Shown here: positions 1 to 64,000 of the stretch, in pieces
How positions within the stretch are numbered: the stretch's first letter is position 1
Layout: the number at the start of each line of letters is the position of its first letter
Source: Halorussus sp. MSC15.2
GTDB taxonomy: Archaea; Halobacteriota; Halobacteria; Halobacteriales; Haladaptataceae
Length of the DNA stretch: 64,000 nt
Assembly (NCBI RefSeq): GCF_010747475.1
Contig: NZ_VSLZ01000006.1
Span: 124,001 to 188,000, forward strand
Direction: 5' to 3'
Made by a program: the position numbers and the translations under genes
Notes under the pieces: model-generated
What the model saw: the letters and a program-made list of their open reading frames with translations, nothing else
Told to the model about the DNA's origin: nothing
The model's database searches: none

Positions 1-370
1 CCACCAAATTGCTTAATCTTGCTATACGCCGTTTCAATCCCAGCTCGCTTTTCGTACTGCTCAATCTTAGCCCGCGTTTTCCTCCGATTTCATCCGAGAC
101 CGAGAGATTCGTCGCAAACGCCTGCTCAGCATTGTAGTCCCCGTCCGGCGGCAACACCACAACCGACGTCCACACCTCCTCGTTAGTCACCCTATGTTTC
201 ACTGGGCCAGTAATCCTGTGAACTAGCTTCACCCACACCTTCCCGTCCTTCTTCGTCCCCAGGTCTCGTTTCGTTTCTGGAATCGGGATGACGTACATCA
301 AGTCGTAATCTTCCAGTGCAGCGATGGACTCAGCAGCGAAAAACTCCGTATCAGTCTTCAATACGAGGGA
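1..370 (-). pseudogene. IS transposase remnant, frameshifted, runs off the window edge
   Basis: Read on the minus strand, this encodes a stretch typical of DDE transposases of haloarchaeal IS4-type elements. It contains LKTDTEFFAAESIAALEDY, then a region with TKKDGKVWVKLVHRITGPVK, and ends toward the window edge in IEQYEKRAGIETAYSKIKQF. The last part lies in a different frame from the rest, so a one-base indel sits near position 75-80 (inside the codons for SDEIGGK). The 5' end of the gene is missing: similarity stops near 370, just before the oxidase remnant. No terminal inverted repeat could be recognised. The exact IS family is uncertain; the DDE transposase assignment is fairly sure. Confidence 0.7.
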
Positions 371-432
371 GCGGATAGTGGAGCATCTCCACAGTCACCG
401 ACGGCTGGCGGCCAACTCCTAAACTACAGTGA

Positions 433-810
433 CTTACACGCCACGAACCACTCGATGTGAGTGGACAACCGAATCGGAAATTCGATTTAGCGCTCACTGG
501 CAGACGAGGCGGAAACGTCTGGACGATTGACGGAGAGCCGTACCCCGACGCCAATCCACTCTCTGTACAGCCTGGTGACCATGTTCGCGTCCACATGGTG
601 AATCATAGTCCTGTGGTCCATCCGATGCACTTGCACGGCCACTTCTTCCAAGTGGGGGACGCCGTCCAAGACACAGTTCTTGTTCCGCAACACATGGGTG
701 AAGTGACGTTCGACTTTATCGCCGACAACCCGGGCGACTGGCTCTTCCATTGCCACAACCTGTATCATCTCGATGCAGGAATGGCACGTGTGATTACATA
801 TGTCCAATGA
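433..810 (+). pseudogene. C-terminal cupredoxin domain of a multicopper oxidase, 5'-truncated
   Basis: The frame is open from 433; the first usable start is a GTG at 457 (117 aa). It holds the last cupredoxin domain of a multicopper oxidase: HPMHLHGHFF supplies type 1/type 3 copper ligands, and HCHNLYHLDAGM supplies the HCH tripeptide plus the axial Met. Complete enzymes have three domains (about 450-600 aa), so the two N-terminal domains, the trinuclear-site HxH motifs and any signal peptide are gone. The break abuts the transposase remnant, so IS-mediated deletion is the likely cause. A lone domain cannot form the trinuclear site and is probably inactive. Confidence 0.8.
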
Positions 811-918
811 CCGACTTCTATACAGGTGTGACGAGAGTAGGTTCGGTTGGCCTGTAAATCTGACAGTGCAAAACAGGACACTACGACTCCTAACTGGCCA
901 CGAGAAAGCTGATTGACG

Positions 919-1398
919 TTAATCGGCGTTCGTGACCGCAGCACCGGACTGAGACTCAGACCGGTACGCTCGCCATAGCCCCTGGGCATAGGCGCCGAGG
1001 AACATCCCGCCGATTCCCCACAGAATGGGGAAGTTCCCGATGCCGAGGCTCGCATACGCCGCACCCGGACAGATACCCGACAGTCCCCAGCCGACGCCGA
1101 AGATACTGCCACCGACCAACACGTTCCGATCGAACGACTTCAATCGCCGGGTGTACTCCTCGCCGGTCAGCGGGGCATGGTCGAGCCACCGCATCGCCAC
1201 CGTGAACGTGATGCCGGTCACGACTGCCGCCCCGCCCATCACGAACACCAATCCGAAGTCGTCGAGCTGGAGGAAGTCCAGCACGATTTCTGGGCGTGCC
1301 ATCTGGCTGAAGCCGAGGCCGAACCCGAAGACCAGGCCGCCAACGAAGATTAGCGGCATGAACCACGGCGACCGACCCGTCTCTTGCTGACTGCTCAT
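919..1398 (-). CDS. YeeE/YedE (DUF395) sulfur-transport membrane protein, second half
   Basis: A 159-aa membrane protein of the YeeE/YedE family, which includes TsuA-type thiosulfate importers. The segment LSGICPGAAYASLGIGN carries the conserved Cys-Pro-Gly motif that in TsuA-like proteins relays thiosulfate through the membrane. Four to five hydrophobic helices are visible. The start is the ATG at 1398, because it overlaps the TGA of the upstream partner (1395-1398) and the residues before it are not hydrophobic. Bacterial homologues are often one about 350-aa chain with two similar halves; here the halves are separate genes, a common haloarchaeal arrangement. It probably pairs with the 164-aa partner to import thiosulfate or a related sulfur species. 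Confidence 0.85.
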   Translation of the reverse strand: MSSQQETGRSPWFMPLIFVGGLVFGFGLGFSQMARPEIVLDFLQLDDFGLVFVMGGAAVVTGITFTVAMRWLDHAPLTGEEYTRRLKSFDRNVLVGGSIFGVGWGLSGICPGAAYASLGIGNFPILWGIGGMFLGAYAQGLWRAYRSESQSGAAVTNAD

Positions 1399-1889
1399 GG
1401 TGTCACCCCCAGTGCTTGAACGAGTTGCGCGGTGCCGATAGCGATGGCCATGAACGTCGCCACGTTCACAATGGAGGTCCGCGAGCCCGAGCCGACCCCG
1501 CAGACACCATGGCCTGATGTACATCCTTTCCCGAGACGGGTACCAATGCCGACGAGGAACCCACCGCCGAGGAGCCGCCACCATTGGACGTCTGTCGTCC
1601 AGATGCCGCCCTGAAACAGGACAGCGTAGACGGCGGCGCCCGCGACGATACCGAGCGTGAACACGACCCGCCAATCACGCGATTGGATGTACTTGAAGCG
1701 GTTGAATCGCGGGAAATCCGACACATACGACAGTGTCGATTCAAGGAACGTACTCGCACCCGCGATGATTCCTGTTCCAAGGTAGATAATCGCAGCACCG
1801 AGACCAATGAGAACCCCACCGATGGCGTAGTGGACAACGCCACGCGGGAAGAGGTCCCAAGCGGCGAGAAGCGGTGTGATATCGAGCAT
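1395..1889 (-). CDS. YeeE/YedE (DUF395) sulfur-transport membrane protein, first half
   Basis: A 164-aa multi-helix membrane protein. The motif GKGCTSGHGVCG (near residues 118-129) is the family hallmark and carries the conserved cysteines of the thiosulfate path in TsuA-type proteins. Its stop overlaps the start of the second half by four bases (ATGA), implying translational coupling and a heteromeric transporter. It begins 8 bp after the rhodanese/MBL gene ends, so all three form one operon transcribed from the promoter near 3110. The substrate is inferred from the family, not shown by the sequence. Confidence 0.85.
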   Translation of the reverse strand: MLDITPLLAAWDLFPRGVVHYAIGGVLIGLGAAIIYLGTGIIAGASTFLESTLSYVSDFPRFNRFKYIQSRDWRVVFTLGIVAGAAVYAVLFQGGIWTTDVQWWRLLGGGFLVGIGTRLGKGCTSGHGVCGVGSGSRTSIVNVATFMAIAIGTAQLVQALGVTP

Positions 1890-1897
1890 GTGCCGGA

Positions 1898-3082
1898 TTA
1901 GTCCCCCGTGAGTGCTTCGTCACTTGCAGCGCAGTTGTTCGGTCCCAGCTCAAGGGTGAACGCTTCGTCGTCGTCAGTATCACGCTGGCCGAGGTTGGTT
2001 GCGATGATTTCCTCGTAGTTTGCAGGCCGGGGCGGCATATCTGCGACGATGAATTCGACGAATTCGTCCCTGTCCATCGAGAGCGCGTCCATCGACTCCT
2101 GCAAGTCACCGAGCGCGGCAGTGTACGTCCCGTCGTTCGGCGCTGCGGCGTCGCTAAAGTGTGCGGGCGCGACGATGGTATCAGCGGCCTGCGGCAGAAT
2201 CTTCTCGGTGAGACTTTCGTAGAGGGTTTCCGCCGCGTTCTTAGCAGCTTCAGGGTCTTCGAGGTCGGGGCGAGCAACGCTCTCAGTGAACAAGCCGTCA
2301 CCGGTGAACAGGACGTTCCCGACCTTGTACGCCGTCATACCCGTGGTGTGCCCGGGCGTGTGAACAACGTCGATTTCAACGTCGCCGACGGTGAAGGTGT
2401 CGCCGTTCGCGACCGTCTCGTAGGACTGGTCGTACTCCACGCCGCGGTCGGCAGCGGGCGCAGGGAGAACCGCCATCGCACCAGTCTCGGCGGTGAGGGC
2501 ACGGATACCAGAGATGTGATCGGCGTGAATGTGGGTATCGAGCGCGTACGTGAGGTCTGCGCTGTGCGTCTGTACATCCTCAAGGTATTCGTCCGTGAAC
2601 GCGCGGAGTGGGTCGATGACGGCGGCTTCGCCTTCCGAGATGATGAGGTAGGCGAGACAGCCGCTCGACGGGCGCTGGTACTGGAGAATCGTCGCGGCGG
2701 TGTCGGCGTTCAATTCCTGTGACTCGTAGATGCGTGCCCAGCCCTGCATGCCGTCTTCGAGGTGGTTGACGGTGTAGTCGCGCTCTTTGAGCAGGCCTGC
2801 AACGTACTCGCTCGACCCGCCTTTTGCGCACAACACCATTACTTCGCGGTCGTCAGGAATGTCGGCAACGAGTTCATCGTCAACATCGCCGGTGAGGAAC
2901 TCGAAGTACGGGATGTTGATGATTTCAACATTTTCTCCGCTGATTTGCCATTGGTTGAAGTCGTCAGCGGCACGGGTGTCGAGGAGGAACACCTCCTCGC
3001 CCGCGTCGATGCGGTCTTTGAGTGTCGTGGGGTCGATCGATTCGACCGCCACGTCTGCGTCTGGGAAGTTGTCTACTGTCAT
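1898..3082 (-). CDS. Rhodanese-metallo-beta-lactamase fusion (persulfide dioxygenase-like)
   Basis: A 394-aa protein with an N-terminal rhodanese domain (residues about 10-125) and a metallo-beta-lactamase domain of the ETHE1/persulfide dioxygenase type. The rhodanese active-site loop reads VLCAKGGSSEYVAG, with the catalytic Cys present. The MBL metal motif THIHADHISG matches HxHxDH, followed by HTPGHT and later HFSD. The ATG at 3082 was preferred to a GTG one codon upstream. Such proteins move or oxidise sulfane sulfur (glutathione-like or protein persulfides); haloarchaea would use another thiol carrier. It is first in the operon with the two YeeE/YedE genes and is divergent from tusA/dsrE2. 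A second, diverged copy lies at 4387-5499. Confidence 0.85.
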   Translation of the reverse strand: MTVDNFPDADVAVESIDPTTLKDRIDAGEEVFLLDTRAADDFNQWQISGENVEIINIPYFEFLTGDVDDELVADIPDDREVMVLCAKGGSSEYVAGLLKERDYTVNHLEDGMQGWARIYESQELNADTAATILQYQRPSSGCLAYLIISEGEAAVIDPLRAFTDEYLEDVQTHSADLTYALDTHIHADHISGIRALTAETGAMAVLPAPAADRGVEYDQSYETVANGDTFTVGDVEIDVVHTPGHTTGMTAYKVGNVLFTGDGLFTESVARPDLEDPEAAKNAAETLYESLTEKILPQAADTIVAPAHFSDAAAPNDGTYTAALGDLQESMDALSMDRDEFVEFIVADMPPRPANYEEIIATNLGQRDTDDDEAFTLELGPNNCAASDEALTGD

Positions 3083-3103
3083 CACCTGGTGTTACTTCCT
3101 TCA

Positions 3104-3280
3104 CGCCAATAAAGGTTGCTATGATATTTCCAAAATAGCACAATACTATCTCCGGTTCGCCATGGGCATGCGCACAAAACAAACGGCTAGATGGCAGTAT
3201 TAGCGAACCTCGGCGAGTAGAGTCGTGTGCAGAAATGACTATGACCGACAATCTTTTAACAACGCCAGCAGTATTGTGGA
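3104..3280. promoter_or_regulatory. Divergent promoter region of the sulfur module with TAGTATTG motifs
   Basis: A minus-strand TATA-like CCTTTATTGG lies just upstream of the rhodanese/MBL start (about 3107-3116). On the plus strand, CTTTTAA at 3253-3259 can serve tusA. TAGTATTGTGC occurs on the minus strand at 3138-3148 and CAGTATTGTGG on the plus strand at 3269-3279. The same core recurs before the next genes at 4373-4383 and 6164-6175. It may be an operator for the winged-helix regulator at 5669; this is inference from recurrence only. Confidence 0.4.
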
Positions 3281-3311
3281 ATGCGTTCAACACAGAACAT
3301 TCGTGACCACT

Positions 3312-3557
3312 ATGAATACGGAATACGATACCGCAGAAACACTCGACGTAAAGGGCCAGAACTGTCCGATGCCGGTCGTCAAGACCAAACAGACAATCGA
3401 CGACCTGTCAGCAGGCGACATCCTCGAAGTGTTGGCCACCGACCCCGGCAGCATGAGCGACATCAAAGGCTGGGCCGAGACAACCAACGGCGTCGCACTC
3501 ATCGATCAGGTCGAAGACAGTGACGTCTACAAGCACTACGTCCAGAAGGAGGACTAA
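3312..3557 (+). CDS. tusA: TusA-family sulfur carrier
   Basis: An 81-aa TusA/SirA-like protein. The active-site motif is GQNCPMPVVKT (CPxP), whose cysteine carries sulfane sulfur as a persulfide. The remainder (DILEVLATDPGSMSDIKGWAE) matches the small alpha/beta fold of the family at its usual length. The ATG at 3312 is chosen because the upstream in-frame extension shows no conservation-like features. It sits 6 bp before dsrE2, and the two are almost certainly co-transcribed. The pair probably hands sulfur between the transporter, the rhodanese/MBL proteins and DsrE2. Confidence 0.9.
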   Translation: MNTEYDTAETLDVKGQNCPMPVVKTKQTIDDLSAGDILEVLATDPGSMSDIKGWAETTNGVALIDQVEDSDVYKHYVQKED

Positions 3558-3563
3558 CGACCC

Positions 3564-4148
3564 ATGAGTACCGAGACAAACGCTGGAGACGCAGCTGACG
3601 TTGACAAGCTGAGTCGCGCCGAACTCCAGCGACAGGTCGAAGAACTCCAAGATGAATTGGCGGACGTGAAAGTCCAATTGGACGATGGACCGAAGAAGAT
3701 GTCGATTATTGCGACGAAGGGCACGCTGGACATGGCGTATCCGCCGCTCATCTTGGCGAGTACCGCCGCTGCGTTCGGCTGGGACGTGACCGTCTTCCAT
3801 ACGTTCTGGGGGCTCGACATCCTCCACGAAGAGCAGTCGAAAAACCTGAAGCTGAGCGCCGTCGGCAACCCCAACATGCCCGTACCCAATGCGATTGCTG
3901 CGCTCCCAGGCATGGACTCCGTGGCAACGAAGATGATGAACAAGAAAATCGCGGACAACGACACCGCGACCATCGAAGAGTTGATCGATACATCGCTCGA
4001 CATGGGTGTCGATTTCCTCGCGTGCCAAATGACGGCTAATCTGATGGACTATGATGAGGATGCGTTCTACGAGGGCGTGACGACTGGTGTCGGTGCAGCC
4101 ACTGCACTTCAGGATATGGCTGACGCCGACATCCAGCTCATGATATAG
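3564..4148 (+). CDS. DsrE/DsrF-like family protein (DsrE2 type)
   Basis: A 194-aa protein. Residues about 12-45 form a charged helical segment (AELQRQVEELQDELADVKVQ), probably a coiled coil. The DsrE2-like domain follows, with IIATKGTLDMAYPPLILA near its start and a conserved cysteine in DFLACQMTANLMD that is the likely persulfide-carrying residue. DsrE2 proteins exchange sulfur with TusA in sulfur-oxidising and persulfide-handling organisms, matching the adjacent tusA. A start/stop gap of 6 bp suggests one transcript. Whether it is membrane-tethered, as some DsrE2 are, is not evident; no strong transmembrane helix is seen. Confidence 0.85.
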   Translation: MSTETNAGDAADVDKLSRAELQRQVEELQDELADVKVQLDDGPKKMSIIATKGTLDMAYPPLILASTAAAFGWDVTVFHTFWGLDILHEEQSKNLKLSAVGNPNMPVPNAIAALPGMDSVATKMMNKKIADNDTATIEELIDTSLDMGVDFLACQMTANLMDYDEDAFYEGVTTGVGAATALQDMADADIQLMI

Positions 4149-4350
4149 AGTGGTGAAGTGGCCAGAGTATAGTGCAGTTTTGCTACAAGAACTAACTATT
4201 CTGGAGTCGTAATTCTGTGTGAAGCAGGGAAAACGTACAGTTCGAGCACAATGACGGGCAGTTTTCCCTGCTCCATTTGCGGACGTTGGTATTGAAGTAC
4301 GATGTTTCTGACCCAGTCCGGTATTGTATTCCCGCCACAACACCATCACA

Positions 4351-4386
4351 ACTCTTTTACACTGTCTCCTGGTAGTATTGCACATA
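4351..4386 (+). promoter_or_regulatory. Promoter of the second rhodanese/MBL gene
   Basis: A TATA-like CTTTTAC at 4354-4360 lies about 30 nt before the ATG at 4387, so the leader would be very short or absent. TAGTATTGCAC (4373-4383) sits between TATA box and start, where a bound regulator could block initiation. A related GGTATTGTATT lies at about 4320-4330. Confidence 0.45.
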
Positions 4387-5499
4387 ATGAGCAATAAGGA
4401 AGTGAGGCCAGCCGAAGTGGCACGGCGCCTCGAAGCAGACGACGAGAATCTATACCTCCTCGACGTCCGCAACGAGGACGACTACGAGGAGTGGCAGATT
4501 AACGGGAGTCACAACATCCCCATCTACGACCAACTCCTCGACGAGAACTACACCGGGTTGGAAGCATCACTTGACGAACTCCCCGAAGACAAGGAGATTA
4601 TCATCGTGTGTGTCGGCGGTGTCACCTCGGCCCGAGCCGCCGAGTTCCTCCGCGAACGCGGCTACGATGCCAAGTCGGTCGCCGGCGGTATGAGTGGGTG
4701 GGGCCGACTCCATCGCACCTACGACCTCGAGGCAGTCGAAGGTGTTACCCAAATCGTTCGCCCCGGCACTGGGTGTATCTCGTACCTCGTCCGCGACGGC
4801 GATGAAGCATTGATTGTCGACCCGACCCAGTACGTGGATAAGTACCTGAAATTGGCCGACGAACGCGACCTCACCATCGTCGGGGTCGCCGACACACACG
4901 CCCACGCCGACCACGTCTCCGGAGCACGGCAACTCGCGGACGAACTCGACGTCCCCTACTACCTCCACGGCGCCGACGCTGGCAACCTCGACAACTACAC
5001 GGCCATCGAAGAGGGTGAATCCCTCCAAGTTGGTGACCGCAGCATCGACGTGCTCCACACGCCGGGCCACACCCCCGGGAGTGTCTCGTTCCAATACGAC
5101 GACGCACTGCTCAATGGCGACACGCTGTTTATCCGTAGCGTTGGTCGACCTGACCTCGAAGACAGCGACGAGGATGCGATTCGGACGGCAGCCCGCGATT
5201 TGTTCGACAGTCTCGACCGGCTCTTGGCACTGCCGGACCAGACGGCCGTCCTACCCGGCCACTTCAGCGATGAAGAAATCCGTCCGCTCGCGGTGACCCT
5301 CGGCGACCGTGCTGACGGTGAACTCCTCGAGTTCGTCACGAACGGTGACAAGAAGGGGTTCGTCGAGACCATCGTCGAGAGCCTCGCTGACAAACCTGCG
5401 AACTACAACGAGATTAAGCAGATTAATTGGGGCAACGAACCGCTCACGGAGGACGCAGAGGCGCTCGAACTCGGACCGAACAACTGCGCGGCCAACTAA
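4387..5499 (+). CDS. Rhodanese-metallo-beta-lactamase fusion, second copy
   Basis: A 370-aa protein with the same layout as the one at 1898-3082: rhodanese-like domain (residues 5-110), then MBL domain. The rhodanese loop reads IIVCVGGVTSARAAEF, keeping the active Cys. The MBL motifs are DTHAHADHVSG (HxHxDH), HTPGHTPGS and GHFSD. Both copies end in the same LELGPNNCAA tail with a Cys close to the C-terminus. The two differ clearly in sequence, so they are not a recent duplication. The start at 4387 is supported by the TATA box 30 nt upstream. The role is probably sulfane-sulfur transfer or persulfide oxidation, possibly with a substrate different from the first copy. Confidence 0.85.
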   Translation: MSNKEVRPAEVARRLEADDENLYLLDVRNEDDYEEWQINGSHNIPIYDQLLDENYTGLEASLDELPEDKEIIIVCVGGVTSARAAEFLRERGYDAKSVAGGMSGWGRLHRTYDLEAVEGVTQIVRPGTGCISYLVRDGDEALIVDPTQYVDKYLKLADERDLTIVGVADTHAHADHVSGARQLADELDVPYYLHGADAGNLDNYTAIEEGESLQVGDRSIDVLHTPGHTPGSVSFQYDDALLNGDTLFIRSVGRPDLEDSDEDAIRTAARDLFDSLDRLLALPDQTAVLPGHFSDEEIRPLAVTLGDRADGELLEFVTNGDKKGFVETIVESLADKPANYNEIKQINWGNEPLTEDAEALELGPNNCAAN

Positions 5500-5668
5500 C
5501 GACGGTCCGCAGTTCCCGTAGTTTTTCTACGGCTGTTCCACCTGATGGTGGGGCGTATTAATTGGGCGTAGCGTTTTTCGCTTATCCCTCTCCTCGTCCG
5601 ATGACTATGCGGTGTTGTTCTATTTGTACAAAACTCTTTTAGCGAGGGGTCGCCTAGGAAGAAGTGAT

Positions 5669-6073
5669 ATGAGTGACTCAATGGTGGAAATGCTCCAGAA
5701 GGACATGGAATGTGAAGGGCTCCTCGAGTGTATGCACGGTCTCAAGGAACTTGATAAACAAGTGTTCCGTGCGCTCGTCGAGAGTGAAGAGCCTTTGACG
5801 GTGGACGAAGCCGCAGAACGCGTCGACCGGGAGCGGTCAACCGCATACCGGTCAATCCAACGGCTCATCCAGGCCGGGTTCATCCAGAAAGAGCAAATCA
5901 ACTACGACCAAGGCGGGTACTACCACGTCTATCGCCCTGTCGATCCGAGCAACATCGCCGACAATATGCAGCGGATGCTCAACGATTGGTACGCCCAGAT
6001 GGGCCAGCTCATCCAGGAGTTCGAGGACAAGTACAACCAACAGGCTCCTCAACAGAGTTCGCCCGAAGTCTGA
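5669..6073 (+). CDS. Winged-helix transcriptional regulator with N-terminal Cys pair
   Basis: A 134-aa TrmB/MarR-like winged-helix protein. The helix-turn-helix spans about residues 35-75 (LTVDEAAERVDRERSTAYRS, then IQRLIQAGFI), followed by a wing (YYHVYRPV) and a C-terminal dimerisation-like helix. Near the N-terminus, MECEGLLECMHGL contains two cysteines five residues apart (C-x5-C), suited to a disulfide or persulfide bridge. TATA-like CTTTTAG at about 5635 lies 30 nt before the ATG. Being next to persulfide genes, it is a candidate local sulfur-responsive regulator. That function is inferred; only the HTH fold and Cys pair are seen. Confidence 0.8.
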   Translation: MSDSMVEMLQKDMECEGLLECMHGLKELDKQVFRALVESEEPLTVDEAAERVDRERSTAYRSIQRLIQAGFIQKEQINYDQGGYYHVYRPVDPSNIADNMQRMLNDWYAQMGQLIQEFEDKYNQQAPQQSSPEV

Positions 6074-6188
6074 TTTTCTACGACGACTAGTCTGAACACG
6101 CGGACAGCATAGCACTTTGTGTCCTGCAATGGGGAACGGATGATTATCGACCCAAATCACTTTACAGTATTGGGCAGTAGTGGTACTT

Positions 6189-6581
6189 ATGGAGTATACT
6201 CTCGATTGAACTGTGTCCGGTGACTTTGAGAACATCGTCGACCAGACGATTGACGCGTTGGAAGACGAAGGATTTGGCGTCCTCTGTAATATCGACGTCC
6301 AAGCTACACTCAAACAGAAACTGGATGCCGACTTTCGTCAGTACCGTATTCTCGGCGCCTGTAACCCGGAACAGGCACATCAAGGGCTTCAAGATGAACT
6401 CTTGCTTGGAACACTGCTCCCGTGCAATGTCGTTGTCTACGAAACGGACGATGGTGATGTCGGTGTCAGTGCAATCGATCCAGGACAGTTGGTTAGTGTT
6501 ACCGACAATGAGGCGCTTGAGAGCATTGCAGCAGACGTTCATCAGAGCTTCGAACGTGTGCTTGACGAAGTCGAAGGGTAA
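6189..6581 (+). pseudogene. DUF302 protein gene with an early in-frame stop
   Basis: The natural start appears to be the ATG at 6189, encoding MEYTLD, then TGA at 6207-6209, then TVSGDFENIVDQTIDALEDE in the same frame. DUF302 proteins normally begin with this unbroken segment, so the TGA is probably a CGA-to-TGA change. The rest is intact to the stop at 6581 and carries the family core (EGFGVLCNIDVQATLKQKLD, then ILGACNPEQAHQ, then LLPCNVVVYE). A GTG at 6213 could still give a 122-aa protein lacking the first beta strand. CAGTATTGGGC and a TTTAC box lie upstream. DUF302 genes commonly accompany sulfur/thioredoxin functions; the biochemical role is unknown. Confidence 0.75.
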
Positions 6582-6602
6582 TCGACTGAACCCCGTAGGG
6601 AA

Positions 6603-7304
6603 CTACTTTTTGCGGAGATCTTCGTTCAGGAGTTCTCCCTCAGCGTGCCAGGTTCGCGGTCGTAACGCGATGAAAATCAAAGTGGCGTAGCTGAGTAAGA
6701 CAATAGCGCTCACGATGCTCCCCGGGATTTGGCCGATGGCTGCGCTCGCCGGCCATGGGGCGTCTGCAAACGCAGTGACCCGAATGAGCCACGCTCCGAG
6801 GAGGACGGAGAGCAGTGGGAGATACACCCGCCGGAGGCGATGGGCTATTGCTTCCATCCGCGAAATCTTGAGGCGCGGTTGTCGATAATCCGTACTCAGT
6901 TTGGCTCGCCAGTTCGGATCTTCCAGTCCTTGTGAGGGGTCGAGACCGTACGCGAAGACATTCTTTTGCAACGTCCGATAGCGAGACCGCCAGATGTCGT
7001 ACCCGCGGTACCGACGGGCTTCAATCACCAGAAAGACGCCGAGTATCGACGCACCAGCCAGCAACACGTAATGGGGATTCGACTCGCTTGAGAACGCCCA
7101 CGTCAGGATGGCGGCGATGACAATGACCGCCCAGTTGGTTGTGCGGTCGAGGCGTTCGCGCCAGAAGCGCATGCGGTGGATTTCACCGCGGTACAGATGC
7201 GCCATGGATCCGCTCGGCCCCATCTCCTCGTCGAGCAGGCCTTGGCCGACTTCGCGGTGGTCGGGGTCCGCCGGGTCGAACTCTTTCTGTGACCGGTCAC
7301 TCAT
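6603..7304 (-). CDS. DUF2270 membrane protein
   Basis: A 233-aa protein with a hydrophilic N-terminus (MSDRSQKEFDPADPDHREVG) and four predicted membrane helices arranged as two pairs. The pairs lie near residues 60-100 (WAVIVIAAILTWAF; YVLLAGASILGVFLVIEA) and 175-225 (YLPLLSVLLGAWLI; SIVSAIVLLSYATLIFIAL). Between them is the conserved RYRGYDIWRSRYRTLQKNVF segment characteristic of DUF2270. The ATG at 7304 was chosen over longer in-frame extensions that lack hydrophobic or conserved content. The function of the family is unknown. It converges with the DUF302 gene. Confidence 0.8.
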   Translation of the reverse strand: MSDRSQKEFDPADPDHREVGQGLLDEEMGPSGSMAHLYRGEIHRMRFWRERLDRTTNWAVIVIAAILTWAFSSESNPHYVLLAGASILGVFLVIEARRYRGYDIWRSRYRTLQKNVFAYGLDPSQGLEDPNWRAKLSTDYRQPRLKISRMEAIAHRLRRVYLPLLSVLLGAWLIRVTAFADAPWPASAAIGQIPGSIVSAIVLLSYATLIFIALRPRTWHAEGELLNEDLRKK

Positions 7305-7937
7305 AGACAGGCATCTACGAGAGCCTTGTATAATTGTGCTACGATTCCACCATACAGGAGGTAGATGAGAACGAGGCAAATGAGCATCTGAGGACAGACA
7401 AACAGACCCTCACCGATGAATCACGTATCGAAGGCCCTTCTCGATGAGTGGAAGGTCGTTCGTCTGCCGAACAATACTATTCCCTTGAGGACACAATCGT
7501 GCAGTATGCAACGTGGACAACTGACCGAGTTCGCGCTGAACGAGGTCGTTCAGCAGGCATTCAGTAGTGTCTAATTTGCGTTCCTGTTCGTACTGGCTTG
7601 TAGGTTCGACCACGATTTTCTCCGCTGGCTTCGATTAAATTGTAGTGGTATAGAATCGATACGCCCATGCTGTACAGACGTTCAAGAGACGCAATTGGGC
7701 CGAATCGAACCATTCTGTGACGACACGGACATCGCTTCTGCAGAGACGCACTCTTAGGGAACCTCTCAGTAGCCAACTACCGGATGGAGTGCCTGAAGTA
7801 TGATTGCAGCTTCGAACGCGGCGGTTGACCTAAAACACGGGTCATCAAACGGCTGGTCGTCCACGATATCCTAACGTGGCAACGGACTAATTATTAATGT
7901 CTCTAATATTTATGCAGTATAGAGTAAAGTATTGAAT
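7305..7937. other. Intergenic region with degraded coding traces and the GH3 promoter
   Basis: No intact gene is supported. On the minus strand at about 7561-7720, the segment SLERLYSMGVSILYHYNLIE followed by ENRGRTYKPVRTG resembles the wing part of a small winged-helix regulator, but its N-terminal part is not recognisable; low confidence. CAATACTA (minus-strand TAGTATTG) occurs at 7472-7479. Near the right end, an AT-rich stretch with TAATATTTATGC (about 7904-7915) is a good TATA box for the GH3 gene. Confidence 0.35.
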
Positions 7938-10556
7938 GTGGTGGAAGATAACACCAATCGGGAAGCGGTGGCAGAGGAGCGCGAAACGTCGCGTCGGACT
8001 TTCCTGCGGGCGACTGGGGCGCTAACCGTGGGCGGGTCGCTACTAGGAAGCGTAGACGTCGCCGCCGCGGATAGCGGCGACGCCGACCTCGAGAAACTCG
8101 TCGCCGAGATGACCCTCGATGAGAAGGTCAGTCGGACGCACGGCGCGGAGGGTGGTCCCGAGGGAATCGCGGGCTACCTTCAAGGCGTCGAGTCACCTGA
8201 CGTCCCTGGGATGGGGATGGCCGACGGCCCGCCGGGCGCTTCCCTCGGCGTCCCGACGACCGACTTCCCGCATCCCATCGCCACGGCGGCGACGTTCAAC
8301 CCCTCGCTCGTCTCCGAGCAGGGGCGGGCCATCGCGCGCGAAGCGAAATCCGGCGGCGTCGAAGTCCTGCTCGCGCCGTCGATGGACATGGCGCGAGTCC
8401 CGTTGCACAGTCGACACGGCGAGACGTACGGCGAAGACCCGCATCTCGCCGCCGAAATGGCGAAAGCCTACACCTCGGCAGTCCAGTCGGAGGGCGTCAT
8501 CGCGACGCTGAAACACTTCGTCTGCTACAACCAAGCGAGTACGACCGGCTCCGTCTACGACTACTTCTCGACGTCCGAGCACAACGTCGTCGTCAGTGAG
8601 CGCGCCCGCCGCGAACTCTACTACCAGCCGTTCAAGGCCGCCGTCACCGAGGGCGGCGCCGGCGCAGTCATGCCCGCGTACAACAAGATAAACGGGACGT
8701 ACAGCAGTGAACACCGCGAACTCCTGCGAGACGTTCTCAAGGACGAGTGGGGCTTCGACGGGTTCGTCGTCTCCGACTGGGGCGGCACCCACAGCACCGT
8801 CGAGGCGGCACAGAACGGTCTCGACATCGAGATGCCGTCCGCGAACTACTTCGGCGACACCCTCAAGAAGGCAGTCGAGAACGGCGACGTCGAGGAGAGC
8901 ACCGTCGACGAGATGGTGAAACGCGGTCTCACCGCACAGCAGGAAATCGGCGCGCTCGACGGTGAGCGCGACGGGTCGGAACCGGTCCGCGGGACGGACG
9001 AGCACTTCGAACTCGCCCAGCAGATAGCCGAAGAGGGCACCGTCCTCCTCAAGAACGAGGACGACCTCCTCCCGCTCGACCGCGACGGGGTCGACGAAAT
9101 CGCGCTCGTCGGCCCGAGTCCGACCGGCTTCAAGACGAGCATCGGCGGCAGCGACCACATCGACGCGATTCGTCGCGTCGACCCCGTCGAAGGTCTCGAC
9201 GCCGTCGCAGGCGACGACGTCACCGTCACGACCGTCTCGACCGACCGGTCCCGACTCGTCGAGACCGAACACCTCACGCCGGCGTCCGGCACCGGGAACG
9301 GACTCACCGCCGAGTACTTCACGAGCGACGACTGGTCGGGCAGTCCCGTCCGCACCCGCGTCGAAGACCAAGTCGACCTCACCGAGACCGAACTCTCGGA
9401 CATCGGCGCGAACTCCGTCCGCTGGACCGGCACGCTGACCGCCCCAACTTCGGGGACGTTCGGCGTCGCCGTCACCAGCCAAGGCCCCGGTCGCCTCTAC
9501 GTCGACGGCGAACCCCTCGTCCGGAGCGAGGGCGGCGGGTTCTTCGGTCCCAAGACCGAGGAAGCGAGCCTCGAACTCGAAGCCGGCCAGACCTACGACA
9601 TCCGCGTCGAAGCCGCCGGCGGCCCCGCTTCGCTGTCGTGGAACCCGCCGGAGGGGATTCGCGACGCGGTCGCCGCGGCGGAATCCGCCGACGTCGCCGT
9701 CGTCCTCGCGCAGACCGACACCTTCTACGGCGACGACCGCCACGAGTACGCCCTCCCCGGCAACCAGTCCGCACTCGTCGACGCGGTCCGAACGGCCAAC
9801 GAGGAAACCGTTCTCCTCCTCAACACCGAAGCCCCCGTCGAACTGCCGTGGGTCGAAGACGTTCCCGCGATTCTCCAACTCTGGTTCCCCGGACAGGAGG
9901 GTGGCCGCGCGCTCGCGAACATCCTCTTCGGCGAAGTTACCCCCTCCGGGAAGACCCCGGTTACGTTCGGCGCCGACCTCGAGGACTACCTGCCGCAGGA
10001 GATTACCTCCCTCCCCGACGGGGCACGCGGCTACCCCGGCATCGACGGCACCGCCTACTACGACGAAGGCGTCTTCGTCGGGTACCGGCACTTCGACGAA
10101 CACGACGTCGAGCCGGTCTTCCCCTTCGGCCACGGCGAGTCCTACACCGACTTCGAGTACGAGGACCTCCGCGTCACCCCGAAGGTCAAGAACGAGGCGA
10201 AACAGACGCTCAAGGCGAAACTCCGGGTCACGAACACCGGGGACCGTACTGGCGCGGAGACCGTCCAACTCTACGTTCACGACGTCGACGCCAGCGTCGA
10301 GCGGCCGCCGAAAGAACTCGAAGCCTTCGAGAAGGTCGCGCTCGACCCCGGCGAAACCGCGACCGTCACGTTCGAACTCGCCGACAGCGCCTTCGAGTTC
10401 TTCCACCCCGACGACGGCTGGACCGTCGAGACCGGGGCTTTCGAAGTTCTCGTCGGCAGTTCCTCCCGCGACATCCGCCTCCGAGACGGCGTCGAGGTCA
10501 TCGACCCGCGCTCGAACGGCGGCCGCGCCGACGCCCCCGGACACGCCGACGACTGA
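7938..10556 (+). CDS. Tat-exported family 3 glycoside hydrolase with PA14 insert
   Basis: An about 872-aa extracellular beta-glucosidase-like enzyme. The N-terminus has a Tat signal (SRRTFLRATGALTVGG, then an Ala-rich end). The GH3 N-terminal barrel follows (about 50-300), with the nucleophile Asp in GFVVSDWGGTH (about residue 280) and substrate-loop motifs GETYGEDPHL and LKHFVCYNQAS. Next come the GH3 C-terminal sandwich with an inserted PA14-like domain (about 455-575; LTAEYFTSDDWSGSPV) and a fibronectin-III-like end (about 750-860). Starts are ambiguous: TTG 7932, GTG 7938 or GTG 7941; GTG 7938 fits the upstream TATA box for a leaderless message. Likely substrates are beta-glucosides or oligosaccharides. 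It stands alone, without neighbouring sugar genes. Confidence 0.9.
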   Translation: MVEDNTNREAVAEERETSRRTFLRATGALTVGGSLLGSVDVAAADSGDADLEKLVAEMTLDEKVSRTHGAEGGPEGIAGYLQGVESPDVPGMGMADGPPGASLGVPTTDFPHPIATAATFNPSLVSEQGRAIAREAKSGGVEVLLAPSMDMARVPLHSRHGETYGEDPHLAAEMAKAYTSAVQSEGVIATLKHFVCYNQASTTGSVYDYFSTSEHNVVVSERARRELYYQPFKAAVTEGGAGAVMPAYNKINGTYSSEHRELLRDVLKDEWGFDGFVVSDWGGTHSTVEAAQNGLDIEMPSANYFGDTLKKAVENGDVEESTVDEMVKRGLTAQQEIGALDGERDGSEPVRGTDEHFELAQQIAEEGTVLLKNEDDLLPLDRDGVDEIALVGPSPTGFKTSIGGSDHIDAIRRVDPVEGLDAVAGDDVTVTTVSTDRSRLVETEHLTPASGTGNGLTAEYFTSDDWSGSPVRTRVEDQVDLTETELSDIGANSVRWTGTLTAPTSGTFGVAVTSQGPGRLYVDGEPLVRSEGGGFFGPKTEEASLELEAGQTYDIRVEAAGGPASLSWNPPEGIRDAVAAAESADVAVVLAQTDTFYGDDRHEYALPGNQSALVDAVRTANEETVLLLNTEAPVELPWVEDVPAILQLWFPGQEGGRALANILFGEVTPSGKTPVTFGADLEDYLPQEITSLPDGARGYPGIDGTAYYDEGVFVGYRHFDEHDVEPVFPFGHGESYTDFEYEDLRVTPKVKNEAKQTLKAKLRVTNTGDRTGAETVQLYVHDVDASVERPPKELEAFEKVALDPGETATVTFELADSAFEFFHPDDGWTVETGAFEVLVGSSSRDIRLRDGVEVIDPRSNGGRADAPGHADD

Positions 10557-10611
10557 CCGCTCACCCCTCCGTTCTTCGGCGAGCGAGTAAGTCGTGGGTG
10601 TGACCGCGATT

Positions 10612-12825
10612 CTACACCGCCTCGGACACCGCTCCGAACTCCTGTTCTTCGCTGTCGGTACTCGCATCGACTTCGTCGAGCGCTCGCTCGAAGTGGTCCA
10701 TCGTCAGTTCGATATCGTCCACGCTCGCGGACTCGTCGCCCGACGACCGCCGGACGTACTCGCGGACGGCTATCTGTGCCGCCTCGCGACAGACGGCCTC
10801 GACGTCCGCGCCGACGTATCCGTCGGCTCGCTCCGCCAACTCGTCGATATCGACGTCGGCGGCGAGCGGCCTGTCGCGGGTGTGAATCTCGAAGATTTCG
10901 CGCCGGGCGTCCTCGTCCGGCTCCGTCACCGCGACGTGACGGTCGAACCGCCCCGGCCGCAGGAGCGCGTCGTCGATGAGGTCCGGCCGGTTGGTCGTGG
11001 CGATTACCACGACGTCCTCCAACTCTTCGAGACCGTCGAGTTCGGTCAGCAGTTGGGAGACGACGCGTTCGCCGACGTTAGAGTCGCCGACGCCCTGCCC
11101 TCGTTCGGACGCGATGGCGTCTATCTCGTCGAAGAAGATGACGGTCGGGGCGTTCTGGCGTGCTTTCGAGAACACGTCGCGGACGCCCTTCTCGGATTCG
11201 CCGACGTACTTGTCGAACAGTTCGGGACCCTTGACCGAGATGAAGTTCGAGTCGGCCTCGTTGGCGACGGCCTTGGCCAGGAGCGTCTTCCCGGTGCCGG
11301 GCGGTCCGTGCAGGAGGACGCCCTTCGCCGGGTCGAGCGCGACGCGGTCGTAGGCGTCGGCGTACGCCAACGGCCACTCGACGGTTTCCTGCAGTCGTTC
11401 CTTGGCCTCGTCGAGTCCGCCCACGTCCTCCCAACTGACGTCGGGCGTCTCGACGAAGACTTCGCGCATCGCCGAGGGTTCGATTCCCTTCAGCGCCCCT
11501 CTGAAGTCCGCGTCGGTCACCTCGATTGAGTCGAGGACGTCGGCCGATATCTCATCCTCGTCGAGGTCGATATCGGGCCGGATGCGGCGGAGCGCTCCCA
11601 TCGCGGATTCTTTGGCCAGCGATTCGAGGTCCGCGCCGACGAACCCCTGCGTGTGTTCGGCGTACCGACCGAGTTCGACGTCCTCCCCCAGCGGCATGCC
11701 GCGGGTGTGGATTCGGAGAATCTCCTCGCGGCCCTCCTCGTCGGGGACGCCGATTTCGATTTCGCGGTCGAACCGGCCGGGTCGGCGGAGCGCGGGGTCC
11801 ACCGCGTCGATTCGGTTCGTGGTCCCGATGACGGTAATCTGTCCGCGCTCTTCGAGACCGTCCATCAGCGAGAGCAGTTGGGCGACGACGCGGCGCTCGA
11901 CGTCGCCGCTGACCTCCTCGCGCTCGGGGGCGATGGAGTCCAGTTCGTCGATGAAGACGATGGCGGGCGCGTTCTCCTCGGCCTCGTCGAACACCTCGCG
12001 GAGTTGCTCTTCGCTCTCGCCGTAGTACTTCGACATGATTTCCGGCCCGGAGATGGTCTGGAAGTGAGCGTCGATTTCGTTGGCCACGGCTTTGGCTATC
12101 AGCGTCTTGCCGGTCCCGGGGGGTCCGTGCAACAGGACGCCCTTGGGCGGTTCGATGCCGAGCGTGTGGAAGAGTTCGGGGTGGCGCATTGGCAACTCTA
12201 TCATCTCCCGAACTTGGTCGAGTTCGTCGTCCAGTCCGCCGATGTCCTCGTAGGTGACCGTCGGAGCGGCCGGTTCCTCGGTGTCGTCGGCGTCTACGGT
12301 GACCTCCTCTGCGCTCCGGTCGGTGATTTCGATTGTCGTCTCCGTTCCGACGACGACCGGTCCGCTCGGTTCGGTGTCCACGACGAGCAGCGGGATTCGA
12401 CGGTCCGACCCGCGCGACAGCATCCCGAAGCCGATTGGGAGCGCGACCGTCTGCCCCGCGGTCACCGCTTGGTCGGCGAGTTGGTCGCGGATGTGGGAGT
12501 CGAGGTCACCGCGAACGCGGAGGGTACCCGGAAGCGCGATTCTCACCCGGTCGGCCGGACTCACTTCCGTCTTCTCGACGGTCACTCGGTCGTCGATGGC
12601 GACGTTGGCCGCCTGTCTGAGCTGCCCGTCGATGCGGACGACGCCGCGGCCCGCGTCGCTCGAATCGCTGGGCCAGATTCGGGCGACGGCACGACCGTCG
12701 TCGCGACCCTCGATGGCGACGAAGTCACCGCTACTGACCCCGAGTTCGACGAGCGCGTCGCGGTCGATGACGGCCATACCACTTCCCGGTTCCCTGTTCT
12801 TGAGCTGTTTGACCGTGAGTCGCAT
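10612..12825 (-). CDS. cdc48: Cdc48/VCP-type double AAA ATPase
   Basis: A 737-aa AAA+ unfoldase. The N-domain (residues 1-180, MRLTVKQL start) comprises a double-psi barrel plus a second subdomain. It is followed by D1 with Walker [14 protein letters not shown] and Walker [12 protein letters not shown], and D2 with [13 protein letters not shown] and [11 protein letters not shown]. Both modules have arginine-finger regions ([22 protein letters not shown]). The ATG at 12825 is preferred to a GTG three codons upstream because haloarchaeal Cdc48 proteins begin MRLTVK. It lies downstream of hsp20 on the same strand with a 73-bp gap, suggesting a shared protein-quality-control operon. Archaeal Cdc48 feeds unfolded substrates to the proteasome. 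Confidence 0.95.
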
Positions 12826-12898
12826 GGCTCTCACCTCCGTCGTGGTCGAAAAAACGAGTCGCAGGCGATGCTGTCAGGCCAGTGAGGTCCAGTCGTCG

Positions 12899-13270
12899 TC
12901 AGGACTGGACCTCGATTTCGGTGCCGGTGACGGTCGCTCCCCGCTGGACCGGAAGCCGAACCTCGAGGATGCCGTTGGTGTACTCGGCAGTGATTCCCTC
13001 CTCGTCTACGTCCTTGGGGAAGCGGAACCGACGGTGGTAGGTCCTGCGTTGGTCCCGCTGTTCGTCCTCGTGTTCGGCGGCGATGTTGAGGACGCCGTTG
13101 TCCCACGAGACGCTGATTTCGTCCGGTTCGAAGCCCGGCATCTCGACGCTGAGGACGAACTCGTCGTCTTCCTCGTACAGTTCGTAGTCGTTACTCCCGG
13201 TTTCGAACAGTCGGCTCGGCATATCGAGGTTCTGCATCCACGAGCTTGTTGGGCTCCTGGGCAGTGCCAT
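12899..13270 (-). CDS. hsp20: Hsp20/alpha-crystallin small heat-shock protein
   Basis: A 123-aa protein with a short N-terminal arm and an alpha-crystallin domain (about residues 28-120). Visible motifs are DEFVLSVEMPGFEPDEISVS and GVLNIAAEHEDE. The conserved signature NGILEVRLP, in which A-x-x-x-n-GvL is usual, is present near the end. These proteins hold unfolding clients as oligomers without ATP. It is the first gene of a likely operon with cdc48. Confidence 0.92.
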   Translation of the reverse strand: MALPRSPTSSWMQNLDMPSRLFETGSNDYELYEEDDEFVLSVEMPGFEPDEISVSWDNGVLNIAAEHEDEQRDQRRTYHRRFRFPKDVDEEGITAEYTNGILEVRLPVQRGATVTGTEIEVQS

Positions 13271-13297
13271 GGCTGGTCACCTCGATACCAATTCATG

Positions 13298-13325
13298 ATT
13301 GTGCGCGGTTCATAATAAATATTTT
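13298..13325 (-). promoter_or_regulatory. Promoter of the hsp20-cdc48 operon
   Basis: Read on the minus strand, CCAAAATATTTATTATG gives a strong TATA box (TTTATTAT), with a purine-rich B-recognition-like stretch just before it. It lies about 40 nt upstream of the hsp20 ATG at 13270. A heat-shock type of regulation is plausible, but no specific operator was identified. Confidence 0.5.
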
Positions 13326-13411
13326 GGCCGTCGGCGACGCGGCTGCGCTGATACCCGACCGACCGTCCCATCGAGGGGAACATACAAACCGGCCGTCCCA
13401 CTATCCGGCGC

Positions 13412-14998
13412 ATGGCCGACTCCGAGGCGAATCGCGAGGTCGATTTCGAACTGAAGGAACGCGCGATGGACGAAGCGCCCGTCGGAATCACGATTTCCGA
13501 CCCGGCCCGCGAGGACAATCCGCTAATCTACGTCAACGAGGCGTTCGAGCGCCTGACCGGCTACGAACGCGAGGCGGCCGTCGGACGGAACTGTCGGTTC
13601 CTTCAGGGCGAGGAGACTGCACCCGAGGCCGTCGCGGAGATGGCCGAAGCGGTAGACGCCGAGGAGCCGGTGTCGGTCGAACTCGTGAACTACCGGGCGG
13701 ACGGCGAAGCATTCTGGAACGAGATAACTATCGCTCCACTCCGAAACGAGGACGGCGAGGTCACTAACTTCGTCGGATTTCAGGACGACGTCACTGCGCG
13801 CAAGGAGGCGGAACTAGAGGTCGAACGACGAAAGCGAGACCTCGAACACCTCGTCCGAAGGATAAACGGACTCCTGAAGGACGTCACCGAGACCCTGATG
13901 CGGTCGAGTTCGAAGGAGGAGGCCGTGCGCGGGGTGACCGAGCGTCTCGCCGCGGCCGACCCGTACGCGTTCGCTTGGTTCGGCGAACTGGACCTCGTCT
14001 CGGAGCGTATCGTCCCGTCGTCGTGGGCCGGCGAGGGAGAGTCGCTGGACGGACTCGAAATCGACGTTCACGCCGACGATACGACGGCCCGCGCCTTCGA
14101 CACACGGTCGGTTCGAACTTCGCCGGTCGCTGGCACCGCCTGTGCGGACCGCGTCCCGGGTGCGCGGTCGATGGCCGCGGTCCCTATCGCCGACCGAGAC
14201 ACGGTCTACGGCGTGTTGACCGTCTATTCTGACGATGAGGACGCGTTCGACGAGCGCGAGACTGTCGTGTTGGAAGCGCTGGGTCGGACCGTCGGGACGG
14301 CGCTCAACGCCCGCGAGAGCCGCGAAGTCCTCACGGCCGACAACGTCGTCGAACTCGAGTTCGACGTGGCCGACCCCACGCTGTTCTTCGTCGAACTCTC
14401 CGCGGAGTGCGAGTGCCGACTCGAATATCGGGGGTCGGTGAACTCGGACGGTGCGGGACTCTCGATGTTCTTCACGACGGACGCCGCACCGACGACGATT
14501 CTCGACGTCGCCGAGAGCATCTCGGAAATCGAAGACGCCGCGGTAGTCAGCGGCGACGACGAGTCGAACCTCTTTGAGTTCCGAATCGGCGGAGACTCGG
14601 TCGTCGCCGAACTGGCCGAACGAGGGGTCAAAACGCGTTCTATCGTGGCCGAGAACGGGACCGCCCGACTCACGCTCGAACTCGCGCCCAGTATCGACTC
14701 GCGAGCGGTCACCGACACGTTCCGCGACCGCGTTACGGGGAGTGAACTCGTCGCCTTCCGAGAACGAGAACGCCCGGCCAACACGAAGCGGGAGTTCGTC
14801 GGCGGTCTGGAAGAACGCCTGACCGACCGTCAGATTACGGCCTTACAGAAGGCCTACCTCGGCGGCTACTACGACCCGAACCGCTCGACGACGGGAGACG
14901 AACTGGCCGAGTCGATGGGCGTCTCGCGCGCCACGTTTCACCAGCACCTTCGGGCGGCCGAGCGGAAGCTAATTGGCGAGTTCTTCGGTGACGCCTGA
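13412..14998 (+). CDS. bat: Bat-type regulator: LOV/PAS, GAF and HTH_10 domains
   Basis: A 528-aa protein. Residues about 20-125 form a PAS domain of LOV type: GRNCRFLQG carries the photoactive Cys (residue 61) and surrounding flavin-binding residues, and NYRADGEAFWNEI matches the second LOV motif. A GAF domain follows (about 150-310), then the bacterio-opsin activator module (about 315-460). The C-terminal HTH_10 domain (LTDRQITALQKAYLGGYYD, then ELAESMGVSRATFHQHLRAA) completes it. This is the architecture of Halobacterium Bat, the light/oxygen-dependent activator of bop and carotenoid genes. Placement before a Brz-like zinc finger and crtB strengthens this. No bop gene is in the window. Confidence 0.88.
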   Translation: MADSEANREVDFELKERAMDEAPVGITISDPAREDNPLIYVNEAFERLTGYEREAAVGRNCRFLQGEETAPEAVAEMAEAVDAEEPVSVELVNYRADGEAFWNEITIAPLRNEDGEVTNFVGFQDDVTARKEAELEVERRKRDLEHLVRRINGLLKDVTETLMRSSSKEEAVRGVTERLAAADPYAFAWFGELDLVSERIVPSSWAGEGESLDGLEIDVHADDTTARAFDTRSVRTSPVAGTACADRVPGARSMAAVPIADRDTVYGVLTVYSDDEDAFDERETVVLEALGRTVGTALNARESREVLTADNVVELEFDVADPTLFFVELSAECECRLEYRGSVNSDGAGLSMFFTTDAAPTTILDVAESISEIEDAAVVSGDDESNLFEFRIGGDSVVAELAERGVKTRSIVAENGTARLTLELAPSIDSRAVTDTFRDRVTGSELVAFRERERPANTKREFVGGLEERLTDRQITALQKAYLGGYYDPNRSTTGDELAESMGVSRATFHQHLRAAERKLIGEFFGDA

Positions 14999-15002
14999 CT
15001 AG

Positions 15003-15021
15003 TAAGGTATTTTCTTTTTTA
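15003..15021 (+). terminator. T-rich terminator after bat
   Basis: A run containing TATTTTCTTTTTT begins a few bases after the bat stop. This matches the oligo-T tracts that end archaeal transcripts. Confidence 0.5.
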
Positions 15022-15104
15022 GCCTCACTCTCGTCAGTTAGGACTAACACCGAACCCCGGTCCAGCGGTGGACTCGCGGCGACACGGGGTTCCCAAGACC
15101 AACC

Positions 15105-15251
15105 ATGCCGACATGTAATCACTGCGGGAGCTACGTTTCGAACGCGTTCGTGCGCGTCTTCGCCGACGAGAACGGACAGATACGGGCCTGCCCCGAGTGT
15201 TCGGCGAACGCGGGAATCGCCGAAGTGACGCTGAGTAGGGCCGAGTCCTGA
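15105..15251 (+). CDS. Small zinc-finger protein, Brz-like
   Basis: A 48-aa protein with two CxxC knuckles: PTCNHCGSYV near the start and ACPECSANAG near the end, 27 residues apart, so one zinc site is expected. It lies between bat and crtB. In Halobacterium, the small zinc-finger protein Brz from the bop-brp region regulates bop and crtB1, and this gene matches it in size, motif and context. It is too short for most gene finders. DNA- or RNA-binding activity is inferred from that family. Confidence 0.75.
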   Translation: MPTCNHCGSYVSNAFVRVFADENGQIRACPECSANAGIAEVTLSRAES

Positions 15252-15345
15252 TTCTCACGTCGTCCACTCGGCCGCGGACAGGCCGGTCACTGTCGTTCGA
15301 CGCCGGTCTTAGTGTTACGATTAGTCGAAGCCGGAGGCTACACGA

Positions 15346-16401
15346 ATGGTAACTGACGAACAGCTCCAGACGAGTCGCGCGATACAACGACGGACCGGAC
15401 GGACGTTCCACGTGGCGACGAAGTTCCTCCCCGAACGAGCGCGCTTTCCGACGTACGTGCTCTACGCGTTCTTTCGGATGGCCGACGACGTCGTGGACGA
15501 CCCCGACCCGGGACCCCCGGCGGAACTCCGGGCCGAACTCGCCCGGATGCGCGCGACGGCCACGGGCGAGCGACCGACCGACGACCCCGTACTCTCGGCG
15601 TTCAGCGAGATGCGCGAGCGGCACGGCATCGCGGACGAGGAAATCGAGGTGTTCATCGACGCCATGGAGGCCGACGTGGAACCGGAGGTGTACGACACCT
15701 ACGACGACCTGACCGACTACCTCCGGGGGTCGTCGGTCGCCGTCGCCTACATGATGCTCGCCGTGATGGGGCCGGAGGACGAGGAGACGGCCCGCCCTCA
15801 CGCGGAGGCACTCGCCGAAGCGTTCCAGTTGACGAACTTCATCCGTGACGTTCGGGAGGACGTCACCGACTACGGCCGGATATACCTGCCGCGCGCGACC
15901 CTCCGAAAGTTCGGGGTCTCGACCGACGATATCGCCGACCTGCGCCACTCCGAGGGCGTCGCCGCGGCGGTTCGCAGCGAACTCCGCCGGACCGAAGAGC
16001 GCTACCGCGAGGGCGTCGCGGGCATCGCGGACCTGCCCGAAGACTGCCAGTTTCCGGTGTTGCTCTCGGCGGTTCTGTACGCCGAGTATCACCGACACGT
16101 CCGCGAGCGTGATTTCGACGTCCTCTCCGGGACGCCGAGTCTCGGTCTCAGCGACTACTTCCGTCTCGTCGCACGGACGTGGTGGTACTGGCGACGCGAG
16201 AACGACCCCGAGGCGGCCTTCTACCGGGCGAGCGCCATCTCGGCGGAAGCCGAGAGCGACCCGGACGTCGAGACCGAATCACCTGCTGCCTCGGCGCAGA
16301 CCGAGACGACAGGCTACCGGGACGTACGTTCAATACGGAGGCCGTTCGAACGAGTCGTGAACCGCCTCCGAAAGTGCTGGCCCGTCGGACCGTCCGAGTA
16401 A
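15346..16401 (+). CDS. crtB: Phytoene synthase
   Basis: A 351-aa squalene/phytoene synthase. The two Asp-rich metal-binding motifs are present: MADDVVDDPDPG (residues about 44-55) and FIRDVREDVTDYGRIYLP (about 165-182). These enzymes condense two geranylgeranyl diphosphates to phytoene, the first committed step to bacterioruberin and retinal carotenoids. A charged, low-complexity C-terminal tail (about 295-325) is typical of haloarchaeal versions. Its position after bat and the Brz-like gene indicates light/oxygen-responsive control, as for crtB1 of the bop regulon. Confidence 0.92.
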   Translation: MVTDEQLQTSRAIQRRTGRTFHVATKFLPERARFPTYVLYAFFRMADDVVDDPDPGPPAELRAELARMRATATGERPTDDPVLSAFSEMRERHGIADEEIEVFIDAMEADVEPEVYDTYDDLTDYLRGSSVAVAYMMLAVMGPEDEETARPHAEALAEAFQLTNFIRDVREDVTDYGRIYLPRATLRKFGVSTDDIADLRHSEGVAAAVRSELRRTEERYREGVAGIADLPEDCQFPVLLSAVLYAEYHRHVRERDFDVLSGTPSLGLSDYFRLVARTWWYWRRENDPEAAFYRASAISAEAESDPDVETESPAASAQTETTGYRDVRSIRRPFERVVNRLRKCWPVGPSE

Positions 16402-16441
16402 CTGGGGATGGTCCGTCGGTCAGGGTAGAAGAAAACTAGAG

Positions 16442-16726
16442 TTAGTCGATGTGGCCTTCAGCGCGGAGCTGGTCGGCGTCCTGCTGGGTGTAGCGCCATT
16501 CGACGTTGGCCTTCTCGTCCTGCCAGTCCCACGGTTCCACGAGGACGACGTCGCCTTGTTCGATCCAGACTCGGTACTTCATTCGTCCGGGGATTCGACC
16601 CATCCGGTTCTGCCCGTCCTCGCACTGGACGCGCACGTGGTTGCCGCCGTTGTGTTCGGTGACGACGCCGAACAACTCGTCATCGTTGGGCATGCGGAGA
16701 TTCCGCCGGCCCGAGTTTTCGCTCAT
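16442..16726 (-). CDS. eif1A: Translation initiation factor aIF1A
   Basis: A 94-aa S1-like OB-fold protein matching archaeal eIF1A over its whole length. Visible blocks are [39 protein letters not shown] and [17 protein letters not shown]. It binds the ribosomal A site and assists start selection. The ATG at 16726 follows an AT-rich stretch (CTATAGTAG, about 16730) that can act as a near-start promoter element. Many haloarchaea carry more than one copy, so this need not be the only one. Confidence 0.95.
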
Positions 16727-16817
16727 ACTCTATAGTAGAGCGTCGCACTGAAAAGGCATCCGATACCCTTGGTGTCACGGCACACTCCCAAAAACAGTCC
16801 TCGTTCGATGGTGCACG

Positions 16818-17330
16818 TTACTCGTCCTCGGTCCCGCCGCGAATTCCGGCCACCAAACGATGGGGGACACGTAGGCCCAAACTGGCGGCACTGAAGCCGA
16901 GCGTGTACACGACCAAGCCGAGCGTCCGAACTGGCTCCAAGAAATACGCTACCGGGTCCCGTTGCGAGGTTTCGGGGCCGGTCACCACGCCGACTTTCTC
17001 CATAAGCGCCGTGTAGAACGCGGTCAGTTCGTTGTTCACTGCGACCGGCACCGTGTCCAGTTCTTGGAAGTAATTACGGAGTGAATCGCCGAACTGAGCG
17101 GGCCACACCGAGGTTTCCGGCACCAGTACCGCCGCCGCGTACGCGAACATCAGGAATCCCGTCGTGAGTTGGAGGACGGTGCGGCGATACTCCTTCCGCC
17201 GGTCACGGTCGGGAGTGCGACGGGCTAACAGTCCGTAGTAGCCAGCGGTCAACAGGAGGAGACCGCCGACCAGTTCGATACCTTTCGCTAGTATCTCGCC
17301 CGTCGTCGGTTCCGATGGGAGAGCGGTCAT
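16818..17330 (-). CDS. Uncharacterised four-helix membrane protein
   Basis: A 170-aa protein with hydrophobic helices near residues 15-35 (GIELVGGLLLLTAGYYGLL), 50-70 (LQLTTGFLMFAYAAAVLV) and 135-155 (LGLVVYTLGFSAASLGL). A long polar stretch lies between helices two and three. I do not recognise the family. Its ATG overlaps the stop of the upstream gene (17327-17330), so the two membrane proteins are translationally coupled and may form a complex. Confidence 0.65.
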   Translation of the reverse strand: MTALPSEPTTGEILAKGIELVGGLLLLTAGYYGLLARRTPDRDRRKEYRRTVLQLTTGFLMFAYAAAVLVPETSVWPAQFGDSLRNYFQELDTVPVAVNNELTAFYTALMEKVGVVTGPETSQRDPVAYFLEPVRTLGLVVYTLGFSAASLGLRVPHRLVAGIRGGTEDE

Positions 17331-17731
17331 CTGTCTCTAGCCGGGTCGGCGTCTGCTGGTTGCTGAGTCTCTGCCTCCTCCTCCGCGGACGAGACGCGGC
17401 CGGCAACCACGTCGTACACGGCGTGGCCGCTCTCTCCGAGTCTATCCCGCCAGTTGGCCAAGGGATTTGTGAGACGTGGTCGGCCGGGGCGTCTGTCCGG
17501 ATTCACGAGGAGGTAACTCGGTACGAGAATCGCGGCTAATCCGGTCAGTAAGATGATGAAATCGAACACCACGACGAAGGCGACGGTGATGGTTGCCGCA
17601 ATCAACGTTGGATAGTAGGCCCCAGCGGTCGAGTCGTCGGTGGAAGCGGCGAGGTAGTGCGCGACGCGATAGCTCCCGGTGAACGTGAGCACGATTAGTA
17701 ACCACGCGATCGCAGTGATTAGGCCACTCAT
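17327..17731 (-). CDS. Uncharacterised small membrane protein
   Basis: A 134-aa protein with an N-terminal helix (ITAIAWLLIVLTFTGSY), two more strongly hydrophobic helices (residues about 40-75) and a charged cytosolic tail rich in Arg, Glu and Ala. The family is not recognised. It shares a four-base overlap with the following gene, and together they form a two-gene unit. Confidence 0.65.
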   Translation of the reverse strand: MSGLITAIAWLLIVLTFTGSYRVAHYLAASTDDSTAGAYYPTLIAATITVAFVVVFDFIILLTGLAAILVPSYLLVNPDRRPGRPRLTNPLANWRDRLGESGHAVYDVVAGRVSSAEEEAETQQPADADPARDR

Positions 17732-18070
17732 GGGTACGCACTGCCTATGTTACGTGCTAGCAATAGTTAGGGTGGGTCTAAACTTAGATGTTCACCGTTC
17801 TGTGCGCTCGGCAAATGCTTAATTGATTGATAATCGTTCGGCCTTGGGGGTGTCCGTGTTCGCGACCGACAGCGGATGCATACAGTCGCCGAACTCTTCG
17901 ACGCGCCAGTCGAACCCGTCCACCCCGGACGGAGGAACCGCGTAGACATCGGGGTCTCACGGGTCGTAGTGTCGGAGAGCAGAGGACCCGGCAAATCGGC
18001 TGTGCAGTACACCCGGTTGTGGAAAACGCCTCGTCTACCCCACCGAACCGCTCTATGGGCGTCCGAGGAT
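17732..18070. other. Intergenic stretch before the toxin-antitoxin pair
   Basis: No gene with coding-like features is supported here on either strand. An open frame upstream of the antitoxin ATG (from 17876) has Arg/Pro-rich composition unlike haloarchaeal proteins and is not accepted. Confidence 0.4.
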
Positions 18071-18128
18071 TGGCTCACATCGTACACACGAAAGCGCCTA
18101 AGTAGACTGGCTCACAATGTACACACGA
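18071..18128 (+). promoter_or_regulatory. Paired direct repeats at the antitoxin promoter
   Basis: Two near-identical 21-bp copies, TGGCTCACATCGTACACACG plus A (18071-18091) and TGGCTCACAATGTACACACG plus A (18108-18128), start 37 bp apart with two mismatches. The second copy runs into the antitoxin ATG. Such spacing and position are typical of autoregulated toxin-antitoxin operators. Confidence 0.55.
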
Positions 18129-18430
18129 TGGGTACCGATAAGAAACGTGTGCAGTTCCGGGCACCCGACCGCCTCATCGACCGGGCCGACGCACTCGCCA
18201 CCGTCCTCGGAGAGGACCGAACAGACGTCCTCGTAACCGCACTTCGCGAGTACCTCCAAGACGCCGCGCACGACGACGCCATCACCCAAGAAATCGCCGC
18301 CGCCTACTACGACGACGAAATCAGCTACGAGCAACTCAAAGCGCTCGTCGGGGCCGAAGAAGCGGCCAACCTCCGCGTGTTGAAACAGCAACTGGACGAG
18401 GGCTTCGTCGACGACATCGCCGACCTATAG
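18128..18430 (+). CDS. Antitoxin of a PIN toxin-antitoxin pair
   Basis: A 100-aa acidic protein. The first half (KKRVQFRAPDRLIDRADALA) reads as a ribbon-helix-helix DNA-binding unit, with the RVQFRAP strand and two helices. The second half is charged and helical (YYDDEISYEQLKALVGAEEA), a likely toxin-binding arm that includes a UPF0175-like YxDGxIS-type segment. The ATG at 18128 is selected because it directly follows the repeated operator. The stop abuts the toxin start at 18431. Confidence 0.75.
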   Translation: MGTDKKRVQFRAPDRLIDRADALATVLGEDRTDVLVTALREYLQDAAHDDAITQEIAAAYYDDEISYEQLKALVGAEEAANLRVLKQQLDEGFVDDIADL

Positions 18431-18943
18431 ATGGCCGGACTAGTCGCAGACACGTCGGCGCTGGTGAGTCTCGGTATCGTCGCAGACACCAGTCCGAATC
18501 CGCTCTCGCTCTGTCTCGACCGCTACGACGTATTCGTCCCGGACGAGGTCGTCGAAGAACTCGAAGAGATTGCGTCGTACGACGACGAACACGGGGCGGC
18601 CGCAACCGCAGTCCTCGACCGAACTGCGGAACTGGCGGTCCGAACTGTGGACCTCGACGCCGAGTTCCCGCTCGACGACGGTGAAAACGCCGCAGTTACA
18701 CTCGCGAACGAAATCGACGCCGCGCTCTTCCTCTGCGACGAGTTCAACAGTCTCGGACTGATTCACGCCTCTCTCGCCGACACACGACTTGTGACGACGC
18801 CCACGCTCCTCTCGGTATTCGTTCGAACGGACCGATTGACGCCCGACGAAGCACACGCGCTCCTCGACGAGATTAGCGCTGCTCGAAGTTGGGAGACGAA
18901 CAGCTACGTCCAGCGAGCACGCTCGTTACTCGACGAGTCGTGA
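18431..18943 (+). CDS. PIN-domain toxin ribonuclease
   Basis: A 170-aa PIN-like protein. Acidic catalytic residues appear in VADTSALVSLG (Asp, residue 7), EVVEELEE (Glu, near 40), DDGENAAVTLANE (Glu, near 83) and LCDEF (Asp, near 102), the usual order for PIN metal binding. It directly follows the antitoxin with no gap. PIN toxins usually cleave tRNA or rRNA. The target here is unknown. Confidence 0.75.
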   Translation: MAGLVADTSALVSLGIVADTSPNPLSLCLDRYDVFVPDEVVEELEEIASYDDEHGAAATAVLDRTAELAVRTVDLDAEFPLDDGENAAVTLANEIDAALFLCDEFNSLGLIHASLADTRLVTTPTLLSVFVRTDRLTPDEAHALLDEISAARSWETNSYVQRARSLLDES

Positions 18944-19019
18944 GTATCGCTCCTTCGGACAGTACCCCGTTGCGTGAGTCTCGGTCTCTGTCTGGATTCG
19001 TTTCCCGTTTTCGTTAATC

Positions 19020-19118
19020 GCGATTTTGTTGACCGCGAGATTACGATGCTGGTGGAAACAATCCCGAGAACTCATCATCAAATGCATTGCTCACAACATC
19101 GAACTCACGCTTGCGTAA
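19020..19118 (+). pseudogene. C-terminal scrap of an IS transposase
   Basis: In the frame ending at the TAA 19116-19118, the DNA encodes WWKQSRELIIKCIAHNIEL followed by TLA. This resembles the C-terminal end of haloarchaeal ISH-type transposases (WWxQxREL..KC..HN.E). Nothing upstream continues the protein. The following DNA to 19484 holds no gene I can support. Confidence 0.45.
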
Positions 19119-19484
19119 GCAGTGACTTGGGAGGGTTAAACCTCTTGAGGAACCGCTGACTTCCAACGCCAAGCACCACCCCTCTATTCTCAACCTTCTC
19201 AGAGGCCACTCCTTACATCAAAATAAGACGGCATGGGAGCCAGAACTCACCATCGTCTCCTGAGCACTCCCTGTGAGAAGCGTCTGTGCGCATCCGTTAG
19301 CAGTCATCGTGGTGTATCCAGCAGGTTTCTGTATTTATCCGAAGCCCGCTAGCAACGAAGTCATCAGCGCCAGGTCCACATCAAGTTCAGGCTCGTAGTA
19401 GCGCTCATTCTGGAACCAACATGCTAGGTAGACATATGGAGAACCCCGTATAGAATGAATTCAGATTGACATCACAGTTATGGC

Positions 19485-19934
19485 TTAATTGACCATATTA
19501 GTGGTGACCGATTCAATGGCCGATTCACACACTTCTCCTAATGGATTCAATAGTTCTTCTTCAAATCGTGCCTCGGAGTTCTCCTCGCCTCTGTGAGAGT
19601 ACATTTTCTTTTCGTCGGTCCAGCATCCAAACGTTCCGTCAAATCTGCGCTGGGTTTCAAGAAACCGGACGGCATGTTGTATGACGCTGCGATATTCCGT
19701 GACGAGAGGAGTATCGGAGAGCTCTTTTAGGCATCTGGCACCTTGGTCAAGACTGTAGTCGGCGAACAACTGGAAGACTTTTCCGAGAGTGAGGAGATTT
19801 TCACTTTGTTCTTGATAATCGATGTCTTTCTCGTTCGTCTCGTCACGTAGCTCTTGCCAATTATCTATCAGCACTCGTGCGAGTATCCCACCAACAACTG
19901 TTGGATGATAGTAACAACGCCACGTTTTTTTCAC
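19485..19934 (-). CDS. C-terminal part of a split alpha-helical protein beside the lanthipeptide genes
   Basis: A 149-aa reading frame opening with GTG at 19934 (VKKTWRCYYHPTVVGGILAR). It continues with alpha-helical segments including VRFLETQRRFDGTFGCW. Together with the preceding 297-aa gene it reads like one protein of about 450 aa, similar to DUF6895-type helical-repeat proteins, in which a tyrosine-histidine segment followed by a G-I-L-A-R helix comes directly after the first part. The two overlap by GTGA beside a run of seven A. Either this is true translational coupling of two subunits or a one-base frameshift has split one gene. Function unknown. Confidence 0.55.
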   Translation of the reverse strand: MKKTWRCYYHPTVVGGILARVLIDNWQELRDETNEKDIDYQEQSENLLTLGKVFQLFADYSLDQGARCLKELSDTPLVTEYRSVIQHAVRFLETQRRFDGTFGCWTDEKKMYSHRGEENSEARFEEELLNPLGEVCESAIESVTTNMVN

Positions 19935-20824
19935 TTCCTTCCCAATTGTCTATGCCTGGTCCAACGAACTTTTTTCAATTCCTCCGTACTCTCAACTGAG
20001 AACGAAAGATAGCCGTCGTCGTCCAAATGATCGAACAGCCAACTGAAGGTAAAACGCGCCAGTCCTGGCGGCACCTGTCGCTGTAACACGCCACAAATCA
20101 GTAATTCTGCGACGAGGTCGGTGTGTCCCTCAATCATAAATCGAAGGATACCCGCCTGAAGCACGGAAGGGTGATTGTATTCAAGCGGTTCGTCCGGGAA
20201 TGCATCGCTTCCACTGCCGAGATTATGATAGTAAAGAAACTCATGCGTCAGTCCATATACATCATTTTGATTGACTTGCGCCATATTCAGTGACCGAGTG
20301 GCGTAGCCGTGGTCAAGTAACTGGTTAAGATCGAAGTCGTGACCGTCGTATCCATACATACGGCATAGATTCCACAGATCAAGTTGGCGAGCAGGGAGAC
20401 GGCTCTTTGACCACGTTTCTGGCCAGTCCAGAACATCGTCCAGAACGCGCTTTGCATTTGGGTCAAGTTCGTCTATTGTGGAGAGATATACCAGTGGATA
20501 CCCTAGCTTGTCGAGTTCGGTTGGCTTTCGTCGCAGTAGACGGTAGAACGATTCATCATTTGCTCGAGTCGCAAGCAAATTTTTGAGTTGCGGTGCTGCG
20601 GAGTCGTCATGCATGTCGGCGACGTACAAGTAATGTGCTGCCTCTGTGAGGGCTTTTCGACGAACCTCACGGGTTCCGGTGTCTGTCCAGTAGAATGGGT
20701 CGAATTGGTCGGCATTCTCGTTCATCCAGTGGTCAGTGTGTTCTTTGAATGTTTCCGCTCGGTCTACGACGTTGTTACAGGAAATCAGTTCAGTGGGAAC
20801 TGCTGCGTGTGTTTTGTCACTCAT
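19931..20824 (-). CDS. N-terminal part of a split alpha-helical protein (DUF6895-like) in the lanthipeptide locus
   Basis: A 297-aa protein, mostly helical, with conserved-looking blocks RQLDLWNLCRMYGYDGHDFD, YGLTHEFLYYHNLGSG and ELLICGVLQRQVPPGLARF. These resemble DUF6895-type (alpha/alpha-barrel-like) proteins. The ATG at 20824 (MSDKTHAAVP) is chosen over one three codons upstream, because it lies about 50 nt after a TTTAAGTA box that also stands before the lanthipeptide precursors. The gap of 111 bp from the cyclase gene and its own TATA box suggest independent transcription with shared control. A modifying, carrier or immunity role is possible but unproven. Confidence 0.6.
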   Translation of the reverse strand: MSDKTHAAVPTELISCNNVVDRAETFKEHTDHWMNENADQFDPFYWTDTGTREVRRKALTEAAHYLYVADMHDDSAAPQLKNLLATRANDESFYRLLRRKPTELDKLGYPLVYLSTIDELDPNAKRVLDDVLDWPETWSKSRLPARQLDLWNLCRMYGYDGHDFDLNQLLDHGYATRSLNMAQVNQNDVYGLTHEFLYYHNLGSGSDAFPDEPLEYNHPSVLQAGILRFMIEGHTDLVAELLICGVLQRQVPPGLARFTFSWLFDHLDDDGYLSFSVESTEELKKVRWTRHRQLGRK

Positions 20825-20867
20825 TGGTAACACCGGTGGTGTGCCGCCACAAGAAACAGTATATATT

Positions 20868-20884
20868 TCAAGTACTTAAAATTT
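20868..20884 (-). promoter_or_regulatory. TATA box of the DUF6895-like gene
   Basis: Minus-strand reading ATTTTAAGTACTTG contains TTTAAGTA, the same eight-base box seen before the first lanthipeptide precursor. It lies about 50 nt from the ATG at 20824 in an otherwise very AT-rich gap. Confidence 0.45.
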
Positions 20885-20935
20885 TCCAGATATATACATA
20901 ATTAAAACGAGAGGATATATCTATATCAGCTTACG

Positions 20936-22144
20936 CTACTCAAAGCGAAGAACAGACGGTATTTCCGCGGGAGCCAACAGTCGGAGAAGCGTATATCCGA
21001 CTCCAGTCGTGCCCAAGAAAAACACAGGGTTATCAATGCCATCGATATGGCCCGGATCCACCCGATAAGAACCGGCCCGCCGTCGCCTCTCGATGGCGTC
21101 AGACGCCAACTCCCATGCCGCTTCGAGGTACTGCTCGTCATACATTCGCCCAAGATCGATAAGAAGATTAATCTGAGCGAACGTACCGTGACAAACCGAA
21201 TCCTCAGCTAGCAACTGCGGTTCGAGACCGTTTCGAACACGGTTCATGTCACGCTCAAGCGTCTCCGAGGTGCGGTATTGGAGACTACCAAGGCGCGCAT
21301 GACCAATACCAGCTAAACCATTACACCACCAGTGCGAGTAGTGTTTGATACCCACAAAGTTTGACTTCCAATTATGCTGGTGTTTCGAGTAGAATAGATT
21401 CTCGAACTCAAGGGCGTTCCTTGCGGCAACCCGGAATGCATCGCGTTGGGTGTGTTGATACAATCGATAGAGCGAATAACTGATGCCCGCGACTCCGTGA
21501 CCCATTCCCGTCGAGGTACTGAGAGTACCCTCCTTTCGACTCGTATCCCACAACTTGTAGTCCGCCCACTTGTCGTACCTGCTATCAAGTAGATGTTCGC
21601 CACATAGAATCGCTTTATCCAACGCCTCAGAGTTATCCGAGTGCTCCCAGTGACGCAGTAATCCAGTAACGGTGCCCGCAGCACCGAGCAACATATCGTA
21701 TTGGTCATCGTCCTCAATGATTTCTTTAGACAGTTCGGAGACGAGGTCTGCAGCTCGATTCCGATATCGTTGGTTGTCAGTGAGTTCCGAGAGTAAGTCT
21801 AGTCCGTAAACTAACGACCCAACACCCGCTCCAGCACCGATGTATGCGGTGTCGACTAGTTCTTCTTCGTCCCTATCAAAGATGAAATCTACCGCCTGTT
21901 CTGCTTTTTCACGGTATATTTCGTCTTCAAAGTATTGGTACATCGCTGCAAAGTAGAGAGCGATTCCGATTTGTCCAGAGTAAAGACCGTTCCGAGTCTT
22001 TAAGTTCAGGCCATCAAGGGAGGACATAAACCCAACTCGGCCAGTTGTGCCATCTTCGAACGTGACTCCTGTCCGTTCGACATCTTCGACTATCGACTTT
22101 ACTTCGCAGCGAATGTCTTCCGCTTGAGTGAATTGTTCAGTCAT
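20936..22144 (-). CDS. LanC-like lanthionine cyclase (detached LanM C-terminal domain)
   Basis: A 402-aa LanC-like alpha/alpha barrel. The zinc ligands are visible: Cys in HWWCNGLAG (about residue 274) and the adjacent Cys-His in VCHGTFAQ (about 318-319). The catalytic-site motif GMGHGVAGIS (about 213-222) matches the LanM cyclase GxxHGxAG block. Repeated inner-helix motifs are also present (GLYSGQIGIALYF; GAGAGVGSLVYGL; LLGAAGTVTGLL). It catalyses addition of Cys thiols to dehydrated Ser/Thr to form (methyl)lanthionine. In standard class II systems this domain is fused to the dehydratase. Here it starts as a separate gene overlapping the dehydratase stop by ATGA, so equimolar synthesis and a two-subunit enzyme are likely. 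Confidence 0.88.
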   Translation of the reverse strand: MTEQFTQAEDIRCEVKSIVEDVERTGVTFEDGTTGRVGFMSSLDGLNLKTRNGLYSGQIGIALYFAAMYQYFEDEIYREKAEQAVDFIFDRDEEELVDTAYIGAGAGVGSLVYGLDLLSELTDNQRYRNRAADLVSELSKEIIEDDDQYDMLLGAAGTVTGLLRHWEHSDNSEALDKAILCGEHLLDSRYDKWADYKLWDTSRKEGTLSTSTGMGHGVAGISYSLYRLYQHTQRDAFRVAARNALEFENLFYSKHQHNWKSNFVGIKHYSHWWCNGLAGIGHARLGSLQYRTSETLERDMNRVRNGLEPQLLAEDSVCHGTFAQINLLIDLGRMYDEQYLEAAWELASDAIERRRRAGSYRVDPGHIDGIDNPVFFLGTTGVGYTLLRLLAPAEIPSVLRFE

Positions 22145-24108
22145 ATTTTTCCCTCCGGATGTGGTTTCCGCTCACCATTCAGTTCGCTCAAACACGCTCG
22201 AATCAACCCGACCTGCTGTCGCTTGTCGCGTTCGCATAAATCCTCAATTCGGTCCATAAATCGCTCCACGCCCGTTTTTTCGGTCAGTGCTGAGAGTATC
22301 TTCTCGTCGTCGAAGTACAGTCCGGGGTCGTCCGAGTATACTGTAAATTTCGGGATGTCGCCCCGATGGAGGGCCTCACGCTCGGCTTTGATTATTTCAT
22401 CCCATAGCGTTGGACTAAGTTCCGGCATTTTCGTCTCACGTCTAACCACCGGTGAGTCTGGGCGTGTCGAGAGAACCTCTCGAATTTTATAGCTGTAGAG
22501 TGCGCCACTCCGGAGATATTTCGGTGTCGTAAGTGCCTTCAGAACTAAGCTATATACTCTTGAATTACGGAGAAGAACTCTCGTCTGGAGGCTGTCGAAC
22601 TGGTCCGAAACGAGATCCGTCACGCGGTCGCTCGCGCCTTTGATAGCATCATACGTCGCCTCGAAACCATCTGCGATTTCGTCAACGAACTGGCTCGGCG
22701 GTGCAGGCTTCCCAGACAATGTCGGGAAGTTCTTTTCCCGCGATCCCACAGGGGTATGATATTCAATGTCGATTGCGTCGGTATTAACATCTTTCCACGA
22801 GATGTGTTGGTTTCGTGCTTCTCGCCCATCGATTCCAGCTATCCCAGAAGTATCGTCAGGAATCGCGTCGTGAGGGAGCGCTCCAATACCAATAACGCTA
22901 TTATTCATAATATGACGACGGAGCTTCTCGTTCATTTTCCGCTGAGGTTTATCAACGGGTGTACTGTTCATTTCAAGTATCGTCTCGGGATCCACCAGAA
23001 CAGGAGAATTATCTGTAGCGATTAGATTCTCGAAGTGGCAGTCAGTGACATTCAACACGTAAAGAACACACAGTAGTGCTCCTGCTCCGCGATAATACTG
23101 TTCGATGGTCTCGATTTCCGAATGGTCCGCCTGCTCAACTTTTTCTATCCACCCGTAGTCGGGTCTGACCAGTGTCGCTGGCGTCCTTAATTCAGGCACA
23201 TCATCAAATGTCTCGTACACCCAAGTCTCGAAGTCGTACAGACGGTTCTCTGGGTCGATGCTCCGTGGCTTGTACACGACTTCGTTTCCAGTGTTGAACT
23301 CAACGAGCAGTACCTGACTCCCCCCTGAATGTAAATCTCCTTTCCCAGAAATCCCGACAACTTGCTCACCATCGCCAATGTTGACAACACGGTTGAGTTC
23401 TTGTATGTCGTCATTCAATCGAGACAGGAACTGTGTGACCATGGCCCGCCACTGGCGACTCACAATGGTGATGAGCTTCGCAGCCATCGGAAACTCCTCG
23501 AAGAACGATGCTGCTCGTTTCTCAAAGAACGCAGTAACGTACGCATCGTACCATTCCGTTGATTCCGAGGAGAGTTGGTCGTTTTCGAGTACCTCCGAAT
23601 CTGTCTCGTAGATGTAGGAGATATAATCGATATGGAGTGCTTGTGCAGCGACTTCGGCGAGTTGATCAAGCAACAACCACTCGAAGTCTTGTAAACCATC
23701 TTCAGATACTCGTTTAAGACTCATCTCTGCAGTGAGACGACTGCGACTCTCTTTGACGATTGGCCAGAGAATATGTTCGAACGGGACATCTTTGCCGTCG
23801 TAAGGTGTTGTTTGGGTCGTATCGACTGTAGAAAGTGTCTCGACAATGCCGGTGAACTCTGTAATCCATTGGGGTAAATCCTCGTCGTCTGGCCACCGGT
23901 CGAACTGGACGTACGAATCGATGTTGTCGGAGTCGAGTTTTGATTCCTTCCAGAGAATATCGACTTGATTACTGTCAATATCATCGAAGGGTGATGACTG
24001 TTTGTCTGAATCAGTCGGTGCCGTTTCACGCTGAGACGCGTGTCCGTTCTGCACTCGGTCGTGTAGTAATTCTCCCGTCGCTGCAATGTGATAATAATCC
24101 GGATTCAT
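22141..24108 (-). CDS. Class II lanthipeptide dehydratase (detached LanM N-terminal domain)
   Basis: A 655-aa protein matching the DUF4135 dehydratase domain of LanM enzymes. Key motifs are GDLHSGGSQVLLVEF and VVYKPRSID (about 258-284), the lipid-kinase-like lysine/arginine site; TDCHFENLIA (about 355-364) and VLVDPETI (about 370-377), the catalytic and metal-binding acidic residues; and LSPTLWDEIIKAEREALHRG (near residues 555-575). It phosphorylates and eliminates Ser/Thr in the precursor core using ATP. The ATG at 24108 is preferred because it overlaps the stop of the 32-residue reading frame before it (24105-24108). The protein ends exactly at the usual domain junction, so the split is clean rather than a truncation. 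Confidence 0.88.
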   Translation of the reverse strand: MNPDYYHIAATGELLHDRVQNGHASQRETAPTDSDKQSSPFDDIDSNQVDILWKESKLDSDNIDSYVQFDRWPDDEDLPQWITEFTGIVETLSTVDTTQTTPYDGKDVPFEHILWPIVKESRSRLTAEMSLKRVSEDGLQDFEWLLLDQLAEVAAQALHIDYISYIYETDSEVLENDQLSSESTEWYDAYVTAFFEKRAASFFEEFPMAAKLITIVSRQWRAMVTQFLSRLNDDIQELNRVVNIGDGEQVVGISGKGDLHSGGSQVLLVEFNTGNEVVYKPRSIDPENRLYDFETWVYETFDDVPELRTPATLVRPDYGWIEKVEQADHSEIETIEQYYRGAGALLCVLYVLNVTDCHFENLIATDNSPVLVDPETILEMNSTPVDKPQRKMNEKLRRHIMNNSVIGIGALPHDAIPDDTSGIAGIDGREARNQHISWKDVNTDAIDIEYHTPVGSREKNFPTLSGKPAPPSQFVDEIADGFEATYDAIKGASDRVTDLVSDQFDSLQTRVLLRNSRVYSLVLKALTTPKYLRSGALYSYKIREVLSTRPDSPVVRRETKMPELSPTLWDEIIKAEREALHRGDIPKFTVYSDDPGLYFDDEKILSALTEKTGVERFMDRIEDLCERDKRQQVGLIRACLSELNGERKPHPEGKI

Positions 24109-24203
24109 TGTTTGGACTCTCCTGCAAGAACCCGTCCACAGATGGATGACGGACAAAACTCCGTCGCCTTTGTCGTCGCGAACAGGGTTTCGGCGTCGCT
24201 CAT
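24105..24203 (-). CDS. 32-residue Cys-containing peptide coupled to the dehydratase
   Basis: ATG at 24203, TGA at 24105-24107, four-base overlap with the dehydratase start. The peptide begins MSDAETLFATT and its second half contains EFCPSSICGRVLAG, with two Cys flanking two Ser, a pattern compatible with a small lanthionine ring. It lacks the SVDQFE leader block of the two confirmed precursors. It could be a third, short-leader precursor, a leader-like accessory peptide, or a translational-coupling reading frame. Coding is supported by the overlap and composition, not by a recognised family. Confidence 0.5.
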   Translation of the reverse strand: MSDAETLFATTKATEFCPSSICGRVLAGESKQ

Positions 24204-24327
24204 AGTATTACAGGCTTGCTGGGCGTCGTACTTGTTGTCTATACGACTGTATTGAAAGGCATCGTGACTGTGTTTTATCTGTATTAAAATTACGTGAGGG
24301 AAGGTTCGAATTATTGGCTTGGTTAAT

Positions 24328-24468
24328 TCAGCTGGAGTCGGAACCGACGAAGCACGTGAGTGAGAAGCACTCTGCTTGCTGCACGTTGTCTTCGAGGGCT
24401 TCGTCGAGGTCGCGTTTGTGTTTGTCTTCAAACTGGTCAACCGACGTGGTCTGTGGTTTAGCGGACAT
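24328..24468 (-). CDS. Lanthipeptide precursor 2
   Basis: A 46-aa precursor starting MSAKPQTTSVDQFEDKH. The acidic leader contains SVDQFE, shared with precursor 1, and ends in EALEDN. The core contains AECFSLTCF followed by VGSDSS, giving Ser, Thr and two Cys in the motif C-x-S-L-T-C-F. The ring could join the Ser or Thr to either Cys. There is no double-Gly cleavage site typical of many class II leaders. It lies 14 bp after precursor 1 and about 120 bp before the 32-aa frame, all on the same strand as the split synthetase. Confidence 0.85.
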   Translation of the reverse strand: MSAKPQTTSVDQFEDKHKRDLDEALEDNVQQAECFSLTCFVGSDSS

Positions 24469-24482
24469 TGTTTTGGATGAAT

Positions 24483-24620
24483 TTAGTTGGAGTCGGAGTC
24501 CCAGAAGCACGTGAGGGAGCCACATGCCTTCATGGGTGCGGTGTCGTCAAATTCGTTGTTGATGTCGCGGCTGTGCTTGGCTTCGAATTGGTCAACCGAC
24601 TTGGGTGTGTCAGATTGCAT
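24483..24620 (-). CDS. Lanthipeptide precursor 1
   Basis: A 45-aa precursor beginning MQSDTPKSVDQFEAKHSRD. The leader is acidic and helical and shares SVDQFE-x-KH-x-RD with precursor 2. The core reads KACGSLTCFWDSDSN, again with the invariant C-x-S-L-T-C-F and a SDS tail. Two different cores under one enzyme set suggest either a two-peptide product or diversification. No GG processing motif is seen. It is the first gene after the promoter near 24683. Confidence 0.85.
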   Translation of the reverse strand: MQSDTPKSVDQFEAKHSRDINNEFDDTAPMKACGSLTCFWDSDSN

Positions 24621-24673
24621 TGTTGTAGTGGATTGTTGGGGTTGATCCTTCCTCACGCACTATCACCTACTGA

Positions 24674-24692
24674 CCAGAGATACTTAAAGTTA
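24674..24692 (-). promoter_or_regulatory. Promoter of the lanthipeptide precursor operon
   Basis: Minus-strand reading AACTTAACTTTAAGTATC includes the box TTTAAGTA, about 60 nt before the ATG of precursor 1. This predicts a leader of about 30-35 nt. The same box precedes the DUF6895-like gene. Confidence 0.5.
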
Positions 24693-25259
24693 AGTTTTTT
24701 TACTAATTCTAGGATATATGAACCTGTGTTGTTATATTTTAATCCACCATAATTTGTTAAAAACAAGTCATTTAGGTTAAACTTTCTATGCTTATGATTT
24801 ATGGATTATTTGGTTATCATGAGGTATCAAGTCCTGATAGCTACACCGTAAAGAGCGAGGAGAACACCCGCATCCAAAGGCGCAGGATGAATCCGACAAC
24901 CCATTTTCAGTCTATCGGCGATAGGTGGACGGAAAATTTCCACCATTCTCAATCCGACCTTTTACTTTAATGCAGGCGCTAAAACATCATCGTTATGAAA
25001 CAACTCGGCGAAGTCCGAGTAGCGTTAACGAGAGAGAAACTCTCGTTCTTACAGCAGAACGCGTAACGTTCTTAGTAGTTTGCACCCTGTTTGGGGGAAG
25101 GATAGGAGTACCGACTCGTTGGCACAGTCAGTAGTCCACCTTCACGACTTTTCCAGCGGATTCTAGCCATAGACACAAGTGATATACTGCAAACTCTAAT
25201 ATGCCAACTGCGGTCGAGGTACTCTATCTTCCTCCGGGCGAATAGTATACGTGATATAA
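24693..25259. other. AT-rich spacer between precursors and the Spo0M-like gene
   Basis: No convincing gene. A 22-codon plus-strand frame starts at the ATG near 24995 (MKQLGEVRVALTREKLSFLQ), and its DNA includes a short hairpin (GAGAG-x-CTCTC type, about 25030-25046). It is too short to accept. The region is markedly lower in GC than the flanking blocks. Confidence 0.35.
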
Positions 25260-25979
25260 CTAAATCTCTTCAATGAACGACTTAATGTGGTCGTAGACTA
25301 CACCTTCATCAGTTCGTTCAATTTTCGTTTGAGGGATATTCTCCCAATTAGTCATATCCTTTGGACAGACGTTGCCATCACCTGCCGCAAACACCGTAAC
25401 TGTCCCCTCACTCGACCGGCATAATAGCTCCAGTTTGTCGAATTTGGACTGGAATGACCCTTCAACAGGCTGAAATACGAGTCGCTGGACAAACGGGGTA
25501 TCACAGGTAGCAGCCGCTTCGACGCACTCAAAGTCTCTTGGAGTGAACCCCAACTCAATCATAGACTTAAAAACCGCTTGCAGTTGCGGTGCCGTGACAT
25601 CAATGTGTCGCTCGTAGGTCGTGGTCTCTTCTTCTGTGAAAATTTTTATCGAAGAGATTACATCAATACTACCGACAGTCTCAGGGGTCTCCCATGGAAT
25701 CGTAATGGTCGAAGTCCGCGTCTCTGTGAGTTCGGTTTCAAACGTGGCATCAGAAACAAGAGTAAATCGGTCAATAGTGGCCCGCTGAAAGTCATCTCCA
25801 GTTCGATACGGAACGTTGAGCGCGAGGGCAATTTCTTTAATTTCCCATTGACAGTTCGTCCCCCGGAACGTGACATCGATGTCCGTACTTTCCCCGATGA
25901 CGACGTAATTTTGTGAGAGACTGATTTCGATTGTACCCTCACTGACGCTGTGGCTTGTAAGAACGTTGTTTTCGTCCAT
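25260..25979 (-). CDS. Spo0M/arrestin-like protein
   Basis: A 239-aa protein with an N-terminal beta-sandwich (VSEGTIEISLSQNYVVIGES, then DIDVTFRGTNCQWEIKEIAL) and a C-terminal half with LQAVFKSMIELGFTPRDFEC and VQRLVFQPVEGSFQSKFDKL. These match the two arrestin-like sheets of the sporulation-control protein Spo0M family, found in bacteria and haloarchaea and of unclear biochemical role. It lies between the ABC transporter genes and the precursors on the same strand. A scaffold or stress-response role is possible; a direct link to the peptide is not shown. Confidence 0.75.
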   Translation of the reverse strand: MDENNVLTSHSVSEGTIEISLSQNYVVIGESTDIDVTFRGTNCQWEIKEIALALNVPYRTGDDFQRATIDRFTLVSDATFETELTETRTSTITIPWETPETVGSIDVISSIKIFTEEETTTYERHIDVTAPQLQAVFKSMIELGFTPRDFECVEAAATCDTPFVQRLVFQPVEGSFQSKFDKLELLCRSSEGTVTVFAAGDGNVCPKDMTNWENIPQTKIERTDEGVVYDHIKSFIEEI

Positions 25980-26113
25980 GCTCTCAAGTATTTATGAATG
26001 CAAATATACTTTTCGAATTATTGAAGTTATAAGCGATATTAATAGTACAGGACCGACGAACATCCTCGGTGTGTATCCGTAAAATCTGAATTACGATAGA
26101 ATCGGCTAGAGTG

Positions 26114-26932
26114 TTAGTAGTGGCCGAGCAATCCGTTCTGTCGCGCTCTAATTCCTGCCCGATAGAAACTGTAGTAGCCGATTGTGAAATAGACGACGCT
26201 TGTAGCGACAAGAAGACCAATTTCAGTTGCCGGGAATTCCCAGAGTCGAATACTGTCTTCCATCGCTCTTCGAGTCAAATAACTACCGTGGGTGACTGGA
26301 AGAAGCTTCAGGACTTCTAAATCTCCAGCTGGAGCGGCGATTAGTCCAACGAATGCAAACTGGACAATTTGAAACAAGTTCTCGATGCGTTTGTATACGA
26401 GAGCAAGCCCAGCAAACAAGAATCCAATACCAACGATTGACATCAAAGTAAGCGCTAACAATGGAAGTATCGTTAGCGGGTCAACAGTCAGCCAACGGCC
26501 TGTTGTAGCCATCATGAACACCAGTAGTCCTGCCCCCCAAAGGAAACTGAAAGCGATGTTAACGATTGATTTGACGGCCATGACAGTCCGGAATCCGTGA
26601 GGGGACATGAACAACCGCTCTAGAGTACCCCACTGTGCCTCACGCGTAACGTTCCACGCGAGTCCGGAGTAGGACGTAATCGAGAGGGTAAAAAGGAAGA
26701 ATCCAACAATAATTCCGTTGAGAGAATCGGTTAATGAAGGGCCTGCAATAGCCTTTCCGCCAAAGAAGACCAACGAAAAGAACGCTACAAGCGTCAAGAA
26801 CAGACTCGCTGTATTAACGGGATAACGAACGAAAAGAACGTACTGTTTATAAAAAACAACTTTCACCAAGGCTAGCAAGGACGGACTATCATCGTCAGCT
26901 AGTTCCGTCAGCTTGCTACTGTCAGTCGCCAA
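26114..26932 (-). CDS. ABC-2 type permease, partner of the adjacent ATPase
   Basis: A 272-aa protein with six predicted helices. Examples are LFLTLVAFFSLVFFGGKAI (near 45-63), IVNIAFSFLWGAGLLVFMMA, LLALTLMSIVGIGFLFAGL and ATSVVYFTIGYYSFYRAGI. An EARWGTLERLFMSPHGF-type cytosolic loop between helices two and three (seen as EAQWGTLERLFMSP) is typical of ABC-2 exporters. The start appears to be TTG at 26932, overlapping the ATPase gene by 11 bp; TTG is rare in haloarchaea. It probably exports or extrudes a peptide or drug-like substrate and may give immunity. Confidence 0.8.
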   Translation of the reverse strand: MATDSSKLTELADDDSPSLLALVKVVFYKQYVLFVRYPVNTASLFLTLVAFFSLVFFGGKAIAGPSLTDSLNGIIVGFFLFTLSITSYSGLAWNVTREAQWGTLERLFMSPHGFRTVMAVKSIVNIAFSFLWGAGLLVFMMATTGRWLTVDPLTILPLLALTLMSIVGIGFLFAGLALVYKRIENLFQIVQFAFVGLIAAPAGDLEVLKLLPVTHGSYLTRRAMEDSIRLWEFPATEIGLLVATSVVYFTIGYYSFYRAGIRARQNGLLGHY

Positions 26933-27932
26933 TATTGCTCACCTCCTGTACGGCTCTTGAATCGTCTGTCGGTCGCGGATCTGTTTCGGTAAGTCGAAGG
27001 AAGACATCCTCTAAGTCCGGTTCAACAGAGGTAATCTCCCGAATGTCCTGCTGGTCATCCTGCAGGATGTTCACTGCATCATATATTTCGTTCCCTTCAA
27101 CAACGGTGAATGTCGCGGTAAGTCGATTATCGGTTTCTGTGATGTCCGCAGCTACTGTCTGTTCCAGGCGCTGTCGGACGCGATTGGCAACTGGACGTTC
27201 GAGAGTGATTTCGTATTGACGTGTGTGGAATAGGTCCAACAGCGCGTCAACCTCGTCATACTCGATGATAGAGCCATCGTTGAGTATTAAAACACTGTCA
27301 CACACCGTTTCGATGACATCCATGTCGTGACTACAGAGCACAATCGTTACGTCCTCGTTGGCAAGTCTATTGAGTTCGGTACGGAGTTCAAGCGACGTCT
27401 CAATGTCGAGTCCGAGAGTCGGCTCGTCCATGAAAACGACATCAACGTCACGCGCTAAGGTGGAGGCCAGAGAGACTTTCTGTTTCATTCCACGAGAAAG
27501 ATCATTGACTGGCGTGTCGGCGTAGTCGTCAAGATCGAATTGTTTCAACAGTGTCTCGTGCCGGTCGCGTAAATCACTCGGATTATCCCCACCAATGCCC
27601 GCAAAAAACGAGAGATTTTCCTGCACCGTGAGTTTCCAGTAGATATTTCGTGCACCTTCAAGTATCGCACCTACGTTTTCATACGCGTAATTCGGTTGTT
27701 CATGAACGTCTCGTCCCGTGATTTCAACATCTCCTGCATCAGGAAGTATCAAACCCAGCATTGACTTAATCGTCGTTGTCTTTCCTGCCCCGTTCGGGCC
27801 AAGTATGCCGACAACGGTACCACGCTCTATTTCGAATGATATATCATCGATGGCAGTAACAGCAGATTCACCGTCTCCGAATGTTTTTTTCAACCCTTCG
27901 ACGCGGATTGCCGGCGGTTCATCTGTTTTCAT
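26922..27932 (-). CDS. ABC transporter ATPase
   Basis: A 336-aa ATP-binding subunit. Walker A GPNGAGKTTTIK (about 43-54), signature LSRGMKQKVSLA (about 145-156), Walker B VVFMDEPTLGL (about 166-176) and switch His in LCSHD are all intact. The C-terminal extension (about 220-336) is an accessory domain seen in ABC-2 exporters. It is coupled to the downstream permease. The locus context (minus-strand block ending in lanthipeptide genes) makes export or self-protection a reasonable guess. Confidence 0.88.
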   Translation of the reverse strand: MKTDEPPAIRVEGLKKTFGDGESAVTAIDDISFEIERGTVVGILGPNGAGKTTTIKSMLGLILPDAGDVEITGRDVHEQPNYAYENVGAILEGARNIYWKLTVQENLSFFAGIGGDNPSDLRDRHETLLKQFDLDDYADTPVNDLSRGMKQKVSLASTLARDVDVVFMDEPTLGLDIETSLELRTELNRLANEDVTIVLCSHDMDVIETVCDSVLILNDGSIIEYDEVDALLDLFHTRQYEITLERPVANRVRQRLEQTVAADITETDNRLTATFTVVEGNEIYDAVNILQDDQQDIREITSVEPDLEDVFLRLTETDPRPTDDSRAVQEVSNIGD

Positions 27933-28195
27933 ATTGTTATCTACAATGTAGTTATAATATACCTACATGTTAATTGTTCCGTTATTCGTAGAATTCATAA
28001 ACCATACACAGAAACAAGGCAAGTACTGCGAGTTTTGACTCCGGTGCAGTCTCCTTCCGAATGTTGTGATGATAACACCGAGGACGTCAGTAGCGTTCAA
28101 ATTCGCGGCTAAAAGTCGACGGCTATCGCACCAGCGAGACAATTGCTATCGACTGCTCAAACGAGAAGGCAAACCACTGGTGAGCGAGCACTCGG
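27933..28195. other. Spacer between the two ABC operons
   Basis: No gene is supported. AT-rich sequence containing TTATAATATACC (about 27949-27960) provides TATA-like boxes for the minus-strand ATPase at 27932. Confidence 0.35.
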
Positions 28196-29845
28196 TTATT
28201 GGACTTCTGCTCGACGACGGAGCACTGCGGCACCGAACAAGACGAGGCTCACGCCAACGAACGCGAGTGGGACGCCTGCTTCAATACTCCCTGTTGTCGA
28301 GCCGATGAAATCGAGTGGCACAGCACTGTTGAGCGGTCCGACGTACCAAATCATTAGGTACACGATTTCGAACAACCACGTAGACCGACTCCAGATTCCC
28401 GTCGCAATGGCTAGTGACGGAGCAAACAAGACCCCGCCCGCATACCCGACAAGTAGTTCTAGTTGACCGGCGCCGACAAACAATACGAACAGACCACCAC
28501 TGATACTCGCGGCGACGGCGACACCCGCAAGCCACTCTGCTATGAGCTGTCTATTCGCATATTTTGACGACAGCACCAAGTTCGTCATTCGATGCTTCAC
28601 CGTCCGCACGCCCATGCCCGACCAGATGAATATCGGCCACACGAACGCAAGTGGGAGGACAATTTGGCGAGCAGGCGCGACCGCCGCATCTGTTGACCCA
28701 CCAGTCGTAAGCATAAGAATTGGACTCCCAGCAAGAGCGACTGCACCAACGTACCACCACCAAGGTTGCCCTCTAAGCGCAAGTCGAACCTCCGCAGCGA
28801 CGAGTCGCCCAAAACCACCAGCGTCACGATCAGTCACAGATGTGAGCGACATCGAATCAATTGACGGGGGTTCGGTGTCATCTTCGATAGGAGCATCTTC
28901 TTGGCCGACTCCTGGCACGACTGCGACGAGTCGCGCAAGCCATCCGGATCCGTCCGATGATTCGTGTGACGGCGTTCGGTCAAACAACACCGTCGTGGCG
29001 AGCACGATGGTGATAGCAGGCACGAACAGGCCGATGCGTTGTGCATAAATCCAGAGTGGCCAACTACCCCCAGCGTAGCGGAACGTCTTGTCACCATCGA
29101 GTGTTCCAATCGATGGCACCCCACCGCCGTAGTTCGGGGCTTCAGTGAGTAACGCGTCAACCGTCAGATCGTATATTGCTATATGTCCCATGATGTCACC
29201 CGCCCTCGCTTGGAGTGGAATCGCCCCGGGCATCGAATTCTGTGTCGCAGCTAATGCAGCGAGCGAGAACGTCGCGAGTATCACATACAAGATATTGCCG
29301 AGTGTGCCGCTCAACCGATCTACCGTCTCGAAAAAGAGAGCGACAGCACCAACGAGGGCACAGACTGGAAGCGCGAACGCGAATAGCGGTGCTAACAGTG
29401 GGAGTGGATTCGTCGGTCCAACGCCGTGAATTGCGTGATTGGCGATGGTTGCAAATCCGAGCGTGAGGAGAATCACCACGCCGAGAGCAACGTTGCTGAG
29501 CCACTTTCCAGCGAGGTATGTCCTCTCTGAAACCGGAGTGCTGGCAACTAACTGGTCAACGTCGTATAGCCGGTCACGTTCAAGCGTATTCTTCATCAGA
29601 TAGAACCCGCCAAATAGGACGACTGCCGACCCAGTCAATCCGGCCTTCAATCCGATGAATGCCGCTGTGTTCACCCCGTGATAATTCGTCGTGGTACTCC
29701 CGTCGGTGACTTGATAGGCCAGTTCGATTTGTCCGACGTTGACGAGAAACCCGATATACGCGATAATCGCAAGAACAACCAACAGGCGGCGCGACCGGAC
29801 TCGTTGCAGAAAATCTGCCCGTGCGATGTTGTAGAGTCGATGCAT
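28196..29845 (-). CDS. Large ABC-2 type permease
   Basis: A 549-aa membrane protein with two sets of about six helices separated by a polar stretch (residues about 325-380, rich in Asp/Ser). The N-terminal set includes RLLVVLAIIAYIGFLVNVG, and the loop MKNTLERDRLYDVDQLVAST is typical of haloarchaeal ABC-2 permeases. The ATG at 29845 begins one base after the upstream ATPase stop, so the two are one operon. The substrate is unknown. The size suggests two fused permease halves serving one ATPase dimer. Confidence 0.8.
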   Translation of the reverse strand: MHRLYNIARADFLQRVRSRRLLVVLAIIAYIGFLVNVGQIELAYQVTDGSTTTNYHGVNTAAFIGLKAGLTGSAVVLFGGFYLMKNTLERDRLYDVDQLVASTPVSERTYLAGKWLSNVALGVVILLTLGFATIANHAIHGVGPTNPLPLLAPLFAFALPVCALVGAVALFFETVDRLSGTLGNILYVILATFSLAALAATQNSMPGAIPLQARAGDIMGHIAIYDLTVDALLTEAPNYGGGVPSIGTLDGDKTFRYAGGSWPLWIYAQRIGLFVPAITIVLATTVLFDRTPSHESSDGSGWLARLVAVVPGVGQEDAPIEDDTEPPSIDSMSLTSVTDRDAGGFGRLVAAEVRLALRGQPWWWYVGAVALAGSPILMLTTGGSTDAAVAPARQIVLPLAFVWPIFIWSGMGVRTVKHRMTNLVLSSKYANRQLIAEWLAGVAVAASISGGLFVLFVGAGQLELLVGYAGGVLFAPSLAIATGIWSRSTWLFEIVYLMIWYVGPLNSAVPLDFIGSTTGSIEAGVPLAFVGVSLVLFGAAVLRRRAEVQ

Positions 29846-29846
29846 C

Positions 29847-30722
29847 TCAGACACCGTCCTGTTGATCGATTGTCTTGAGATATGCATCTTCGAGGGTCGG
29901 GGAGACCTGAGTCGCGTCATCTGTCGGTGGCGTCACTGCGATTAGTCTGACTTTGACGCCGTCCGAACGCTGGACAGTACTGCATATCTGGTACTGGTTG
30001 CGAAGCGTAGATAATTCGTCTCGTGGAACGAGACACTCGTAAACCTCTCCAGCGACTCGGCCAATGAGTTCCTCGACGTTCGCATGGGTCAGTAGTTGGC
30101 CATCATCGAGGATGGCGATTTTGTTCGCGGTTGCTTCCACGTCTGGAACAATGTGTGTTGAAAGAATGACAACACGGTCGGCAGCGGTATTAGATAAAGC
30201 ACTTCGCAACCGAACTCGCTCTTCGGGGTCTAATCCGACCGTCGGTTCGTCAGCAATGAGAAGGTCCGGGTCGTTGAGCAACGCTTGCGCAATACCCACG
30301 CGTTGGCGCATCCCTCCAGAGAACGTCTTGAGCTTTCGGTTTCGGACGTCACTCAGATTTGTGAGTGTAATCATCTCGTCGATGCGTGCGCTTGCAGTCT
30401 CGTTATCGAGGCCGCGCAGTGCGGCCATATATTCAAGGAACTCTTCGAGTGTTAGGTCGGGATACACGCCGAAATCTTGAGGTAGATAACCGAGAATAGA
30501 CCGAACAGCATTAGGCGATGCGACTATGTCCGTGCCTTCCCAATAGGCAGTGCCGGTTGTTGGTTTCATAACCGTCGTAAGGATATTCATGAGGGTCGAT
30601 TTTCCGGCACCGTTTGGTCCTAGTAATCCGTGAATCCCCTCGTTTAGTTCGAGGGAGACGTCACGGATACCCCATGTGTCCTCTGCGTACTTTTTCCCAA
30701 GTTCTTCAGTACGTAACTTCAT
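29847..30722 (-). CDS. ABC transporter ATPase, second system
   Basis: A 291-aa ATPase with Walker A GPNGAGKSTLMN (about 35-46), Q-loop YLPQDFG, signature FSGGMRQRVGIA and Walker B LLIADEPTVGL. The ATG at 30722 is preferred; upstream in-frame residues are AT-driven aromatic sequence without conservation. It pairs with the 549-aa permease. The presence of two complete transporters in line with the lanthipeptide genes resembles export plus immunity arrangements, but neither carries a C39 peptidase domain. Confidence 0.88.
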   Translation of the reverse strand: MKLRTEELGKKYAEDTWGIRDVSLELNEGIHGLLGPNGAGKSTLMNILTTVMKPTTGTAYWEGTDIVASPNAVRSILGYLPQDFGVYPDLTLEEFLEYMAALRGLDNETASARIDEMITLTNLSDVRNRKLKTFSGGMRQRVGIAQALLNDPDLLIADEPTVGLDPEERVRLRSALSNTAADRVVILSTHIVPDVEATANKIAILDDGQLLTHANVEELIGRVAGEVYECLVPRDELSTLRNQYQICSTVQRSDGVKVRLIAVTPPTDDATQVSPTLEDAYLKTIDQQDGV

Positions 30723-31213
30723 GGCGGATTGTATCAGTACCACGTACAAATATTTTTTGAGCATGAATTTGGTGTAAGAGAATATATAAAAATACCATTC
30801 AAAAGCCACTAGATTTGGAGTTATAGGATTAATATTATATTTGGCCTAACGGTCATAACTCAAACTAAAGAATAACCAAAACGAATATTTAATCCAATAG
30901 AATGTAAAGAAACAGAGGCCCAAACCCACACTCTAATCATTATAGCTAACAGTCCCACCATTCAAGATTTATTGATGGTTAAGAATATGGGGTTTTGTAT
31001 GAAGATGCGGGAGAATGTATAGTTTCAATAAGCCAGCGCTGGTTTGACGATTTATCTTCTGCTCAGGCAACGTTCGACGGGATGTTTTGGCAACTGATTA
31101 ATCTGGATGTCATCGAAGTAATACGAAACCGCTCGGTGCGGTCATCGAGTGGCGACTCAAGCAATTTTGGGAAAATACGTTCTGTCCACGCTGCGACTAT
31201 CAGAGCATTGTGA
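30723..31213. other. AT-rich spacer with decayed coding traces
   Basis: No intact gene. Around 31147-31200 on the plus strand, one frame reads VIEWRLKQFWENTFCPRCDY, suggesting a zinc-ribbon scrap of the kind seen at transposase N-termini. It has no continuation. TATA-like sequence for the minus-strand ATPase at 30722 is present near 30830. Confidence 0.3.
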
Positions 31214-31597
31214 CGTTGGGAAACAGTCGACCGAATCTGGCACCGTGACTGCGATTTTGAGCCGGTTTTCACCTACGGCACGCCGTTCGTGCTGGAGTCG
31301 GAGTACCCGAACGCTCACGACCAAGACGTTCCGTGGTGATGGAAGGAGGACCGCCGCGATTTCCGTGAACGCGAGGAGAAGGTGCTGGAGCAACGCGAAG
31401 TGTACACGCTCCAGACGGTGGACCACGGGCAGGTGGTCGCCTACGAGGGCGACCGCCCGGTGGAGACCGCGAAGAGCGGCATCCTCCGGCTCGGCAGTCA
31501 CTCGAAGTACGGCTTCGGAGAGCTACGAGTGACGCCGGTTGAACCCCGGTCGAAACAGTGTCAGAACCCAGAGGAAAAGACGAAGGTCACCGGGTGA
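31214..31597 (+). pseudogene. Remnant of a plasmid-type protein with Gly-rich end, in-frame TGA
   Basis: From 31214 the frame reads RIWHRDCDFEPVFTYGTPF, continues to HDQDVPW, then TGA at 31337-31339, then WKEDRRDFREREEKVLEQRE and DHGQVVAYEGDRPVETAKSG to the end at 31597. The stop probably replaces a Trp codon (PWWWK-type context). The final block LRLGSHSKYGFGELRV has the Gly-rich loop style of RAMP/Cas5-6-7 folds, but I do not recognise the whole family. The 5' part is missing. A protein from the internal ATG at 31382 is possible but unlikely to work. Confidence 0.5.
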
Positions 31598-31617
31598 GAG
31601 AACTCATGCGAGACGGA

Positions 31618-31683
31618 GGAATCGGCACGAAAAAACACGTCGCAGACTGAATAAAGAAATCGTATTTGCAACAACTGATAAGC
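31618..31683 (+). repeat. Dispersed repeat, copy A
   Basis: About 66 bp that reappear in inverted orientation at 55350-55416 with a one-base indel and a few mismatches. The last 26 bases (31658-31683) are identical to the other copy, including TTGCAACAACTGATAAGC. Both copies lie in decayed or intergenic DNA, suggesting a mobile-element end. Confidence 0.6.
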
Positions 31684-31773
31684 CGCTTCAATAGATTAGA
31701 TAGAACCGGTCGGTTCGTTTTTCTACCCCTGACGGGTTCGGGGCACTCGACTTCTCGGTGCCTCACGACCACA

Positions 31774-32035
31774 ATGACGACGCCACTTGCAAGATTCGAG
31801 ACGACGAGTAGAGTCCGGAAGTGCGCCCAGTACGAAGCACTTGAGTTCGAACTTCGGAATGGCGATGTTGGTGTTCGGAACGGCGGCTATGCCGACCCGG
31901 AAAACCATGCATACACCAGTGTAATCCTCTTCGTGTACGTTCTCCGGCCACAAACGCTGTTGGCGGTCCCTCCTCCAGTGCATCCTGTCCGTGTCTACCG
32001 CTGGACACCGCTGGAATTGAGAGACCGACAGGTAG
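31774..32035 (+). pseudogene. SWIM zinc-finger protein remnant
   Basis: The ATG at 31774 opens MTTPLARFETTSRVRKCAQY, and the frame goes on through ALEFELRNGDVGVRNGGYAD to PENHAYTSV. This matches the N-terminus of short haloarchaeal SWIM proteins (VRNxSxADPENHEY). The expected CxCPAD...CKHRxAVA zinc motif should follow, but frame and sequence degenerate: a CTFSGHKRCW-like reading replaces it. The gene is therefore dead or grossly altered. Confidence 0.5.
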
Positions 32036-32171
32036 CCATAGGGTGTCACCGCCACGAGGACCCACCCTTGGGGGTGTCTACACGTCGTGACGGCTCCAGA
32101 CCACGGCCGATTACGGGCGTTCGTGGGAGAGAGGTGTCCCTCTCGGGGTGTGTTTGGGTCCGGCCACCCCG

Positions 32172-33071
32172 TTATCCGGCCACCTCGTCTGTGGCCGGAG
32201 CGTCCGAGTCACCGAGCGACGGTTCGCCCGGTAGGTCCACGTCGTCTTTCAGGACTACGACGTTCTCTTTGTAGGTGAGGCCGTCTGCGGTGCGTTCTTT
32301 CTGGGTGGTGATGAGTCGATGTTTGCTCAGTTCACGCATGGCGTCGAGCGTCCGCCGCGCGAGTTCCTGCGCGTAGTTTTTCGAGACGCCCTCCTCGTGA
32401 GCACGAATCCAATCAGCAAGGTCGGAGGACTTCAGGTAGACGCGCCACCCGTTACTGCCAGACGTCCAGAGTTGGTAGCGGCCGGGGTTGTCACGTTCCC
32501 GCCATGCTTTTGCGGCGAGTTCGTCGGGCTTGCGGTTCGTGACATTGGCGAGCATTTCGTCATCATAGCGAGCGAGACGTTGAATCGGGAGGAGATCGGC
32601 CGTCGAATGCGTGACGTGGCCGCCGCGTTCGAGTGCGTCTTCTTCGCCGGGAAGCCGGGCGTAGTGGTTGCCGTCGTCTTTGGTGATACGTTCGACGCGG
32701 TCACCATCCACGTCGAGCAGTTCGTCCATGATGTTGGCTTCCACGTTCTCATACTGGAGGTGTGCGCCCTTTTCGAGTTCGCGAGATTGGAGTTCCGCAA
32801 TCATCGACCGCGTCCCGTTCGCTTTTGCTTCGAGGGCGCTCAAGCGCGCGTCGTGTTCGCCTTCGACTGTGTCTTGGAGGTCGGCGAGTCGGGCTTCGGC
32901 CTCGCGGCGCGCATCGCGTTCCTCGGCGAGTTCATCGCGGAGATTCTCAACTTCGCGTTCGAGATTGGTAATCTGCTCTCGGAGGTCGGCGGTCGCTTGC
33001 TGGATTCGCTGTGTGATGTATTCGGCGAGCTGTTCGGGGAGTCCTTGTTCGGTGGGAGTGTCGGTTGTCAT
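32172..33071 (-). CDS. Coiled-coil plasmid/virus-type protein of unknown function
   Basis: A 299-aa protein. Residues about 15-100 form a long coiled coil (ITNLEREVENLRDELAEERD and neighbours). The C-terminal half is globular, with NVEANIMDELLDVDGDRVER, then TADLLPIQRLARYDDEML, and it ends with a helical DNA-binding-like segment (ARRTLDAMRELSKHRL). Similar proteins occur on haloarchaeal plasmids and proviruses, so it probably belongs to the same element as the small genes at 33166-34419. No enzymatic motif is seen. Confidence 0.65.
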   Translation of the reverse strand: MTTDTPTEQGLPEQLAEYITQRIQQATADLREQITNLEREVENLRDELAEERDARREAEARLADLQDTVEGEHDARLSALEAKANGTRSMIAELQSRELEKGAHLQYENVEANIMDELLDVDGDRVERITKDDGNHYARLPGEEDALERGGHVTHSTADLLPIQRLARYDDEMLANVTNRKPDELAAKAWRERDNPGRYQLWTSGSNGWRVYLKSSDLADWIRAHEEGVSKNYAQELARRTLDAMRELSKHRLITTQKERTADGLTYKENVVVLKDDVDLPGEPSLGDSDAPATDEVAG

Positions 33072-33165
33072 GGCTTCTCTGGGGTTGTCGGCAGGGGTGG
33101 TTGGCTGGCGATACCGTCTGCTAGGCGTGCGTGGGCGCGAAAGGGACGAACGGAGGGTGTCTGGG

Positions 33166-33546
33166 CTACCCGCGGGGTCGCCCGTGTAGACGTAATCCGG
33201 GCCGCGGCGGCTCCGCTGGTAGGTCTAACTCGGTCACGTCGATGTCGAGCGAGACGGCGTTCCGCACAAACAACTGCGTGAGTACGGTTTTGCCCTCGTC
33301 AGTGAGGTCGCAGGTGAACCCGCGGGCGTCGTCCGGATGGTCGCTCTTGGTAACGAGGTCTCGCTCGACTAGCTCATTGAGGCGGGGATAGAACTGCCCG
33401 CCCGCGGTGTTGGTCTGGCCGAGCGCTTCCAGTTCCCGCTTGACGTCCGCGCCGACAGGTGTCTCGTTGGCTTGGTTCGCCCGGTAGACAGCGAGCAAGA
33501 GATCGCGTTTATAGCTCGTCAAGTCGGCTACGGTCTGGTCGATCAT
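33166..33546 (-). CDS. Small winged-helix regulator
   Basis: A 126-aa PadR/MarR-like protein. The winged helix spans about residues 8-85, with YKRDLLLAVYRANQ, then GGQFYPRLNELVERDLVTKS, and a C-terminal LTDEGKTVLTQLF helix. The ATG at 33546 overlaps the TGA of the zinc-ribbon gene before it. It is last in a chain of four genes whose ends overlap, so it is co-translated with them. Target unknown. Confidence 0.75.
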   Translation of the reverse strand: MIDQTVADLTSYKRDLLLAVYRANQANETPVGADVKRELEALGQTNTAGGQFYPRLNELVERDLVTKSDHPDDARGFTCDLTDEGKTVLTQLFVRNAVSLDIDVTELDLPAEPPRPGLRLHGRPRG

Positions 33547-33701
33547 CGACCCACACCTCCGGAACTGGGAGTGGTACCCTTGGGGATGGTACAGCCACAC
33601 GGCTGGACCATACACTCGGTGGGGCTATTGGCGGCGATGGCGCGAATCGGTGTCTCGCAAGCGGGACACTCCCCGTCTTTGAGTGCCCAACACGTACTCA
33701 T
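33543..33701 (-). CDS. 52-aa Cys-rich small protein
   Basis: MSTCWALKDGECPACETPIR begins this 52-residue protein, and a second Cys cluster follows (ECMVQPCGCTIPKG). CPAC and the later C-x4-C-x-C arrangement suggest one zinc-binding ribbon. Four-base overlaps with both neighbours (33698-33701 and 33543-33546) are strong evidence that it is translated. Such mini zinc fingers are abundant on haloarchaeal plasmids. Function unknown. Confidence 0.7.
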   Translation of the reverse strand: MSTCWALKDGECPACETPIRAIAANSPTECMVQPCGCTIPKGTTPSSGGVGR

Positions 33702-34090
33702 TGGCCGGTCACCTCCTGGTTGGCGTCACGGATACGGTGGCAGAACTGGCAGGGCGCATACCGCTGTCGTTGGGCTTCCGTCCGGGCGAGTTCCTTGAGT
33801 CCGTCATGGTTGACCGGACAGAGCGGGTTGTCGTTCTCGTTGGTTTCGTGGTAGGCGTACGACCGCTGACCCGTCGTCTCGATGACGAGAACCGTCTCTT
33901 GTGCCGGGTAGGAATCGTTGTCGATACGCGCGTTGAGGTCCTCTCGCGTCGGCTCGTCTACGGTATCCGAATCCGGGCACGTATGCGACGACAGTTGAAT
34001 CGTGGGTGTGCCACAGTCACCGCACACGTCGAACGTCTCAGGAATCGCTTCAGCGAGGTCCGGCCCGAACTCCTCGATGGCTTGCGTCAC
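33698..34090 (-). CDS. Zinc-ribbon protein of unknown function
   Basis: A 130-aa acidic protein with two CxxC pairs: FDVCGDCGTP (about residue 22) and APCQFCHRI near the C-terminus. Additional Cys and His occur at SSHTCPDSD and PLCPVNHDG, enough for one or two zinc sites. It overlaps both neighbours by ATGA. It probably acts with the two winged-helix proteins of the same chain; no known domain is recognised. Confidence 0.65.
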   Translation of the reverse strand: MTQAIEEFGPDLAEAIPETFDVCGDCGTPTIQLSSHTCPDSDTVDEPTREDLNARIDNDSYPAQETVLVIETTGQRSYAYHETNENDNPLCPVNHDGLKELARTEAQRQRYAPCQFCHRIRDANQEVTGQ

Positions 34091-34419
34091 CTCGAGTCAC
34101 CTCTATTCAGGCCGACTGCGTTGGCGCGGCGCTTGGCGTGCTGGACGAGCAGTTGCTCGGCAGTGTCGGTGGTGGCGTATTCGTTGGTGCGGCCATCCTT
34201 CTCGGCCTTCTCTAGCAGGCCGTGCTCGGCTAACCGGTCCAGATTCTGGTACAGACGAGAATGATTGATTTCATCGCCGTTCCGTTCATCGAGATACGCC
34301 TTGATCGCAAGACCCTTCGGTGGATTCTCGCTATCCCGTTCGAGCGCGCGGACCGCATACAGGAGGTCACGCTCGAACGCTCGGAGGTCTCCGACCGACT
34401 GAGAAGAGTCCGCGCTCAT
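34087..34419 (-). CDS. PadR-like winged-helix regulator
   Basis: A 110-aa protein with the helix-turn-helix at about residues 12-85: FERDLLYAVRALERDSENPP, then INHSRLYQNLDRLAEHGLLE and a wing EKDGRTNEYATTD. It is the first gene of the overlapping chain down to 33166. Two different winged-helix proteins in one operon suggest a plasmid or provirus copy-control or lysogeny-type switch; this is inference. Confidence 0.75.
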   Translation of the reverse strand: MSADSSQSVGDLRAFERDLLYAVRALERDSENPPKGLAIKAYLDERNGDEINHSRLYQNLDRLAEHGLLEKAEKDGRTNEYATTDTAEQLLVQHAKRRANAVGLNRGDSR

Positions 34420-34725
34420 CGCTGGGCACCTCCCATCATGTGGGCGATTGATAGACTATCCGCTCCTCGTGCGGGACATTCAAGTCCCGTCTGGGTAAAG
34501 GCGAACATGCGGTTCGTTTCTCCGAACGACCGCACGACAGGCCCGTGATGCCCCACGGGTCTTTTCTATGACCAGATGGCCTATCGAACAGTCGTTGTTT
34601 TCTGAATTGCAACAGGGGATACTTATTTCTAATGCATAGTACTATGCACCAGAATGGGCCGTTTTATGCACTAGAATTGCCTATCAGCGGCGTTAAATGG
34701 CTTATACTCATTCCCGATAGCACGA
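34420..34725. other. Divergent promoter region of the plasmid-type genes
   Basis: No gene. It is AT-rich, with TATACTC- and TTATTTCTAATG-like boxes. ATGCATAGTACTATGCA (about 34632-34648), a perfect 17-bp palindrome, stands between the two divergent regulators, with a nearby related TATGCACTAGAA. The palindrome is a good operator candidate for either the PadR-like or the PhiH1-type protein. Confidence 0.5.
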
Positions 34726-35007
34726 ATGAGACGGCCGCACGTTGATTGGATGACTCGTGCGGACGATGCAATCCTCGAATTTCTCCTTAACGAGGGCAAT
34801 GAAGAGTTGGTTGCTACCCCGGGTGTTATTGAGGCGAATCTTCCGTATACACTCTCAACGGTAAATCAGCGTCTGCGCGAACTCAAAGATGAGAATCTCA
34901 TCACGTACGAAAACGAAGAGCGAGCATTATACAAATTAACTACAAAAGGTCGCGCATATCTCGCTGGCGACCTCGACGCAGAAGAACTAGAAAACGACAA
35001 GGAGTAG
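34726..35007 (+). CDS. PhiH1 repressor-type winged-helix protein
   Basis: A 93-aa protein matching the PhiH1-repressor-like family of haloarchaeal viruses and plasmids: WMTRADDAILEFLLNEGNEE, NLPYTLSTVNQRLRELKDEN and a wing ENEERALYKLTTKGRAYLAG. The family controls the lysogenic state of virus PhiH1 and many unrelated elements. It is divergent from the PadR-like chain and followed by a 35-aa membrane peptide, a frequent pairing. Confidence 0.82.
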   Translation: MRRPHVDWMTRADDAILEFLLNEGNEELVATPGVIEANLPYTLSTVNQRLRELKDENLITYENEERALYKLTTKGRAYLAGDLDAEELENDKE

Positions 35008-35011
35008 CGCG

Positions 35012-35119
35012 ATGGTCGGTCCGTCAGTCCATCGCTGGACTCGATTCCTCCTGCTGTTTCTGGTCGGCTTCGTCGCCGCGACCGTCGACTTCGTGACTTG
35101 GATGGCCTCGCTGGTGTAG
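35012..35119 (+). CDS. 35-residue single-helix membrane peptide
   Basis: ATG four bases after the PhiH1-type repressor stop. The peptide has a short polar start (MVGPSVHRWTRF) and one hydrophobic helix (LLLFLVGFVAATVDFVTWM). The tight spacing and strong amphipathic/hydrophobic design indicate that it is real. It may be membrane-active or simply a small anchor; no family recognised. Confidence 0.55.
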   Translation: MVGPSVHRWTRFLLLFLVGFVAATVDFVTWMASLV

Positions 35120-35509
35120 CGCGGCCGCGACCCAATAGGAAGGCTTGTCTTCGGTGACTCCCAAGTTTGATTCCCTCCGAATCTCTCCGCGTCCGGGCCA
35201 TGTTTCGTTGGCATACTTGCCACGAGACATTCGGACTAAAAGGGCGTATGGCGAACGTGAACGAATAAACCCTGATATTGGCGGTAGAGGTTCTGAGGTG
35301 GCCGTGAAACTGTGTAGAAGTGATGAACGAAAGTGAACGAATGAATAAATACCAGCTCTGTATCCGGATTAGAACCTATAGTGATTTCAAAATCAGATGT
35401 ATTTCCGACAGCGCCACACTCGTCCAAGCTCGCATCAATTTTAGGAATGTGATTAAGTAACTACTCCGCTAGCCCTTAGGCCGACTGTGCCCGAGAGGAT
35501 TTTAGGCTA
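35120..35509. other. Spacer with no supported gene
   Basis: No gene can be supported on either strand. Composition shifts from GC-rich to AT-rich near 35330, which may mark the edge of the inserted defence-type island. No tRNA or clear attachment repeat was found. Confidence 0.35.
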
Positions 35510-37057
35510 TCATTGAGTCTCTTCGCGGTGAATTCCCAGAATCAAATACATTATTGCAGCTCTTGATTTCTGCATGATTTCAAGAGATTTTGTTTCAAGT
35601 CCACTCAGATATAGGTCGTGTGAGAGTTCATTGGACCTATTGGAGAACTCCGAACTTTCAGAAAAATCAGCCAGCACTCTTACGTGACCATGTTCCAATT
35701 CGTTCCTCAGTTTTCGTAGTTCCTCTGCCCCAGGTTCAAGGGATTCAGTTACTGTCAGTTAGCTATTGAATTCTAAGTCCTTGCTTAGCCAGAATAATCC
35801 TCTAAGCGGCCAATTTTTCTTGTTTTGGAATTCTGGAGCGAGTTGGTTTTTGCCCCCGGATTTGTACCAGACATTGCTGAAATATAGCTTATGTTCTTTA
35901 ATATAGTTGAGTCCAAAATAATGGGATATGAACTTTGCAATCTTGTCGAATATTGAATATGAGGCTCTAAATCCGGACTTGATAAGTTCTACCCCCATAG
36001 AGTGTCGGGAGTAATCAAAGGTGTTCCTGCGAGTAACAGCCTTATCGCTATAATGGTCTGGAGAGGCTGAAATACCTCTCCAGAGCTGATGGCGAGCAGA
36101 GACGTATTCTTGCTTGATTTGATTAAGGAAACCAGTACAAGATATCAGTTTCTCGCTATCTGACTGGCTTACCTTGGGAAGGTGAATTGAATCCTTAGCT
36201 GCCCTTGACTCAGTGGTGACATCGTTTAGCGGATTAAGGAAAAGTACATTTTCAAGACACCATTCCCGGTACTTTTGCTCTTTTGAACTGCCTAATGAAA
36301 TATCCGACAAGTCAATATCAAGTTGCAGAATTTTTGAGCTGACGTTAGATTGAAGCCATTTCAAATTCTGCTGAAATCGTTCTCTCATGTCTTGATGAAG
36401 TTGGCCATCTAAGAGAGCTTGACGTAGATAGTCATGAGCGGTTTGAAAGAGAACGACACGTTCTGCAGGATTCGGTACGTGTCGTGCATAGGACAGTAGC
36501 GACATACCTATTTGTCCCAGAGCACGAAGAAAGGGCGGGTCAATCTCGATTGCCTTCCTCCAATTCCAGAATGCTTCAATCCATCTGCCGATGTTTGAGA
36601 GAACGTTTCCCAAGTTTGTATACGATTTTTGGATTTCTTCACTAGTCAGTTTTTGAATTCCCTTTGAATCCAATGCCCTTCTAAACCGACGAATGATGAC
36701 CTCCATCTCAGGTTTTTCCCAGTCCCAACTTGTTAACCCTCCGTGAATACGTAGTAATCCGGTTTGAGCATTACCAAGGGTGTATTCTAACCTTGCTTCC
36801 TCTTCTGGCGAAAGATCCCGATTCTGGAGGTTAGTACCAAGATTAGTGATTTTCTGAAATCCCTCTTCCCGATCCAATATATCGGACGCATCATGCAATA
36901 TACCTAGGTAATTGATTGCGTTGCCAGTTATGAAAACATCTAAGTCATCTATGAGGGACAAAAAATCATAGACTATCGAAGGCTTTGATTCTAAATTCTG
37001 ATACAATTCGAGGAGGAGATTCTCATAGTATCTCTGTCGGTTAAAACCACTAGCCAT
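35510..37057 (-). pseudogene. LA2681-like HEPN protein gene broken by an in-frame TAA
   Basis: The first 432 residues (ATG at 37057) contain TPR-like helices (SYTNLGNVLSNIGRWIEAFW, then WRKAIEIDPPFLRALGQIGM) and then the LA2681-type HEPN start (YREWCLENVLFLNPLNDVTT; ASYSIFDKIAKFISHYFG). A TAA at 35759-35761 interrupts just after KDLEFNS. The same frame continues with TESLEPGAEELRKLRNELEH through to 35510, including the HEPN catalytic RNELEH (Rx4H-type) motif. The presumed RNase site is therefore cut off from the rest. HEPN proteins of this type are thought to act as toxins or antiviral RNases. Low GC marks it as transferred. Confidence 0.8.
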
Positions 37058-37122
37058 GCAGGTAATTACCAACTCACTGTTATAATAGTTTGGTAGTGTT
37101 GGTCTACAAAATTCCCAAAATG

Positions 37123-37434
37123 CTACGGTTCTAAATACTCGTAGTACGCCCCTCGCGTTTGTCCGACCTTCTCAATCAGTTCATACCGCGCCAACGACTG
37201 CAAATACCGCCGCCGGGTCGGCTTCGACTTCGGATTCCCCACACGCTTCTCATACTCGTCATGCAATGCGCCCGCCGCGATCTCCCCTGACTCCCGAACG
37301 ATGTCGAGCAGAATCCGCTGGTGGGTAGACAACCGCTGGACGTTCCGCTCGTGGACCTCGGTCTCAACGTCATCAGCGATGTCTTCGACCAGCCCAGGAC
37401 TGAGCGAGTCACGCTCCTTAATCCGGCACGCCCC
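37123..37434 (-). pseudogene. C-terminal fragment of an Orc1/Cdc6 replication initiator
   Basis: The frame reads IKERDSLSPGLVEDIADDVE, then RLSTHQRILLDIVRESGEIA and TRRRYLQSLARYELIEKVGQ to the stop at 37123. This is the C-terminal winged-helix domain of haloarchaeal Orc1/Cdc6. The AAA+ part is absent; similarity ends near 37434. A 69-aa protein from 37332 could still be made but would lack the first helix. It may mark the scar of a lost replicon or an integrated plasmid. Confidence 0.75.
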
Positions 37435-37661
37435 ATGCCCTGACGAAGCAACGTGATACTGAACCGTCGCGCTTCGGTGCTCTTCCTATGGATGTCGAAT
37501 AGGTCCTCCTTGGGAAATCGGACCCCAAAGGACTTGCAGAGGTACTTTTGGATATTCGAAAATAGTGTAGTTAAAGATAGACTCGCCACGTCGTCGTGAA
37601 CATACGTTCTACACTATCTCAATAGGGATAGATTCTTAAACTATGATACAAACCCGTGGGT

Positions 37662-40600
37662 ATGTCCACCCAGATCGAGGCCATCGACATCGCCAACTGG
37701 GACTCGCTCTCTGATATTGCCGAATCACTCGAAAAACGCGGGCTGAAGCGACAACCCGACCTCGGCGATTCGAACGAAATCGTTCTGCAACTCTCAGATG
37801 ACGAGTTCATCAAGCTCGTGGAAGCTGGGCCTGGTGAGCACGCTCAGGACTTCAAGCCCGAGAGCATGACTCAGCACACGAACTTCGTCGCTACGAACGA
37901 TTTCGAGGATTTCACCTTCATCACTCGGGTCCGAACGTGGGACCAAGAACACGGCCGAATCAAATACCAGAAATTCTCCTTCTCGAAAGACCAATTCACT
38001 CGCGAATCGGGCGAGAAACGGACCGTATTAGAGAAACTGAACAGCATCGAATACGGTAACCCGGCGACTATCTATGAGGATATCTACGATACGAAGAAGG
38101 TCGTCAAGGAGTTCTACCGGCAGTTCGAAGACCTCCGCACCGACCTTGTTCAGAAGGTTGCGGGTATTCCCGACGACCGCGGGGACGCTAAGCGCCGTTA
38201 CGTGCAGGTCGTACTCGACCGGATGATCTTCCTCTACTTCATTCAGGAGAAGCACCTGCTCGACCACGACAAGGACTACCTCCGGAAGAAACACGACGAG
38301 TACGCCGAGGAGGGCGACGTCTACGACAGCTTCTACCACGATCTCTTCTTCGACGCACTCGCAGAGGGCCGACTCGACAACAAGTACGGCCGAGTCCCAC
38401 ATCTCAATGGGGGACTCTTCTCGAAGAATCCCATTGAGGAAGAGTTCGAAGACGCCAAACTCGGCGAGACCGCCGAAGAGACGAACGCTTGCTTCGACGA
38501 GATTCTGGACTTCCTCTCAGATTGGAATTGGAACGTCGACGAACGCCTCGACATTGTGGACCCGAAGAACCTCTCCCCGGCGGTCCTCGGTCACATCTTC
38601 GAGCAGACGGTCAACCAGAAGGAGATGGGGGCGTACTACACTCCAGAGGAGATTACGGGCTTCATGGCTCGCCGGACAATCCATCCCTACCTTCTCGACC
38701 AACTCAACGAGAAGGTGGGTGCCGAGTACGAGGAACTGGACGAAGTCTTCGGATTCAAGCCAGCCGACGCTGGTGGCGATACGACGGTGGCCGCCGACGG
38801 AGGGACGATTACAACTCAAGCCCCCACGGAGCGAGTGACGCAGGACCACGTCGAGACGCTGTACTTCGACGTGCTGAAAGAGACTCGCGTCCTTGACCCT
38901 GCAGTCGGTAGCGGTGCATTCCTCCTCGCCGCTCAGGAAGTCCTACTGGACGTGTACATGCAGTGCATCGAGTACTTCCAGGAACAGGAAGACAGCCAGC
39001 CGTGGGAGCTGACCGACCGAATCAAGGAGGAACTCGAAACCATTGAGGGGCGGCAGGGGAACGCTTCACTGTACGCCAAACGTGAGATTATCCTGAACAA
39101 CCTCTACGGCGTGGACATCGACGACGGCGCAGTGGAAATCTGCAAGCTCCGACTCTGGCTGTCGATGGTCGCGGATATCGAGGACGACCCTGACGAGGTC
39201 GAGAAGCTTCCAAATATCGACTTTAATATTCGACAAGGCAACAGTCTTATCGGGTTTACTGAGGTCAAAGAGATCGCTCGTGAAGAGCAAGGTGATCATT
39301 CGCTGTCGAACTTTGGGGCTGGCGCGGGAACAGGAGTAAAGGAACTTTATGACGACGTGATTCAGGCACAAGAGCGTCATCGTCGTTCAGATTCCTCTTC
39401 CGAGGCTCAGAACGCCAGACAAATTGCAGAATCAAAAATCGACCAGCATAGCCGGAAGCTGGACGAAAAAATCGTAGAGGAATTTCAAGAGGCAGGAATT
39501 GAAGGTGTGGACTTGGAGAGGGTCCAAGACTATTCGCCTTTCCATTGGGTACTTGAGTTTGCTCCGGTTTACCGGGATGGTGGATTCGACGTTATCATCG
39601 GAAACCCACCTTGGGATATGCTGTATGCAAATCGAGACGACTTCTTCGTCAGATATGACGAACAATTCCAATCTTATTCCTCCGATAGAAAGGACGTGGT
39701 AATGGAGTTCTTGCTGGAAGATGACACCGTCAAAAAGGAGTGGGAGGAGTATCAGGAGTCAATTGAGACGCGAGCAGACTACTTCACGAAAGGGAATACT
39801 TACAATCTCCAGTCGCCGGTCGTTGGAGGCAGGACGATGCCCACCAAGAACGAACTTTCAGCGCTTTTCCTTGAGAGGATTTACAAACTCTCTAATCCCG
39901 GTGTTAAAGTCAGTCTCCTTCTTCCTGGAACCATATTTGGGGGCGTAATGGGGAAAGACCTCCGTTCACACCTACTTGACAATGCGGACGTACAGAGTCT
40001 GATTGGATTCGAAAACAAAGGTATCTTTAATCAAATTCATCCTCAATACCGATTTGCGGTCCTTACATGTGAGTACGGTGGTAAGACAAAGCATTTGCGA
40101 AGCGTCTTCAATCAACGGGATACGGGTGTTCTTTATGACATAGAGGAAATCGCAACTGAAACTCCTCGAAGTGTGCTTGTAAGCTACTCCCCTGAGGGTG
40201 GTATCTTCCCGAATATCACATCACAGCGGGAGGTAGATGTTCTTAAAAAAGTCGTGGAGCAACCCTCTCTCGGTGAAGATATCGAGAATGCATGGTCAGT
40301 CGATATCCTGACGAAGGAGTTCGTAGAGTCGACTGACAAGGACCGACTTTTAACATCGCCAGATGACGCGGATTATCCGGTCTACGGTGGAAAGAATTTC
40401 CACCAATTCGAGTACGACAATACTCACACCGAGGAACTTGACGATCCAAAGTACTGGAGTCGAGACCTATACGATCCAGAGAACAGTGCTAAGTACCGTG
40501 TCCGCGAAAAGAAATTCAATCGTGGAAATCTCAAGCGGGCCATTTACGACGCCTTTGGAGGCGAAGAGACGAGCAAATCACAGGTTCAGTTTGTAGATGA

Positions 40601-41282
40601 CCTTCTTGAGGATTATCGCGGACATGGTCTCGAAGAGCAAGACGTTCTGCTTGACTGTTCGGAGTACCGAATTGGTATTCGAGACGTGTCTCGTTCTCGC
40701 GACGAACGGACAATCATTGCGACTGTCCTACCCAAAGATGTCGTTTGCCTCCATACGATTAATACGCTCAAACCATTCGAGATTAACCCGGAGGAATCGC
40801 ACCTCTCTGAGTCACCTCTATGTTCGCCTTACGTGCGCCGATTCACAGACAAAGAGCTGTTCGTTGCTACTGGTCTTCTGAACAGCATTGCATTTGACTT
40901 CCTGATGCGGACGAAGGTCGAGACGCATATTATAAAACGGGAGATGCTGGAATCACAACTTCCCCGTCTCACCGAAGGTGACGACTGGTTCCATTATATC
41001 TCCGAGCGCGCCGCTCGCCTGAACTGCTACGGTGAGGACTTCGAGGAGATGCGCGAACGACTCGGCGGTATCGAACCTGCCACTACCGGGCAGGAACGCC
41101 GTGAGCTTCAGGCCGAGATCGACGCCGCGGCGTTCCATGCCTACGGGCTTGATGCTCAGGAGGTCAAGTTCATCCTCGACGACTTCCACCGCGTCGAGAA
41201 TCCGCGACTGATGGACGAGGACTACTTCGACATGGTGTTCGAGAAGTACGACTACTTGGACATAGAAGGGCCGATGGAATAA
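37662..41282 (+). CDS. Large Eco57I-type adenine DNA methyltransferase
   Basis: A 1206-aa protein. N-terminal region (1-330) has no clear domain. Residues about 330-350 (NQKEMGAYYTPEEITGFMAR) form the N6-adenine methylase target-entry motif, motif I is LDPAVGSGAFLLAA (about 411-424) and the catalytic motif is IIGNPPWDM (about 645-653). The C-terminal third resembles the target-recognition part of type IIG and BREX PglX-like enzymes. No PD-(D/E)xK nuclease motif was recognised. The ATG at 37662 is preferred over a GTG six bases upstream, because a TATA-like TTCTTAAAC lies 29 nt before it. It faces the GmrSD-like and helicase genes and probably marks self DNA for them. Confidence 0.85.
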   Translation: MSTQIEAIDIANWDSLSDIAESLEKRGLKRQPDLGDSNEIVLQLSDDEFIKLVEAGPGEHAQDFKPESMTQHTNFVATNDFEDFTFITRVRTWDQEHGRIKYQKFSFSKDQFTRESGEKRTVLEKLNSIEYGNPATIYEDIYDTKKVVKEFYRQFEDLRTDLVQKVAGIPDDRGDAKRRYVQVVLDRMIFLYFIQEKHLLDHDKDYLRKKHDEYAEEGDVYDSFYHDLFFDALAEGRLDNKYGRVPHLNGGLFSKNPIEEEFEDAKLGETAEETNACFDEILDFLSDWNWNVDERLDIVDPKNLSPAVLGHIFEQTVNQKEMGAYYTPEEITGFMARRTIHPYLLDQLNEKVGAEYEELDEVFGFKPADAGGDTTVAADGGTITTQAPTERVTQDHVETLYFDVLKETRVLDPAVGSGAFLLAAQEVLLDVYMQCIEYFQEQEDSQPWELTDRIKEELETIEGRQGNASLYAKREIILNNLYGVDIDDGAVEICKLRLWLSMVADIEDDPDEVEKLPNIDFNIRQGNSLIGFTEVKEIAREEQGDHSLSNFGAGAGTGVKELYDDVIQAQERHRRSDSSSEAQNARQIAESKIDQHSRKLDEKIVEEFQEAGIEGVDLERVQDYSPFHWVLEFAPVYRDGGFDVIIGNPPWDMLYANRDDFFVRYDEQFQSYSSDRKDVVMEFLLEDDTVKKEWEEYQESIETRADYFTKGNTYNLQSPVVGGRTMPTKNELSALFLERIYKLSNPGVKVSLLLPGTIFGGVMGKDLRSHLLDNADVQSLIGFENKGIFNQIHPQYRFAVLTCEYGGKTKHLRSVFNQRDTGVLYDIEEIATETPRSVLVSYSPEGGIFPNITSQREVDVLKKVVEQPSLGEDIENAWSVDILTKEFVESTDKDRLLTSPDDADYPVYGGKNFHQFEYDNTHTEELDDPKYWSRDLYDPENSAKYRVREKKFNRGNLKRAIYDAFGGEETSKSQVQFVDDLLEDYRGHGLEEQDVLLDCSEYRIGIRDVSRSRDERTIIATVLPKDVVCLHTINTLKPFEINPEESHLSESPLCSPYVRRFTDKELFVATGLLNSIAFDFLMRTKVETHIIKREMLESQLPRLTEGDDWFHYISERAARLNCYGEDFEEMRERLGGIEPATTGQERRELQAEIDAAAFHAYGLDAQEVKFILDDFHRVENPRLMDEDYFDMVFEKYDYLDIEGPME

Positions 41283-41741
41283 GTAGCAAGCCGAAATTAC
41301 TCGCTTAGCGATTCTTCACCGAGAGCCGCCGAGAACACCGTCTTGTCGGGCCTGGATGATGAGTTGGTCCCCAATTTCTGGTGGCACGTTCAGGCCGGAT
41401 GTCTAGTCGTAGTGGACTAAGACAGAGTTGGGGTCGTCGGCGTTCGCTGCTTCGTCTGTGTCCACAGAGAAGACGAGGACTTTCACTCGGGTCTCACCGT
41501 TGGCCTGCCACCCTGAAACACTCCCAGTACTCCCTCTTCTCCGAGACCTCCTTAACGCCAATTTCGCCAAGAATAGGATCGAGACTTGAACTTGTGTCGG
41601 GGTACAGTTCGCCAATTACTTCCCTACCTCCGTGAACGTCTTAGTTTGCCATCATGGGACGTCTTGGTCGGTAGTATTCGACTACCCTGACCCCAGAACA
41701 AATGCGCTACAAGTTCAACATTCTATGTCCTCTTGTGGAAT
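41283..41741. other. Convergent spacer with a frameshifted small-gene remnant
   Basis: On the minus strand (about 41640 down to 41403), one frame encodes EVIGELYPDTSSSLDPILGE and runs to EYWECF. The next frame then gives WQANGETRVKVLVFSVDTDE and ends at a stop at 41403. It reads as one about 85-residue protein with a single-base lesion and no start codon. The family is not recognised. The rest holds nothing I can name. Confidence 0.4.
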
Positions 41742-41939
41742 TTAGAAGACGCTCGGTGTTCCATCAGGTTCAGAACACTTCGCACATTTTTTGAATCCGT
41801 TGTGCTTTGCTTGTCTCTCCGGCCCCATGAAACAGGCCGACTTAGCATCAATAGCTAGTCCACAGTCTGTCTCAACATCCTCTCCCTCCCTGTCAATGTC
41901 GTGATATCGGTTTCCAGTAGGAGGGACGACAACTACCAC
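41742..41939 (-). CDS. 65-aa CxxC protein
   Basis: A 65-aa protein (GTG start at 41939, seven-base overlap with the GmrSD-like gene). VVVVPPTGNRYHDIDREGED leads to ETDCGLAIDAKSACFMG and a final KKCAKCSEPDG, so three or four Cys may hold one zinc. Similar short VVPPTG-x-x-YHD proteins are scattered in haloarchaea. It is probably co-translated with the DUF262 gene; role unknown. Confidence 0.65.
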   Translation of the reverse strand: MVVVVPPTGNRYHDIDREGEDVETDCGLAIDAKSACFMGPERQAKHNGFKKCAKCSEPDGTPSVF

Positions 41940-43744
41940 GACGTCTCACCGGCATTCTTAGCTACCTTTTCCAGGCCACTTATTTCAGGTTCTTTGACAT
42001 TCCACTCTTCTAATGCGAAATCGATAATATCCTGCTCTCTTTTTTCGATCTCTTCTTTCCCGAACTTGTTGTAATCAGATAGCGCGCGTTGAACTCGAAG
42101 ACTGGACGATTCGTAGGCTTTCTCTTTCTCTTCTCCAGCGGTCTTTTTCTCTTTGAAGGGAAGGTTCCCGTAGGTCTTGTTCCAATAGTCACTAGCAATA
42201 GTTAGGTTTCCAAGCCGGTGGACGTAATCGACGAACTCTTCTCGCAAGTCCTTGGGGATGTCCTCTTCTTCGAGTTTGCGAGCGAGAATATGCTCGACCT
42301 CAAAATCTGATGAAAGAATTTGTGGAAGTTTGTGTTCTACATGTTCACCGACAGCTGCCTCCAAATTCTGGCCGTAGTGATACAGGAAATACCGAATGTC
42401 CTGACTTGTGACGGAATCATAGAATTCGGGGTCACGAAGTTCCCGAATGAACCGTTCATCGTCGGAGTAATCTCTGGTGATTGAGTGAAGACGGCCGATC
42501 GTGTCGTTAAATCCGTGTTCTTCGTCCGTATGGATGTTGTGAGCAAGACGAACGAGTTTACCGCGTCCAGTATCCGAACGGCGTCCATCTACCGCATACA
42601 CTCGGAACACGAGTGTTTCACACGCCTCAATGATGTCTACCATCTTATCCGGGTCGTCATCACCGAACTCCATTTGGGCCGCTATTAGGACCGGAAGTAC
42701 GTTGGCAACTCTACCAAGTTCGAGAAGATGTTTCAAGGGGGATTGAACAGGTTCGGGTCGCTGTAAAGGTCGGAACAGTGCCGCGAATGCTGAAGACGCT
42801 TCTCGGAGGTCTTGTGTATACTTGTCGATTTCAGACTGTACTTTTCCGTAGTCACCCTGCCGATAGGCGTTCCGTAGACGCGCTTTTAGAGTGTCGAGGC
42901 TGTTGTAGTATTCATCTGAATCATATCCATCGTAAATTCCCCAATGGAACCGCTGGAAGCTGTCTTCATCAAAATCGCTGACTCTGTTGTGGCCGTTCGA
43001 CAAGACGAACAATTCGCCGTAGATACTTCCAAACCGCTGTTTGATTTTGGCTTCGAGAGCGCCTTGATTGCTTGATCGATTGTCCATATACATCAAGAAG
43101 CTCTTCGTCTTGTCAAGTGAGGACAGAGGCTTCCCCCGGTCATTCAAGCTCTCGAAAATGGATGCAGCTTCGGATTCACCATCTAGTTCGACGACGTTGA
43201 TTTTACAGTCGTAGCGCAACCGTTCTGATATCTCTCGAACCGAGACATCCGATGGTGGGTCTTCAAATCGGGACTCGAAGTACTGATATGCGAATTCGAG
43301 GCGGTCCTGCGAAGGAGTCTTAGTCTCAAGATTGGAATCCCCGAACAAACTATCTCGGAAGAACTCCTCGTCTTGGTCCTGTGGCAACAGTCGAGGACGT
43401 TCCTCAACAGGGTAAATCAGGCTATCTTCAGATACGGTTTCATCAACAACATCATCAAACTTTGTAGCAACATGGAGAAGGATAAGCGCAGTCGTTAGGC
43501 GTTGCTGACCATCCACGACATCGTATTTATCGAATCGTCTGCCCTTATCTGTTCTATATTGTTCGTCCTGCTCGTCAAGGATGATATTACCGAAAAAGTG
43601 AGTTGAGTCCTCTGGGAGATATCGGAGATCGTCTATAAGGTCATCTAATTGTGATTTTTCCCACGAATAACTCCGTTGATAGGAGGGGATATCAAAGAGT
43701 CCATCCTGATATAGAGATGCAAGTGTTTCGGTGCGGGTCTTCAT
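41933..43744 (-). CDS. GmrSD-like DUF262/DUF1524 protein
   Basis: A 603-aa protein. The N-terminal DUF262 (ParB/Srx-like) domain has IPSYQRSYSWEKSQLDDLID and the signature DVVDGQQRLTTALIL (about 75-90). The C-terminal DUF1524 (His-Me finger nuclease) has DFEVEHILARK, VHRLGNLTIAS and NKTYGNLPFKEKK, in the order H...H...N. GmrSD and relatives use NTP hydrolysis by DUF262 to direct DUF1524 to cut modified or foreign DNA. The ATG at 43744 is chosen over an upstream in-frame start. It lies about 95 bp from the helicase gene and shares its strand. Confidence 0.88.
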   Translation of the reverse strand: MKTRTETLASLYQDGLFDIPSYQRSYSWEKSQLDDLIDDLRYLPEDSTHFFGNIILDEQDEQYRTDKGRRFDKYDVVDGQQRLTTALILLHVATKFDDVVDETVSEDSLIYPVEERPRLLPQDQDEEFFRDSLFGDSNLETKTPSQDRLEFAYQYFESRFEDPPSDVSVREISERLRYDCKINVVELDGESEAASIFESLNDRGKPLSSLDKTKSFLMYMDNRSSNQGALEAKIKQRFGSIYGELFVLSNGHNRVSDFDEDSFQRFHWGIYDGYDSDEYYNSLDTLKARLRNAYRQGDYGKVQSEIDKYTQDLREASSAFAALFRPLQRPEPVQSPLKHLLELGRVANVLPVLIAAQMEFGDDDPDKMVDIIEACETLVFRVYAVDGRRSDTGRGKLVRLAHNIHTDEEHGFNDTIGRLHSITRDYSDDERFIRELRDPEFYDSVTSQDIRYFLYHYGQNLEAAVGEHVEHKLPQILSSDFEVEHILARKLEEEDIPKDLREEFVDYVHRLGNLTIASDYWNKTYGNLPFKEKKTAGEEKEKAYESSSLRVQRALSDYNKFGKEEIEKREQDIIDFALEEWNVKEPEISGLEKVAKNAGETSW

Positions 43745-43840
43745 AATTCTGCTGTCAAACGATATCCCGATATATCTTACGACAGCTACAGACAATTGGT
43801 ATGAAAACACCAGACGCAAGGTCAAATTGATAGTTAGAGT

Positions 43841-46800
43841 TTATTGTCCTGCTACAACCCCCCAGCACATCAACTCGGCGTGAATCTCACTTTCACGAAC
43901 CAGTGTCTCTTGGTACTCCGTCGACCCTGCAATGTTATCGTCAAGGAAGATTTCCAATTCGCTCAGTAGCTCTTCGACGGGCCACGAACCGATAGCGTCG
44001 TACTCGTCGTGATGCCGGAACGTCTCGCGGAGAATCCTGTCCTCGTCGGTGTTCTCTAACTTCACGTCTCGAAGTCGTGACTCCAACTCAGACGCCCATT
44101 CCCCGACCGTATCGAACTCGTTCGACTGTGAGACCTCCCCCTCCGATGCAGAACCCTGCAAGTGCTGGAGATAGCTAATCAGCGTCTCTTGCTCCTTCGA
44201 GTATTCCTTCCCTTGTTCGAAGGTTCCTTCCACCTGACTCGACCGAACGTTTTCGAGTCGTTGATCGACCAACTCCGAAATCGCTTCTCGACTTTCCAGC
44301 ACGCGCGTCAAGTCGCCGGACATCGGCTCACCTTCAGCGTCCGGTTCGATCTTCAGCGTCCGAACGCCGCGCTCCTTCACGTCGTCGCTGAACGGCTTGT
44401 AGTAGAACCCACGCCGGACTCGTCCGAGTGGCGCGTCATCGTCGTCTTCGAACCACATGTGAGCGAGGGCGAACACGCCCGGTCGGGGGCCGCTTCCGTC
44501 CGTGACGTTCGTGTAGAGGAACTCGCGTTCCGGGGGTGATTCCTCGAAGAAGTCCTCTGCGAACTCGAAGTCCTCTTCGTCAAGACCATACTCGTCGTTT
44601 AGGTCTTCCTTCAGGAGGAATCGCTCGAAGGCTTGCTCTTCGTTGCTCCCGGCGTTTCGAAGGAGCGGGTTCTTGCTCGTGTCGTCGAGTTCGTTGTAGT
44701 CGTCGACGGCCCGCGACTGTTCGAGCGACGCCTCGATCTCTTCGACCTCCAACTCGCCGATGGTCTTCTCCGTTTCGACGCCCGCACGCTCCAGAATCTG
44801 GTCTTCGTTCGGATCGAGGATGTTGTTCTCCTTCCCGACGATGAGCGCGATGTCGTTGATTTTCGCCTGTAGACGCTTGAGCAGTTTAATTGCAGCTTCG
44901 ATGTCACCGTCGGGGTAGAAGTTGTGGACGTGCTTTTCGGCCGTACTCCCGATACGGTCGACCCGACCGACCCGCTGGACGATACGCATTGGGTTCCACG
45001 GGAGGTCGTAGTTGACGACGACGTGAACGTCCTGCAGGTTCACCCCTTCACTGAGGGTATCCGTCGCGACAACGTACTGTAGTTCACTCTCACCGGTTTC
45101 TTCAAGGGTCCGCTGATACCCCGAAGCCTCTGGCGCGAACCGTTCGATGACGGCCTGCTTGTTGTCGTCACCGCCTTTCACGACAGCGCTATTCGCCCGC
45201 GTCATCGGCGAATCAGGGTCGTCTACGAGTGTCTCGTAGACGTAGTCGGCGGTGGCCCGATACTGCGTGAAGATGAGGACCTTTTTGTTGTGGCTCTGGA
45301 GGACATCGCCGACTTGATCGACTTTCGGGTCCCGGAACTCGTGGAGCGCGAAGACCTCGGCGTAGAACTCGTCAGTTGCGTCTCGAACGTCGTCCAAGTC
45401 CGCATGCGGGTACAGGTCGGGGTTCTGTTCCTCCTCAGGTACGTCCGGGACTCGGTCGACGCGATTGTCTTCGAGCCACGTACGGAGTTTGACTGCGGCG
45501 TCGTTTACCGGTCCAGAATGCCGAGCAACGTCACCGATGAACTTCGTGAGGAAATGTGCCAAGAGGGTGAGGTCCTCTCGAATGTAAGTCCGGACCTCAC
45601 CGACGGTCGCGTCAGCGAGCTCGTTCTGGTCGGACTCCTCTTGATCGGCCCGAACCATGGTCGAGTCGAAGCCGAACTCTTCGAGAGTCTGCGCGAGTTC
45701 CTCTGCGTCTTCCCCTTCCACGAAGTCGTCGAGCGATGACGAGTCCTCCTCGTTGTACTGTCGAAGTACGTCGATTTCTTCATCTTCTGGGAGATCTTCG
45801 AGGAAGTTCAGAAGCGTGACTTCGCTCTGGTGTAGGGTCTGAATTGACTGGACGAACGCGTACGTCGACGATTCGAGCCGTTTCAGGAGATTAAGCTTGT
45901 AAAGCGCCTTCAGCGTTCCACCGGCCTGAGGGTTTTTGACTGTAATGTGCGGAAGATGGAGTGCATCCATTACGTCCGGGAGAACGCGATAGACGGGTTG
46001 GTACGCGAGAGGCAAGGAGTACTCCTCTTTGTGGAGAGTCGGCGGACTGAAGCTCATTTCGAGCTCCTCGTCGTCTTGCAGTTGCTCCTTGACGTGCTTT
46101 CGTGTTCGGAGTACCATTACCTCGTTGAGGATGTCACTAATTACCTCCGACTTTCGAGTGAGTTGGTCAGTGAGCCGTTCTCGTTCCTCTTCAGAAACCT
46201 CCTCCTTGTGAGCAATGACCCGCTTCCGTTCCTCGGCGAGTTCGATGTAATCGTCGAACGCGCCGAAGTTGAGACTCGCGTTGTTCCGGAGCTGATTCTC
46301 ACCTGTGAAGAGGCTAATCAAGTTCTTCAGGTCGGTCGCACTGTTATTAATCGGCGTCGCGGTCAGCATAATCATCGTCTTACCGCGGAGTTGCCGGAGA
46401 TTCGCGTGTCGGCGCGTTCCCTTGTAGTCGTCTTCGTCGTCCGGCTGGGGCCGCCATTTGCCAAAGTTCCGGAATCGGTGGGCCTCGTCGACGAGAATAA
46501 CATCGAACGTGTCTCGCAGTTCCTGAACGTCGTCGTAACTGAGGTTCTGGAACTTACTGATGCTCATTACGTCGAGGTGTGTACCATCAACTTCGAGTCC
46601 AAAGTGCGGATCCCCGTCTTCGTTCGTCGCATCTTGGAGTAAATCAGCCCACTGGTCAACGAGGTTCGCAGGAACAATCAAGAGGCAGTTTTTCGCCCGC
46701 TGCCGATAGTCGTAGAGAAGTTCACTACCAATGAATGACTTCCCAAGCCCGACCGAGTCGGAGATAATACATCCGTTATACTGTGCGAGCTTCTCTTTTG

Positions 46801-47614
46801 CGCTTTCGTACCCGAGTTTTTGGAAGTAGAAGAGCGGACTGTCGCGTGTCCCGACGTTCCCGTTGAGCGCATCGTAGGCGAGAAGCTTGTACAACTCGAA
46901 CGGTTCAAGATACTGACCGAGTTCGTCGTCCGAGCCTCCCTGCTTCCCTTTCCAATCCTGATACTTATCGTGTGACTCGATAATATCAAGGAGGTCTTCG
47001 TTGAATTCGTCGGCGTTCGCCCATTGGTTATCGAACCAATCGTCGAATGCCCCGATATCTTGCGGTTCTTGGCTCGTGAGATTCAACTCAATGTTCTTCG
47101 TATGGCCTGTTTTAGAGAAGTTTGAGGACCCAACTACGACTGCACCACCACGTTGGTCATTCTCGCCCTCTCGTATCTCCGGCGATTCTGGTGGAGAACG
47201 GAAACTTGCGCCTTTTGCGTGGAAATAACCTGATTCCGGATTTCGAACCCGTATTTCGATAAGACCGTTAGCGATGAAATCGCGTAATCGGTCTAAGCGT
47301 TCTACCTGAGCGTTGTTGAGTTCCTCAATGTCTTCCTTAATCTGGTCTTCAAGTTGCTCGCGAAGACTGAGTCCCTCTTCGACTTCGTCAGCAGTGTGAC
47401 GATCCGTGCTACGCCCCATCAGAATTCGTACCGGCGACCGTCCAAGTTCCTCGGGGTCGGCCAACAGATCAAGATCGTCTTTAACCAAATCGAAACCGGA
47501 GACGTAGAAATACCCTGTTGCAATCCGAGCCTCCTCACTCTCTCGGATAACTTTTCGATAGGTGTCAGCGAGATTCGTTTCTGTATTGTCGACGAGTGGT
47601 TCGAGATGAAGCAT
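43841..47614 (-). CDS. PLD-SNF2 helicase fusion
   Basis: A 1257-aa protein. An N-terminal phospholipase D-like domain (about 10-195) shows SGYFHAKGASF (HxK) and GSSNFSKTG. It is followed by an SNF2/DEAD-type helicase with Walker A-like SDSVGLGKSFIG (near 290), VDEAHRFRN (near 375), MIMLTATPINNS (motif III), and motifs V-VI in NYDLPWNPMRIVQRVGRVDR (near 870). The C-terminal about 350 residues form an extended accessory region. Similar PLD-helicase proteins occur in DISARM-like and other restriction loci. It would translocate on DNA and possibly cut it with the PLD site. It forms a unit with the GmrSD-like gene opposite the methylase. Confidence 0.85.
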   Translation of the reverse strand: MLHLEPLVDNTETNLADTYRKVIRESEEARIATGYFYVSGFDLVKDDLDLLADPEELGRSPVRILMGRSTDRHTADEVEEGLSLREQLEDQIKEDIEELNNAQVERLDRLRDFIANGLIEIRVRNPESGYFHAKGASFRSPPESPEIREGENDQRGGAVVVGSSNFSKTGHTKNIELNLTSQEPQDIGAFDDWFDNQWANADEFNEDLLDIIESHDKYQDWKGKQGGSDDELGQYLEPFELYKLLAYDALNGNVGTRDSPLFYFQKLGYESAKEKLAQYNGCIISDSVGLGKSFIGSELLYDYRQRAKNCLLIVPANLVDQWADLLQDATNEDGDPHFGLEVDGTHLDVMSISKFQNLSYDDVQELRDTFDVILVDEAHRFRNFGKWRPQPDDEDDYKGTRRHANLRQLRGKTMIMLTATPINNSATDLKNLISLFTGENQLRNNASLNFGAFDDYIELAEERKRVIAHKEEVSEEERERLTDQLTRKSEVISDILNEVMVLRTRKHVKEQLQDDEELEMSFSPPTLHKEEYSLPLAYQPVYRVLPDVMDALHLPHITVKNPQAGGTLKALYKLNLLKRLESSTYAFVQSIQTLHQSEVTLLNFLEDLPEDEEIDVLRQYNEEDSSSLDDFVEGEDAEELAQTLEEFGFDSTMVRADQEESDQNELADATVGEVRTYIREDLTLLAHFLTKFIGDVARHSGPVNDAAVKLRTWLEDNRVDRVPDVPEEEQNPDLYPHADLDDVRDATDEFYAEVFALHEFRDPKVDQVGDVLQSHNKKVLIFTQYRATADYVYETLVDDPDSPMTRANSAVVKGGDDNKQAVIERFAPEASGYQRTLEETGESELQYVVATDTLSEGVNLQDVHVVVNYDLPWNPMRIVQRVGRVDRIGSTAEKHVHNFYPDGDIEAAIKLLKRLQAKINDIALIVGKENNILDPNEDQILERAGVETEKTIGELEVEEIEASLEQSRAVDDYNELDDTSKNPLLRNAGSNEEQAFERFLLKEDLNDEYGLDEEDFEFAEDFFEESPPEREFLYTNVTDGSGPRPGVFALAHMWFEDDDDAPLGRVRRGFYYKPFSDDVKERGVRTLKIEPDAEGEPMSGDLTRVLESREAISELVDQRLENVRSSQVEGTFEQGKEYSKEQETLISYLQHLQGSASEGEVSQSNEFDTVGEWASELESRLRDVKLENTDEDRILRETFRHHDEYDAIGSWPVEELLSELEIFLDDNIAGSTEYQETLVRESEIHAELMCWGVVAGQ

Positions 47615-47700
47615 TAATGTTGAACAACCGTTGTGATGACGGAATAAACGTTTCTCTTAAGACATTACTCAAACACGGGGGATTCGTATAAGACTATTCC

Positions 47701-48246
47701 CTAGTTTGGTCTGATAAGTTCCTCTGCCGACGGCTCAATCGGAATCCCGACCTTTCCACCCAGTTCGTGTTCGAAATCCTGATACGTCTGTACGATTACC
47801 TCGGCCATCCGAATCTCGAACGTGAACGCGAGCAGTCCCTCGTAGCACGAGAGGCTCTGGAACGCCACCCGGTCGACGTAGCGCTCTCACTCGTCTTCGA
47901 ACTCCGGCAGGTCGCACATCAGCGACGAGACCTCCAACAGGTTCTGCTCCAGGTCAGCGTACTCCTCACCCATGTTGGCCAGCGTCGAAAGCCGATCTCC
48001 GTCGGCGTGGTGTGGACAGTCCTCTACCTCGTCGGTGGCCAACTCCGGGTGATCGTCGTGTTTGATGAGAACCTCGGCGTGAACAACGTTATCATCGAAG
48101 CGCTTGATGAGAAGAACGTCGATGTCCAGGGGCAGTTCGTCTGTGAGTTCTTCCATCTCTTGGATATCCGCATCGGGCGCGGAGAGAACTTGGCGATACG
48201 CACGCATAATTCGCTTACGTGTTTCGTCGGTCAGGAATCGGTCCAT
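47701..48246 (-). pseudogene. Uncharacterised gene with an in-frame TGA
   Basis: The ATG at 48246 opens MDRFLTDETRKRIMRAYRQV and runs 119 residues to PEFEDE, then TGA at 47887-47889, then ERYVDRVAFQSLSCYEGLLA in the same frame to the stop at 47701. A CGA-to-TGA change would explain the break; the full protein would be 181 aa. Both parts have normal haloarchaeal codon use, so the lesion is recent. The family is not recognised; there are paired acidic stretches and a conserved-looking SCYEGLLAFTFEIRMAEVIV helix. It lies on the same strand as the helicase, 87 bp upstream, and may belong to that system. Confidence 0.65.
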
Positions 48247-48503
48247 TGGCCAGTCAGGATTGAGTGGGTCACAAATAGGGGTAGCAGAGTATTAATAAGA
48301 ATCTCCGCCACGTACGGAGCCGAAGTGAAAGTAGTCGACATTTCTATAATTACAACATTCAAGTATTGCATATCGCTTAGAGCGACTAAAAATAGTCTCA
48401 GTTCGCTTTTAGCAATAGTCCCATCAAACCTCTAACCTTTTGTCTGGAAAGCGATAATTCCTTCACAGTCAGGTATATAAATTACCAGTTCAACTACCAC
48501 TCT
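48247..48503. other. AT-rich promoter spacer
   Basis: No gene. GTATATAAATTACC (about 48473-48486) is a good TATA box some 25 nt before the ATG at 48504. Confidence 0.4.
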
Positions 48504-49469
48504 ATGAGTTCAGTTGATATCAAAATTACTGACGACCTAATCAATAATCTAGGTGATGACTTAGAACCCCTTCAGAATCGGTCAAAATATGCCAACATCC
48601 CACCTCGGTCAAAAGCATCAAATAGCAAAGGGGGTGAGGTAGAATTCCTAAGCAACGCTATACCAGAAATAGATGGAGCCACTGGTAAGGACGGTAATTT
48701 GAGCGTTCACATTAATACGAAGCAATTCCATAACACCCCGAGTGTCAGATTTTGGTGGCCAGGGAAAAAGAAATTTGAGAGGTGTGAATTAGCAGATATT
48801 CTTTTCCTCATCACATATGTAGAAGATAATGAGGTCGTCGGGAGACGAACAATGCTATCACAGACTAAGTACACATACGATAATAAGTACGTTACTCAGA
48901 GGCAGTGGGATCCTAAGCCTAATCAGTATCATCTCCTACACACCTTGCAGAAATTCTATCCAGTCCAACCTAATTTGGGGGAGTGGTATGATTTAGAACG
49001 GGAAAGTAGTGCCTTTTCCAATTATAGTTTTGTCAGCGACTTTTGGCTTCCATTCTTCCATTCAACCGATGGAATGGACGGAGGGTACATTAACTATAAT
49101 CCAGAACAAACTGCGGATTATCATTACGAGAGGACTGAAGATCCTCCGTCTGGTTATCAATCGTTTATAGGCTATCTCAAACTATTCGTGAGGGGTCAAT
49201 ATGGGGAAGAATATCGACCCAATGACCGTATTGGGCAATTTTACCGAGACCTTTTCAATAGTAATACTGAGTTCAATCTAAGTGACTCATCAAATCAAAT
49301 TCCGGACTCCGAAACTCTCAGAGCGGACGGAGGAGAACAATCTCTGGAAGAAAAAGAAGGAGGGATTGGTCTTGTCAACATAGTAGTAACAGAAGGATAC
49401 CCAGACACCGACACACCTGGTAAAAAGCTCCATTTAGGAGGGGAATTGGAATATACCATCGGCGAGTAG
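48504..49469 (+). CDS. Unrecognised 321-aa protein at the edge of the defence island
   Basis: Acidic, globular, with no signal peptide or membrane helix. The block ELADILFLITYVEDNEVVGR followed by RTMLSQTKYTYDN resembles the D...(E/Q)xK core of PD-(D/E)xK nucleases, with Gln replacing Glu as in some Mrr-like enzymes. Other conserved-looking stretches are RQWDPKPNQYHLLHTLQKFY and SFVSDFWLPFFHSTDG. The DNA is low in GC like the HEPN gene, pointing to transfer. A nuclease or effector role is only a suggestion. Confidence 0.6.
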   Translation: MSSVDIKITDDLINNLGDDLEPLQNRSKYANIPPRSKASNSKGGEVEFLSNAIPEIDGATGKDGNLSVHINTKQFHNTPSVRFWWPGKKKFERCELADILFLITYVEDNEVVGRRTMLSQTKYTYDNKYVTQRQWDPKPNQYHLLHTLQKFYPVQPNLGEWYDLERESSAFSNYSFVSDFWLPFFHSTDGMDGGYINYNPEQTADYHYERTEDPPSGYQSFIGYLKLFVRGQYGEEYRPNDRIGQFYRDLFNSNTEFNLSDSSNQIPDSETLRADGGEQSLEEKEGGIGLVNIVVTEGYPDTDTPGKKLHLGGELEYTIGE

Positions 49470-49569
49470 AGTCAAATGCTTATCTCATCCTCATAGAACC
49501 GAAGTCTCCCAAATACTCTCCGCACCTCATACACCCCAGGGTCGCACGCGAACAGAATCGAATCCCGAT

Positions 49570-49604
49570 CGTTGCACAACGCCAGCGAATCCGGTTGTGC
49601 AACG
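49570..49604. repeat. Inverted repeat GTTGCACAAC / GTTGTGCAAC
   Basis: Arms CGTTGCACAAC (49570-49580) and GTTGTGCAACG (49594-49604) are perfect 11-bp complements with a 13-bp loop. A third copy of GTTGTGCAACG lies at 49720-49730, four bases before the ATG at 49734. It may be an operator or a recombinase-type site. Confidence 0.5.
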
Positions 49605-49733
49605 AGAGACTTTTCGCACGTGAATTTCGCTCGGTTCCCGACCAGTTCACCGCCCTATCTACCACTGTTTAAATATGAACCCGATTTCAGTCGCCGCAGA
49701 TTACTAGGTCTGACCGGCGGTTGTGCAACGAGT

Positions 49734-50025
49734 ATGTGCATCGAAGCTACCGAAGCCCGCCAACGCAAGTGGGAGAACCTGAAAGAAGCTACCGGCGAAG
49801 GGCACAAATCAACCGCACCCGACGCCGGAGACGACTATTATCTCAAGATGTGCGGTGACACCACCGCCGTCCCGACCGGCCGCCTCCAGGAACTCATGGA
49901 CCTCGCCGTCGAACAGGGGTCGGTCACCCCCCGAGCAGATTGCCGAGGTCCGGGACACCGAGGAACTTCCAGTCGAACGACTGGAAGCACACGGACAAAA
50001 CGGTTCGTACCAGCAATACCGCTAA
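49734..50025 (+). pseudogene. Small plasmid-type gene, one-base frameshift
   Basis: The ATG at 49734 starts MCIEATEARQRKWENLKEAT and continues to DTTAVPTGRLQELMDLAVEQ, ending GSVTP. A run of six C (49927-49932) then shifts the frame: the next frame reads EQIAEVRDTEELPVERLEAH and ends QYR at the TAA 50023-50025. GSVTPEQIAE is the natural continuation, so one extra C is the lesion. It matches short haloarchaeal plasmid proteins of unknown function. The stop lies inside an inverted-repeat arm. Confidence 0.6.
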
Positions 50026-50067
50026 CCAATGAATTCGACGCCCGAAACCGCCTCCATTGGTTAGCGG
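50019..50067. repeat. Inverted repeat with CGCTAACCAATG core, copy A
   Basis: Arms CCGCTAACCAATG (50019-50031) and CATTGGTTAGCGG (50055-50067) are perfect 13-bp complements around a 23-bp loop. The same core forms another perfect inverted repeat at 53897-53942. Confidence 0.65.
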
Positions 50068-50658
50068 AAGACGCGTAGCGCGTCTCGACGCTCGGGTCTG
50101 CTGGAGGACCTAGGCGAGTACCGACAACGAGCAATCAAGAAGGAAGCCCCATCCCGATTCGTCCACTACGCCCCGTTTCCGTCGCCAGGCCCGCTGTACT
50201 TCTCCAACTCAACACTTGTCAACACCGTTCGCGTCGTCTGCGAGACCGCCACTTGGATTACTCCACCACTTTCTCTCTGTTCGATATGACTTCCTCGCTC
50301 TTCCTCCGTCAGCAGCAAGTCCTAGCTCACCTCTTAGAACTATGCGTACCTCGCTCGACCACCGACGCTACGTCATGGTGTTCGGGGGCACGGCGGTGGT
50401 CCTGTTCCACAAAATCGCCGTGCCAGAAGAAGTCTACAGCAACCTGAACACCGACTGCACGCACTTCTTCCAGACGGAACGCGCTCGCCGACTGGCTGGT
50501 CTTCTACGACGATTTCCCTGCGACACTCGCGGACCTATCGTTTCGTATATCGGAACTCTGGACTCGCTGAGAGCAGCTGCATGTATTCTATCAGCGTTCG
50601 GGGTTTGTTGAGGACTTCATCGAGAGTTAACACGGAGTAGGATGTTCCCACTATGAGC
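50068..50658. other. Decayed DNA without a supported gene
   Basis: Short open stretches exist (LEDLGEYRQRAIKKEAPSRF at about 50101-50160 on the plus strand), but none has a start, a length or a composition that supports a real gene. The region is probably the ruin of one or more plasmid genes. Confidence 0.4.
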
Positions 50659-51072
50659 TTACAACTCGTCAGGTCCAGATTCGCCGTCGTCGGTAGAACG
50701 AATGGAGTTGCCCACCGAGAAAACGCTCCAGGTTAACACGGCTGTTCCGGTGTATAGCGCCGTAGAGACGAGGGCGACTGAGACTGCTACGACCCACGGA
50801 TTATCTATCATTTCGCCGATTCGAGCAGTGAACTGTGAAGAAGGAAAGTGGACTAGCCCAAAGAGAATGAAGCCTCCAAGACCGGTCCAAAACGACGGAG
50901 AGAGGAGAGCGATTCGCTCCTCGAACTCCATGTTTCGAAGAGCGTACAATACAAAGATAATCCCGGCAACTGTGATGAGTCCACCCACACTCTTCACTGG
51001 CCAAGATAGTGGTGACAGCAGTAGCACGATTCCAAGACCGAAAGTCGTCAGTGATTGGTGTATCCTGCGCAT
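50659..51072 (-). CDS. Uncharacterised four-helix membrane protein
   Basis: A 137-aa protein with helices near residues 10-25 (FGLGIVLLLSPLSWP), 30-45 (GGLITVAGIIFVLYAL), 58-76 (FWTGLGGFILFGLVHF) and 90-120 (VVAVSVALVSTALYTGTAVL). The C-terminal tail is acidic. The family is not recognised. It stands alone, with about 270 bp of AT-rich DNA upstream. Confidence 0.65.
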   Translation of the reverse strand: MRRIHQSLTTFGLGIVLLLSPLSWPVKSVGGLITVAGIIFVLYALRNMEFEERIALLSPSFWTGLGGFILFGLVHFPSSQFTARIGEMIDNPWVVAVSVALVSTALYTGTAVLTWSVFSVGNSIRSTDDGESGPDEL

Positions 51073-51340
51073 TTGTTAAAAGTGCATAAAATACGCGTAC
51101 TTACCTTATTCGATACAGTATATCTGCGCTCTCTTACACAGTTATAGATAGACAACCATGTATTCGAACTGCGGTTCGTCGGAATCTTTTATCAGTCGAA
51201 GGGATGAAAATCGACACCCGTGTTGAGACTTTCTGCATCGAGTACGAGAATATCGCCTCGTTGCTGGACAGCACAATCTGCTACAGTCAAGTAGGGTCAA
51301 TCCCGAATATAACCCCGTTAAGTATAGAGAGAATACGATT

Positions 51341-51778
51341 TTATTCTTGAATGTATGAGCGCATCTTGTTTGGATACATTACGATGACAATTTTAAGTTC
51401 GTTTTCAATAGCATGTTCTTTGACGATATGGGTAAACTCTTGCGTTTGATTACCCGTCGATATTTTCACGGTGTACGTCCCTGGACTTGATATAGGCGTA
51501 TTGATAGTGTTTATATCACTGGAGGGCACAAAGACATTTTTCTTGCTTACTGTGGCATTTTCACTCAAGATTACTACATTTATGTCGGAGTCGTTCCCGG
51601 TTTGATTATCGATTTTTATTCCCACTTTATTCATTTTTTGGCTAGTCTGGATTGTTGAGTTGCTCGTTGAGTCGGATTTCCCATTCTCTTGGTTTGATGG
51701 GTTAATGCCATCCAAGCAACCGGCAATAGTAGTTACCGCAGCGGCAGGCGCGGCTTGTAAAAATCGTCTCCGTTCCAT
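51341..51778 (-). CDS. Tat-exported lipoprotein
   Basis: A 145-aa protein with MERRRFLQAAPAAAVTTIAG followed by C: twin Arg, hydrophobic stretch and lipobox TIAGC, so it is anchored to the outer face of the membrane. A Ser/Asn/Thr-rich linker precedes a beta-rich domain (residues 50-135, KVGIKIDNQTGNDSDINVVI). It follows the trypsin-like protease gene by about 160 bp on the same strand. Function unknown. Confidence 0.7.
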   Translation of the reverse strand: MERRRFLQAAPAAAVTTIAGCLDGINPSNQENGKSDSTSNSTIQTSQKMNKVGIKIDNQTGNDSDINVVILSENATVSKKNVFVPSSDINTINTPISSPGTYTVKISTGNQTQEFTHIVKEHAIENELKIVIVMYPNKMRSYIQE

Positions 51779-51939
51779 AAGCTTTATTCAAATTTTCATC
51801 CGTAAATACTTTCTGACCATTGCGTGTTATTTAATTATAAGTGGAATTTAGCAGTCGCTATCAAGGATATTCTAGACCTAACCAATGGTCACTCCTTATT
51901 CAACACTAATGGCTAATTAAATATGTAGTCGAGGGAAAG

Positions 51940-53148
51940 TTACAGAGTGCTACTGTAATTGATATTCATCTCTTGTTCCACACTGTACATGCATTCACCC
52001 GATCCATACTTCATACCGTCACTACAGTAGCCACCCGTATGAAGCGCCACGACGTACGCATCTGTATCATTCACGATATCGTACGTGACTGAGCCAGAGT
52101 CGCCACCAGCCGTAGAAATCGCGTACCCCATCCAGGGATAGTCGTCGTTGTCTGCGTGGAAGTCAATCTGTCCGTAGCCGTCACCAGTGCTACGGCCAGT
52201 GTGGTAAACACCGGTGCCTGCTTCCATCATATCGTTAATCCGTGTCTTGGAGACCATCCCTTTGATGGGATATCGAGTTCCACCACCGGAATCAACGATT
52301 CCCATCGTTACGTCTCTCTTGTATGGTTCGATGACCGCGGAGTCCATCCCATCAGGGCCGAACTCGGCGACTGAACCAAAGTAATCGTTGGAACGCGATG
52401 GTTGGTACACTGATTGACCCGTAGAATCGACGCAGTGACCGGCAGTCAAGATAACGTATTCGTTATATTTGTTCGAGTACGCAACGGGGCCAAGACTCCA
52501 CGAACATCCGGATGTGGCCGATGTCCCAGCTTCACAGCCTGCGGGGATAGGGTCATACTTGTGTTCGTAGTGACACTCAACAGTGACTTCACCGCACTTG
52601 GTTTGCTCTTTTTGCTTTTTGGTTCGCTTGACCGTTATGGGAATGTCGGTTTGTGTAAATTCCGTGTCCGCAGTAGACACTGTCGCGCTTACATTAGCTG
52701 GAGTCTGCTTTTGCACCTCAGTAAAGGACACGTTCGGGGTCTTCGTCTTTCCGTCCGAACTTTCTTCCACAATATAATTGACACCAACCGCTATACCCTT
52801 CGACTCGTGTGGAACAAGTCCGACGCTAATATTAGAGTCTGTGTAGCGTTTCGCTAATTGCTCGGATGCCTTCTCAGTAGCCGTAGTCTTCACCCACTTG
52901 TCTCTGGAAATCGTATAGTACTTGGGCTTAATTTCCGGCGGCACTCCATTCTTCTCGATTTCTTCGTAATTCTGGATTTCGTACCACCCTAGTCGAGGGA
53001 CCTCTTCGTTTGGATTATCTGTAAGTTCAGCCAGCGCCTCTTTCGATAGACCAGCTGCCGCTGATGCCGATAGCCCTATAGAAAGGAGTCCCTTTGTGAA
53101 GTTTCGACGGTTCAAGTCGAGCAAGCTGGAGGTATCTTTACCATCCAT
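51940..53148 (-). CDS. Exported trypsin-like serine protease
   Basis: A 402-aa protein. The N-terminus has RRNFTKGLLSIGLSASAAAG, a Tat-type signal. A pro-region (about 40-180) precedes an S1-family catalytic domain: His in LTAGHCVDS, Asp in DGMDSAVIEP and Ser in TAGGDSGSVTYD, all in order. Six or more Cys (CGEVTVECHYEH; GCEAGTSATSGCSW; GYCSDGMKYGSGEC) suggest disulfides outside the cell. Likely an extracellular endopeptidase. It lies about 28 kb from the lanthipeptide genes, so a role in leader removal is only a distant possibility. Confidence 0.85.
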   Translation of the reverse strand: MDGKDTSSLLDLNRRNFTKGLLSIGLSASAAAGLSKEALAELTDNPNEEVPRLGWYEIQNYEEIEKNGVPPEIKPKYYTISRDKWVKTTATEKASEQLAKRYTDSNISVGLVPHESKGIAVGVNYIVEESSDGKTKTPNVSFTEVQKQTPANVSATVSTADTEFTQTDIPITVKRTKKQKEQTKCGEVTVECHYEHKYDPIPAGCEAGTSATSGCSWSLGPVAYSNKYNEYVILTAGHCVDSTGQSVYQPSRSNDYFGSVAEFGPDGMDSAVIEPYKRDVTMGIVDSGGGTRYPIKGMVSKTRINDMMEAGTGVYHTGRSTGDGYGQIDFHADNDDYPWMGYAISTAGGDSGSVTYDIVNDTDAYVVALHTGGYCSDGMKYGSGECMYSVEQEMNINYSSTL

Positions 53149-53281
53149 AGTTGCAAAATTATCTCCTCTTATGTTATAATTTTCTAACCTATATTTACAT
53201 ATAATATGGGGTATGTAATTATCTATCTATGAAATTTAAGAGCGTATTCTTATAGCAATAAGTAGCGGCAATTCCTCTTGA

Positions 53282-53756
53282 CTAATAGCAGATACCGGTT
53301 GATTCGCTATCGTCGGGGTCAAATCGGGCTAACGCCGCTACCTTCTCGCGGTTGATGTCCTCGACTAGTTCGAGCGCCTCGTCCATCCATACACCGAGGC
53401 CGACGGTCAGTCGCTGGCGGACCTCCTCGACGTCTACCGACAAGTAGACGTGAACGTAGCCGCCCTCGGAGAGCAGGCGCTACTGTTTCTCCAGCAGGCC
53501 GATGTCAGTCAGGTGATTCAGCTGTCTGCTGACGGTGCTTCGGTCCAACTCGAGATGGTCGGCGAGTTCTCTCGCGGTCGATTCTCCGTCCTCCATGAGG
53601 AAGACGCAGATGCGTATCCCCGTCTCGGAGATACCGAATACTTCCCGCAGAACAACGGCTAACTCCGGACGCTCGATTGCGGACGCGTCCGCGGACGATA
53701 TTCGCTCCTCGTCGGAGTCGGACCCTCAGGTTCCGAACGAGACGTTCAACTACTGA
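53282..53756 (-). pseudogene. Winged-helix regulator gene with an in-frame TAG
   Basis: The frame reads SDSDEERISSADASAIERPE, then LREVFGISETGIRICVFLME, then the HTH GESTARELADHLELDRSTVS and RQLNHLTDIGLLEKQ. A TAG at 53480-53482 interrupts, and RLLSEGGYVHVYLSVDVEEV continues to the stop at 53282. A CAG-to-TAG change fits. A further TGA stands near 53735 in the same frame just before the conserved start, so the 5' end is also uncertain. The family resembles regulators near haloarchaeal nitrogen-oxide genes, agreeing with the DUF2249/RIC genes nearby. Confidence 0.7.
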
Positions 53757-53896
53757 AAGCATAACGTAAGATAGAACGCCCGTACCGCGAGAAAACGCGC
53801 GCTCCAGACTACTCGAATCGTACTTAAATCTCGCTCTACGCCACTCACTGAGACCAGACGAGAAACCGGAGTCGCTCCCAGTCTCGAACTAGGGCA

Positions 53897-53942
53897 CGCT
53901 AACCAATGCGACGAGACGAAATCTGTCTTGCATTGGTTAGCG
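53897..53942. repeat. Inverted repeat with CGCTAACCAATG core, copy B
   Basis: Arms CGCTAACCAATGC (53897-53909) and GCATTGGTTAGCG (53930-53942) are perfect 13-bp complements around a 20-bp loop. It stands right at the point where the molybdopterin-enzyme gene loses its similarity. Confidence 0.65.
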
Positions 53943-53959
53943 GAGTATCGAAAACTGCT

Positions 53960-54292
53960 GGATGGTCTGCTCGGGGACTTCGACTCGGCGGGTCGGTCTA
54001 ACTGGAACGAACACGCGTAGTCACCGTCCATCGCGCGAGCGAGCGCGTACTCGTTCTTGGCTGTCGGGGTCGTGCGGTCGAAGATGGCTTCGACGCGGAT
54101 ACCCCGCCACGTGAGACTGTCCGCGACCCACCCTTTCGCGCGCTCGAAGTCGTCGGTGAACGTTTCGAGGGGCAGCGACGTCAGGTCACTCTCGGTGAAG
54201 CGACGCGGTCGTTCGACCGTACCGGTGACGCGGGGGTTCTAGTCGGTCGTGTCTACGTCTGGTGGGATTTCGTGGCGTTCGAGGTCGTTCAT
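53960..54292 (-). pseudogene. Molybdopterin-dependent oxidoreductase fragment with in-frame TAG
   Basis: The ATG at 54292 opens MNDLERHEIPPDVDTTD, then TAG at 54239-54241, then NPRVTGTVERPRRFTESDLT and SLPLETFTDDFERAKGWVAD in frame. It goes on to DSLTWRGIRVEAIFDR and YALARAMDGDYACSFQLDR. This matches small sulfite-oxidase-fold proteins (the C of DYACSF is not the family's cofactor Cys with certainty). Similarity ends near 53965, so the 3' half is gone, apparently replaced by the region with inverted repeat B. Confidence 0.65.
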
Positions 54293-54355
54293 CGTCTGAA
54301 AGCTCGGGGTATTCTGGTGTGTCTACTGACCGAGACGGGTCGTACACGTCGGGTC

Positions 54356-54637
54356 TCACGTCGTCTCGACGTGGACGTCTCGTATCTCGTCGATTTCCAT
54401 CGGGAGGCGGTCCTGAATCGCTCGCGTCGTCATCGGGGAGATGCCGCAGTCGCCGCACGCTCCGGAGAGCTGAATCCATACGGCACCGGACTCGGTATCG
54501 ACCTCCTGGATTGCAGCGTTCCCGCCGTGCATCGCAATCTGGGGGAAGTTCCGCCGGAGAAACGCGGCAACGTCGTTCGCGAGCTTCTCGCCATCGTTGT
54601 CGAATGAGTCCGGACCGTTCCGGTTGTCTGCGCCCAT
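54356..54637 (-). CDS. NifU-like C-terminal domain protein
   Basis: A 93-aa NifU-C/Nfu-type scaffold. The iron-sulfur motif GACGDCGISPMT gives CxxC, and the helix NDVAAFLRRNFPQIAMHGGN and strand AVWIQLSGA match the family. It transfers Fe-S clusters to target proteins. It lies 63 bp upstream of the broken molybdopterin gene and near the RIC gene, in line with an Fe-S repair theme. Confidence 0.82.
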   Translation of the reverse strand: MGADNRNGPDSFDNDGEKLANDVAAFLRRNFPQIAMHGGNAAIQEVDTESGAVWIQLSGACGDCGISPMTTRAIQDRLPMEIDEIRDVHVETT

Positions 54638-54820
54638 ACCGACAGTATCGGTAACAACTGTTGTACGACTTTACCCGAATACGTTCCGCCGAGCGAGAAG
54701 TTCGAGTACCGTGAATACGTTCGGGAGAACTGGCCCGGGTTACTGTCTCACAGTCGTCGGAGCAGTACTCGGCATCCGAACTGGACGCTCGGAGGAGAGT
54801 GACGGTCCAGTTCGGCCTCG

Positions 54821-55294
54821 TTAGGCCGCCTGGACTTCGTTCAGGAGTTCGTCGTACGGCGGTTCGTTCGTGGGGTCGTCGGCAGTCCAATCGTACGTCA
54901 CTGTCCCGTCCTCGTCCAGAACGAACACGGCACGGTTGGCGATTTCGTAGAGTCCGAGTTCCGGGATGTCGATTTCCAAGTCGTACTTCCGAATCGCTTC
55001 CCGATTCATGTCGCTTACGAGGTCGAATTCGACTCCGTGTTCTTCCTGGAACGCCCCGAGCGAGAACGGCGAGTCCGCACTCACCCCGAGAACGGACGCA
55101 CCGGCGTCCCTGAACTCGTCGAGTCTCTCTTGAAGAGCGAGCATCTCGTTCGTACACGGCGGCGTGAACGCGCCCGGAAAGAACGCGAGGACGAGTGGTC
55201 CGTCACCGATGCGGTCTTCGAGGTCGAACGATGCGTGGTCGCTGGTCCCGACGGTCGCTGTGAACGTCGGTGCAGTATCTCCAGTGGCTGGCAT
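54821..55294 (-). CDS. Peroxiredoxin (AhpC/TSA family)
   Basis: A 157-aa thioredoxin-fold peroxiredoxin. The peroxidatic Cys stands in GAFTPPCTNEM (residue about 47), with conserved downstream VSADSPFSLGAFQ. No obvious resolving Cys exists elsewhere, so it acts as a 1-Cys or BCP-like enzyme that needs an external thiol. It reduces hydrogen peroxide or organic peroxides. Usual length for the family. Confidence 0.9.
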   Translation of the reverse strand: MPATGDTAPTFTATVGTSDHASFDLEDRIGDGPLVLAFFPGAFTPPCTNEMLALQERLDEFRDAGASVLGVSADSPFSLGAFQEEHGVEFDLVSDMNREAIRKYDLEIDIPELGLYEIANRAVFVLDEDGTVTYDWTADDPTNEPPYDELLNEVQAA

Positions 55295-55349
55295 CGTCTA
55301 CAGCGAACGGCTGTCAAAAAGGTAAACCACTTTACGAATATATTCGGTA

Positions 55350-55416
55350 GCTTATCAGTTGTTGCAAATACGATTCCTGTATTCAGTCTTCGGCGTGATT
55401 TTTTCGTGCCGATTCC
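55350..55416 (-). repeat. Dispersed repeat, copy B (inverted relative to copy A)
   Basis: The minus strand matches 31618-31683. Positions 55350-55375 are a perfect 26-base match to the end of copy A; the rest differs by a few substitutions and one indel. It is located between the peroxiredoxin and the next minus-strand gene. Confidence 0.6.
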
Positions 55417-55437
55417 CGCCACGGCGGTCGAACATCA

Positions 55438-56325
55438 TCACTGTTCGGGCGGACTATTCAGGAGTGCGAGGTGACCTGTCCGGAACTGCGTGAGACGTGG
55501 AACAGTCGCAGTGTAGGGGTCGAACGCAGTGTAGGCGAACGCCTGCCAGAGCACGCGCTCGGGATAGGGCCGGTCGGACAGGTCGACCCCGAGAGACGTT
55601 GCGAACGCGGCGTGGTCAAGTTCGCCGTTCGTCGTCGGAACCGGAACGGGGTTCGGGATGGTATCTAGGTCGAGACCGAACGAGGGGAACAGTTGGTACT
55701 CCGCGCCGGGGGCGGGATGGTGGAGTTCTCGCTCTCCGGGGAATCGAACGACCAGTTCGGGAGTGACAGTCACCGTTCCGTCGCCGTCCGCGCGTTCTAC
55801 CGTCTGCTCCGAGAGCGACACACGCCGTCGAGTGCCGCTGGAAACGGTGTACTCGGTCCCGTCGGCCAACAGTTCAAGCCGTGATGCCGTCACCTCCCGG
55901 ACTCGAACGTCGGGGACGGAGTACGACCGGACGAACGCCGTCGTCGAATCCCCGCCGACAGTCCCTTCGACGACGACCTCGGTCTCCCCACGACGGGAGA
56001 CGAAGTCGGGCGTGTACGGACGACCTTCCTCGACGACCGATAGGGTGTCCGTCGTCGCACAGACGCCCTGCCAATCTGGTTGCTCGCTCGTCCCCGTGTC
56101 GAGCGTTGGACGCCAGTAGAAGACCCGATGGCCACCGTCGTACTCGTATGGAATCGCGTCCGGAAAAAACGACTCGCCGTATCTGGTCGGGTCGAGATTC
56201 GGGTGTTCGAGTTTGAGTTCGACGTACGGAAGCGTCTCGACCATCGGAGTCAACCAGTCGGTACGTGCTGATTGTCTCCAACTGATTTCGGTCGTACTGC
56301 TCTCTGTCGCCGTCGTATCGTTCAT
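55438..56325 (-). CDS. Uncharacterised 295-aa soluble protein
   Basis: The ATG at 56325 (MNDTTATESSTTEISWRQSA) is preferred to a start 14 codons upstream. The protein is beta-rich with no signal peptide. Recognisable blocks are LPYVELKLEHPNLDPTRYGE, then YEYDGGHRVFYWRPTLDTG and FPSFGLDLDTIPNPVPVPTT. I do not recognise the family and see no catalytic motif. It is divergent from the four-repeat DUF2249 gene. Its GC-rich codon use fits the surrounding block. Confidence 0.6.
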   Translation of the reverse strand: MNDTTATESSTTEISWRQSARTDWLTPMVETLPYVELKLEHPNLDPTRYGESFFPDAIPYEYDGGHRVFYWRPTLDTGTSEQPDWQGVCATTDTLSVVEEGRPYTPDFVSRRGETEVVVEGTVGGDSTTAFVRSYSVPDVRVREVTASRLELLADGTEYTVSSGTRRRVSLSEQTVERADGDGTVTVTPELVVRFPGERELHHPAPGAEYQLFPSFGLDLDTIPNPVPVPTTNGELDHAAFATSLGVDLSDRPYPERVLWQAFAYTAFDPYTATVPRLTQFRTGHLALLNSPPEQ

Positions 56326-56488
56326 CAGGTCGGAGATGGGACTACGGATACGAAACCCTGTCCGCATATATGTTCGAGCGAGGGTTCGAGTGCTTTTCAG
56401 TACTTTTGCAGTGAACGCTCGGACAATCGGCCGAATTCATTCGGGAGAGAACCTATTGGCGGACGGTTCGACCTCCTCGGTAGAGACG

Positions 56489-57538
56489 ATGGTATCCAGA
56501 ATCGACGTTCGCGAGCGGGCGGCCGACGAGTGCCGTGAGCAAATCCGGGAGGACCTGCGGGACATCAGCGCCGGTGAGACGGCGACTATCGTGGCCCACC
56601 ACGATGTCGAGGCGGCGCTGTATCAGTACCAAATCAAACGTGGCGAGACGCTAGACTGGCAGTACGAGACTGCAGGACCCGACGTCTGGGAAATCCGCGT
56701 GAGTAAATCGGAGCACTCTGGGGGACGGACTGGCCTGACCGAGTTCGACGTGCGGGAGATGCCGCCGCGAAAGCGCCACTCGGTACTCCTCGAAACCTTC
56801 GAGCTACTCGACCCCGACGAAGGGTTCGTCTTGGTGAACGACCACGACCCGAAGCCGCTCTACCACGAACTTCGCTCTACCCGCGGCGACATCTTCGAGT
56901 GGGAGTACACGAACCGCGACTCGCAGGCGTGGAAGGTCGAGATACGCAAGACCGACGACGGTGAGACGGAAGACGACGACGAAGTACAGGCGAAATTCGA
57001 CGTCCGTGAAATCCCGAAACAGGAGCGACACCCGACGATTCATCACCGGTACGGAAACCTCGAGGACGGCAACGCAATGGAGATAACCTCCCCGCACGAA
57101 CCCCGTCCGCTCCACCGGGAGTTCCGACAGCGATACGGACAGTCGTTCTCGTGGGAGGTTCGAGAGAGGGAGCCGGGTCGCTGTCGCGTCCGTATCACGA
57201 AAGGAGGCCAGTCGAGTACCGACGACGAAGAGTCCTCGCAGTCGGCCGACGTGTCGATGGACGTGACGGAGGAACTGGACGTTCGGGACCTGCCGCCCGC
57301 CCAACGCCACCAACAGATTTTCGAGGCGTACGAGCAACTTCAGTCGGGTGAGGCGTTCGTCTTGGTGAACGACCACGACCCGAAACCGCTCTATCACCAG
57401 TTCGAAGCGGAAACCGGGAGCGAGTTCCGATGGGAGTACCGGCAGCGAGACCCCAACGAATTTAGGGTTCTCATCGGCAGAGACGGCGCGACCGAGAGCG
57501 ACTCCTCGGCATCCGAGACCACGAAAGCGCCGTTTTGA
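56489..57538 (+). CDS. Four-repeat DUF2249 protein
   Basis: A 349-aa protein with four tandem DUF2249 (SirA/TusA-fold) units: about 5-70 (ADECREQIREDLRDISAGET), 80-155 (FDVREMPPRKRHSVLLETFE), 175-240 (FDVREIPKQERHPTIHHRYG) and 265-335 (LDVRDLPPAQRHQQIFEAYE). Units 2 and 4 share the full LVNDHDPKPLYH motif; unit 3 is altered to ITSPHEPRPLHR and unit 1 to VAHHDVEAALYQ. The ATG at 56489 is chosen because the repeats begin there. DUF2249 proteins accompany denitrification and NO-response genes; the exact role is unknown. Four copies is unusually many. Confidence 0.82.
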   Translation: MVSRIDVRERAADECREQIREDLRDISAGETATIVAHHDVEAALYQYQIKRGETLDWQYETAGPDVWEIRVSKSEHSGGRTGLTEFDVREMPPRKRHSVLLETFELLDPDEGFVLVNDHDPKPLYHELRSTRGDIFEWEYTNRDSQAWKVEIRKTDDGETEDDDEVQAKFDVREIPKQERHPTIHHRYGNLEDGNAMEITSPHEPRPLHREFRQRYGQSFSWEVREREPGRCRVRITKGGQSSTDDEESSQSADVSMDVTEELDVRDLPPAQRHQQIFEAYEQLQSGEAFVLVNDHDPKPLYHQFEAETGSEFRWEYRQRDPNEFRVLIGRDGATESDSSASETTKAPF

Positions 57539-57651
57539 ACGTTCGGGTCCGGATGCCCCAGCCACGGGGAGTCCAGAACGTCTCGGAGTTGTTCGGGTGA
57601 ATTCCTATGTCCCCCGAGAGAATCAGTACGAGTACACGAAGGGTGATTCGA

Positions 57652-58365
57652 ATGACTACGACAACAATTGATTCGGAACGGAGCCTCGGCGTTCTCGTCG
57701 AGGAGAACCCGGAATTCGCCCGCGTTTTCGAGTCCTTCGGCATCGATTTCTGCTGTGGGGGAGACGCCTCCCTCGAAACCGCGTGTGCAGAAGCGGGCCT
57801 CGAACTGTCCACGGTTCGTGACGAACTGGCGACAGTGAAGGATAGCGACGGTAACCAAGACTGGGAAACGATGTCGGACCTCGTCGACACCATCGTCTCC
57901 GAACACCACGAGTATCTCCGCGAGGAGCTTCCAGCACTGGAGGACCTCGTTCGGAAGGTCGTGAGCGTTCACGGGGAGAATCACCCGGAACTGCAGCGAG
58001 TCGGAGAGGAGTTCTCCGACCTTGCCGAGGCGATGCAGACGCACATCTCCGAGGAGGAAGACGAGGCGTTCTTGCTCGTCGAGAAACTCGACCGGGGCGA
58101 CCCACTCACAGAGTCTGAAGTGGCGACGCTCCGGGAAGAGATAGATAACTTCGAGGACGACCACGAGGAGACTGCAGCACGTCTCGAGCAAATCGAGGCG
58201 TTGACCGACGGATACGCGGTCCCGGACGACGCCTGTCCGAGTTACCGCAACATGCTCGCCCGTCTCGAAGAACTCGAACGAGACACCCACATGCACGTCC
58301 ATCGAGAGAACAACATATTGTTCCCCAGAGCCGAGCAGGAGCTATCGACCGCTACCCGGAGCTGA
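57652..58365 (+). CDS. RIC-family di-iron protein (ScdA/YtfE-like)
   Basis: A 237-aa protein. The N-terminal DUF542 domain carries SFGIDFCCGGDASLETAC with the paired Cys (residues about 34-35). The hemerythrin-like domain follows with His in EHHEYLREELPALEDLV, VHGENHPELQR, QTHISEEED, DHEETAARL and HMHVHRENNILFPR. It repairs Fe-S clusters damaged by NO or oxidants. The ATG at 57652 is preferred; the upstream in-frame residues are not family-like. It follows the DUF2249 protein by 113 bp on the same strand. Confidence 0.9.
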   Translation: MTTTTIDSERSLGVLVEENPEFARVFESFGIDFCCGGDASLETACAEAGLELSTVRDELATVKDSDGNQDWETMSDLVDTIVSEHHEYLREELPALEDLVRKVVSVHGENHPELQRVGEEFSDLAEAMQTHISEEEDEAFLLVEKLDRGDPLTESEVATLREEIDNFEDDHEETAARLEQIEALTDGYAVPDDACPSYRNMLARLEELERDTHMHVHRENNILFPRAEQELSTATRS

Positions 58366-58655
58366 ATTTCACTGGCTAATCGATTCATTCCATCGCGCCA
58401 CGCCGCCCCCAACACGAGTCAACTCCAGCTACTCGACCGAAGGACGTAGACACCGGGTTCGGGTACAAAATTCTGCGTTTTCGAGGTTCGTCCCCGTCTG
58501 GTCCGGGACTCCGGGTGACTCTCGAATGTTCAGCTGGCCCTCGTCAGTCGCTACGTGTCCCGGTACTACCTGTACGGGGGAGTCGATTGACGCGAACATA
58601 TCCGTGAGGGGACTTAGTTTCGGCGAGCCTCATTCACGCATAGGGTGATTCCGTA
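58366..58655. other. Spacer before the CopD-like gene
   Basis: No gene is supported. The sequence is GC-rich and has a weak TATA-like box (about 58614-58620, ACTTAGT) upstream of the ATG at 58656. Confidence 0.3.
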
Positions 58656-59642
58656 ATGACCGACCCACCGACGGAGGTTGGTGCGACCGTCGCGAACGAC
58701 CTCTTCAACAAGTACGTCCTTCCGAAAGTTGCGCTCGCCGTAATCCTGACCGCCTCACTCGTCGGGACGTGGGTGACCGGCCGTCTCGCCAATCAGACGG
58801 GAGTCGTCGTCACGCTGGCTAAGTGGTCGTCCTTCGCGTCTCTCGGCGTTCTCACCGGCGGACTCGTCTGGAAGCACCTCTTCGTTCGCCCGCAGGACCT
58901 CGGGACGGACGCGAGCGAGTACTGTGCGGAGATGTACTCGCGGTTCGACAGCGTGGCTACCGTCGCCGTGGTCGTACTCGTGTCGAGCGGACCGTTCGTC
59001 CTCGCCGAGTACGTCTCGTCTCTCGGAACCAACCGACTCGTAGTCAGTCTCGGAGTGCTGTCCTCGCTCTTGCTCGGAACGACGGTCGTGACGGTGCGCC
59101 GTTCGGCGTCCGTCGACGAACAGTTCAGGAGCCCGGCCGGACTCTTCACGATGACTCTGGCACTGGTGGTCGTCGTCGCCACGGCGCTTGCGGAGGTGAG
59201 TCTTCGGGGATTCGACCCACTAGCCGCGGCCGTTCGGGTACTGCACCTCCTCGCGTTCGCCGCGTGGGTCGGAGGTGCGGTCTGGAACATCTTCGTCGCC
59301 GTCCCGACGGGACAGCACCATCCCACGGCGGACGTCGTTCGGGCCGCCGGCGAGCAACTCGAACGTTTCCGGTAGGCGGTTCGGTTCATCATCCCGACGC
59401 TGTTCCTGACGGGCCTGTACCAAGCCGTCGACGCGTTCGGTATCTCCGTGGGGAACTACCTCGGCAATCTCGTGGGGCTTGCCGTCCTCGCCAAAATCGG
59501 GTTCGTCGGTCTACTGGTCGTCATCTTCAAGCTCTGCCCGATGTGGCGGGCCTGCTCGCCTATCGACGGGGTCTGCGAACTCGAAGACCTCGGGAACGGG
59601 CGACCGTCAGGCGGTTCGGCGGAGGGCGAAGCCGATGACTGA
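58656..59642 (+). pseudogene. CopD-like membrane protein gene with an in-frame TAG
   Basis: The ATG at 58656 starts MTDPPTEVGATVANDLFNKY and gives seven hydrophobic helices (LAVILTASLVGTWVTG, FASLGVLTGGLVWKHLF, ATVAVVVLVSSGPFVLA and others). After EQLERFR, a TAG at 59373-59375 interrupts. AVRFIIPTLFLTGLYQAVDA then continues in frame to KLCPMWRACSPIDGVCELED and stop at 59642. TGG-to-TAG is likely (RFR-W-AVRF context). CopD-like proteins bind heme or copper in copper- or NO-related loci. The truncated 239-aa form may still be made. Confidence 0.75.
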
Positions 59643-59919
59643 GTCCGAAGTCCCCGAGACGGGTCCGGACGTCGAACCAGATATGACTGTCGACAATCGG
59701 GGACGCGGCTGTGCGAGCGGAATCGCTCGCGTCCAGCGCGCGCTGGAGGACCTCGAGGACGGTGCGATACTACGAATTCAAAGTACGGACAAGCGGGCGA
59801 AACAGGAGTACCGGCAGCTAGCCGCACAGACCAATCACGAACTTCTTGGAATCGAGACGAACCGGAGCGGTCTCCTCCGAAAGGAGTACACGACGTACCT
59901 CGAAATCCACCACGGGTGA
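59635..59919 (+). CDS. TusA-like protein with altered CPxP motif
   Basis: A 94-aa TusA-family protein: VDNRGRGCASGIARVQRALE keeps the sulfur-carrying Cys but replaces the CPxP prolines (GCASG). DGAILRIQSTDKRAKQEYRQ and NHELLGIETNRS follow the fold. The ATG overlaps the end of the CopD-like frame by 8 bp, so it belongs to the same operon. It probably carries sulfur or metal rather than acting as a normal TusA; function uncertain. Confidence 0.75.
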   Translation: MTESEVPETGPDVEPDMTVDNRGRGCASGIARVQRALEDLEDGAILRIQSTDKRAKQEYRQLAAQTNHELLGIETNRSGLLRKEYTTYLEIHHG

Positions 59920-60237
59920 CCGACAGCCGACTGCAGAACGTACTGACAGTGCACAGAACACCGACCGAACGCAGTGGAAACGGCTGGCCGACGCCGACCC
60001 TTTCGACACTTTCGACCCAGTAATGACGGCGCTTGCCGTCGTCGAGACGAGCGAATCATTCCGCGTTCTGTCTCTCGATGTGGACCGGCCTACAGACACA
60101 TTCGGTATCGCGCAGGTCGCCCCCGACGTACGGAGGTCTGTCTAACGACCCACTACGTCATGGGTACGGCCGAAATAGGAATCAGATGCTGTCCGCGAAA
60201 GTCCCAGGCGGCGTCGCGTCGCCGTAGCGAACCGCTG
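59920..60237. other. Spacer with an uncertain short frame
   Basis: A plus-strand frame (about 59974-60145; MTALAVVETSESFRVLSLDV in its later part) has coding-like content but no good start, TATA box or family. It may be the ruin of a gene. The region ends before a converging DUF2249 gene. Confidence 0.3.
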
Positions 60238-60471
60238 TCACTCTTTGCGCAGTGTAGCGATGAACTGGTCAGGTCCGATTTTGTCGACGACGTATTCGTC
60301 TGCGTCGAACGACTCGACTTCGGTCCGCATCTGGTAGTACAATGGTTTCGGGTCGTGGTCGTTGACGAGCGTGAGGGCCTCACCGCTATCGAGTTCGTCG
60401 AACGCGTCGAAGACCTTCGGGTGGCGCTCCGGCGGCGGTACGTCGCGGAGGTCGAGTGTCTGGCCGGTCAT
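60238..60471 (-). CDS. Single-domain DUF2249 protein
   Basis: A 77-aa protein: TLDLRDVPPPERHPKVFDAF, then ALTLVNDHDPKPLYYQMRTE. This has the full motif of repeats 2 and 4 of the 349-aa protein. The ATG at 60471 is preferred over a start six codons upstream. It may interact with the long four-repeat protein or exchange subunits with it. Confidence 0.85.
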   Translation of the reverse strand: MTGQTLDLRDVPPPERHPKVFDAFDELDSGEALTLVNDHDPKPLYYQMRTEVESFDADEYVVDKIGPDQFIATLRKE

Positions 60472-60747
60472 GTGGACGGAACTGGACACGCTACCCCTGA
60501 AACCCTTATCACGAACAGGTTCGCGGACGAGTGTACTGCTGTCCCCGCGTCCGCCACGCTTGTTCCCCAGCGTGACGACGGCGTTCTGGCGGTGGCGCGC
60601 CGTCCGGGGGTCGGAGCCTTCGAGTTCTTCCCCGCCGCCGGTGGCAGTCTCACACTCGTCAGCACGTGGCCGCTCCGGCGTGGTCAGTGGAGGAAGCGGT
60701 ACTGTTCGAGACGCTGCCCCTCGTCTACTGCACGCTCTTCGGAGGGG

Positions 60748-61266
60748 TTACTGGAGGGTGCCGAATCCCTCGTCTTCCATCAACTCGGCGATGAGTTCGG
60801 GGTTCTGGAACGCCGCGAGAAGCGCGAACTCGCGCGCGTCCGTCTTCGAAACCTCGCTCGTTCCGAGCAGGTCGGCGAGTTCACTCCGGAACTCCGCCTC
60901 TTGGTCGGCGACCTTGTCTCGCACGTGGATTTCGAGACGGGTGTCCCGTTCGTCACCGACGTTACTCCGCCGGACGAAGTACGGATACTCGTCCGGGGAG
61001 GCAGTAGATTCACTGGACTCCCGCGCTGAACCTCGGCCGGTCGTCGATTGCTCGGACCGGTTCTCGCTCTCCGACGACGTCCTGCTCGGTGACGCCGACG
61101 GGGACTCACTCGCCGATGCTGGTGTGGACTCTTCGGTCGAAGTCGATTCAGCCTCGCTTTCCTCCACGTGCGCCTCTGCCGTTTCCGCAGCGTCGTCTTC
61201 GTCGCCGTCCCCGTCGTCGTCACCGCCGAAATCGAGGTTTCCGGACCCGGATTTGAAGTTGCTCAT
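60748..61266 (-). CDS. ParB-like partner of the ParA ATPase
   Basis: A 172-aa protein. The N-terminal 90 residues are a low-complexity acidic/Ser-Thr-rich tail (DDDGDGDEDDAAETAEAHVE). The C-terminal part is a small helical domain (RDTRLEIHVRDKVADQEAEF, then LADLLGTSEVSKTDAREFAL), perhaps DNA-binding. Its ATG overlaps the ParA stop (61263-61266), so the two are coupled. It probably loads on the iteron array, although no standard ParB HTH was recognised. Confidence 0.65.
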   Translation of the reverse strand: MSNFKSGSGNLDFGGDDDGDGDEDDAAETAEAHVEESEAESTSTEESTPASASESPSASPSRTSSESENRSEQSTTGRGSARESSESTASPDEYPYFVRRSNVGDERDTRLEIHVRDKVADQEAEFRSELADLLGTSEVSKTDAREFALLAAFQNPELIAELMEDEGFGTLQ

Positions 61267-62255
61267 GCGGTCGCCTCCGTTTCCTCCTCCTCTCGCAGGT
61301 CGATGACTCGGTTCTCGGACTCCAGAATATCGAGTTCTAACACCGGATTGACGTCAGTGTCGAACGTGTCCACCGCGACGAATCGGGCGAGTTCGTACAG
61401 TCTCTCCAGCGTCTCGATTTCTCTGTCGCGCACCCGCCGTTGGCCCGGTTCACTCACCATCTCGCCGTCCCTCTCGAAGGTCTTCCACCGTTCTTCGACG
61501 ACTTTGAACGCCGACCCCCTCGCCTCCCACATCGCGTCCATGAGGCTTTCGCGGTTCCCGATGGCGACTGGCGTGGCGAACGCCTCCGTGTCCTCGAACT
61601 GCTGTTGGTACTGGCGGTGAGCGTTCGTTTGGCCGACGCCCGAGGGGACGACGCAGGAGAGTCCGATTTCGATGTCCAATTGGGTCTCCATGTTCCCGAC
61701 GAGTTCTTCGAGTCCTTCCAAACTCAGGTTGCCTTTTCCGGCGGGCTTGACGGGCGCGACGAGCGTCCGCAGTGCGAAAATCGCGTTGTAGAGCAGGTCT
61801 TCCGCCCGCGCGTTGGGGTCGATGAGAATCGCGTCGTACTCCTGATGGAGTTCCTGTTTCTCCCAGAGTAGCTCGTGGAGGAGTTCGAACCGTGGGTAAT
61901 CGTCGCGACTCATGTTCTGCATCCCGGTCTCGTAGGATATCTTCTGCTCCAGATTCGAGGTGAAGTCTCCGAGCATGTCGTGACTCGGGACGATATCGAC
62001 GCCTTCGGCCGTCGTTTCGATGAGGTCGTCGAAGTCGCCGTCCGGCATGTCGAGGATATGTTTGACCAGATTGTCAGCATCTGGTTCGCTTCGGTGTTCG
62101 CCGGCGTCGAACAGGCTCGTCAGGTTCCCCTCTTGGGGGTCGAGGTCTATCACGAGGGTATTTTGACCCATTCGCTCCAACGCGACGGCGAGGTTGGCCG
62201 TCATCGTCGTCTTGTACGTTCCACCCGACTCGGAGTAGATTACAGTCGTTATCAT
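61263..62255 (-). CDS. ParA-type partition ATPase
   Basis: A 330-aa SojA/ParA-like protein. Walker A reads SESGGTYKTT, with the P-loop Lys present but Ser instead of the first 'signature' Lys of deviant Walker A ATPases. TLVIDLDPQEGNLTSLFD (Walker A') and DAILIDPNARAEDLLYNAIF (Walker B) follow. The C-terminal part (ESLMDAMWEARGSAFKVVEE and after) is helical. It is downstream of a long 13-bp iteron array, which strongly supports plasmid or secondary-chromosome segregation. Confidence 0.85.
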   Translation of the reverse strand: MITTVIYSESGGTYKTTMTANLAVALERMGQNTLVIDLDPQEGNLTSLFDAGEHRSEPDADNLVKHILDMPDGDFDDLIETTAEGVDIVPSHDMLGDFTSNLEQKISYETGMQNMSRDDYPRFELLHELLWEKQELHQEYDAILIDPNARAEDLLYNAIFALRTLVAPVKPAGKGNLSLEGLEELVGNMETQLDIEIGLSCVVPSGVGQTNAHRQYQQQFEDTEAFATPVAIGNRESLMDAMWEARGSAFKVVEERWKTFERDGEMVSEPGQRRVRDREIETLERLYELARFVAVDTFDTDVNPVLELDILESENRVIDLREEEETEATA

Positions 62256-62286
62256 ATCCGCCGGATTTCGCCCGCTGTACTATAAA

Positions 62287-62675
62287 TCTGTGTCAGACAC
62301 ATGGAGCAGATATCTGTGATAGGCGTCTGTCATAGTAGTCTGTAACAGGTATCTGTAATCACTCACGTATGGCGATTAGATAGCATCTATTACAGACTCA
62401 CCATTGGATGTTACAGATGTCTATTACAGACTCACCATTGGATGTTACAGATGTCTATTACAGTCACTGATTACAGACTTTTGTGGCAGACTACTGCATT
62501 CGAATAACACTGTAAACTGTGGTCATATATCTATTATAGTCCTCTGTGACGGGTCATCGTCACCGAATTCTGCCACCCATATCTATTACAGAAATCTATA
62601 ACAGACAGCAATAACAGCCATTCTTCACAGACAGTAATTACAGACAGATGTTGCAGAAGCCCGTGACAGGTAACC
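62287..62675. repeat. 13-bp iteron array upstream of ParA
   Basis: Units follow a 13-bp period. Forward block from 62287: TCTGTGTCAGACA, then TCTGTGATAGGCG (62313), TCTGTCATAGTAG (62326), TCTGTAACAGGTA (62339) and TCTGTAATCACTC (62352). An inverted-sense block has ATTACAG/GTTACAG at 62389, 62410, 62423, 62444, 62457, 62470 and 62483, spaced 13 or 21. A further block has seven units at 62585, 62598, 62611, 62624, 62637, 62650 and 62663. Bases 62386-62453 also form two exact 34-bp tandem copies. This is a candidate partition centromere or replication-control region. Confidence 0.8.
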
Positions 62676-62966
62676 GTATGGGTTCTGGGGGATAGTCGTG
62701 AGTACGTCCTAGCGGTCAGCTATCACGACAGCGTCCTGAATCGCGTCGTCGGCACCGAACGCGCCGGCGCAGTATCAGACGGACGTGCTTTCGCTGCCGG
62801 TGGCGTAGGGGCCATGCCTCGTCTTCGAGTTCGGAAATCCACAGGGTCCTGCGCCGTCGAAGACGAGTCTGACCACTCGAGCCGTGATACGTACGTACTG
62901 GATGGCGGTGACCGTGGGGCCGCGACTAGAGACCTTCGCTCGATAGAACCGGGAAAACAGAGTCAG
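62676..62966. other. Spacer between iterons and the ABM gene
   Basis: No gene is supported. The sequence is GC-rich and may hold the end of the partition region. Confidence 0.3.
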
Positions 62967-63272
62967 TCAGAGTTCGACGGGCGAAGCGTCCTCGACGTCG
63001 AACCGCGTCACTTCCGGCTCGCCAGCCAGAAGGTCCGGGAGCGCTCGCTCGAACTCCTCGAAGTGGTCCGTCTCCGCGTGCGCTTCGAACGCTGCCTCGT
63101 CTTCGTACTGTTCGAAAAACCGAAACAGGTTCGAATCGTCGATATCCGTCGCGACTCGGTAGTCGATGACACCGTCCTCTTGTCGTGAGTCCTCCGCGAG
63201 CGACTCGATTAAGTCGAGCGCTTCGCCGCGGTTATCGGGGTCAATCGGAAACGTCGCGTGAACTACGAGCAT
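62967..63272 (-). CDS. ABM-family monooxygenase-like protein
   Basis: A 101-aa protein of the antibiotic biosynthesis monooxygenase/quinol monooxygenase fold (dimeric ferredoxin-like). Motifs are MLVVHATFPIDPDNRGEALD, GVIDYRVATDIDDSNLFRFF, then EQYEDEAAFEAHAETDHFEE. Such proteins often protect against oxidative or quinone stress. It has no clear partner here; the next gene is a flavin reductase. Confidence 0.85.
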   Translation of the reverse strand: MLVVHATFPIDPDNRGEALDLIESLAEDSRQEDGVIDYRVATDIDDSNLFRFFEQYEDEAAFEAHAETDHFEEFERALPDLLAGEPEVTRFDVEDASPVEL

Positions 63273-63428
63273 AACGCTTGCGACTACGGTCAGGAGACGT
63301 AAAGTCGCTCCCCTAGCGACAGTTCGACCGGTCTAGACGAACAAAATCAGTCGTTCCTATTGACCGGGGGGTCTCTGAGCCGCTCGTTTCTGCGAGGTCA
63401 CCGAAGCGGTTGGACGTGCCGAGCGGGC

Positions 63429-64000
63429 CTAGTGGTGGTGGTGGTGATGCTGGCTGCTTCCGCCGGGTGAGAACTGTCCGGTGAACGCCCGCTGGACGAC
63501 CTCCGGCAAGGCGGGGTGGACGTGGACCGATTCGCGGATGTCTTGGACGGTCCCCGACCCTGCTTGCATCGCCACCACGACCTCCTGAATCAGCGTCGAG
63601 GCGTCCGGTCCGATGATGTGACACCCCAGAATCTCACCCTCCATATCGACGAGTACCTTCACGAACCCCTCGGCATGCATCGCGTCGCCGCGGGCGGTGT
63701 CCTCGTACCGATACGTGTTGGTCGCGTACTCGCGGTCGGCCGCCCGTAGCGCCTCCTCGTGCGCGCCGACGCCCGCGACCTCGGGCGACCCGAACACCGC
63801 GAACGGAATCGCCGTGTAGTCGATTGGCTGTAGTTCGTCGCCGAAGACGTTCCGCGCGACGGTCTGGGCCTCGTGGTTGGCGTTGTGCTTTAGGAGGTAC
63901 TCGCCCACGATATCCCCGAGCGCCCACACGCCGTCGGCGGTCGTCCGCAAGTACTCGTCGGTCTCGACGAATCCAGCGTCGTCGGTTTCGACACCCGCCG
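63429..64000 (-). CDS. MerA/Lpd-like flavin disulfide reductase, 5' end outside the window
   Basis: The C-terminal 190 residues are seen, with the gene continuing past 64000. The FAD-site ALGDIVGEYLLKHNANHEA and dimerisation domain (IPFAVFGSPEVAGVGAHEEA, then ILGCHIIGPDASTLIQEVVV) are clear, as is HPALPEVVQRAF with the His-Pro of the active site. The terminal GSSQHHHHHH gives six consecutive His, a natural metal-binding-like tail. No mercury-binding Cys pair of MerA is seen at the C-terminus, so dihydrolipoamide dehydrogenase or a related reductase is as likely. Confidence 0.85.
   Translation of the reverse strand, partial: AGVETDDAGFVETDEYLRTTADGVWALGDIVGEYLLKHNANHEAQTVARNVFGDELQPIDYTAIPFAVFGSPEVAGVGAHEEALRAADREYATNTYRYEDTARGDAMHAEGFVKVLVDMEGEILGCHIIGPDASTLIQEVVVAMQAGSGTVQDIRESVHVHPALPEVVQRAFTGQFSPGGSSQHHHHHH

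Follow-up and report, generated by a model that had tools for sequence, protein, structure and literature searches.

Gene organization of the locus

The window, a 64,000-nucleotide stretch of DNA from Halorussus sp. MSC15.2, contains on its minus strand a locus in which a LanM-type dehydratase and a LanC-type cyclase are encoded by separate genes, together with the following neighbors:

24483..24620, minus strand: precursor peptide gene 1 (LanA-like, 45 aa), MQSDTPKSVDQFEAKHSRDINNEFDDTAPMKACGSLTCFWDSDSN
24328..24468, minus strand: precursor peptide gene 2 (LanA-like, 46 aa), MSAKPQTTSVDQFEDKHKRDLDEALEDNVQQAECFSLTCFVGSDSS
24105..24203, minus strand: 32-aa ORF, MSDAETLFATTKATEFCPSSICGRVLAGESKQ, the TGA of which overlaps the dehydratase ATG
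22141..24108, minus strand: stand-alone LanM-type dehydratase, 655 aa (PF13575 and TIGR03897)
20936..22144, minus strand: stand-alone LanC-type cyclase, 402 aa (PF05147 and TIGR03897)
19485..20824, minus strand: DUF6895 gene, frameshifted (PF21836, E=3e-24 for the longer fragment)
25260..25979, minus strand: Spo0M/arrestin-like protein, 239 aa (PF07070, E=1e-19)
26114..27932, minus strand: ABC transporter 1 (permease 26114..26932, ATPase 26922..27932; Pfam)
28196..30809, minus strand: ABC transporter 2 (permease 28196..29920, ATPase 29847..30809; Pfam)

As the original prediction had stated, the dehydratase gene is followed by the cyclase gene, with the TGA stop of the former overlapping the ATG start of the latter (ATGA). 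Both genes begin with ATG (24108 and 22144), and the end of the predicted region at 24620 fits the two tandem precursor genes located directly upstream of the dehydratase. A scan for bacterial-type promoters, using a model unsuited to archaea, revealed nothing above chance.

The dehydratase and cyclase subunits

The 655-aa protein matches DUF4135/PF13575 (Pfam, E=4.9e-91) and spans positions 2-526 of the 932-position NCBIfam LanM model TIGR03897. These were its only matches, and it therefore does not correspond to a LanB-type dehydratase. All LanM dehydratase motifs named in the original prediction were found, and the end of the TIGR03897 match bears out its claim that the protein stops at the domain junction. 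Mapping on the lacticin 481 synthetase LctM identified equivalents of K159, D242, H244, N247, D259, E261, and R399 as well as the P-loop D-x-H, so that the DUF4135 domain possesses the kinase and elimination residues of a LanM; the T405 equivalent is Ser, a conservative change. Apart from the T405 position, the mapped catalytic residues are invariant in all 8 split dehydratases described below, and the roles of the equivalent CylM residues have been reported (PMC4550811). The top matches of an AF2 model of the dehydratase were CylM and LicM2, which by sequence are also the closest solved structures for dehydratase and cyclase alike. A stand-alone dehydratase domain is chemically plausible, since dehydratase domains cut out of CylM, HalM2, and NukM were reported to be sufficient for dehydration; however, the related CcaM requires fused domains and is inactive in trans (PMC10676384).

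The 402-aa protein matches LANC_like/PF05147 (Pfam, E=2e-51) and spans TIGR03897 positions 592-932. Its zinc ligands are Cys-Cys-His (WWCNG and CHG), accompanied by the active-site His of the HG motif, which confirms the complete set of LanC-type zinc and catalytic motifs expected from the initial reading of the gene. The same Cys-Cys-His ligands occur in 7 of the 8 split cyclases, whereas none of the 52 fused haloarchaeal LanMs has them: 41 are CCG-type (Cys-Cys-Cys) and the rest are degenerate. With its CHG motif, the window cyclase does not belong to the CCG-type group. The exception among the split cyclases is L093, from the same genus, in which the zinc ligands are lost (R-C-D), and therefore some split systems may not cyclize normally.

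Conservation of the split

The break between the 2 proteins (TIGR03897 2-526 and 592-932) coincides with the interdomain linker, as the same interval in fused haloarchaeal LanMs is a linker with a median length of 30 aa. The 2 domains are thus encoded by 2 ORFs instead of 1 polypeptide, and 7 relatives are split likewise. In total, 8 split pairs were identified in 5 haloarchaeal genomes from 3 families. The nearest relative, from Halopiger djelfimassiliensis (53% identity), also has 2 genes with an identical ATGA overlap. ATGA junctions were found in the window, L003/L038, L034, and L035, a TAATG junction in L041, and TGATG junctions in L036 and L093, while in L033 the TAA stop is followed by an in-frame ATG 9 nt on. 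For L033 and L041, the closest pair and the only one close enough for the measurement, dN/dS was 0.18 and 0.21 for the 2 genes, showing that both are under purifying selection in this pair.

These results bear directly on whether the split could stem from a sequencing error or from a recent frameshift or nonsense lesion in a fused LanM. The DUF6895 gene of the same operon is frameshifted in A-rich sequence, and lesions or homopolymer errors therefore do occur nearby. Nevertheless, a lesion of this kind is hardly credible for the LanM genes, given 8 split loci with 4 different stop/start arrangements, the conservation of the split in Halopiger, and the purifying selection and the single old clade (see below). 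Fused close relatives and a recently formed ATGA would have contradicted the original prediction, but the nearest relative is equally split and 6 further pairs share this architecture. Since the split recurs in a single old haloarchaeal branch of the enzyme, it is a conserved form made of two parts rather than a damaged gene.

Phylogenetic analysis

The proposed search of other Halobacteria was complemented by trees of both domains. In the dehydratase tree, the 8 split dehydratases form a single clade apart from the fused LanMs (99/99, 100% of bootstraps), and all haloarchaeal dehydratases form one group against the bacterial ones (99/99). The cyclase data were less uniform. In the first tree, long bacterial rows broke up the split group; in another early tree, it fell into 2 parts, with a single clade not being rejected (p-AU 0.42). 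In the final tree, to which L093 and extra fused rows were added and from which divergent rows were omitted, the split cyclases form one clade with moderate support (88/77, 90% of bootstraps). The distance matrices of the 2 subunits correlate (r=0.96).

With regard to the direction of this change, separate proteins might be ancestral, and the fused haloarchaeal LanMs might result from a fusion event or have been acquired from bacteria independently. The deep position of the split clade among haloarchaeal LanMs would be in line with such a history, as would its retention of the CHG zinc motif of bacterial LanMs, while the fused haloarchaeal enzymes are CCG-type or degenerate. We nonetheless consider it unlikely: the haloarchaeal dehydratases group together against bacteria, and the sampled bacterial LanMs (the records examined for split forms were plasmid records) are fused, with a lone dehydratase from Spirosoma as the sole exception, which makes one fission the simpler history.

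Precursors and neighboring genes

The leader motif (S/A)V(D/E)QFExKHxRD and the core C-x3-[ST]-C are common to both window precursors and 2 Halopiger precursors. Judged by sequence, the window peptides thus combine the leader, the core with Ser/Thr and Cys, and the adjoining enzyme gene of cognate precursors. Precursors adjoin 7 of the 8 split loci; at L036, none was found. The 32-aa ORF could possibly be a third precursor or a coupling ORF, but this is uncertain, and the case is weakened by the Halopiger locus, where no counterpart was seen.

Five split loci (type A) share the DUF6895 and Spo0M-like genes, the latter being kept in all 5 by synteny; both genes were absent from the 35 fused loci tested. 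The ABC transporters are each kept in 4 of the 5 type A loci, with transporter 1 also occurring near many fused LanMs and transporter 2 at other DUF6895 loci. The frameshift in the window DUF6895 gene, which belongs to this family by its PF21836 match, lies between about 19929 and 19969, and the 2 halves, in different frames, share 61% and 63% identity with the Halopiger protein, which is intact. While the AF2 model of DUF6895 is confident (pLDDT 90), no solved structure matched at E<0.001, the best partial matches being terpene cyclases (TM about 0.4). We had considered DUF6895, an all-helical protein with a QxxxDGxFGxWTDE stretch, as a second cyclase; this was dropped because the family is reported as a lasso-peptide epimerase (ACS Catal. 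2026, doi 10.1021/acscatal.5c08590).

A probable two-subunit class II synthetase

Taken together, the locus very probably encodes a two-subunit class II lanthipeptide synthetase, i.e., a LanM divided at the interdomain linker and produced from overlapping genes, the translation of which is probably coupled. By homology, the dehydratase would bind the leader of both precursors (motif SVDQFExKHxRD), phosphorylate Ser/Thr of the short C-terminal core with ATP, and then eliminate the phosphate, while the Cys-Cys-His zinc cyclase, presumably in association with it, would join the Cys thiols of the core to the dehydro residues. With its pattern C-x3-[ST]-C-x3-S, the core suggests, by analogy to archalan alpha, rings in which Cys precedes Ser/Thr. 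In the DUF6895-bearing subtype, the epimerase may add D-residues, the gene being broken in the window, and the 2 ABC transporters probably serve to export the product or to protect the producing cell.

It is also conceivable that the proteins do not act as one enzyme, with the dehydratase yielding dehydro-peptides and the cyclase being accessory, decayed, or serving another LanM such as the fused one (G000:C3). Haloarchaeal lone dehydratases lacking a cyclase do exist (L039 and L040), and 1 of the split cyclases no longer has its zinc ligands. Yet L039 and L040 have altered catalytic residues and fall outside the split clade, the full cyclase site is retained in 7 of the 8 split loci, the 2 genes remain adjacent, and the precursor Cys residues are placed for ring formation, which renders such a division of roles quite improbable.

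Beyond the two-subunit synthetase itself, the chances appear evenly balanced that these enzymes constitute an undescribed subclass of obligate two-subunit CHG-type LanMs, which arose by one haloarchaeal fission and stayed split while the fused enzymes went CCG, with one branch tied to the DUF6895 epimerase and the Spo0M-like protein. The DUF6895 link predicts an unexplored archaeal peptide type, and lanthipeptides with D-residues as well if this subclass exists. With a natural, conserved split, dehydration and cyclization could each be examined and titrated on its own without having to cut a protein apart, and peptide engineering would gain parts that can be used separately. CCG enzymes have been linked to promiscuity; therefore, the match of split/CHG against fused/CCG within one archaeal class makes the relation between architecture and substrate tolerance testable.

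Comparison with known systems

A single bifunctional chain is part of the definition of class II lanthipeptide synthetases. The window enzyme resembles LanMs such as LctM, CylM, LicM2, and HalM2 in domains, their order, motifs, the kinase-fold dehydratase, the CHG zinc cyclase, and the adjacent LanA precursors, but consists of 2 polypeptides from overlapping genes. No description of a split LanM was found in the literature searched, a search outside of which the Castro 2021 survey lies. For other archaeal lanthipeptides, Haloferax volcanii has served as the host (PMC12144867). In class I systems, LanB and LanC are likewise separate proteins, with a CHG zinc cyclase; LanB, however, is an unrelated tRNA-dependent dehydratase, whereas the window has a DUF4135 dehydratase and a cyclase nearest to LanM C-domains. 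Split LanBs (pinensin, thiopeptides) provide a precedent for a lanthipeptide dehydratase on 2 chains (PMC7268733), although the cut there lies inside the class I dehydratase and here between the class II dehydratase and the cyclase. The reported DUF6895 lasso-peptide epimerase shares with the window the Pfam family and the position adjoining a peptide-modifying cluster; in contrast, the window copy lies beside a split LanM, is frameshifted, and has a predicted function. Finally, the haloarchaeal CCG-type LanMs (the archalan enzymes, from Halorussus salinus and others) share the dehydratase lineage and host class with the window enzyme, along with short precursors and a similar core (GCGFTCSPFSSW compared to ACGSLTCFWDSDSN), but they are fused and have a Cys-Cys-Cys zinc site, whereas the split enzymes have Cys-Cys-His and form a separate clade.

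Gene pair and domain boundaries

The two genes of the window, joined by an ATGA overlap, encode separately the dehydratase and the LanC-type cyclase that a class II lanthipeptide synthetase (LanM) normally carries in one chain.

24108..22141, minus strand: dehydratase, 655 aa, DUF4135 match (Pfam, E=4.9e-91)
22144..20936, minus strand: cyclase, 402 aa, LANC_like match (Pfam, E=2e-51)

This arrangement, described in the original prediction, is borne out by ORF coordinates, Pfam, and TIGR03897. Since the latter, a single LanM model, is matched over positions 2-526 in the dehydratase and 592-932 in the cyclase, the pair lacks no domain and the break lies within the linker, which comprises about 30 aa in fused haloarchaeal enzymes. 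By sequence, LicM2 and CylM are the closest solved proteins to both window proteins. They are also the top structural matches of the dehydratase when its AlphaFold model, of modest confidence (pLDDT 65.5), is used.

Conservation and evolution of the split

A six-frame search with PF13575 across 391 Halobacteria genomes revealed 31 positive genomes, with open frames mostly >1000 aa and a few of 650-700 aa, and family-level searches gave further loci. At eight loci from five genomes and three families, a LanC gene lies directly 3' of the short dehydratase frame.

Split loci (L, locus; G, genome)
Window (G000)
L003/L038, counted as one locus (G151, Halopiger djelfimassiliensis)
L033, L034 (G124)
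L035, L036, L041 (G346)
L093 (G400)

The genes meet at ATGA (four loci), TGATG (two), TAATG (one), or a stop followed by an in-frame ATG nine bases on (one). These differing junctions rule out one shared sequencing artefact as the cause of the split. As for a recent lesion of a gene that is fused in close relatives, the alternative named in the original prediction, Halopiger djelfimassiliensis and six further loci proved to be likewise split.

A tree of 67 dehydratase domains, taking bacterial LanMs as the outgroup, united the haloarchaeal sequences in one group and placed the eight split dehydratases in a single clade (99/99, all bootstraps). In the cyclase tree, a single branch likewise separates the split cyclases from the others, at lower support (88/77); earlier cyclase trees left this grouping unresolved. 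Dehydratase and cyclase distances correlate (r=0.96), as linked inheritance alone would also produce. Between L033 and L041, dN/dS is 0.18 for the dehydratase and 0.21 for the cyclase, and thus both halves are maintained. With the split kept in eight loci and dN/dS low in both genes, the pair is very probably, as proposed, a two-subunit variant of the class II synthetase with predicted activity rather than a frameshift. One fission is the simplest history; a reverse direction of the event, with two separate proteins older than the fused form, is unlikely.

Two other short dehydratase frames (L039 and L040), without a cyclase and with several catalytic residues altered, were placed outside the split clade; the lone DUF4135 dehydratase of L040 is located near a DUF6895 gene.

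Catalytic residues and zinc site

Mapped on lacticin 481 synthetase (L082) in LctM numbering, which agrees with the sequence, the window dehydratase has equivalents of K159, D242, H244, N247, D259, E261, and R399, a Ser at the T405 position, and the P-loop D-x-H. Phosphorylation and phosphate elimination have been assigned to the CylM counterparts of these residues (PMC4550811). The catalytic His is kept in all split dehydratases, and D-x-Q replaces D-x-H in many fused haloarchaeal LanMs.

In the window cyclase, the HG of the active site and all three zinc ligands (Cys, Cys, and His) are present. This C-C-H site occurs in 7/8 split cyclases, whereas the 52 fused haloarchaeal cyclase domains are C-C-C (41/52) or degenerate (11/52), and none is C-C-H (0/52). 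As each state clusters on the tree, the contrast goes back to one or a few evolutionary events, not to dozens that arose independently. A fused LanM of 1092 aa with a C-C-C site and D-x-Q (L061, at G000:C3) is encoded in the window genome as well, so that split and fused kinds coexist in one genome. In bacteria, substrate promiscuity has been linked to CCG enzymes (PMC10027976).

The exceptional split cyclase, L093 (7496..8683, minus strand), has lost its zinc ligands (R-C-D) next to an intact dehydratase. Divergent fused LanM pairs on opposite strands, with every zinc site degenerate, were found in two genomes of one genus (L095, G124; L098, G438).

Precursors

Two tandem precursor genes share the leader (S/A)V(D/E)QFExKHxRD and the core C-x3-[ST]-C.

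24483..24620, minus strand: precursor 1
24328..24468, minus strand: precursor 2

The Halopiger locus encodes two precursors of the same kind, L093 two, and L034 and L035 one each, as do L033 and L041 (MSATSADELVEELDEKHT...CxSLSCW); a search at the split locus L036 found none. The predicted L093 precursors carry a single Cys (WCSITA, WCTITATKE). A small window ORF (24105..24203, minus strand), whose stop overlaps the dehydratase start, contains a C-x-x-S-I-C stretch and is a possible third precursor.

The window core ACGSLTCFWDSDSN is similar to archalan alpha GCGFTCSPFSSW, for which published data are interpreted as Cys2-Thr5 and Cys6-Ser10 rings (PMC10105419); the window product may have a like ring pattern. 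The published Halorussus salinus cores of archalan alpha, archalan beta, and sallan are all encoded in genome G406, which belongs to the same genus as the window genome; the latter is therefore probably a Halorussus.

Gene neighbourhood

DUF6895 and Spo0M-like genes are both present at the five type A loci, namely the window and the four split relatives closest to it (L038, L033, L041, and L093) (5/5), and both ABC transporters occur at 4/5; neither DUF6895 nor Spo0M was found at 35 fused loci (0/35). DUF6895 is rare (12 genes in 9/391 genomes), and five of these genes adjoin split or lone dehydratases. Going by the title of a 2026 paper, it is reportedly a family of epimerases involved in modifying lasso peptides. 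The window copy (19485..20824, minus strand) has a frameshift in A-rich sequence at about 19929-19969, either a true lesion or a homopolymer error; its halves share 61% and 63% identity with the Halopiger protein, and the gene is intact at related loci. The second split branch (L034-L036) is devoid of DUF6895 and has an S9 peptidase gene nearby, only a hint of a link since this family is common.

At loci without a LanM (L086-L092), DUF6895 genes often lie beside ABC transporters of these same families, and an S9 peptidase gene is present at some of them. Such loci may represent unknown peptide-modification clusters; scanning them for precursor motifs gave no match.

Comparison with described synthetases

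Three archaeal lanthipeptide papers make no mention of a split or stand-alone enzyme, and a literature search on "split LanM" gave no match. In the account of Walker et al. (PMC7268733), the synthetases of classes II-IV are each a single protein, and LanB is the only enzyme mentioned in split form; domains are stated in general to be sometimes carried by separate proteins (PMC11251773). The few truncated LanMs mentioned from earlier surveys (PMC10105419) could be split ones. Leaving aside Castro et al. 2021, the split LanM is likely undescribed in the literature. The window pair is of LanM lineage and is predicted to work in a LanM-like manner, yet it departs from LanM in not being one polypeptide.

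Follow-up and report, generated by a model that had tools for sequence, protein, structure and literature searches.

A two-protein class II lanthionine synthetase beside a tandem pair of probable bicyclic lanthipeptide precursors in a haloarchaeal gene cassette

In class II lanthipeptide systems one enzyme carries out both dehydration and cyclisation, a double-Gly-type cleavage site and a C39 transporter-peptidase are typical without being universal, and two-peptide lantibiotics pair two distinct modified peptides, each usually with its own LanM, that act in synergy. Among described systems the closest are the class II lanthipeptides archalan alpha and medlan B of Haloarchaea (PMC10105419, PMC12144867). 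The archalan alpha core GCGFTCSPFSSW is reported to contain rings C2-T5 and C6-S10 (PMC10105419), and the archalan beta core GLPSASMYSFEHCC, reported there from Halorussus salinus, was also noted at the end of a precursor in a genome of the same genus as the window (G398, L035 717-908), which points to Halorussus as the window's genus. The main texts of both papers are without mention of split LanM, epimerisation, D-amino acids or DUF6895; PMC10105419 refers once to 'a few truncated LanMs' from earlier studies, which could be split ones. Among the titles and first lines of abstracts listed, no description of a split archaeal LanM or of an epimerase in a lanthipeptide cluster was found.

The window (the whole 64-kb stretch of DNA analysed here) contains a ten-gene cassette, including two tandem precursor genes, that was noted in the same order and orientation in Halopiger djelfimassiliensis. 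A gene for a Spo0M-like protein and two pairs of ABC ATPase and ABC-2 permease genes lie upstream of the precursor genes LanA1 and LanA2, while the genes downstream encode LanM-N, LanM-C and then a DUF6895 protein in two fragments (Table 1). LanM homology, with catalytic motifs, was evident in both the dehydratase and the cyclase part, but in two overlapping ORFs rather than one bifunctional polypeptide. Each LanA consists of a leader and a C-terminal core with Cys and Ser/Thr and adjoins the synthetase, and it is likely that from LanA1 and LanA2 this two-protein class II synthetase makes short bicyclic lanthipeptides. Judged from sequence, the system would work like that of a class II lanthipeptide, and it is called a variant here because it is without the one-protein synthetase and without the double-Gly/C39 pair. 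The split synthetase and the DUF6895 gene are more unusual features than those to which an earlier note on this DNA had drawn attention.

Table 1. Locations of cassette genes and of related or neighbouring features
Feature	Location	Strand	Remarks
DUF6895 C-terminal fragment, other frame	19485..19934	minus	By-eye comparison with L073:13411-14796; by itself unmatched in Pfam
DUF6895 N-terminal fragment, 300 aa, of frame-disrupted gene	19931..20833	minus	PF21836, 86.2 bits (cut-off 23.8)
LanM-C, stand-alone cyclase half (LanC-like; 402 aa)	20936..22144	minus	PF05147, 175 bits; WCNG, CHG
LanM-N, stand-alone dehydratase half (DUF4135; 655 aa)	22141..24108	minus	PF13575, 306 bits; GDxH, YKPR, DxHxxN
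LanA2, 46 aa	24328..24468	minus	ATG at 24468; relative L073:9372-9506 (Halopiger)
LanA1, 45 aa	24483..24620	minus	ATG at 24620; relative L073:9230-9367 (Halopiger)
Spo0M-like protein	25260..25979	minus	PF07070; also in Halopiger, G346 and G124 clusters
ABC-2 permease 1	26114..26932	minus	PF12698
ABC ATPase 1 (DrrA-like), no C39	26922..27932	minus	PF00005; TIGR01188 below its cut-off
ABC-2 permease 2	28196..29920	minus	PF12679, PF12698, PF13346, all weak and below Pfam cut-off
ABC ATPase 2	29847..30809	minus	PF00005
HEPN LA2681 protein	35759-37072 (window)
Type IIG restriction-modification enzyme	37656-41282 (window)
Two proteins	41933-47614 (window)		PADLOC HEC-06/Orf5 and HKD+Snf2 helicase models
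PGA_cap protein next to LanA	L076 10915-12171		Compared with PDB: relatives are lasso epimerase MslH
PGA_cap protein next to LanA	L100 12333-13589
DLTE-leader peptides	L093 8971-9491		Own genome, contig C2
DLTE-leader peptides	L095 7391-8170
DLTE-leader peptides	L096 7631-7768
DLTE-leader peptides	L098 8538-8802
DLTE-leader peptides	L099 7560-7754
DLTE-leader peptides	L078 13460-13908

DUF6895 genes adjoined all five split synthetases of one sub-branch of the LanM tree (own genome, Halopiger, G346, G124 and G392), and none was seen near the other two split synthetases (G346:C285 and G346:C224). Across 391 Halobacteria genomes DUF6895 occurred at 12 places in nine genomes, with a LanM or lone dehydratase gene adjoining at five of these places (own genome, Halopiger [G151], G308, G346 and G124); in G392, a genome from outside this draw, the gene was beside LanM too. 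The window fragment and the intact relatives matched PF21836 above cut-off. Four of the five LanM-linked proteins formed one branch (100/99) that mirrored the order of the LanM tree, and the G392 protein, encoded on the strand opposite to its LanM, fell elsewhere in the family tree. A lasso-peptide epimerase of the DUF6895 family is reported, to judge by its title, in a paper cited in PMC13352647. In the G346 and G124 clusters a PGA_cap protein homologous to the lasso epimerase MslH also adjoined LanA. The G346 protein matched only three PDB sequences at E <= 0.01 (E 1.5e-25), which are entries of MslH or its variants (PMC10406935), and kept six of the eight named MslH residues (D11, E44, H88, D91, H259 and H261, with N87 and H295 not kept).

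We tentatively propose that the split class II synthetase and a dedicated epimerase (DUF6895, joined by an MslH-type enzyme in two clusters) could give bicyclic lanthipeptides with D residues by direct epimerisation, not by reduction of dehydroamino acids, and that DUF6895 may also serve a second haloarchaeal family of ribosomal peptides, Cys-free and with DLTE-type leaders. The intact clusters would, on this hypothesis of epimerisation, encode epimerised bicyclic lanthipeptides. That DUF6895 is here some other tailoring enzyme or a protease-like partner, with no more than family membership in common with the epimerase, is a real possibility as well, since the Halopiger protein, modelled with AlphaFold2 (pLDDT 89), resembles helical toroid enzymes and recalls not only cellobiose 2-epimerase but also terpene cyclases and glycosidases. 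The model aligned with squalene-hopene cyclase 8paj (Z 16.8, rmsd 3.7, 258 residues aligned) and with cellobiose 2-epimerase 3wkf (Z 16.0, rmsd 4.2, 284 residues aligned), a shared fold that does not show function; a Foldseek search gave 566 matches, none at E <= 0.001, and the sequence matched nothing in the PDB better than E 0.32. In the DUF6895 alignment, H201, D243, E247, Y312, H313 and D410 of the Halopiger protein stand in invariant columns. Against a role other than epimerisation, DUF6895 repeatedly adjoins small precursor-like peptides, and the MslH homologue is present in two clusters.

In the window itself the DUF6895 gene is broken, with fragments in two frames that meet at GTGA and no single open frame, compared with an intact Halopiger gene of 461 codons. 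Both a recent break and a sequencing error fit this finding. The cluster might be decaying, so that the window yields either nothing mature or a product that lacks epimerisation; this is rather unlikely, given that the synthetase halves, precursors and transport genes are all open and that the N-terminal fragment still looks constrained in its sequence (61% identity to the Halopiger protein over 291 columns, end branch 0.36). Besides the possible sequencing error, a second, intact DUF6895 gene is present on contig C2 of the same genome (L093) and might, speculatively, act in trans.

DUF6895 genes without a full LanM adjoined very small peptides, often in tandem, that have a leader of the DLTE type and short ends mostly free of Cys (e.g., MNSEMTDLTEEVSDEEDVWKGSVALISL). 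ABC transporters lie close by, as does Peptidase_S9 at some of the loci, and these peptides possibly represent an unrecognised haloarchaeal ribosomal peptide family. Locus L078 (G308:C11, 8298-16058) contained DUF6895, an MFS transporter, Peptidase_S9, four tandem precursor-like ORFs, three of which end in AIAWITW or AIAWISW, and a LanM dehydratase half that stands alone and whose motifs are altered, in a genome where no LANC was found.

The two tandem precursor ORFs that had been described in the earlier note were recovered on re-reading the window, with correct coordinates and sequences (MQSDTPKSVDQFEAKHSRDINNEFDDTAPMKACGSLTCFWDSDSN for LanA1 and MSAKPQTTSVDQFEDKHKRDLDEALEDNVQQAECFSLTCFVGSDSS for LanA2), 14 bases apart. 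The cores, from the first Cys, are CGSLTCFWDSDSN and CFSLTCFVGSDSS, respectively. Also as described, both peptides have the leader motif SVDQFE-x-KH-x-RD, the C-x-S-L-T-C-F core and the Ser-Asp-Ser tail, and neither has a GG/GA site. The further claim, that the two diverge just around the ring region, did not hold, as the N-terminus and the linker (INNEFDDTAPMKA in LanA1, LDEALEDNVQQAE in LanA2) also differ; 22 residues of 45-46 are identical. A search of the 391 genomes with LanA1 gave matches at E <= 0.001 in two, the own genome and H. djelfimassiliensis IIH2 (G151), at two places in each (E 6e-28 to 3e-4), whereas the remaining 86 of the 88 genomes listed gave only E 0.0086 to 0.985. The Halopiger matches sit at the corresponding place of the syntenic cassette, and the LanA ORFs are therefore more than chance. 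Their identification as lanthipeptide precursors was supported by the synthetase genes directly downstream, by the conserved cassette and by the retained Cys and Ser/Thr residues. Synteny with Halopiger ruled out unrelated ORFs, and overlapping ORFs in other frames at 24105-24752 were set aside because the LanA frames are the conserved ones.

It had also been suggested that the pair might form a two-peptide product. Tandem pairs with unlike linkers in three of the five sub-branch clusters (own, Halopiger and G392) speak for a two-peptide lantibiotic that needs both members for its activity, but this is improbable, since in both two-Cys pairs the members share one predicted topology and one synthetase, since the G346 and G124 clusters have one precursor each (in filtered lists of small ORFs), and since pair scores do not separate a LanA1 line from a LanA2 line. 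Scores were 101 for the own pair and 90 for the Halopiger pair, compared with 99 between own and Halopiger LanA1 and 93 between own and Halopiger LanA2, and these scores indicated no ordered orthology of LanA1 and LanA2 between the two clusters.

Eight precursors were found in the five sub-branch clusters (two each in the own, Halopiger and G392 clusters and one each in G346 and G124); the small-ORF lists had passed through filters on length, Cys or acidic excess, which may have hidden others. The pattern C-x3-[S/T]-C-x3-[S/T] fitted all six two-Cys precursors and excluded the two of G392, which have one Cys each (WCSITA and WCTITATKE). Conservation of the cores in relatives, by which the earlier note proposed to judge its reading, held for the Cys and Ser/Thr positions and failed for the inner Ser and the Phe, neither of which is kept in Halopiger (CPIATCL and CYVLSCA). 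In the Halopiger cores, CPIATCLVYSDN and CYVLSCAVASGND, positions 5 and 10 are the sole Ser/Thr after the first Cys. Since the intervening residues vary, what is conserved is the four reactive positions C1, 5, C6 and 10. From these positions and the archalan alpha ring pattern, rings C1-T5 and C6-S10 are predicted for LanA1 and LanA2, side by side as in archalan alpha; C1-S10 with T5-C6 is a possible alternative order. The small overlapping rings predicted earlier, which would use Ser3 and Thr5, are quite improbable: Ser3 is present in four of the six two-Cys precursors but in neither of the Halopiger pair, all six keep the four reactive positions, which makes two consecutive rings the simpler reading, and the rings of archalan alpha are reported as consecutive (PMC10105419).

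Cys-first patterns were noted at five of the 27 fused loci with candidate precursors (37 fused loci examined) and beside the second, fused LanM of the own genome on contig C3, where the adjoining precursor ends in ACPSYTCADPCCY (L080, 7702-7827 and 7977-11249), and show that such patterns recur in haloarchaea. At locus L011 (G326, 388-5196), one fused LanM is surrounded by four candidate precursors whose cores have the pattern C-x2-[ST]-C.

The two synthetase halves covered complementary parts of TIGR03897, LanM-N matching positions 2-526 with 372.5 bits (cut-off 304) and LanM-C positions 592-932 with 250.7 bits, which alone is below this whole-protein cut-off. The Halopiger dehydratase is 53% identical to LanM-N. 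TIGR03897 was matched in 40 of the 391 genomes, and in a tree of 47 dehydratase regions (seven split, three lone and 37 fused, by a quick method without bootstrap and including L079 of G107, from which no conclusion is drawn because part of its reading is out of frame) the seven split synthetases were one side of a branch with SH-aLRT 99. Their junctions were ATGA in the own (LanM-N stop and LanM-C ATG overlapping), Halopiger and G346:C285 loci, TGATG in G392 and G346:C224 and TAATG in G346:C170, and in G124 the ATG follows six bases after the stop. The motifs GDxH, YKPR and DxHxxN were kept in all seven dehydratases and the cyclase zinc motifs in six, the G392 cyclase having WRFG and CDG instead and thus being without two zinc ligands. 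At the G392 locus, from the same genus as the window (L074, G392:C1 5143-10324), this split LanM is accompanied by the pair of one-Cys precursors and, on the other strand, by DUF6895. That assembly had introduced a frameshift into a normally fused LanM, as the broken DUF6895 gene next to the synthetase might suggest, was rejected as scarcely credible because the seven split loci come from several genomes, group on one branch and have clean stop-start junctions, mostly ATGA, TGATG or TAATG.

Lone dehydratases in G308, G107 and G183 had altered motifs or a disturbed frame (GDxH and DxHxxN were absent from L075 and L078), and LANC was not found in these three genomes. Searches with a five-row alignment of the sub-branch gave, by score, no further member in the G151 family (125 genomes, 13 matching) or the G124 family (170 genomes, nine matching); one more split candidate, G124:C1:2397804-2399495, came from the wider family searches. 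In a plasmid collection 191 records matched the dehydratase half, all at less than 60% identity, and most of the 15 that were listed of these 191 were annotated as LanM. The idea that antiSMASH is blind to split LanM was dropped, as its 2014 class rule, as given in PMC3930743, needs only PF13575 in the cluster.

No C39 domain was found by Pfam in the ABC proteins of the cassette, no peptidase gene was seen there, and the annotated start of ABC ATPase 2 may be too far upstream. The earlier note had concluded that the lack of a double-Gly site and a C39 transporter leaves leader removal unexplained; the lack is real, but the gap is not peculiar to this cluster, because maturation by proteases from outside the cluster is also reported for published archaeal lanthipeptides. 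With larA and larM alone from one archaeal cluster, trace product was obtained in the host, and maturation of another archaeal lanthipeptide by proteases outside the cluster was inferred (PMC12144867). The GC content of 46-55% at 18-32 kb of the window, compared with 62-68% at 8-18 kb, fits acquisition of the former stretch by transfer. Rfam and tRNA scans of the window gave no matches, and positions 35759-47614 are likely a defence island.

The ORFs and their conservation, the split, the catalytic motifs and the cassette are observed directly, and the split and the ring assignment are argued from conservation; the chemistry, ring order, epimerisation, export and use set out here are inferences. 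The leader, through SVDQFE-x-KH-x-RD, would be bound by the separate dehydratase LanM-N, which would phosphorylate and eliminate Thr5 and Ser10, counting from the first Cys. LanM-C, probably translated by stop-start coupling on the same mRNA, would then close one ring between Cys1 and residue 5 and a neighbouring one between Cys6 and residue 10, both Cys-first, and in intact relatives the DUF6895 enzyme may convert at least one residue from L to D. A host protease from outside the cluster would cut off the leader, the ABC-2 systems would export the product or protect the producer, the Spo0M-like protein is perhaps accessory or protective, and the likeliest use would be antagonism between haloarchaea. 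The scheme is not valid for the whole sub-branch, given the one-Cys precursors and the altered cyclase of G392.

A natural two-protein LanM on a single branch bears on how LanM couples dehydration and cyclisation, which could here be purified, swapped and timed apart. If DUF6895 is an epimerase here, thioether rings and enzymatic L-to-D inversion would occur together in Archaea, a combination not found in the titles and abstract openings listed or in the main texts of PMC10105419 and PMC12144867, and D residues could make the product resistant to the host proteases responsible for its maturation.

Compared with archalan alpha and medlan B, the LanA pair is likewise haloarchaeal, with a short core, two consecutive Cys-first rings (predicted here) and, as in the cores quoted for those peptides, no double-Gly site. 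Archalan alpha has the pattern C-x2-T-C-x3-S with rings 1-4 and 5-9, whereas the LanA pattern makes the predicted first ring one residue longer. LanM of the archalan alpha/medlan B type is fused whereas that of the window is split, and L016 and L022, the loci with GCGFTCSPFS precursors, have fused LanM on another branch of the 47-row tree. Both window halves align in order with LicM2 and CylM (PDB 6st5 and 5dzt) and share their kinase-type and zinc motifs, but each of these enzymes is one continuous chain (979 and 993 residues). With MslH (PMC10406935) and the reported DUF6895 epimerase (PMC13352647) the sub-branch clusters share DUF6895 in every case and an MslH homologue in two; those epimerases belong to lasso clusters, whereas the genes described here stand beside lanthionine synthetases in Archaea.

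Follow-up and report, generated by a model that had tools for sequence, protein, structure and literature searches.

A lattice of 13-bp palindromes upstream of parA as the probable centromere of a haloarchaeal plasmid partition module

The window, meaning the whole stretch of 64,000 nucleotides that was analysed, lies on a contig of 236,657 bp from a haloarchaeon of the genus Halorussus. It carries a parA gene, a small partner gene and, upstream of both, an array of short repeats, laid out as follows:

60748–61266, minus strand: partner gene (172 aa), predicted centromere-binding protein; its start overlaps the parA stop by 4 nt
61263–62255, minus strand: parA, encoding a ParA-type ATPase of 330 aa (Pfam AAA_31, E 7e-19; CbiA, 1e-14; both above cut-off)
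62281–62286, minus strand: likely parA TATA box, TTTATA, about 28 bp ahead of the ATG, called from sequence
62292–62298, minus strand: GTCTGAC element, just upstream of the parA TATA box and overlapped by the first full array site
62274–62362: array block 1, with sites at 62287, 62313, 62326 and 62339 and half-sites at 62274 and 62352, all on one 13-bp lattice (matrix and mismatch scans); overlaps the parA core promoter
62386–62490: array block 2, with sites at 62386, 62407, 62420, 62441, 62454 and 62480 (gaps 21/13/21/13/26) and a half-site at 62467; contains the duplication 62386–62453
62530–62670: array block 3, with sites at 62530, 62543, 62582, 62595, 62647 and 62660 and half-sites at 62608, 62621 and 62634, all on one 13-bp lattice

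The parA product also matches the ParA-like partition proteins of PHROGs (1e-31), and the ParAs of the haloviruses PhiCh1 and ChaoS9 match it at about 30% only. Its Walker A sequence, SESGGTYKTT, does not have the signature lysine of the deviant Walker A motif (KGGxxK[T/S]), which is absent from this protein; serine or alanine occupies the signature-lysine position in loci that have this partner family. The glycine that precedes the P-loop lysine is missing from SESGGTYKTT as well. The Walker A motif begins no more than about 10 residues from the start of the protein, leaving no N-terminal DNA-binding extension, as expected of type Ib modules, in which a short ParA goes with a small RHH-fold (ribbon-helix-helix) partner and a centromere upstream of parA.

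The parA TATA box was called by the spacing rule for archaeal promoters, and the sequence suggests that the parA transcript is leaderless. The GTCTGAC element next to the box is common to almost all haloarchaeal parA promoters examined, as well as to a cdrS-like gene, and in most of the haloarchaeal parA genes studied, the KGG types included, it is no more than 90 bp away. At nine places in the genome (L124–L132) GTCTGAC precedes a TATA-like box by a few bases, against none for the reversed control, and the genes behind it encode ParA, a short CdrS-like ribbon-helix-helix (RHH) regulator, a bactofilin-like protein, a GTPase and a coiled-coil protein. GTCTGAC may be the signature of a cell-division regulon; misregulation of soj genes in the absence of CdrS has been reported in Halobacterium (PMC7439475). 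A search of the open-access literature for published GTCTGAC promoter elements returned nothing relevant.

The partner begins with an FKSGSGNLDF peptide, continues into a long acidic linker for which no structure is predicted, and ends in a conserved C-terminal domain, in which a strand-like stretch is followed by three confident helices (residues 117–134 and 141–154 at high confidence). Sequence searches of Pfam, NCBIfam, PHROGs and the PDB gave nothing convincing and no consistent Pfam family, a profile of the partner matched none of the solved chains among the PDB sequences, and Foldseek returned no significant match. VIA-align 2 yielded a single weak match to a transcription factor–DNA complex (Z 2.9), which excludes no fold. 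Against the RHH proteins encoded in this genome, profile comparison reached a probability of 7%, above all 60 shuffles (maximum 4%), and the strand-helix-helix pattern makes an RHH fold plausible. Homologues of the partner in dozens of haloarchaeal plasmids are annotated as ‘acyl-CoA dehydrogenase’ in RefSeq, an identity for which the Pfam, NCBIfam and PHROGs searches of the sequence give no support.

Upstream of parA, positions 62274–62670 form a lattice of 13-bp units, each made up of an 11-bp odd palindrome, TCTRTNAYAGA, and 2 further bp; the aligned sites of 30-odd other loci read TCTGTNACAGA-YR. Autocorrelation of 62287–62675 peaks at 13 bp (z 9.2 against dinucleotide-preserving shuffles), with further peaks at 26, 39 and 52, and the 13-bp signal is still at z 8.8 when one copy of the 34-bp duplication is taken out. 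The same region holds 9 exact occurrences of CTRTNAYAG where 0.09 are expected, and 15 with up to one mismatch where 1.26 are expected. A matrix trained on other species, with the window and its closest relatives excluded, finds 16 sites scoring at least 6, where the background rate is 0.85 per kb. Spacings among these sites are 13, 21, 26, 39, 47, 50 and 52 bp, and the three blocks are out of phase with one another because the gaps between sites include 21, 47 and 50 bp. The array is visibly richer in AT than its flanks.

These results bear out most of the original prediction for this region, which had described an array in 13-bp phase with some units 21 bp apart. Its count of ‘at least 18’ units is fair, given 16 matrix sites and the weaker half-sites at 62274, 62352, 62467, 62608, 62621 and 62634 on the same lattices, and the tandem duplication of 34 bp that it placed inside the array is indeed exact (62386–62419 repeated as 62420–62453), being a copy of one 21+13 site pair. 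The description of the units as being of mixed orientation has to be given up: the correlation of the site matrix with its own reverse complement is 1.0, so that each unit is itself a palindrome, the two ‘orientations’ are one, and no two orientations exist in this clade.

Comparison of the partner alignment with 84,980 species genomes gave 41 loci. The window motif lies upstream of parA in every locus whose ParA is at least 72% identical, with up to 18 sites (no more than one mismatch) mostly spaced by multiples of 13 bp. It is nearly absent from five loci with ParAs of about 50% identity, which carry 13-bp repeats of the ACCTAATC type instead, and loci with ParAs of about 40% identity have 13-bp repeats of yet other motifs (TATAGCTATA, CAGTANTACTG, TTTGTNACAAA, TAGTTAGGC and TAATTAATGAA). 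Site number and spacers vary among dozens of species around a constant consensus and pitch. A survey of the 99 parA loci with sufficient upstream sequence (the unclassified L019 and L023 left out) identified 13 or 26 bp as the leading upstream period in 72 of 73 loci whose ParA has serine or alanine for the signature lysine, and in 0/17 loci with canonical KGG ParAs; in the sister clade with WSESGGVGK it was 12 or 24 in 9/9. Control stretches downstream reached a z score of 3 or more at 13 bp in 7/102 cases. The same regularity appears in a held-out set of 39 further loci from other genera and families, chosen solely by homology to the C-terminal domain of the partner. ParA was found in 37 of these and was lysine-less in all 37; the top period was 13 or 26 in 33/37, and z at 13 bp was at least 3 in 29/37, the remaining loci having apparently few units only.

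The array, parA and the partner form the minimal conserved module, all three being present throughout the 30 clade A loci whose flanks were compared, and the partner reading frame overlaps the parA stop by 1–4 nt in nearly all lysine-less loci. The partner profile is found in 47/392 genomes of a phylum sample, all of the same order, and in 154/293 genomes within that order; no relative was detected in viral contigs. The module also occurs on pNRC200 of Halobacterium salinarum NRC-1. Clade A, to which the window motif belongs, spans several haloarchaeal families, which implies transfer of the system from host to host.

A maximum-likelihood ParA tree of 98 rows and ten motif groups requires nine motif changes, the minimum possible, against 57 with shuffled labels. 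Whether systems of one motif share a cell was counted over 48 systems (two identical duplicates and L019 and L023 left out) by motif type, since single linkage on ParA identity merged clades. None of the 52 within-genome pairs had the same motif, where shuffling expects 6.9 (P 5e-5), or 9.1 within genus, the motif types having been drawn from the very loci tested. One Haladaptatus genome holds eight systems with eight motifs. This absence of same-motif pairs looks like the pattern of incompatibility determinants, and suggests that the letters of the motif decide which plasmids coexist. The ParMRC families of Clostridium perfringens display the same pattern, which has been shown to depend on ParR specificity (PMC9426499).

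The nearest named relatives of the host are Halorussus aquaticus and Halorussus limi, and the locus is syntenic with plasmids of both. This synteny supports a secondary replicon as the home of the window, a claim of the original prediction that is further upheld by the retention of the array with parA and the partner across haloarchaeal plasmids. The module of one relative (L042) lies in the chromosome rather than on a plasmid; integration therefore occurs. Genes for DUF2249, TusA-like and RIC (iron-sulfur repair) proteins adjoin the partition module at 54356–60489 and recur on the plasmids of H. aquaticus and H. limi. An Orc1/Cdc6 match on the window's contig (C6 of genome G000, 66610–67712) runs over two frames and could be a disrupted gene. 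The situation differs on contig C10 of the same genome (L142, 66709–70475), where a second lysine-less parA has an Orc1/Cdc6 gene about 1.8 kb away; this contig also carries an array of the TATAGCTATA type. A third copy of the partner (L141, 48138–48365 of contig C11) sits almost at the contig terminus (end 49082), which has probably cut off its parA region, and the strain may possess at least three such systems.

Taken with the ParA/MinD-family ATPase, the adjoining partner in one operon and the repeated cis site, which are the general hallmarks of a ParA module, these observations make it very probable that the array is both the centromere (a parS-like site) and the operator of a haloarchaeal plasmid partition module consisting of the array, parA and the partner. 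The approximately 20 palindromes most likely serve as the plasmid centromere, and the centromere-like character originally proposed for the array agrees with its conservation alongside parA and the partner on haloarchaeal plasmids. In the mechanism that we propose, the C-terminal domain of the partner would bind each 13-bp palindrome as one dimer per unit, and the dimers would build a complex along the lattice. The N-terminal FKSGSG peptide would then touch ParA and stimulate its ATPase, which would carry the plasmid along the nucleoid. With the lattice starting at the parA TATA box, binding of the partner would also be expected to repress the parA operon. The sequence of the unit would act as an address: between sister systems the 13-bp pitch stays constant and the letters change along with ParA and the partner, so that plasmids of different types would ignore each other.

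Several other readings of the array deserve to be weighed against a centromere. It could be an operator only, a large autoregulatory site that keeps expression of parA and the partner low, with segregation taking place at another site. The overlap of the lattice with the parA core promoter and of its first site with the GTCTGAC element is what such an operator would show, but 16–23 sites across about 400 bp extend well past the reach of a promoter, and the exclusion of identical motifs within genomes is more readily explained by a centromere than by a private operator. RHH-type partition operators such as that of pSM19035 also double as the centromere (PMC9499535). On these grounds we regard a purely regulatory role as improbable.

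Still less probable, in our judgement, is a replication origin whose iterons are bound by a Rep or Orc1 protein, the origin-like alternative of the original prediction. Phased repeats of such size are typical of bacterial iteron origins, and the high AT content of the array relative to its surroundings would suit one. However, an Orc1/Cdc6 search and a comparison of flanking genes found no Rep or Orc1 gene near the array: the Orc1/Cdc6 match on the contig, at 66.6–67.7 kb, is about 118 kb from the array at 186.3–186.7 kb, and no gene flanking the module is conserved, none of the families on either side occurring in more than 8 of 30 clade A loci. The motif type, moreover, tracks the ParA clade. 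That the array is a functionless tandem duplication of low-complexity, AT-rich DNA can be given almost no weight. The exact 34-bp duplication proves that local duplication happens, but the same consensus and pitch recur in dozens of species despite differing site numbers and spacers, and in other clades the pitch persists although the letters are unrelated; the conservation data already refute this reading.

With the array read as a centromere, the balance tips slightly towards a broader conclusion, namely that these loci represent an undescribed family of haloarchaeal partition systems, characterized by a ParA without the signature lysine, a new DNA-binding partner family confined to haloarchaea and a centromere lattice of fixed 13-bp (once 12-bp) pitch, the letters of which would be an incompatibility code that keeps up to eight replicons apart in a cell. 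Since four 13-bp units make up about five helical turns, dimers on such a lattice would coil round the DNA, and the superhelix would repeat every four units. We found no description of haloarchaeal centromere arrays in open-access papers, which is no proof of novelty. Haloarchaea have many large plasmids, the segregation and coexistence of which are poorly known, and our analysis offers a defined site, a candidate for the protein that binds it and a way to predict compatibility from the sequence alone for a system found, by its partner, in about half (154/293) of the haloarchaeal genomes searched, as well as correcting a widespread misannotation as acyl-CoA dehydrogenase. It also raises the question of how the P-loop of a ParA without the signature lysine dimerizes and hydrolyses ATP.

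Among known systems, SegAB of Sulfolobus is similar in that the gene of an archaeal ParA homologue is followed and overlapped by that of a DNA-binding partner and segA is preceded by palindromic sites, but SegB binds few imperfect palindromes and no phased array (PMC5120986), and the system is chromosomal. The Sulfolobus plasmid pNOB8 also relies on an archaeal ParA partition system, AspA-ParB-ParA (PMC5120986), in which three proteins, ParB and AspA included, take the place of the two conserved genes here. In the secondary replicons of Deinococcus radiodurans a repeat array lies upstream of the parAB operon as well, but these are bacterial replicons, and their direct repeats have reported origin and parS-like roles (PMC7671480), whereas no Rep or Orc1 gene is near the haloarchaeal array. 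The ParMRC systems of C. perfringens resemble the haloarchaeal ones in being families of one system with differing centromere repeats, where binding specificity sets plasmid compatibility (PMC9426499), although they work with an actin-like ParM motor and ParR in place of a ParA-type ATPase and an archaeal partner. By analogy, the nearest mechanistic model for the haloarchaeal module is ParABS of pSM19035 (Delta and Omega), which joins a ParA ATPase and a small partner to contiguous short repeats that overlap the promoters of the partition genes (PMC9499535). Its parS consists of 7-bp non-palindromic repeats rather than 13-bp, mostly palindromic units, the haloarchaeal ParA differs in having no signature lysine, and we found no sequence relation between the two partners, an RHH fold being plausible for ours. 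The pSM19035 partner is nonetheless predicted to contact ParA through its N-terminus, and at least four contiguous RHH-bound repeats are required there for ParA activation (PMC9499535).
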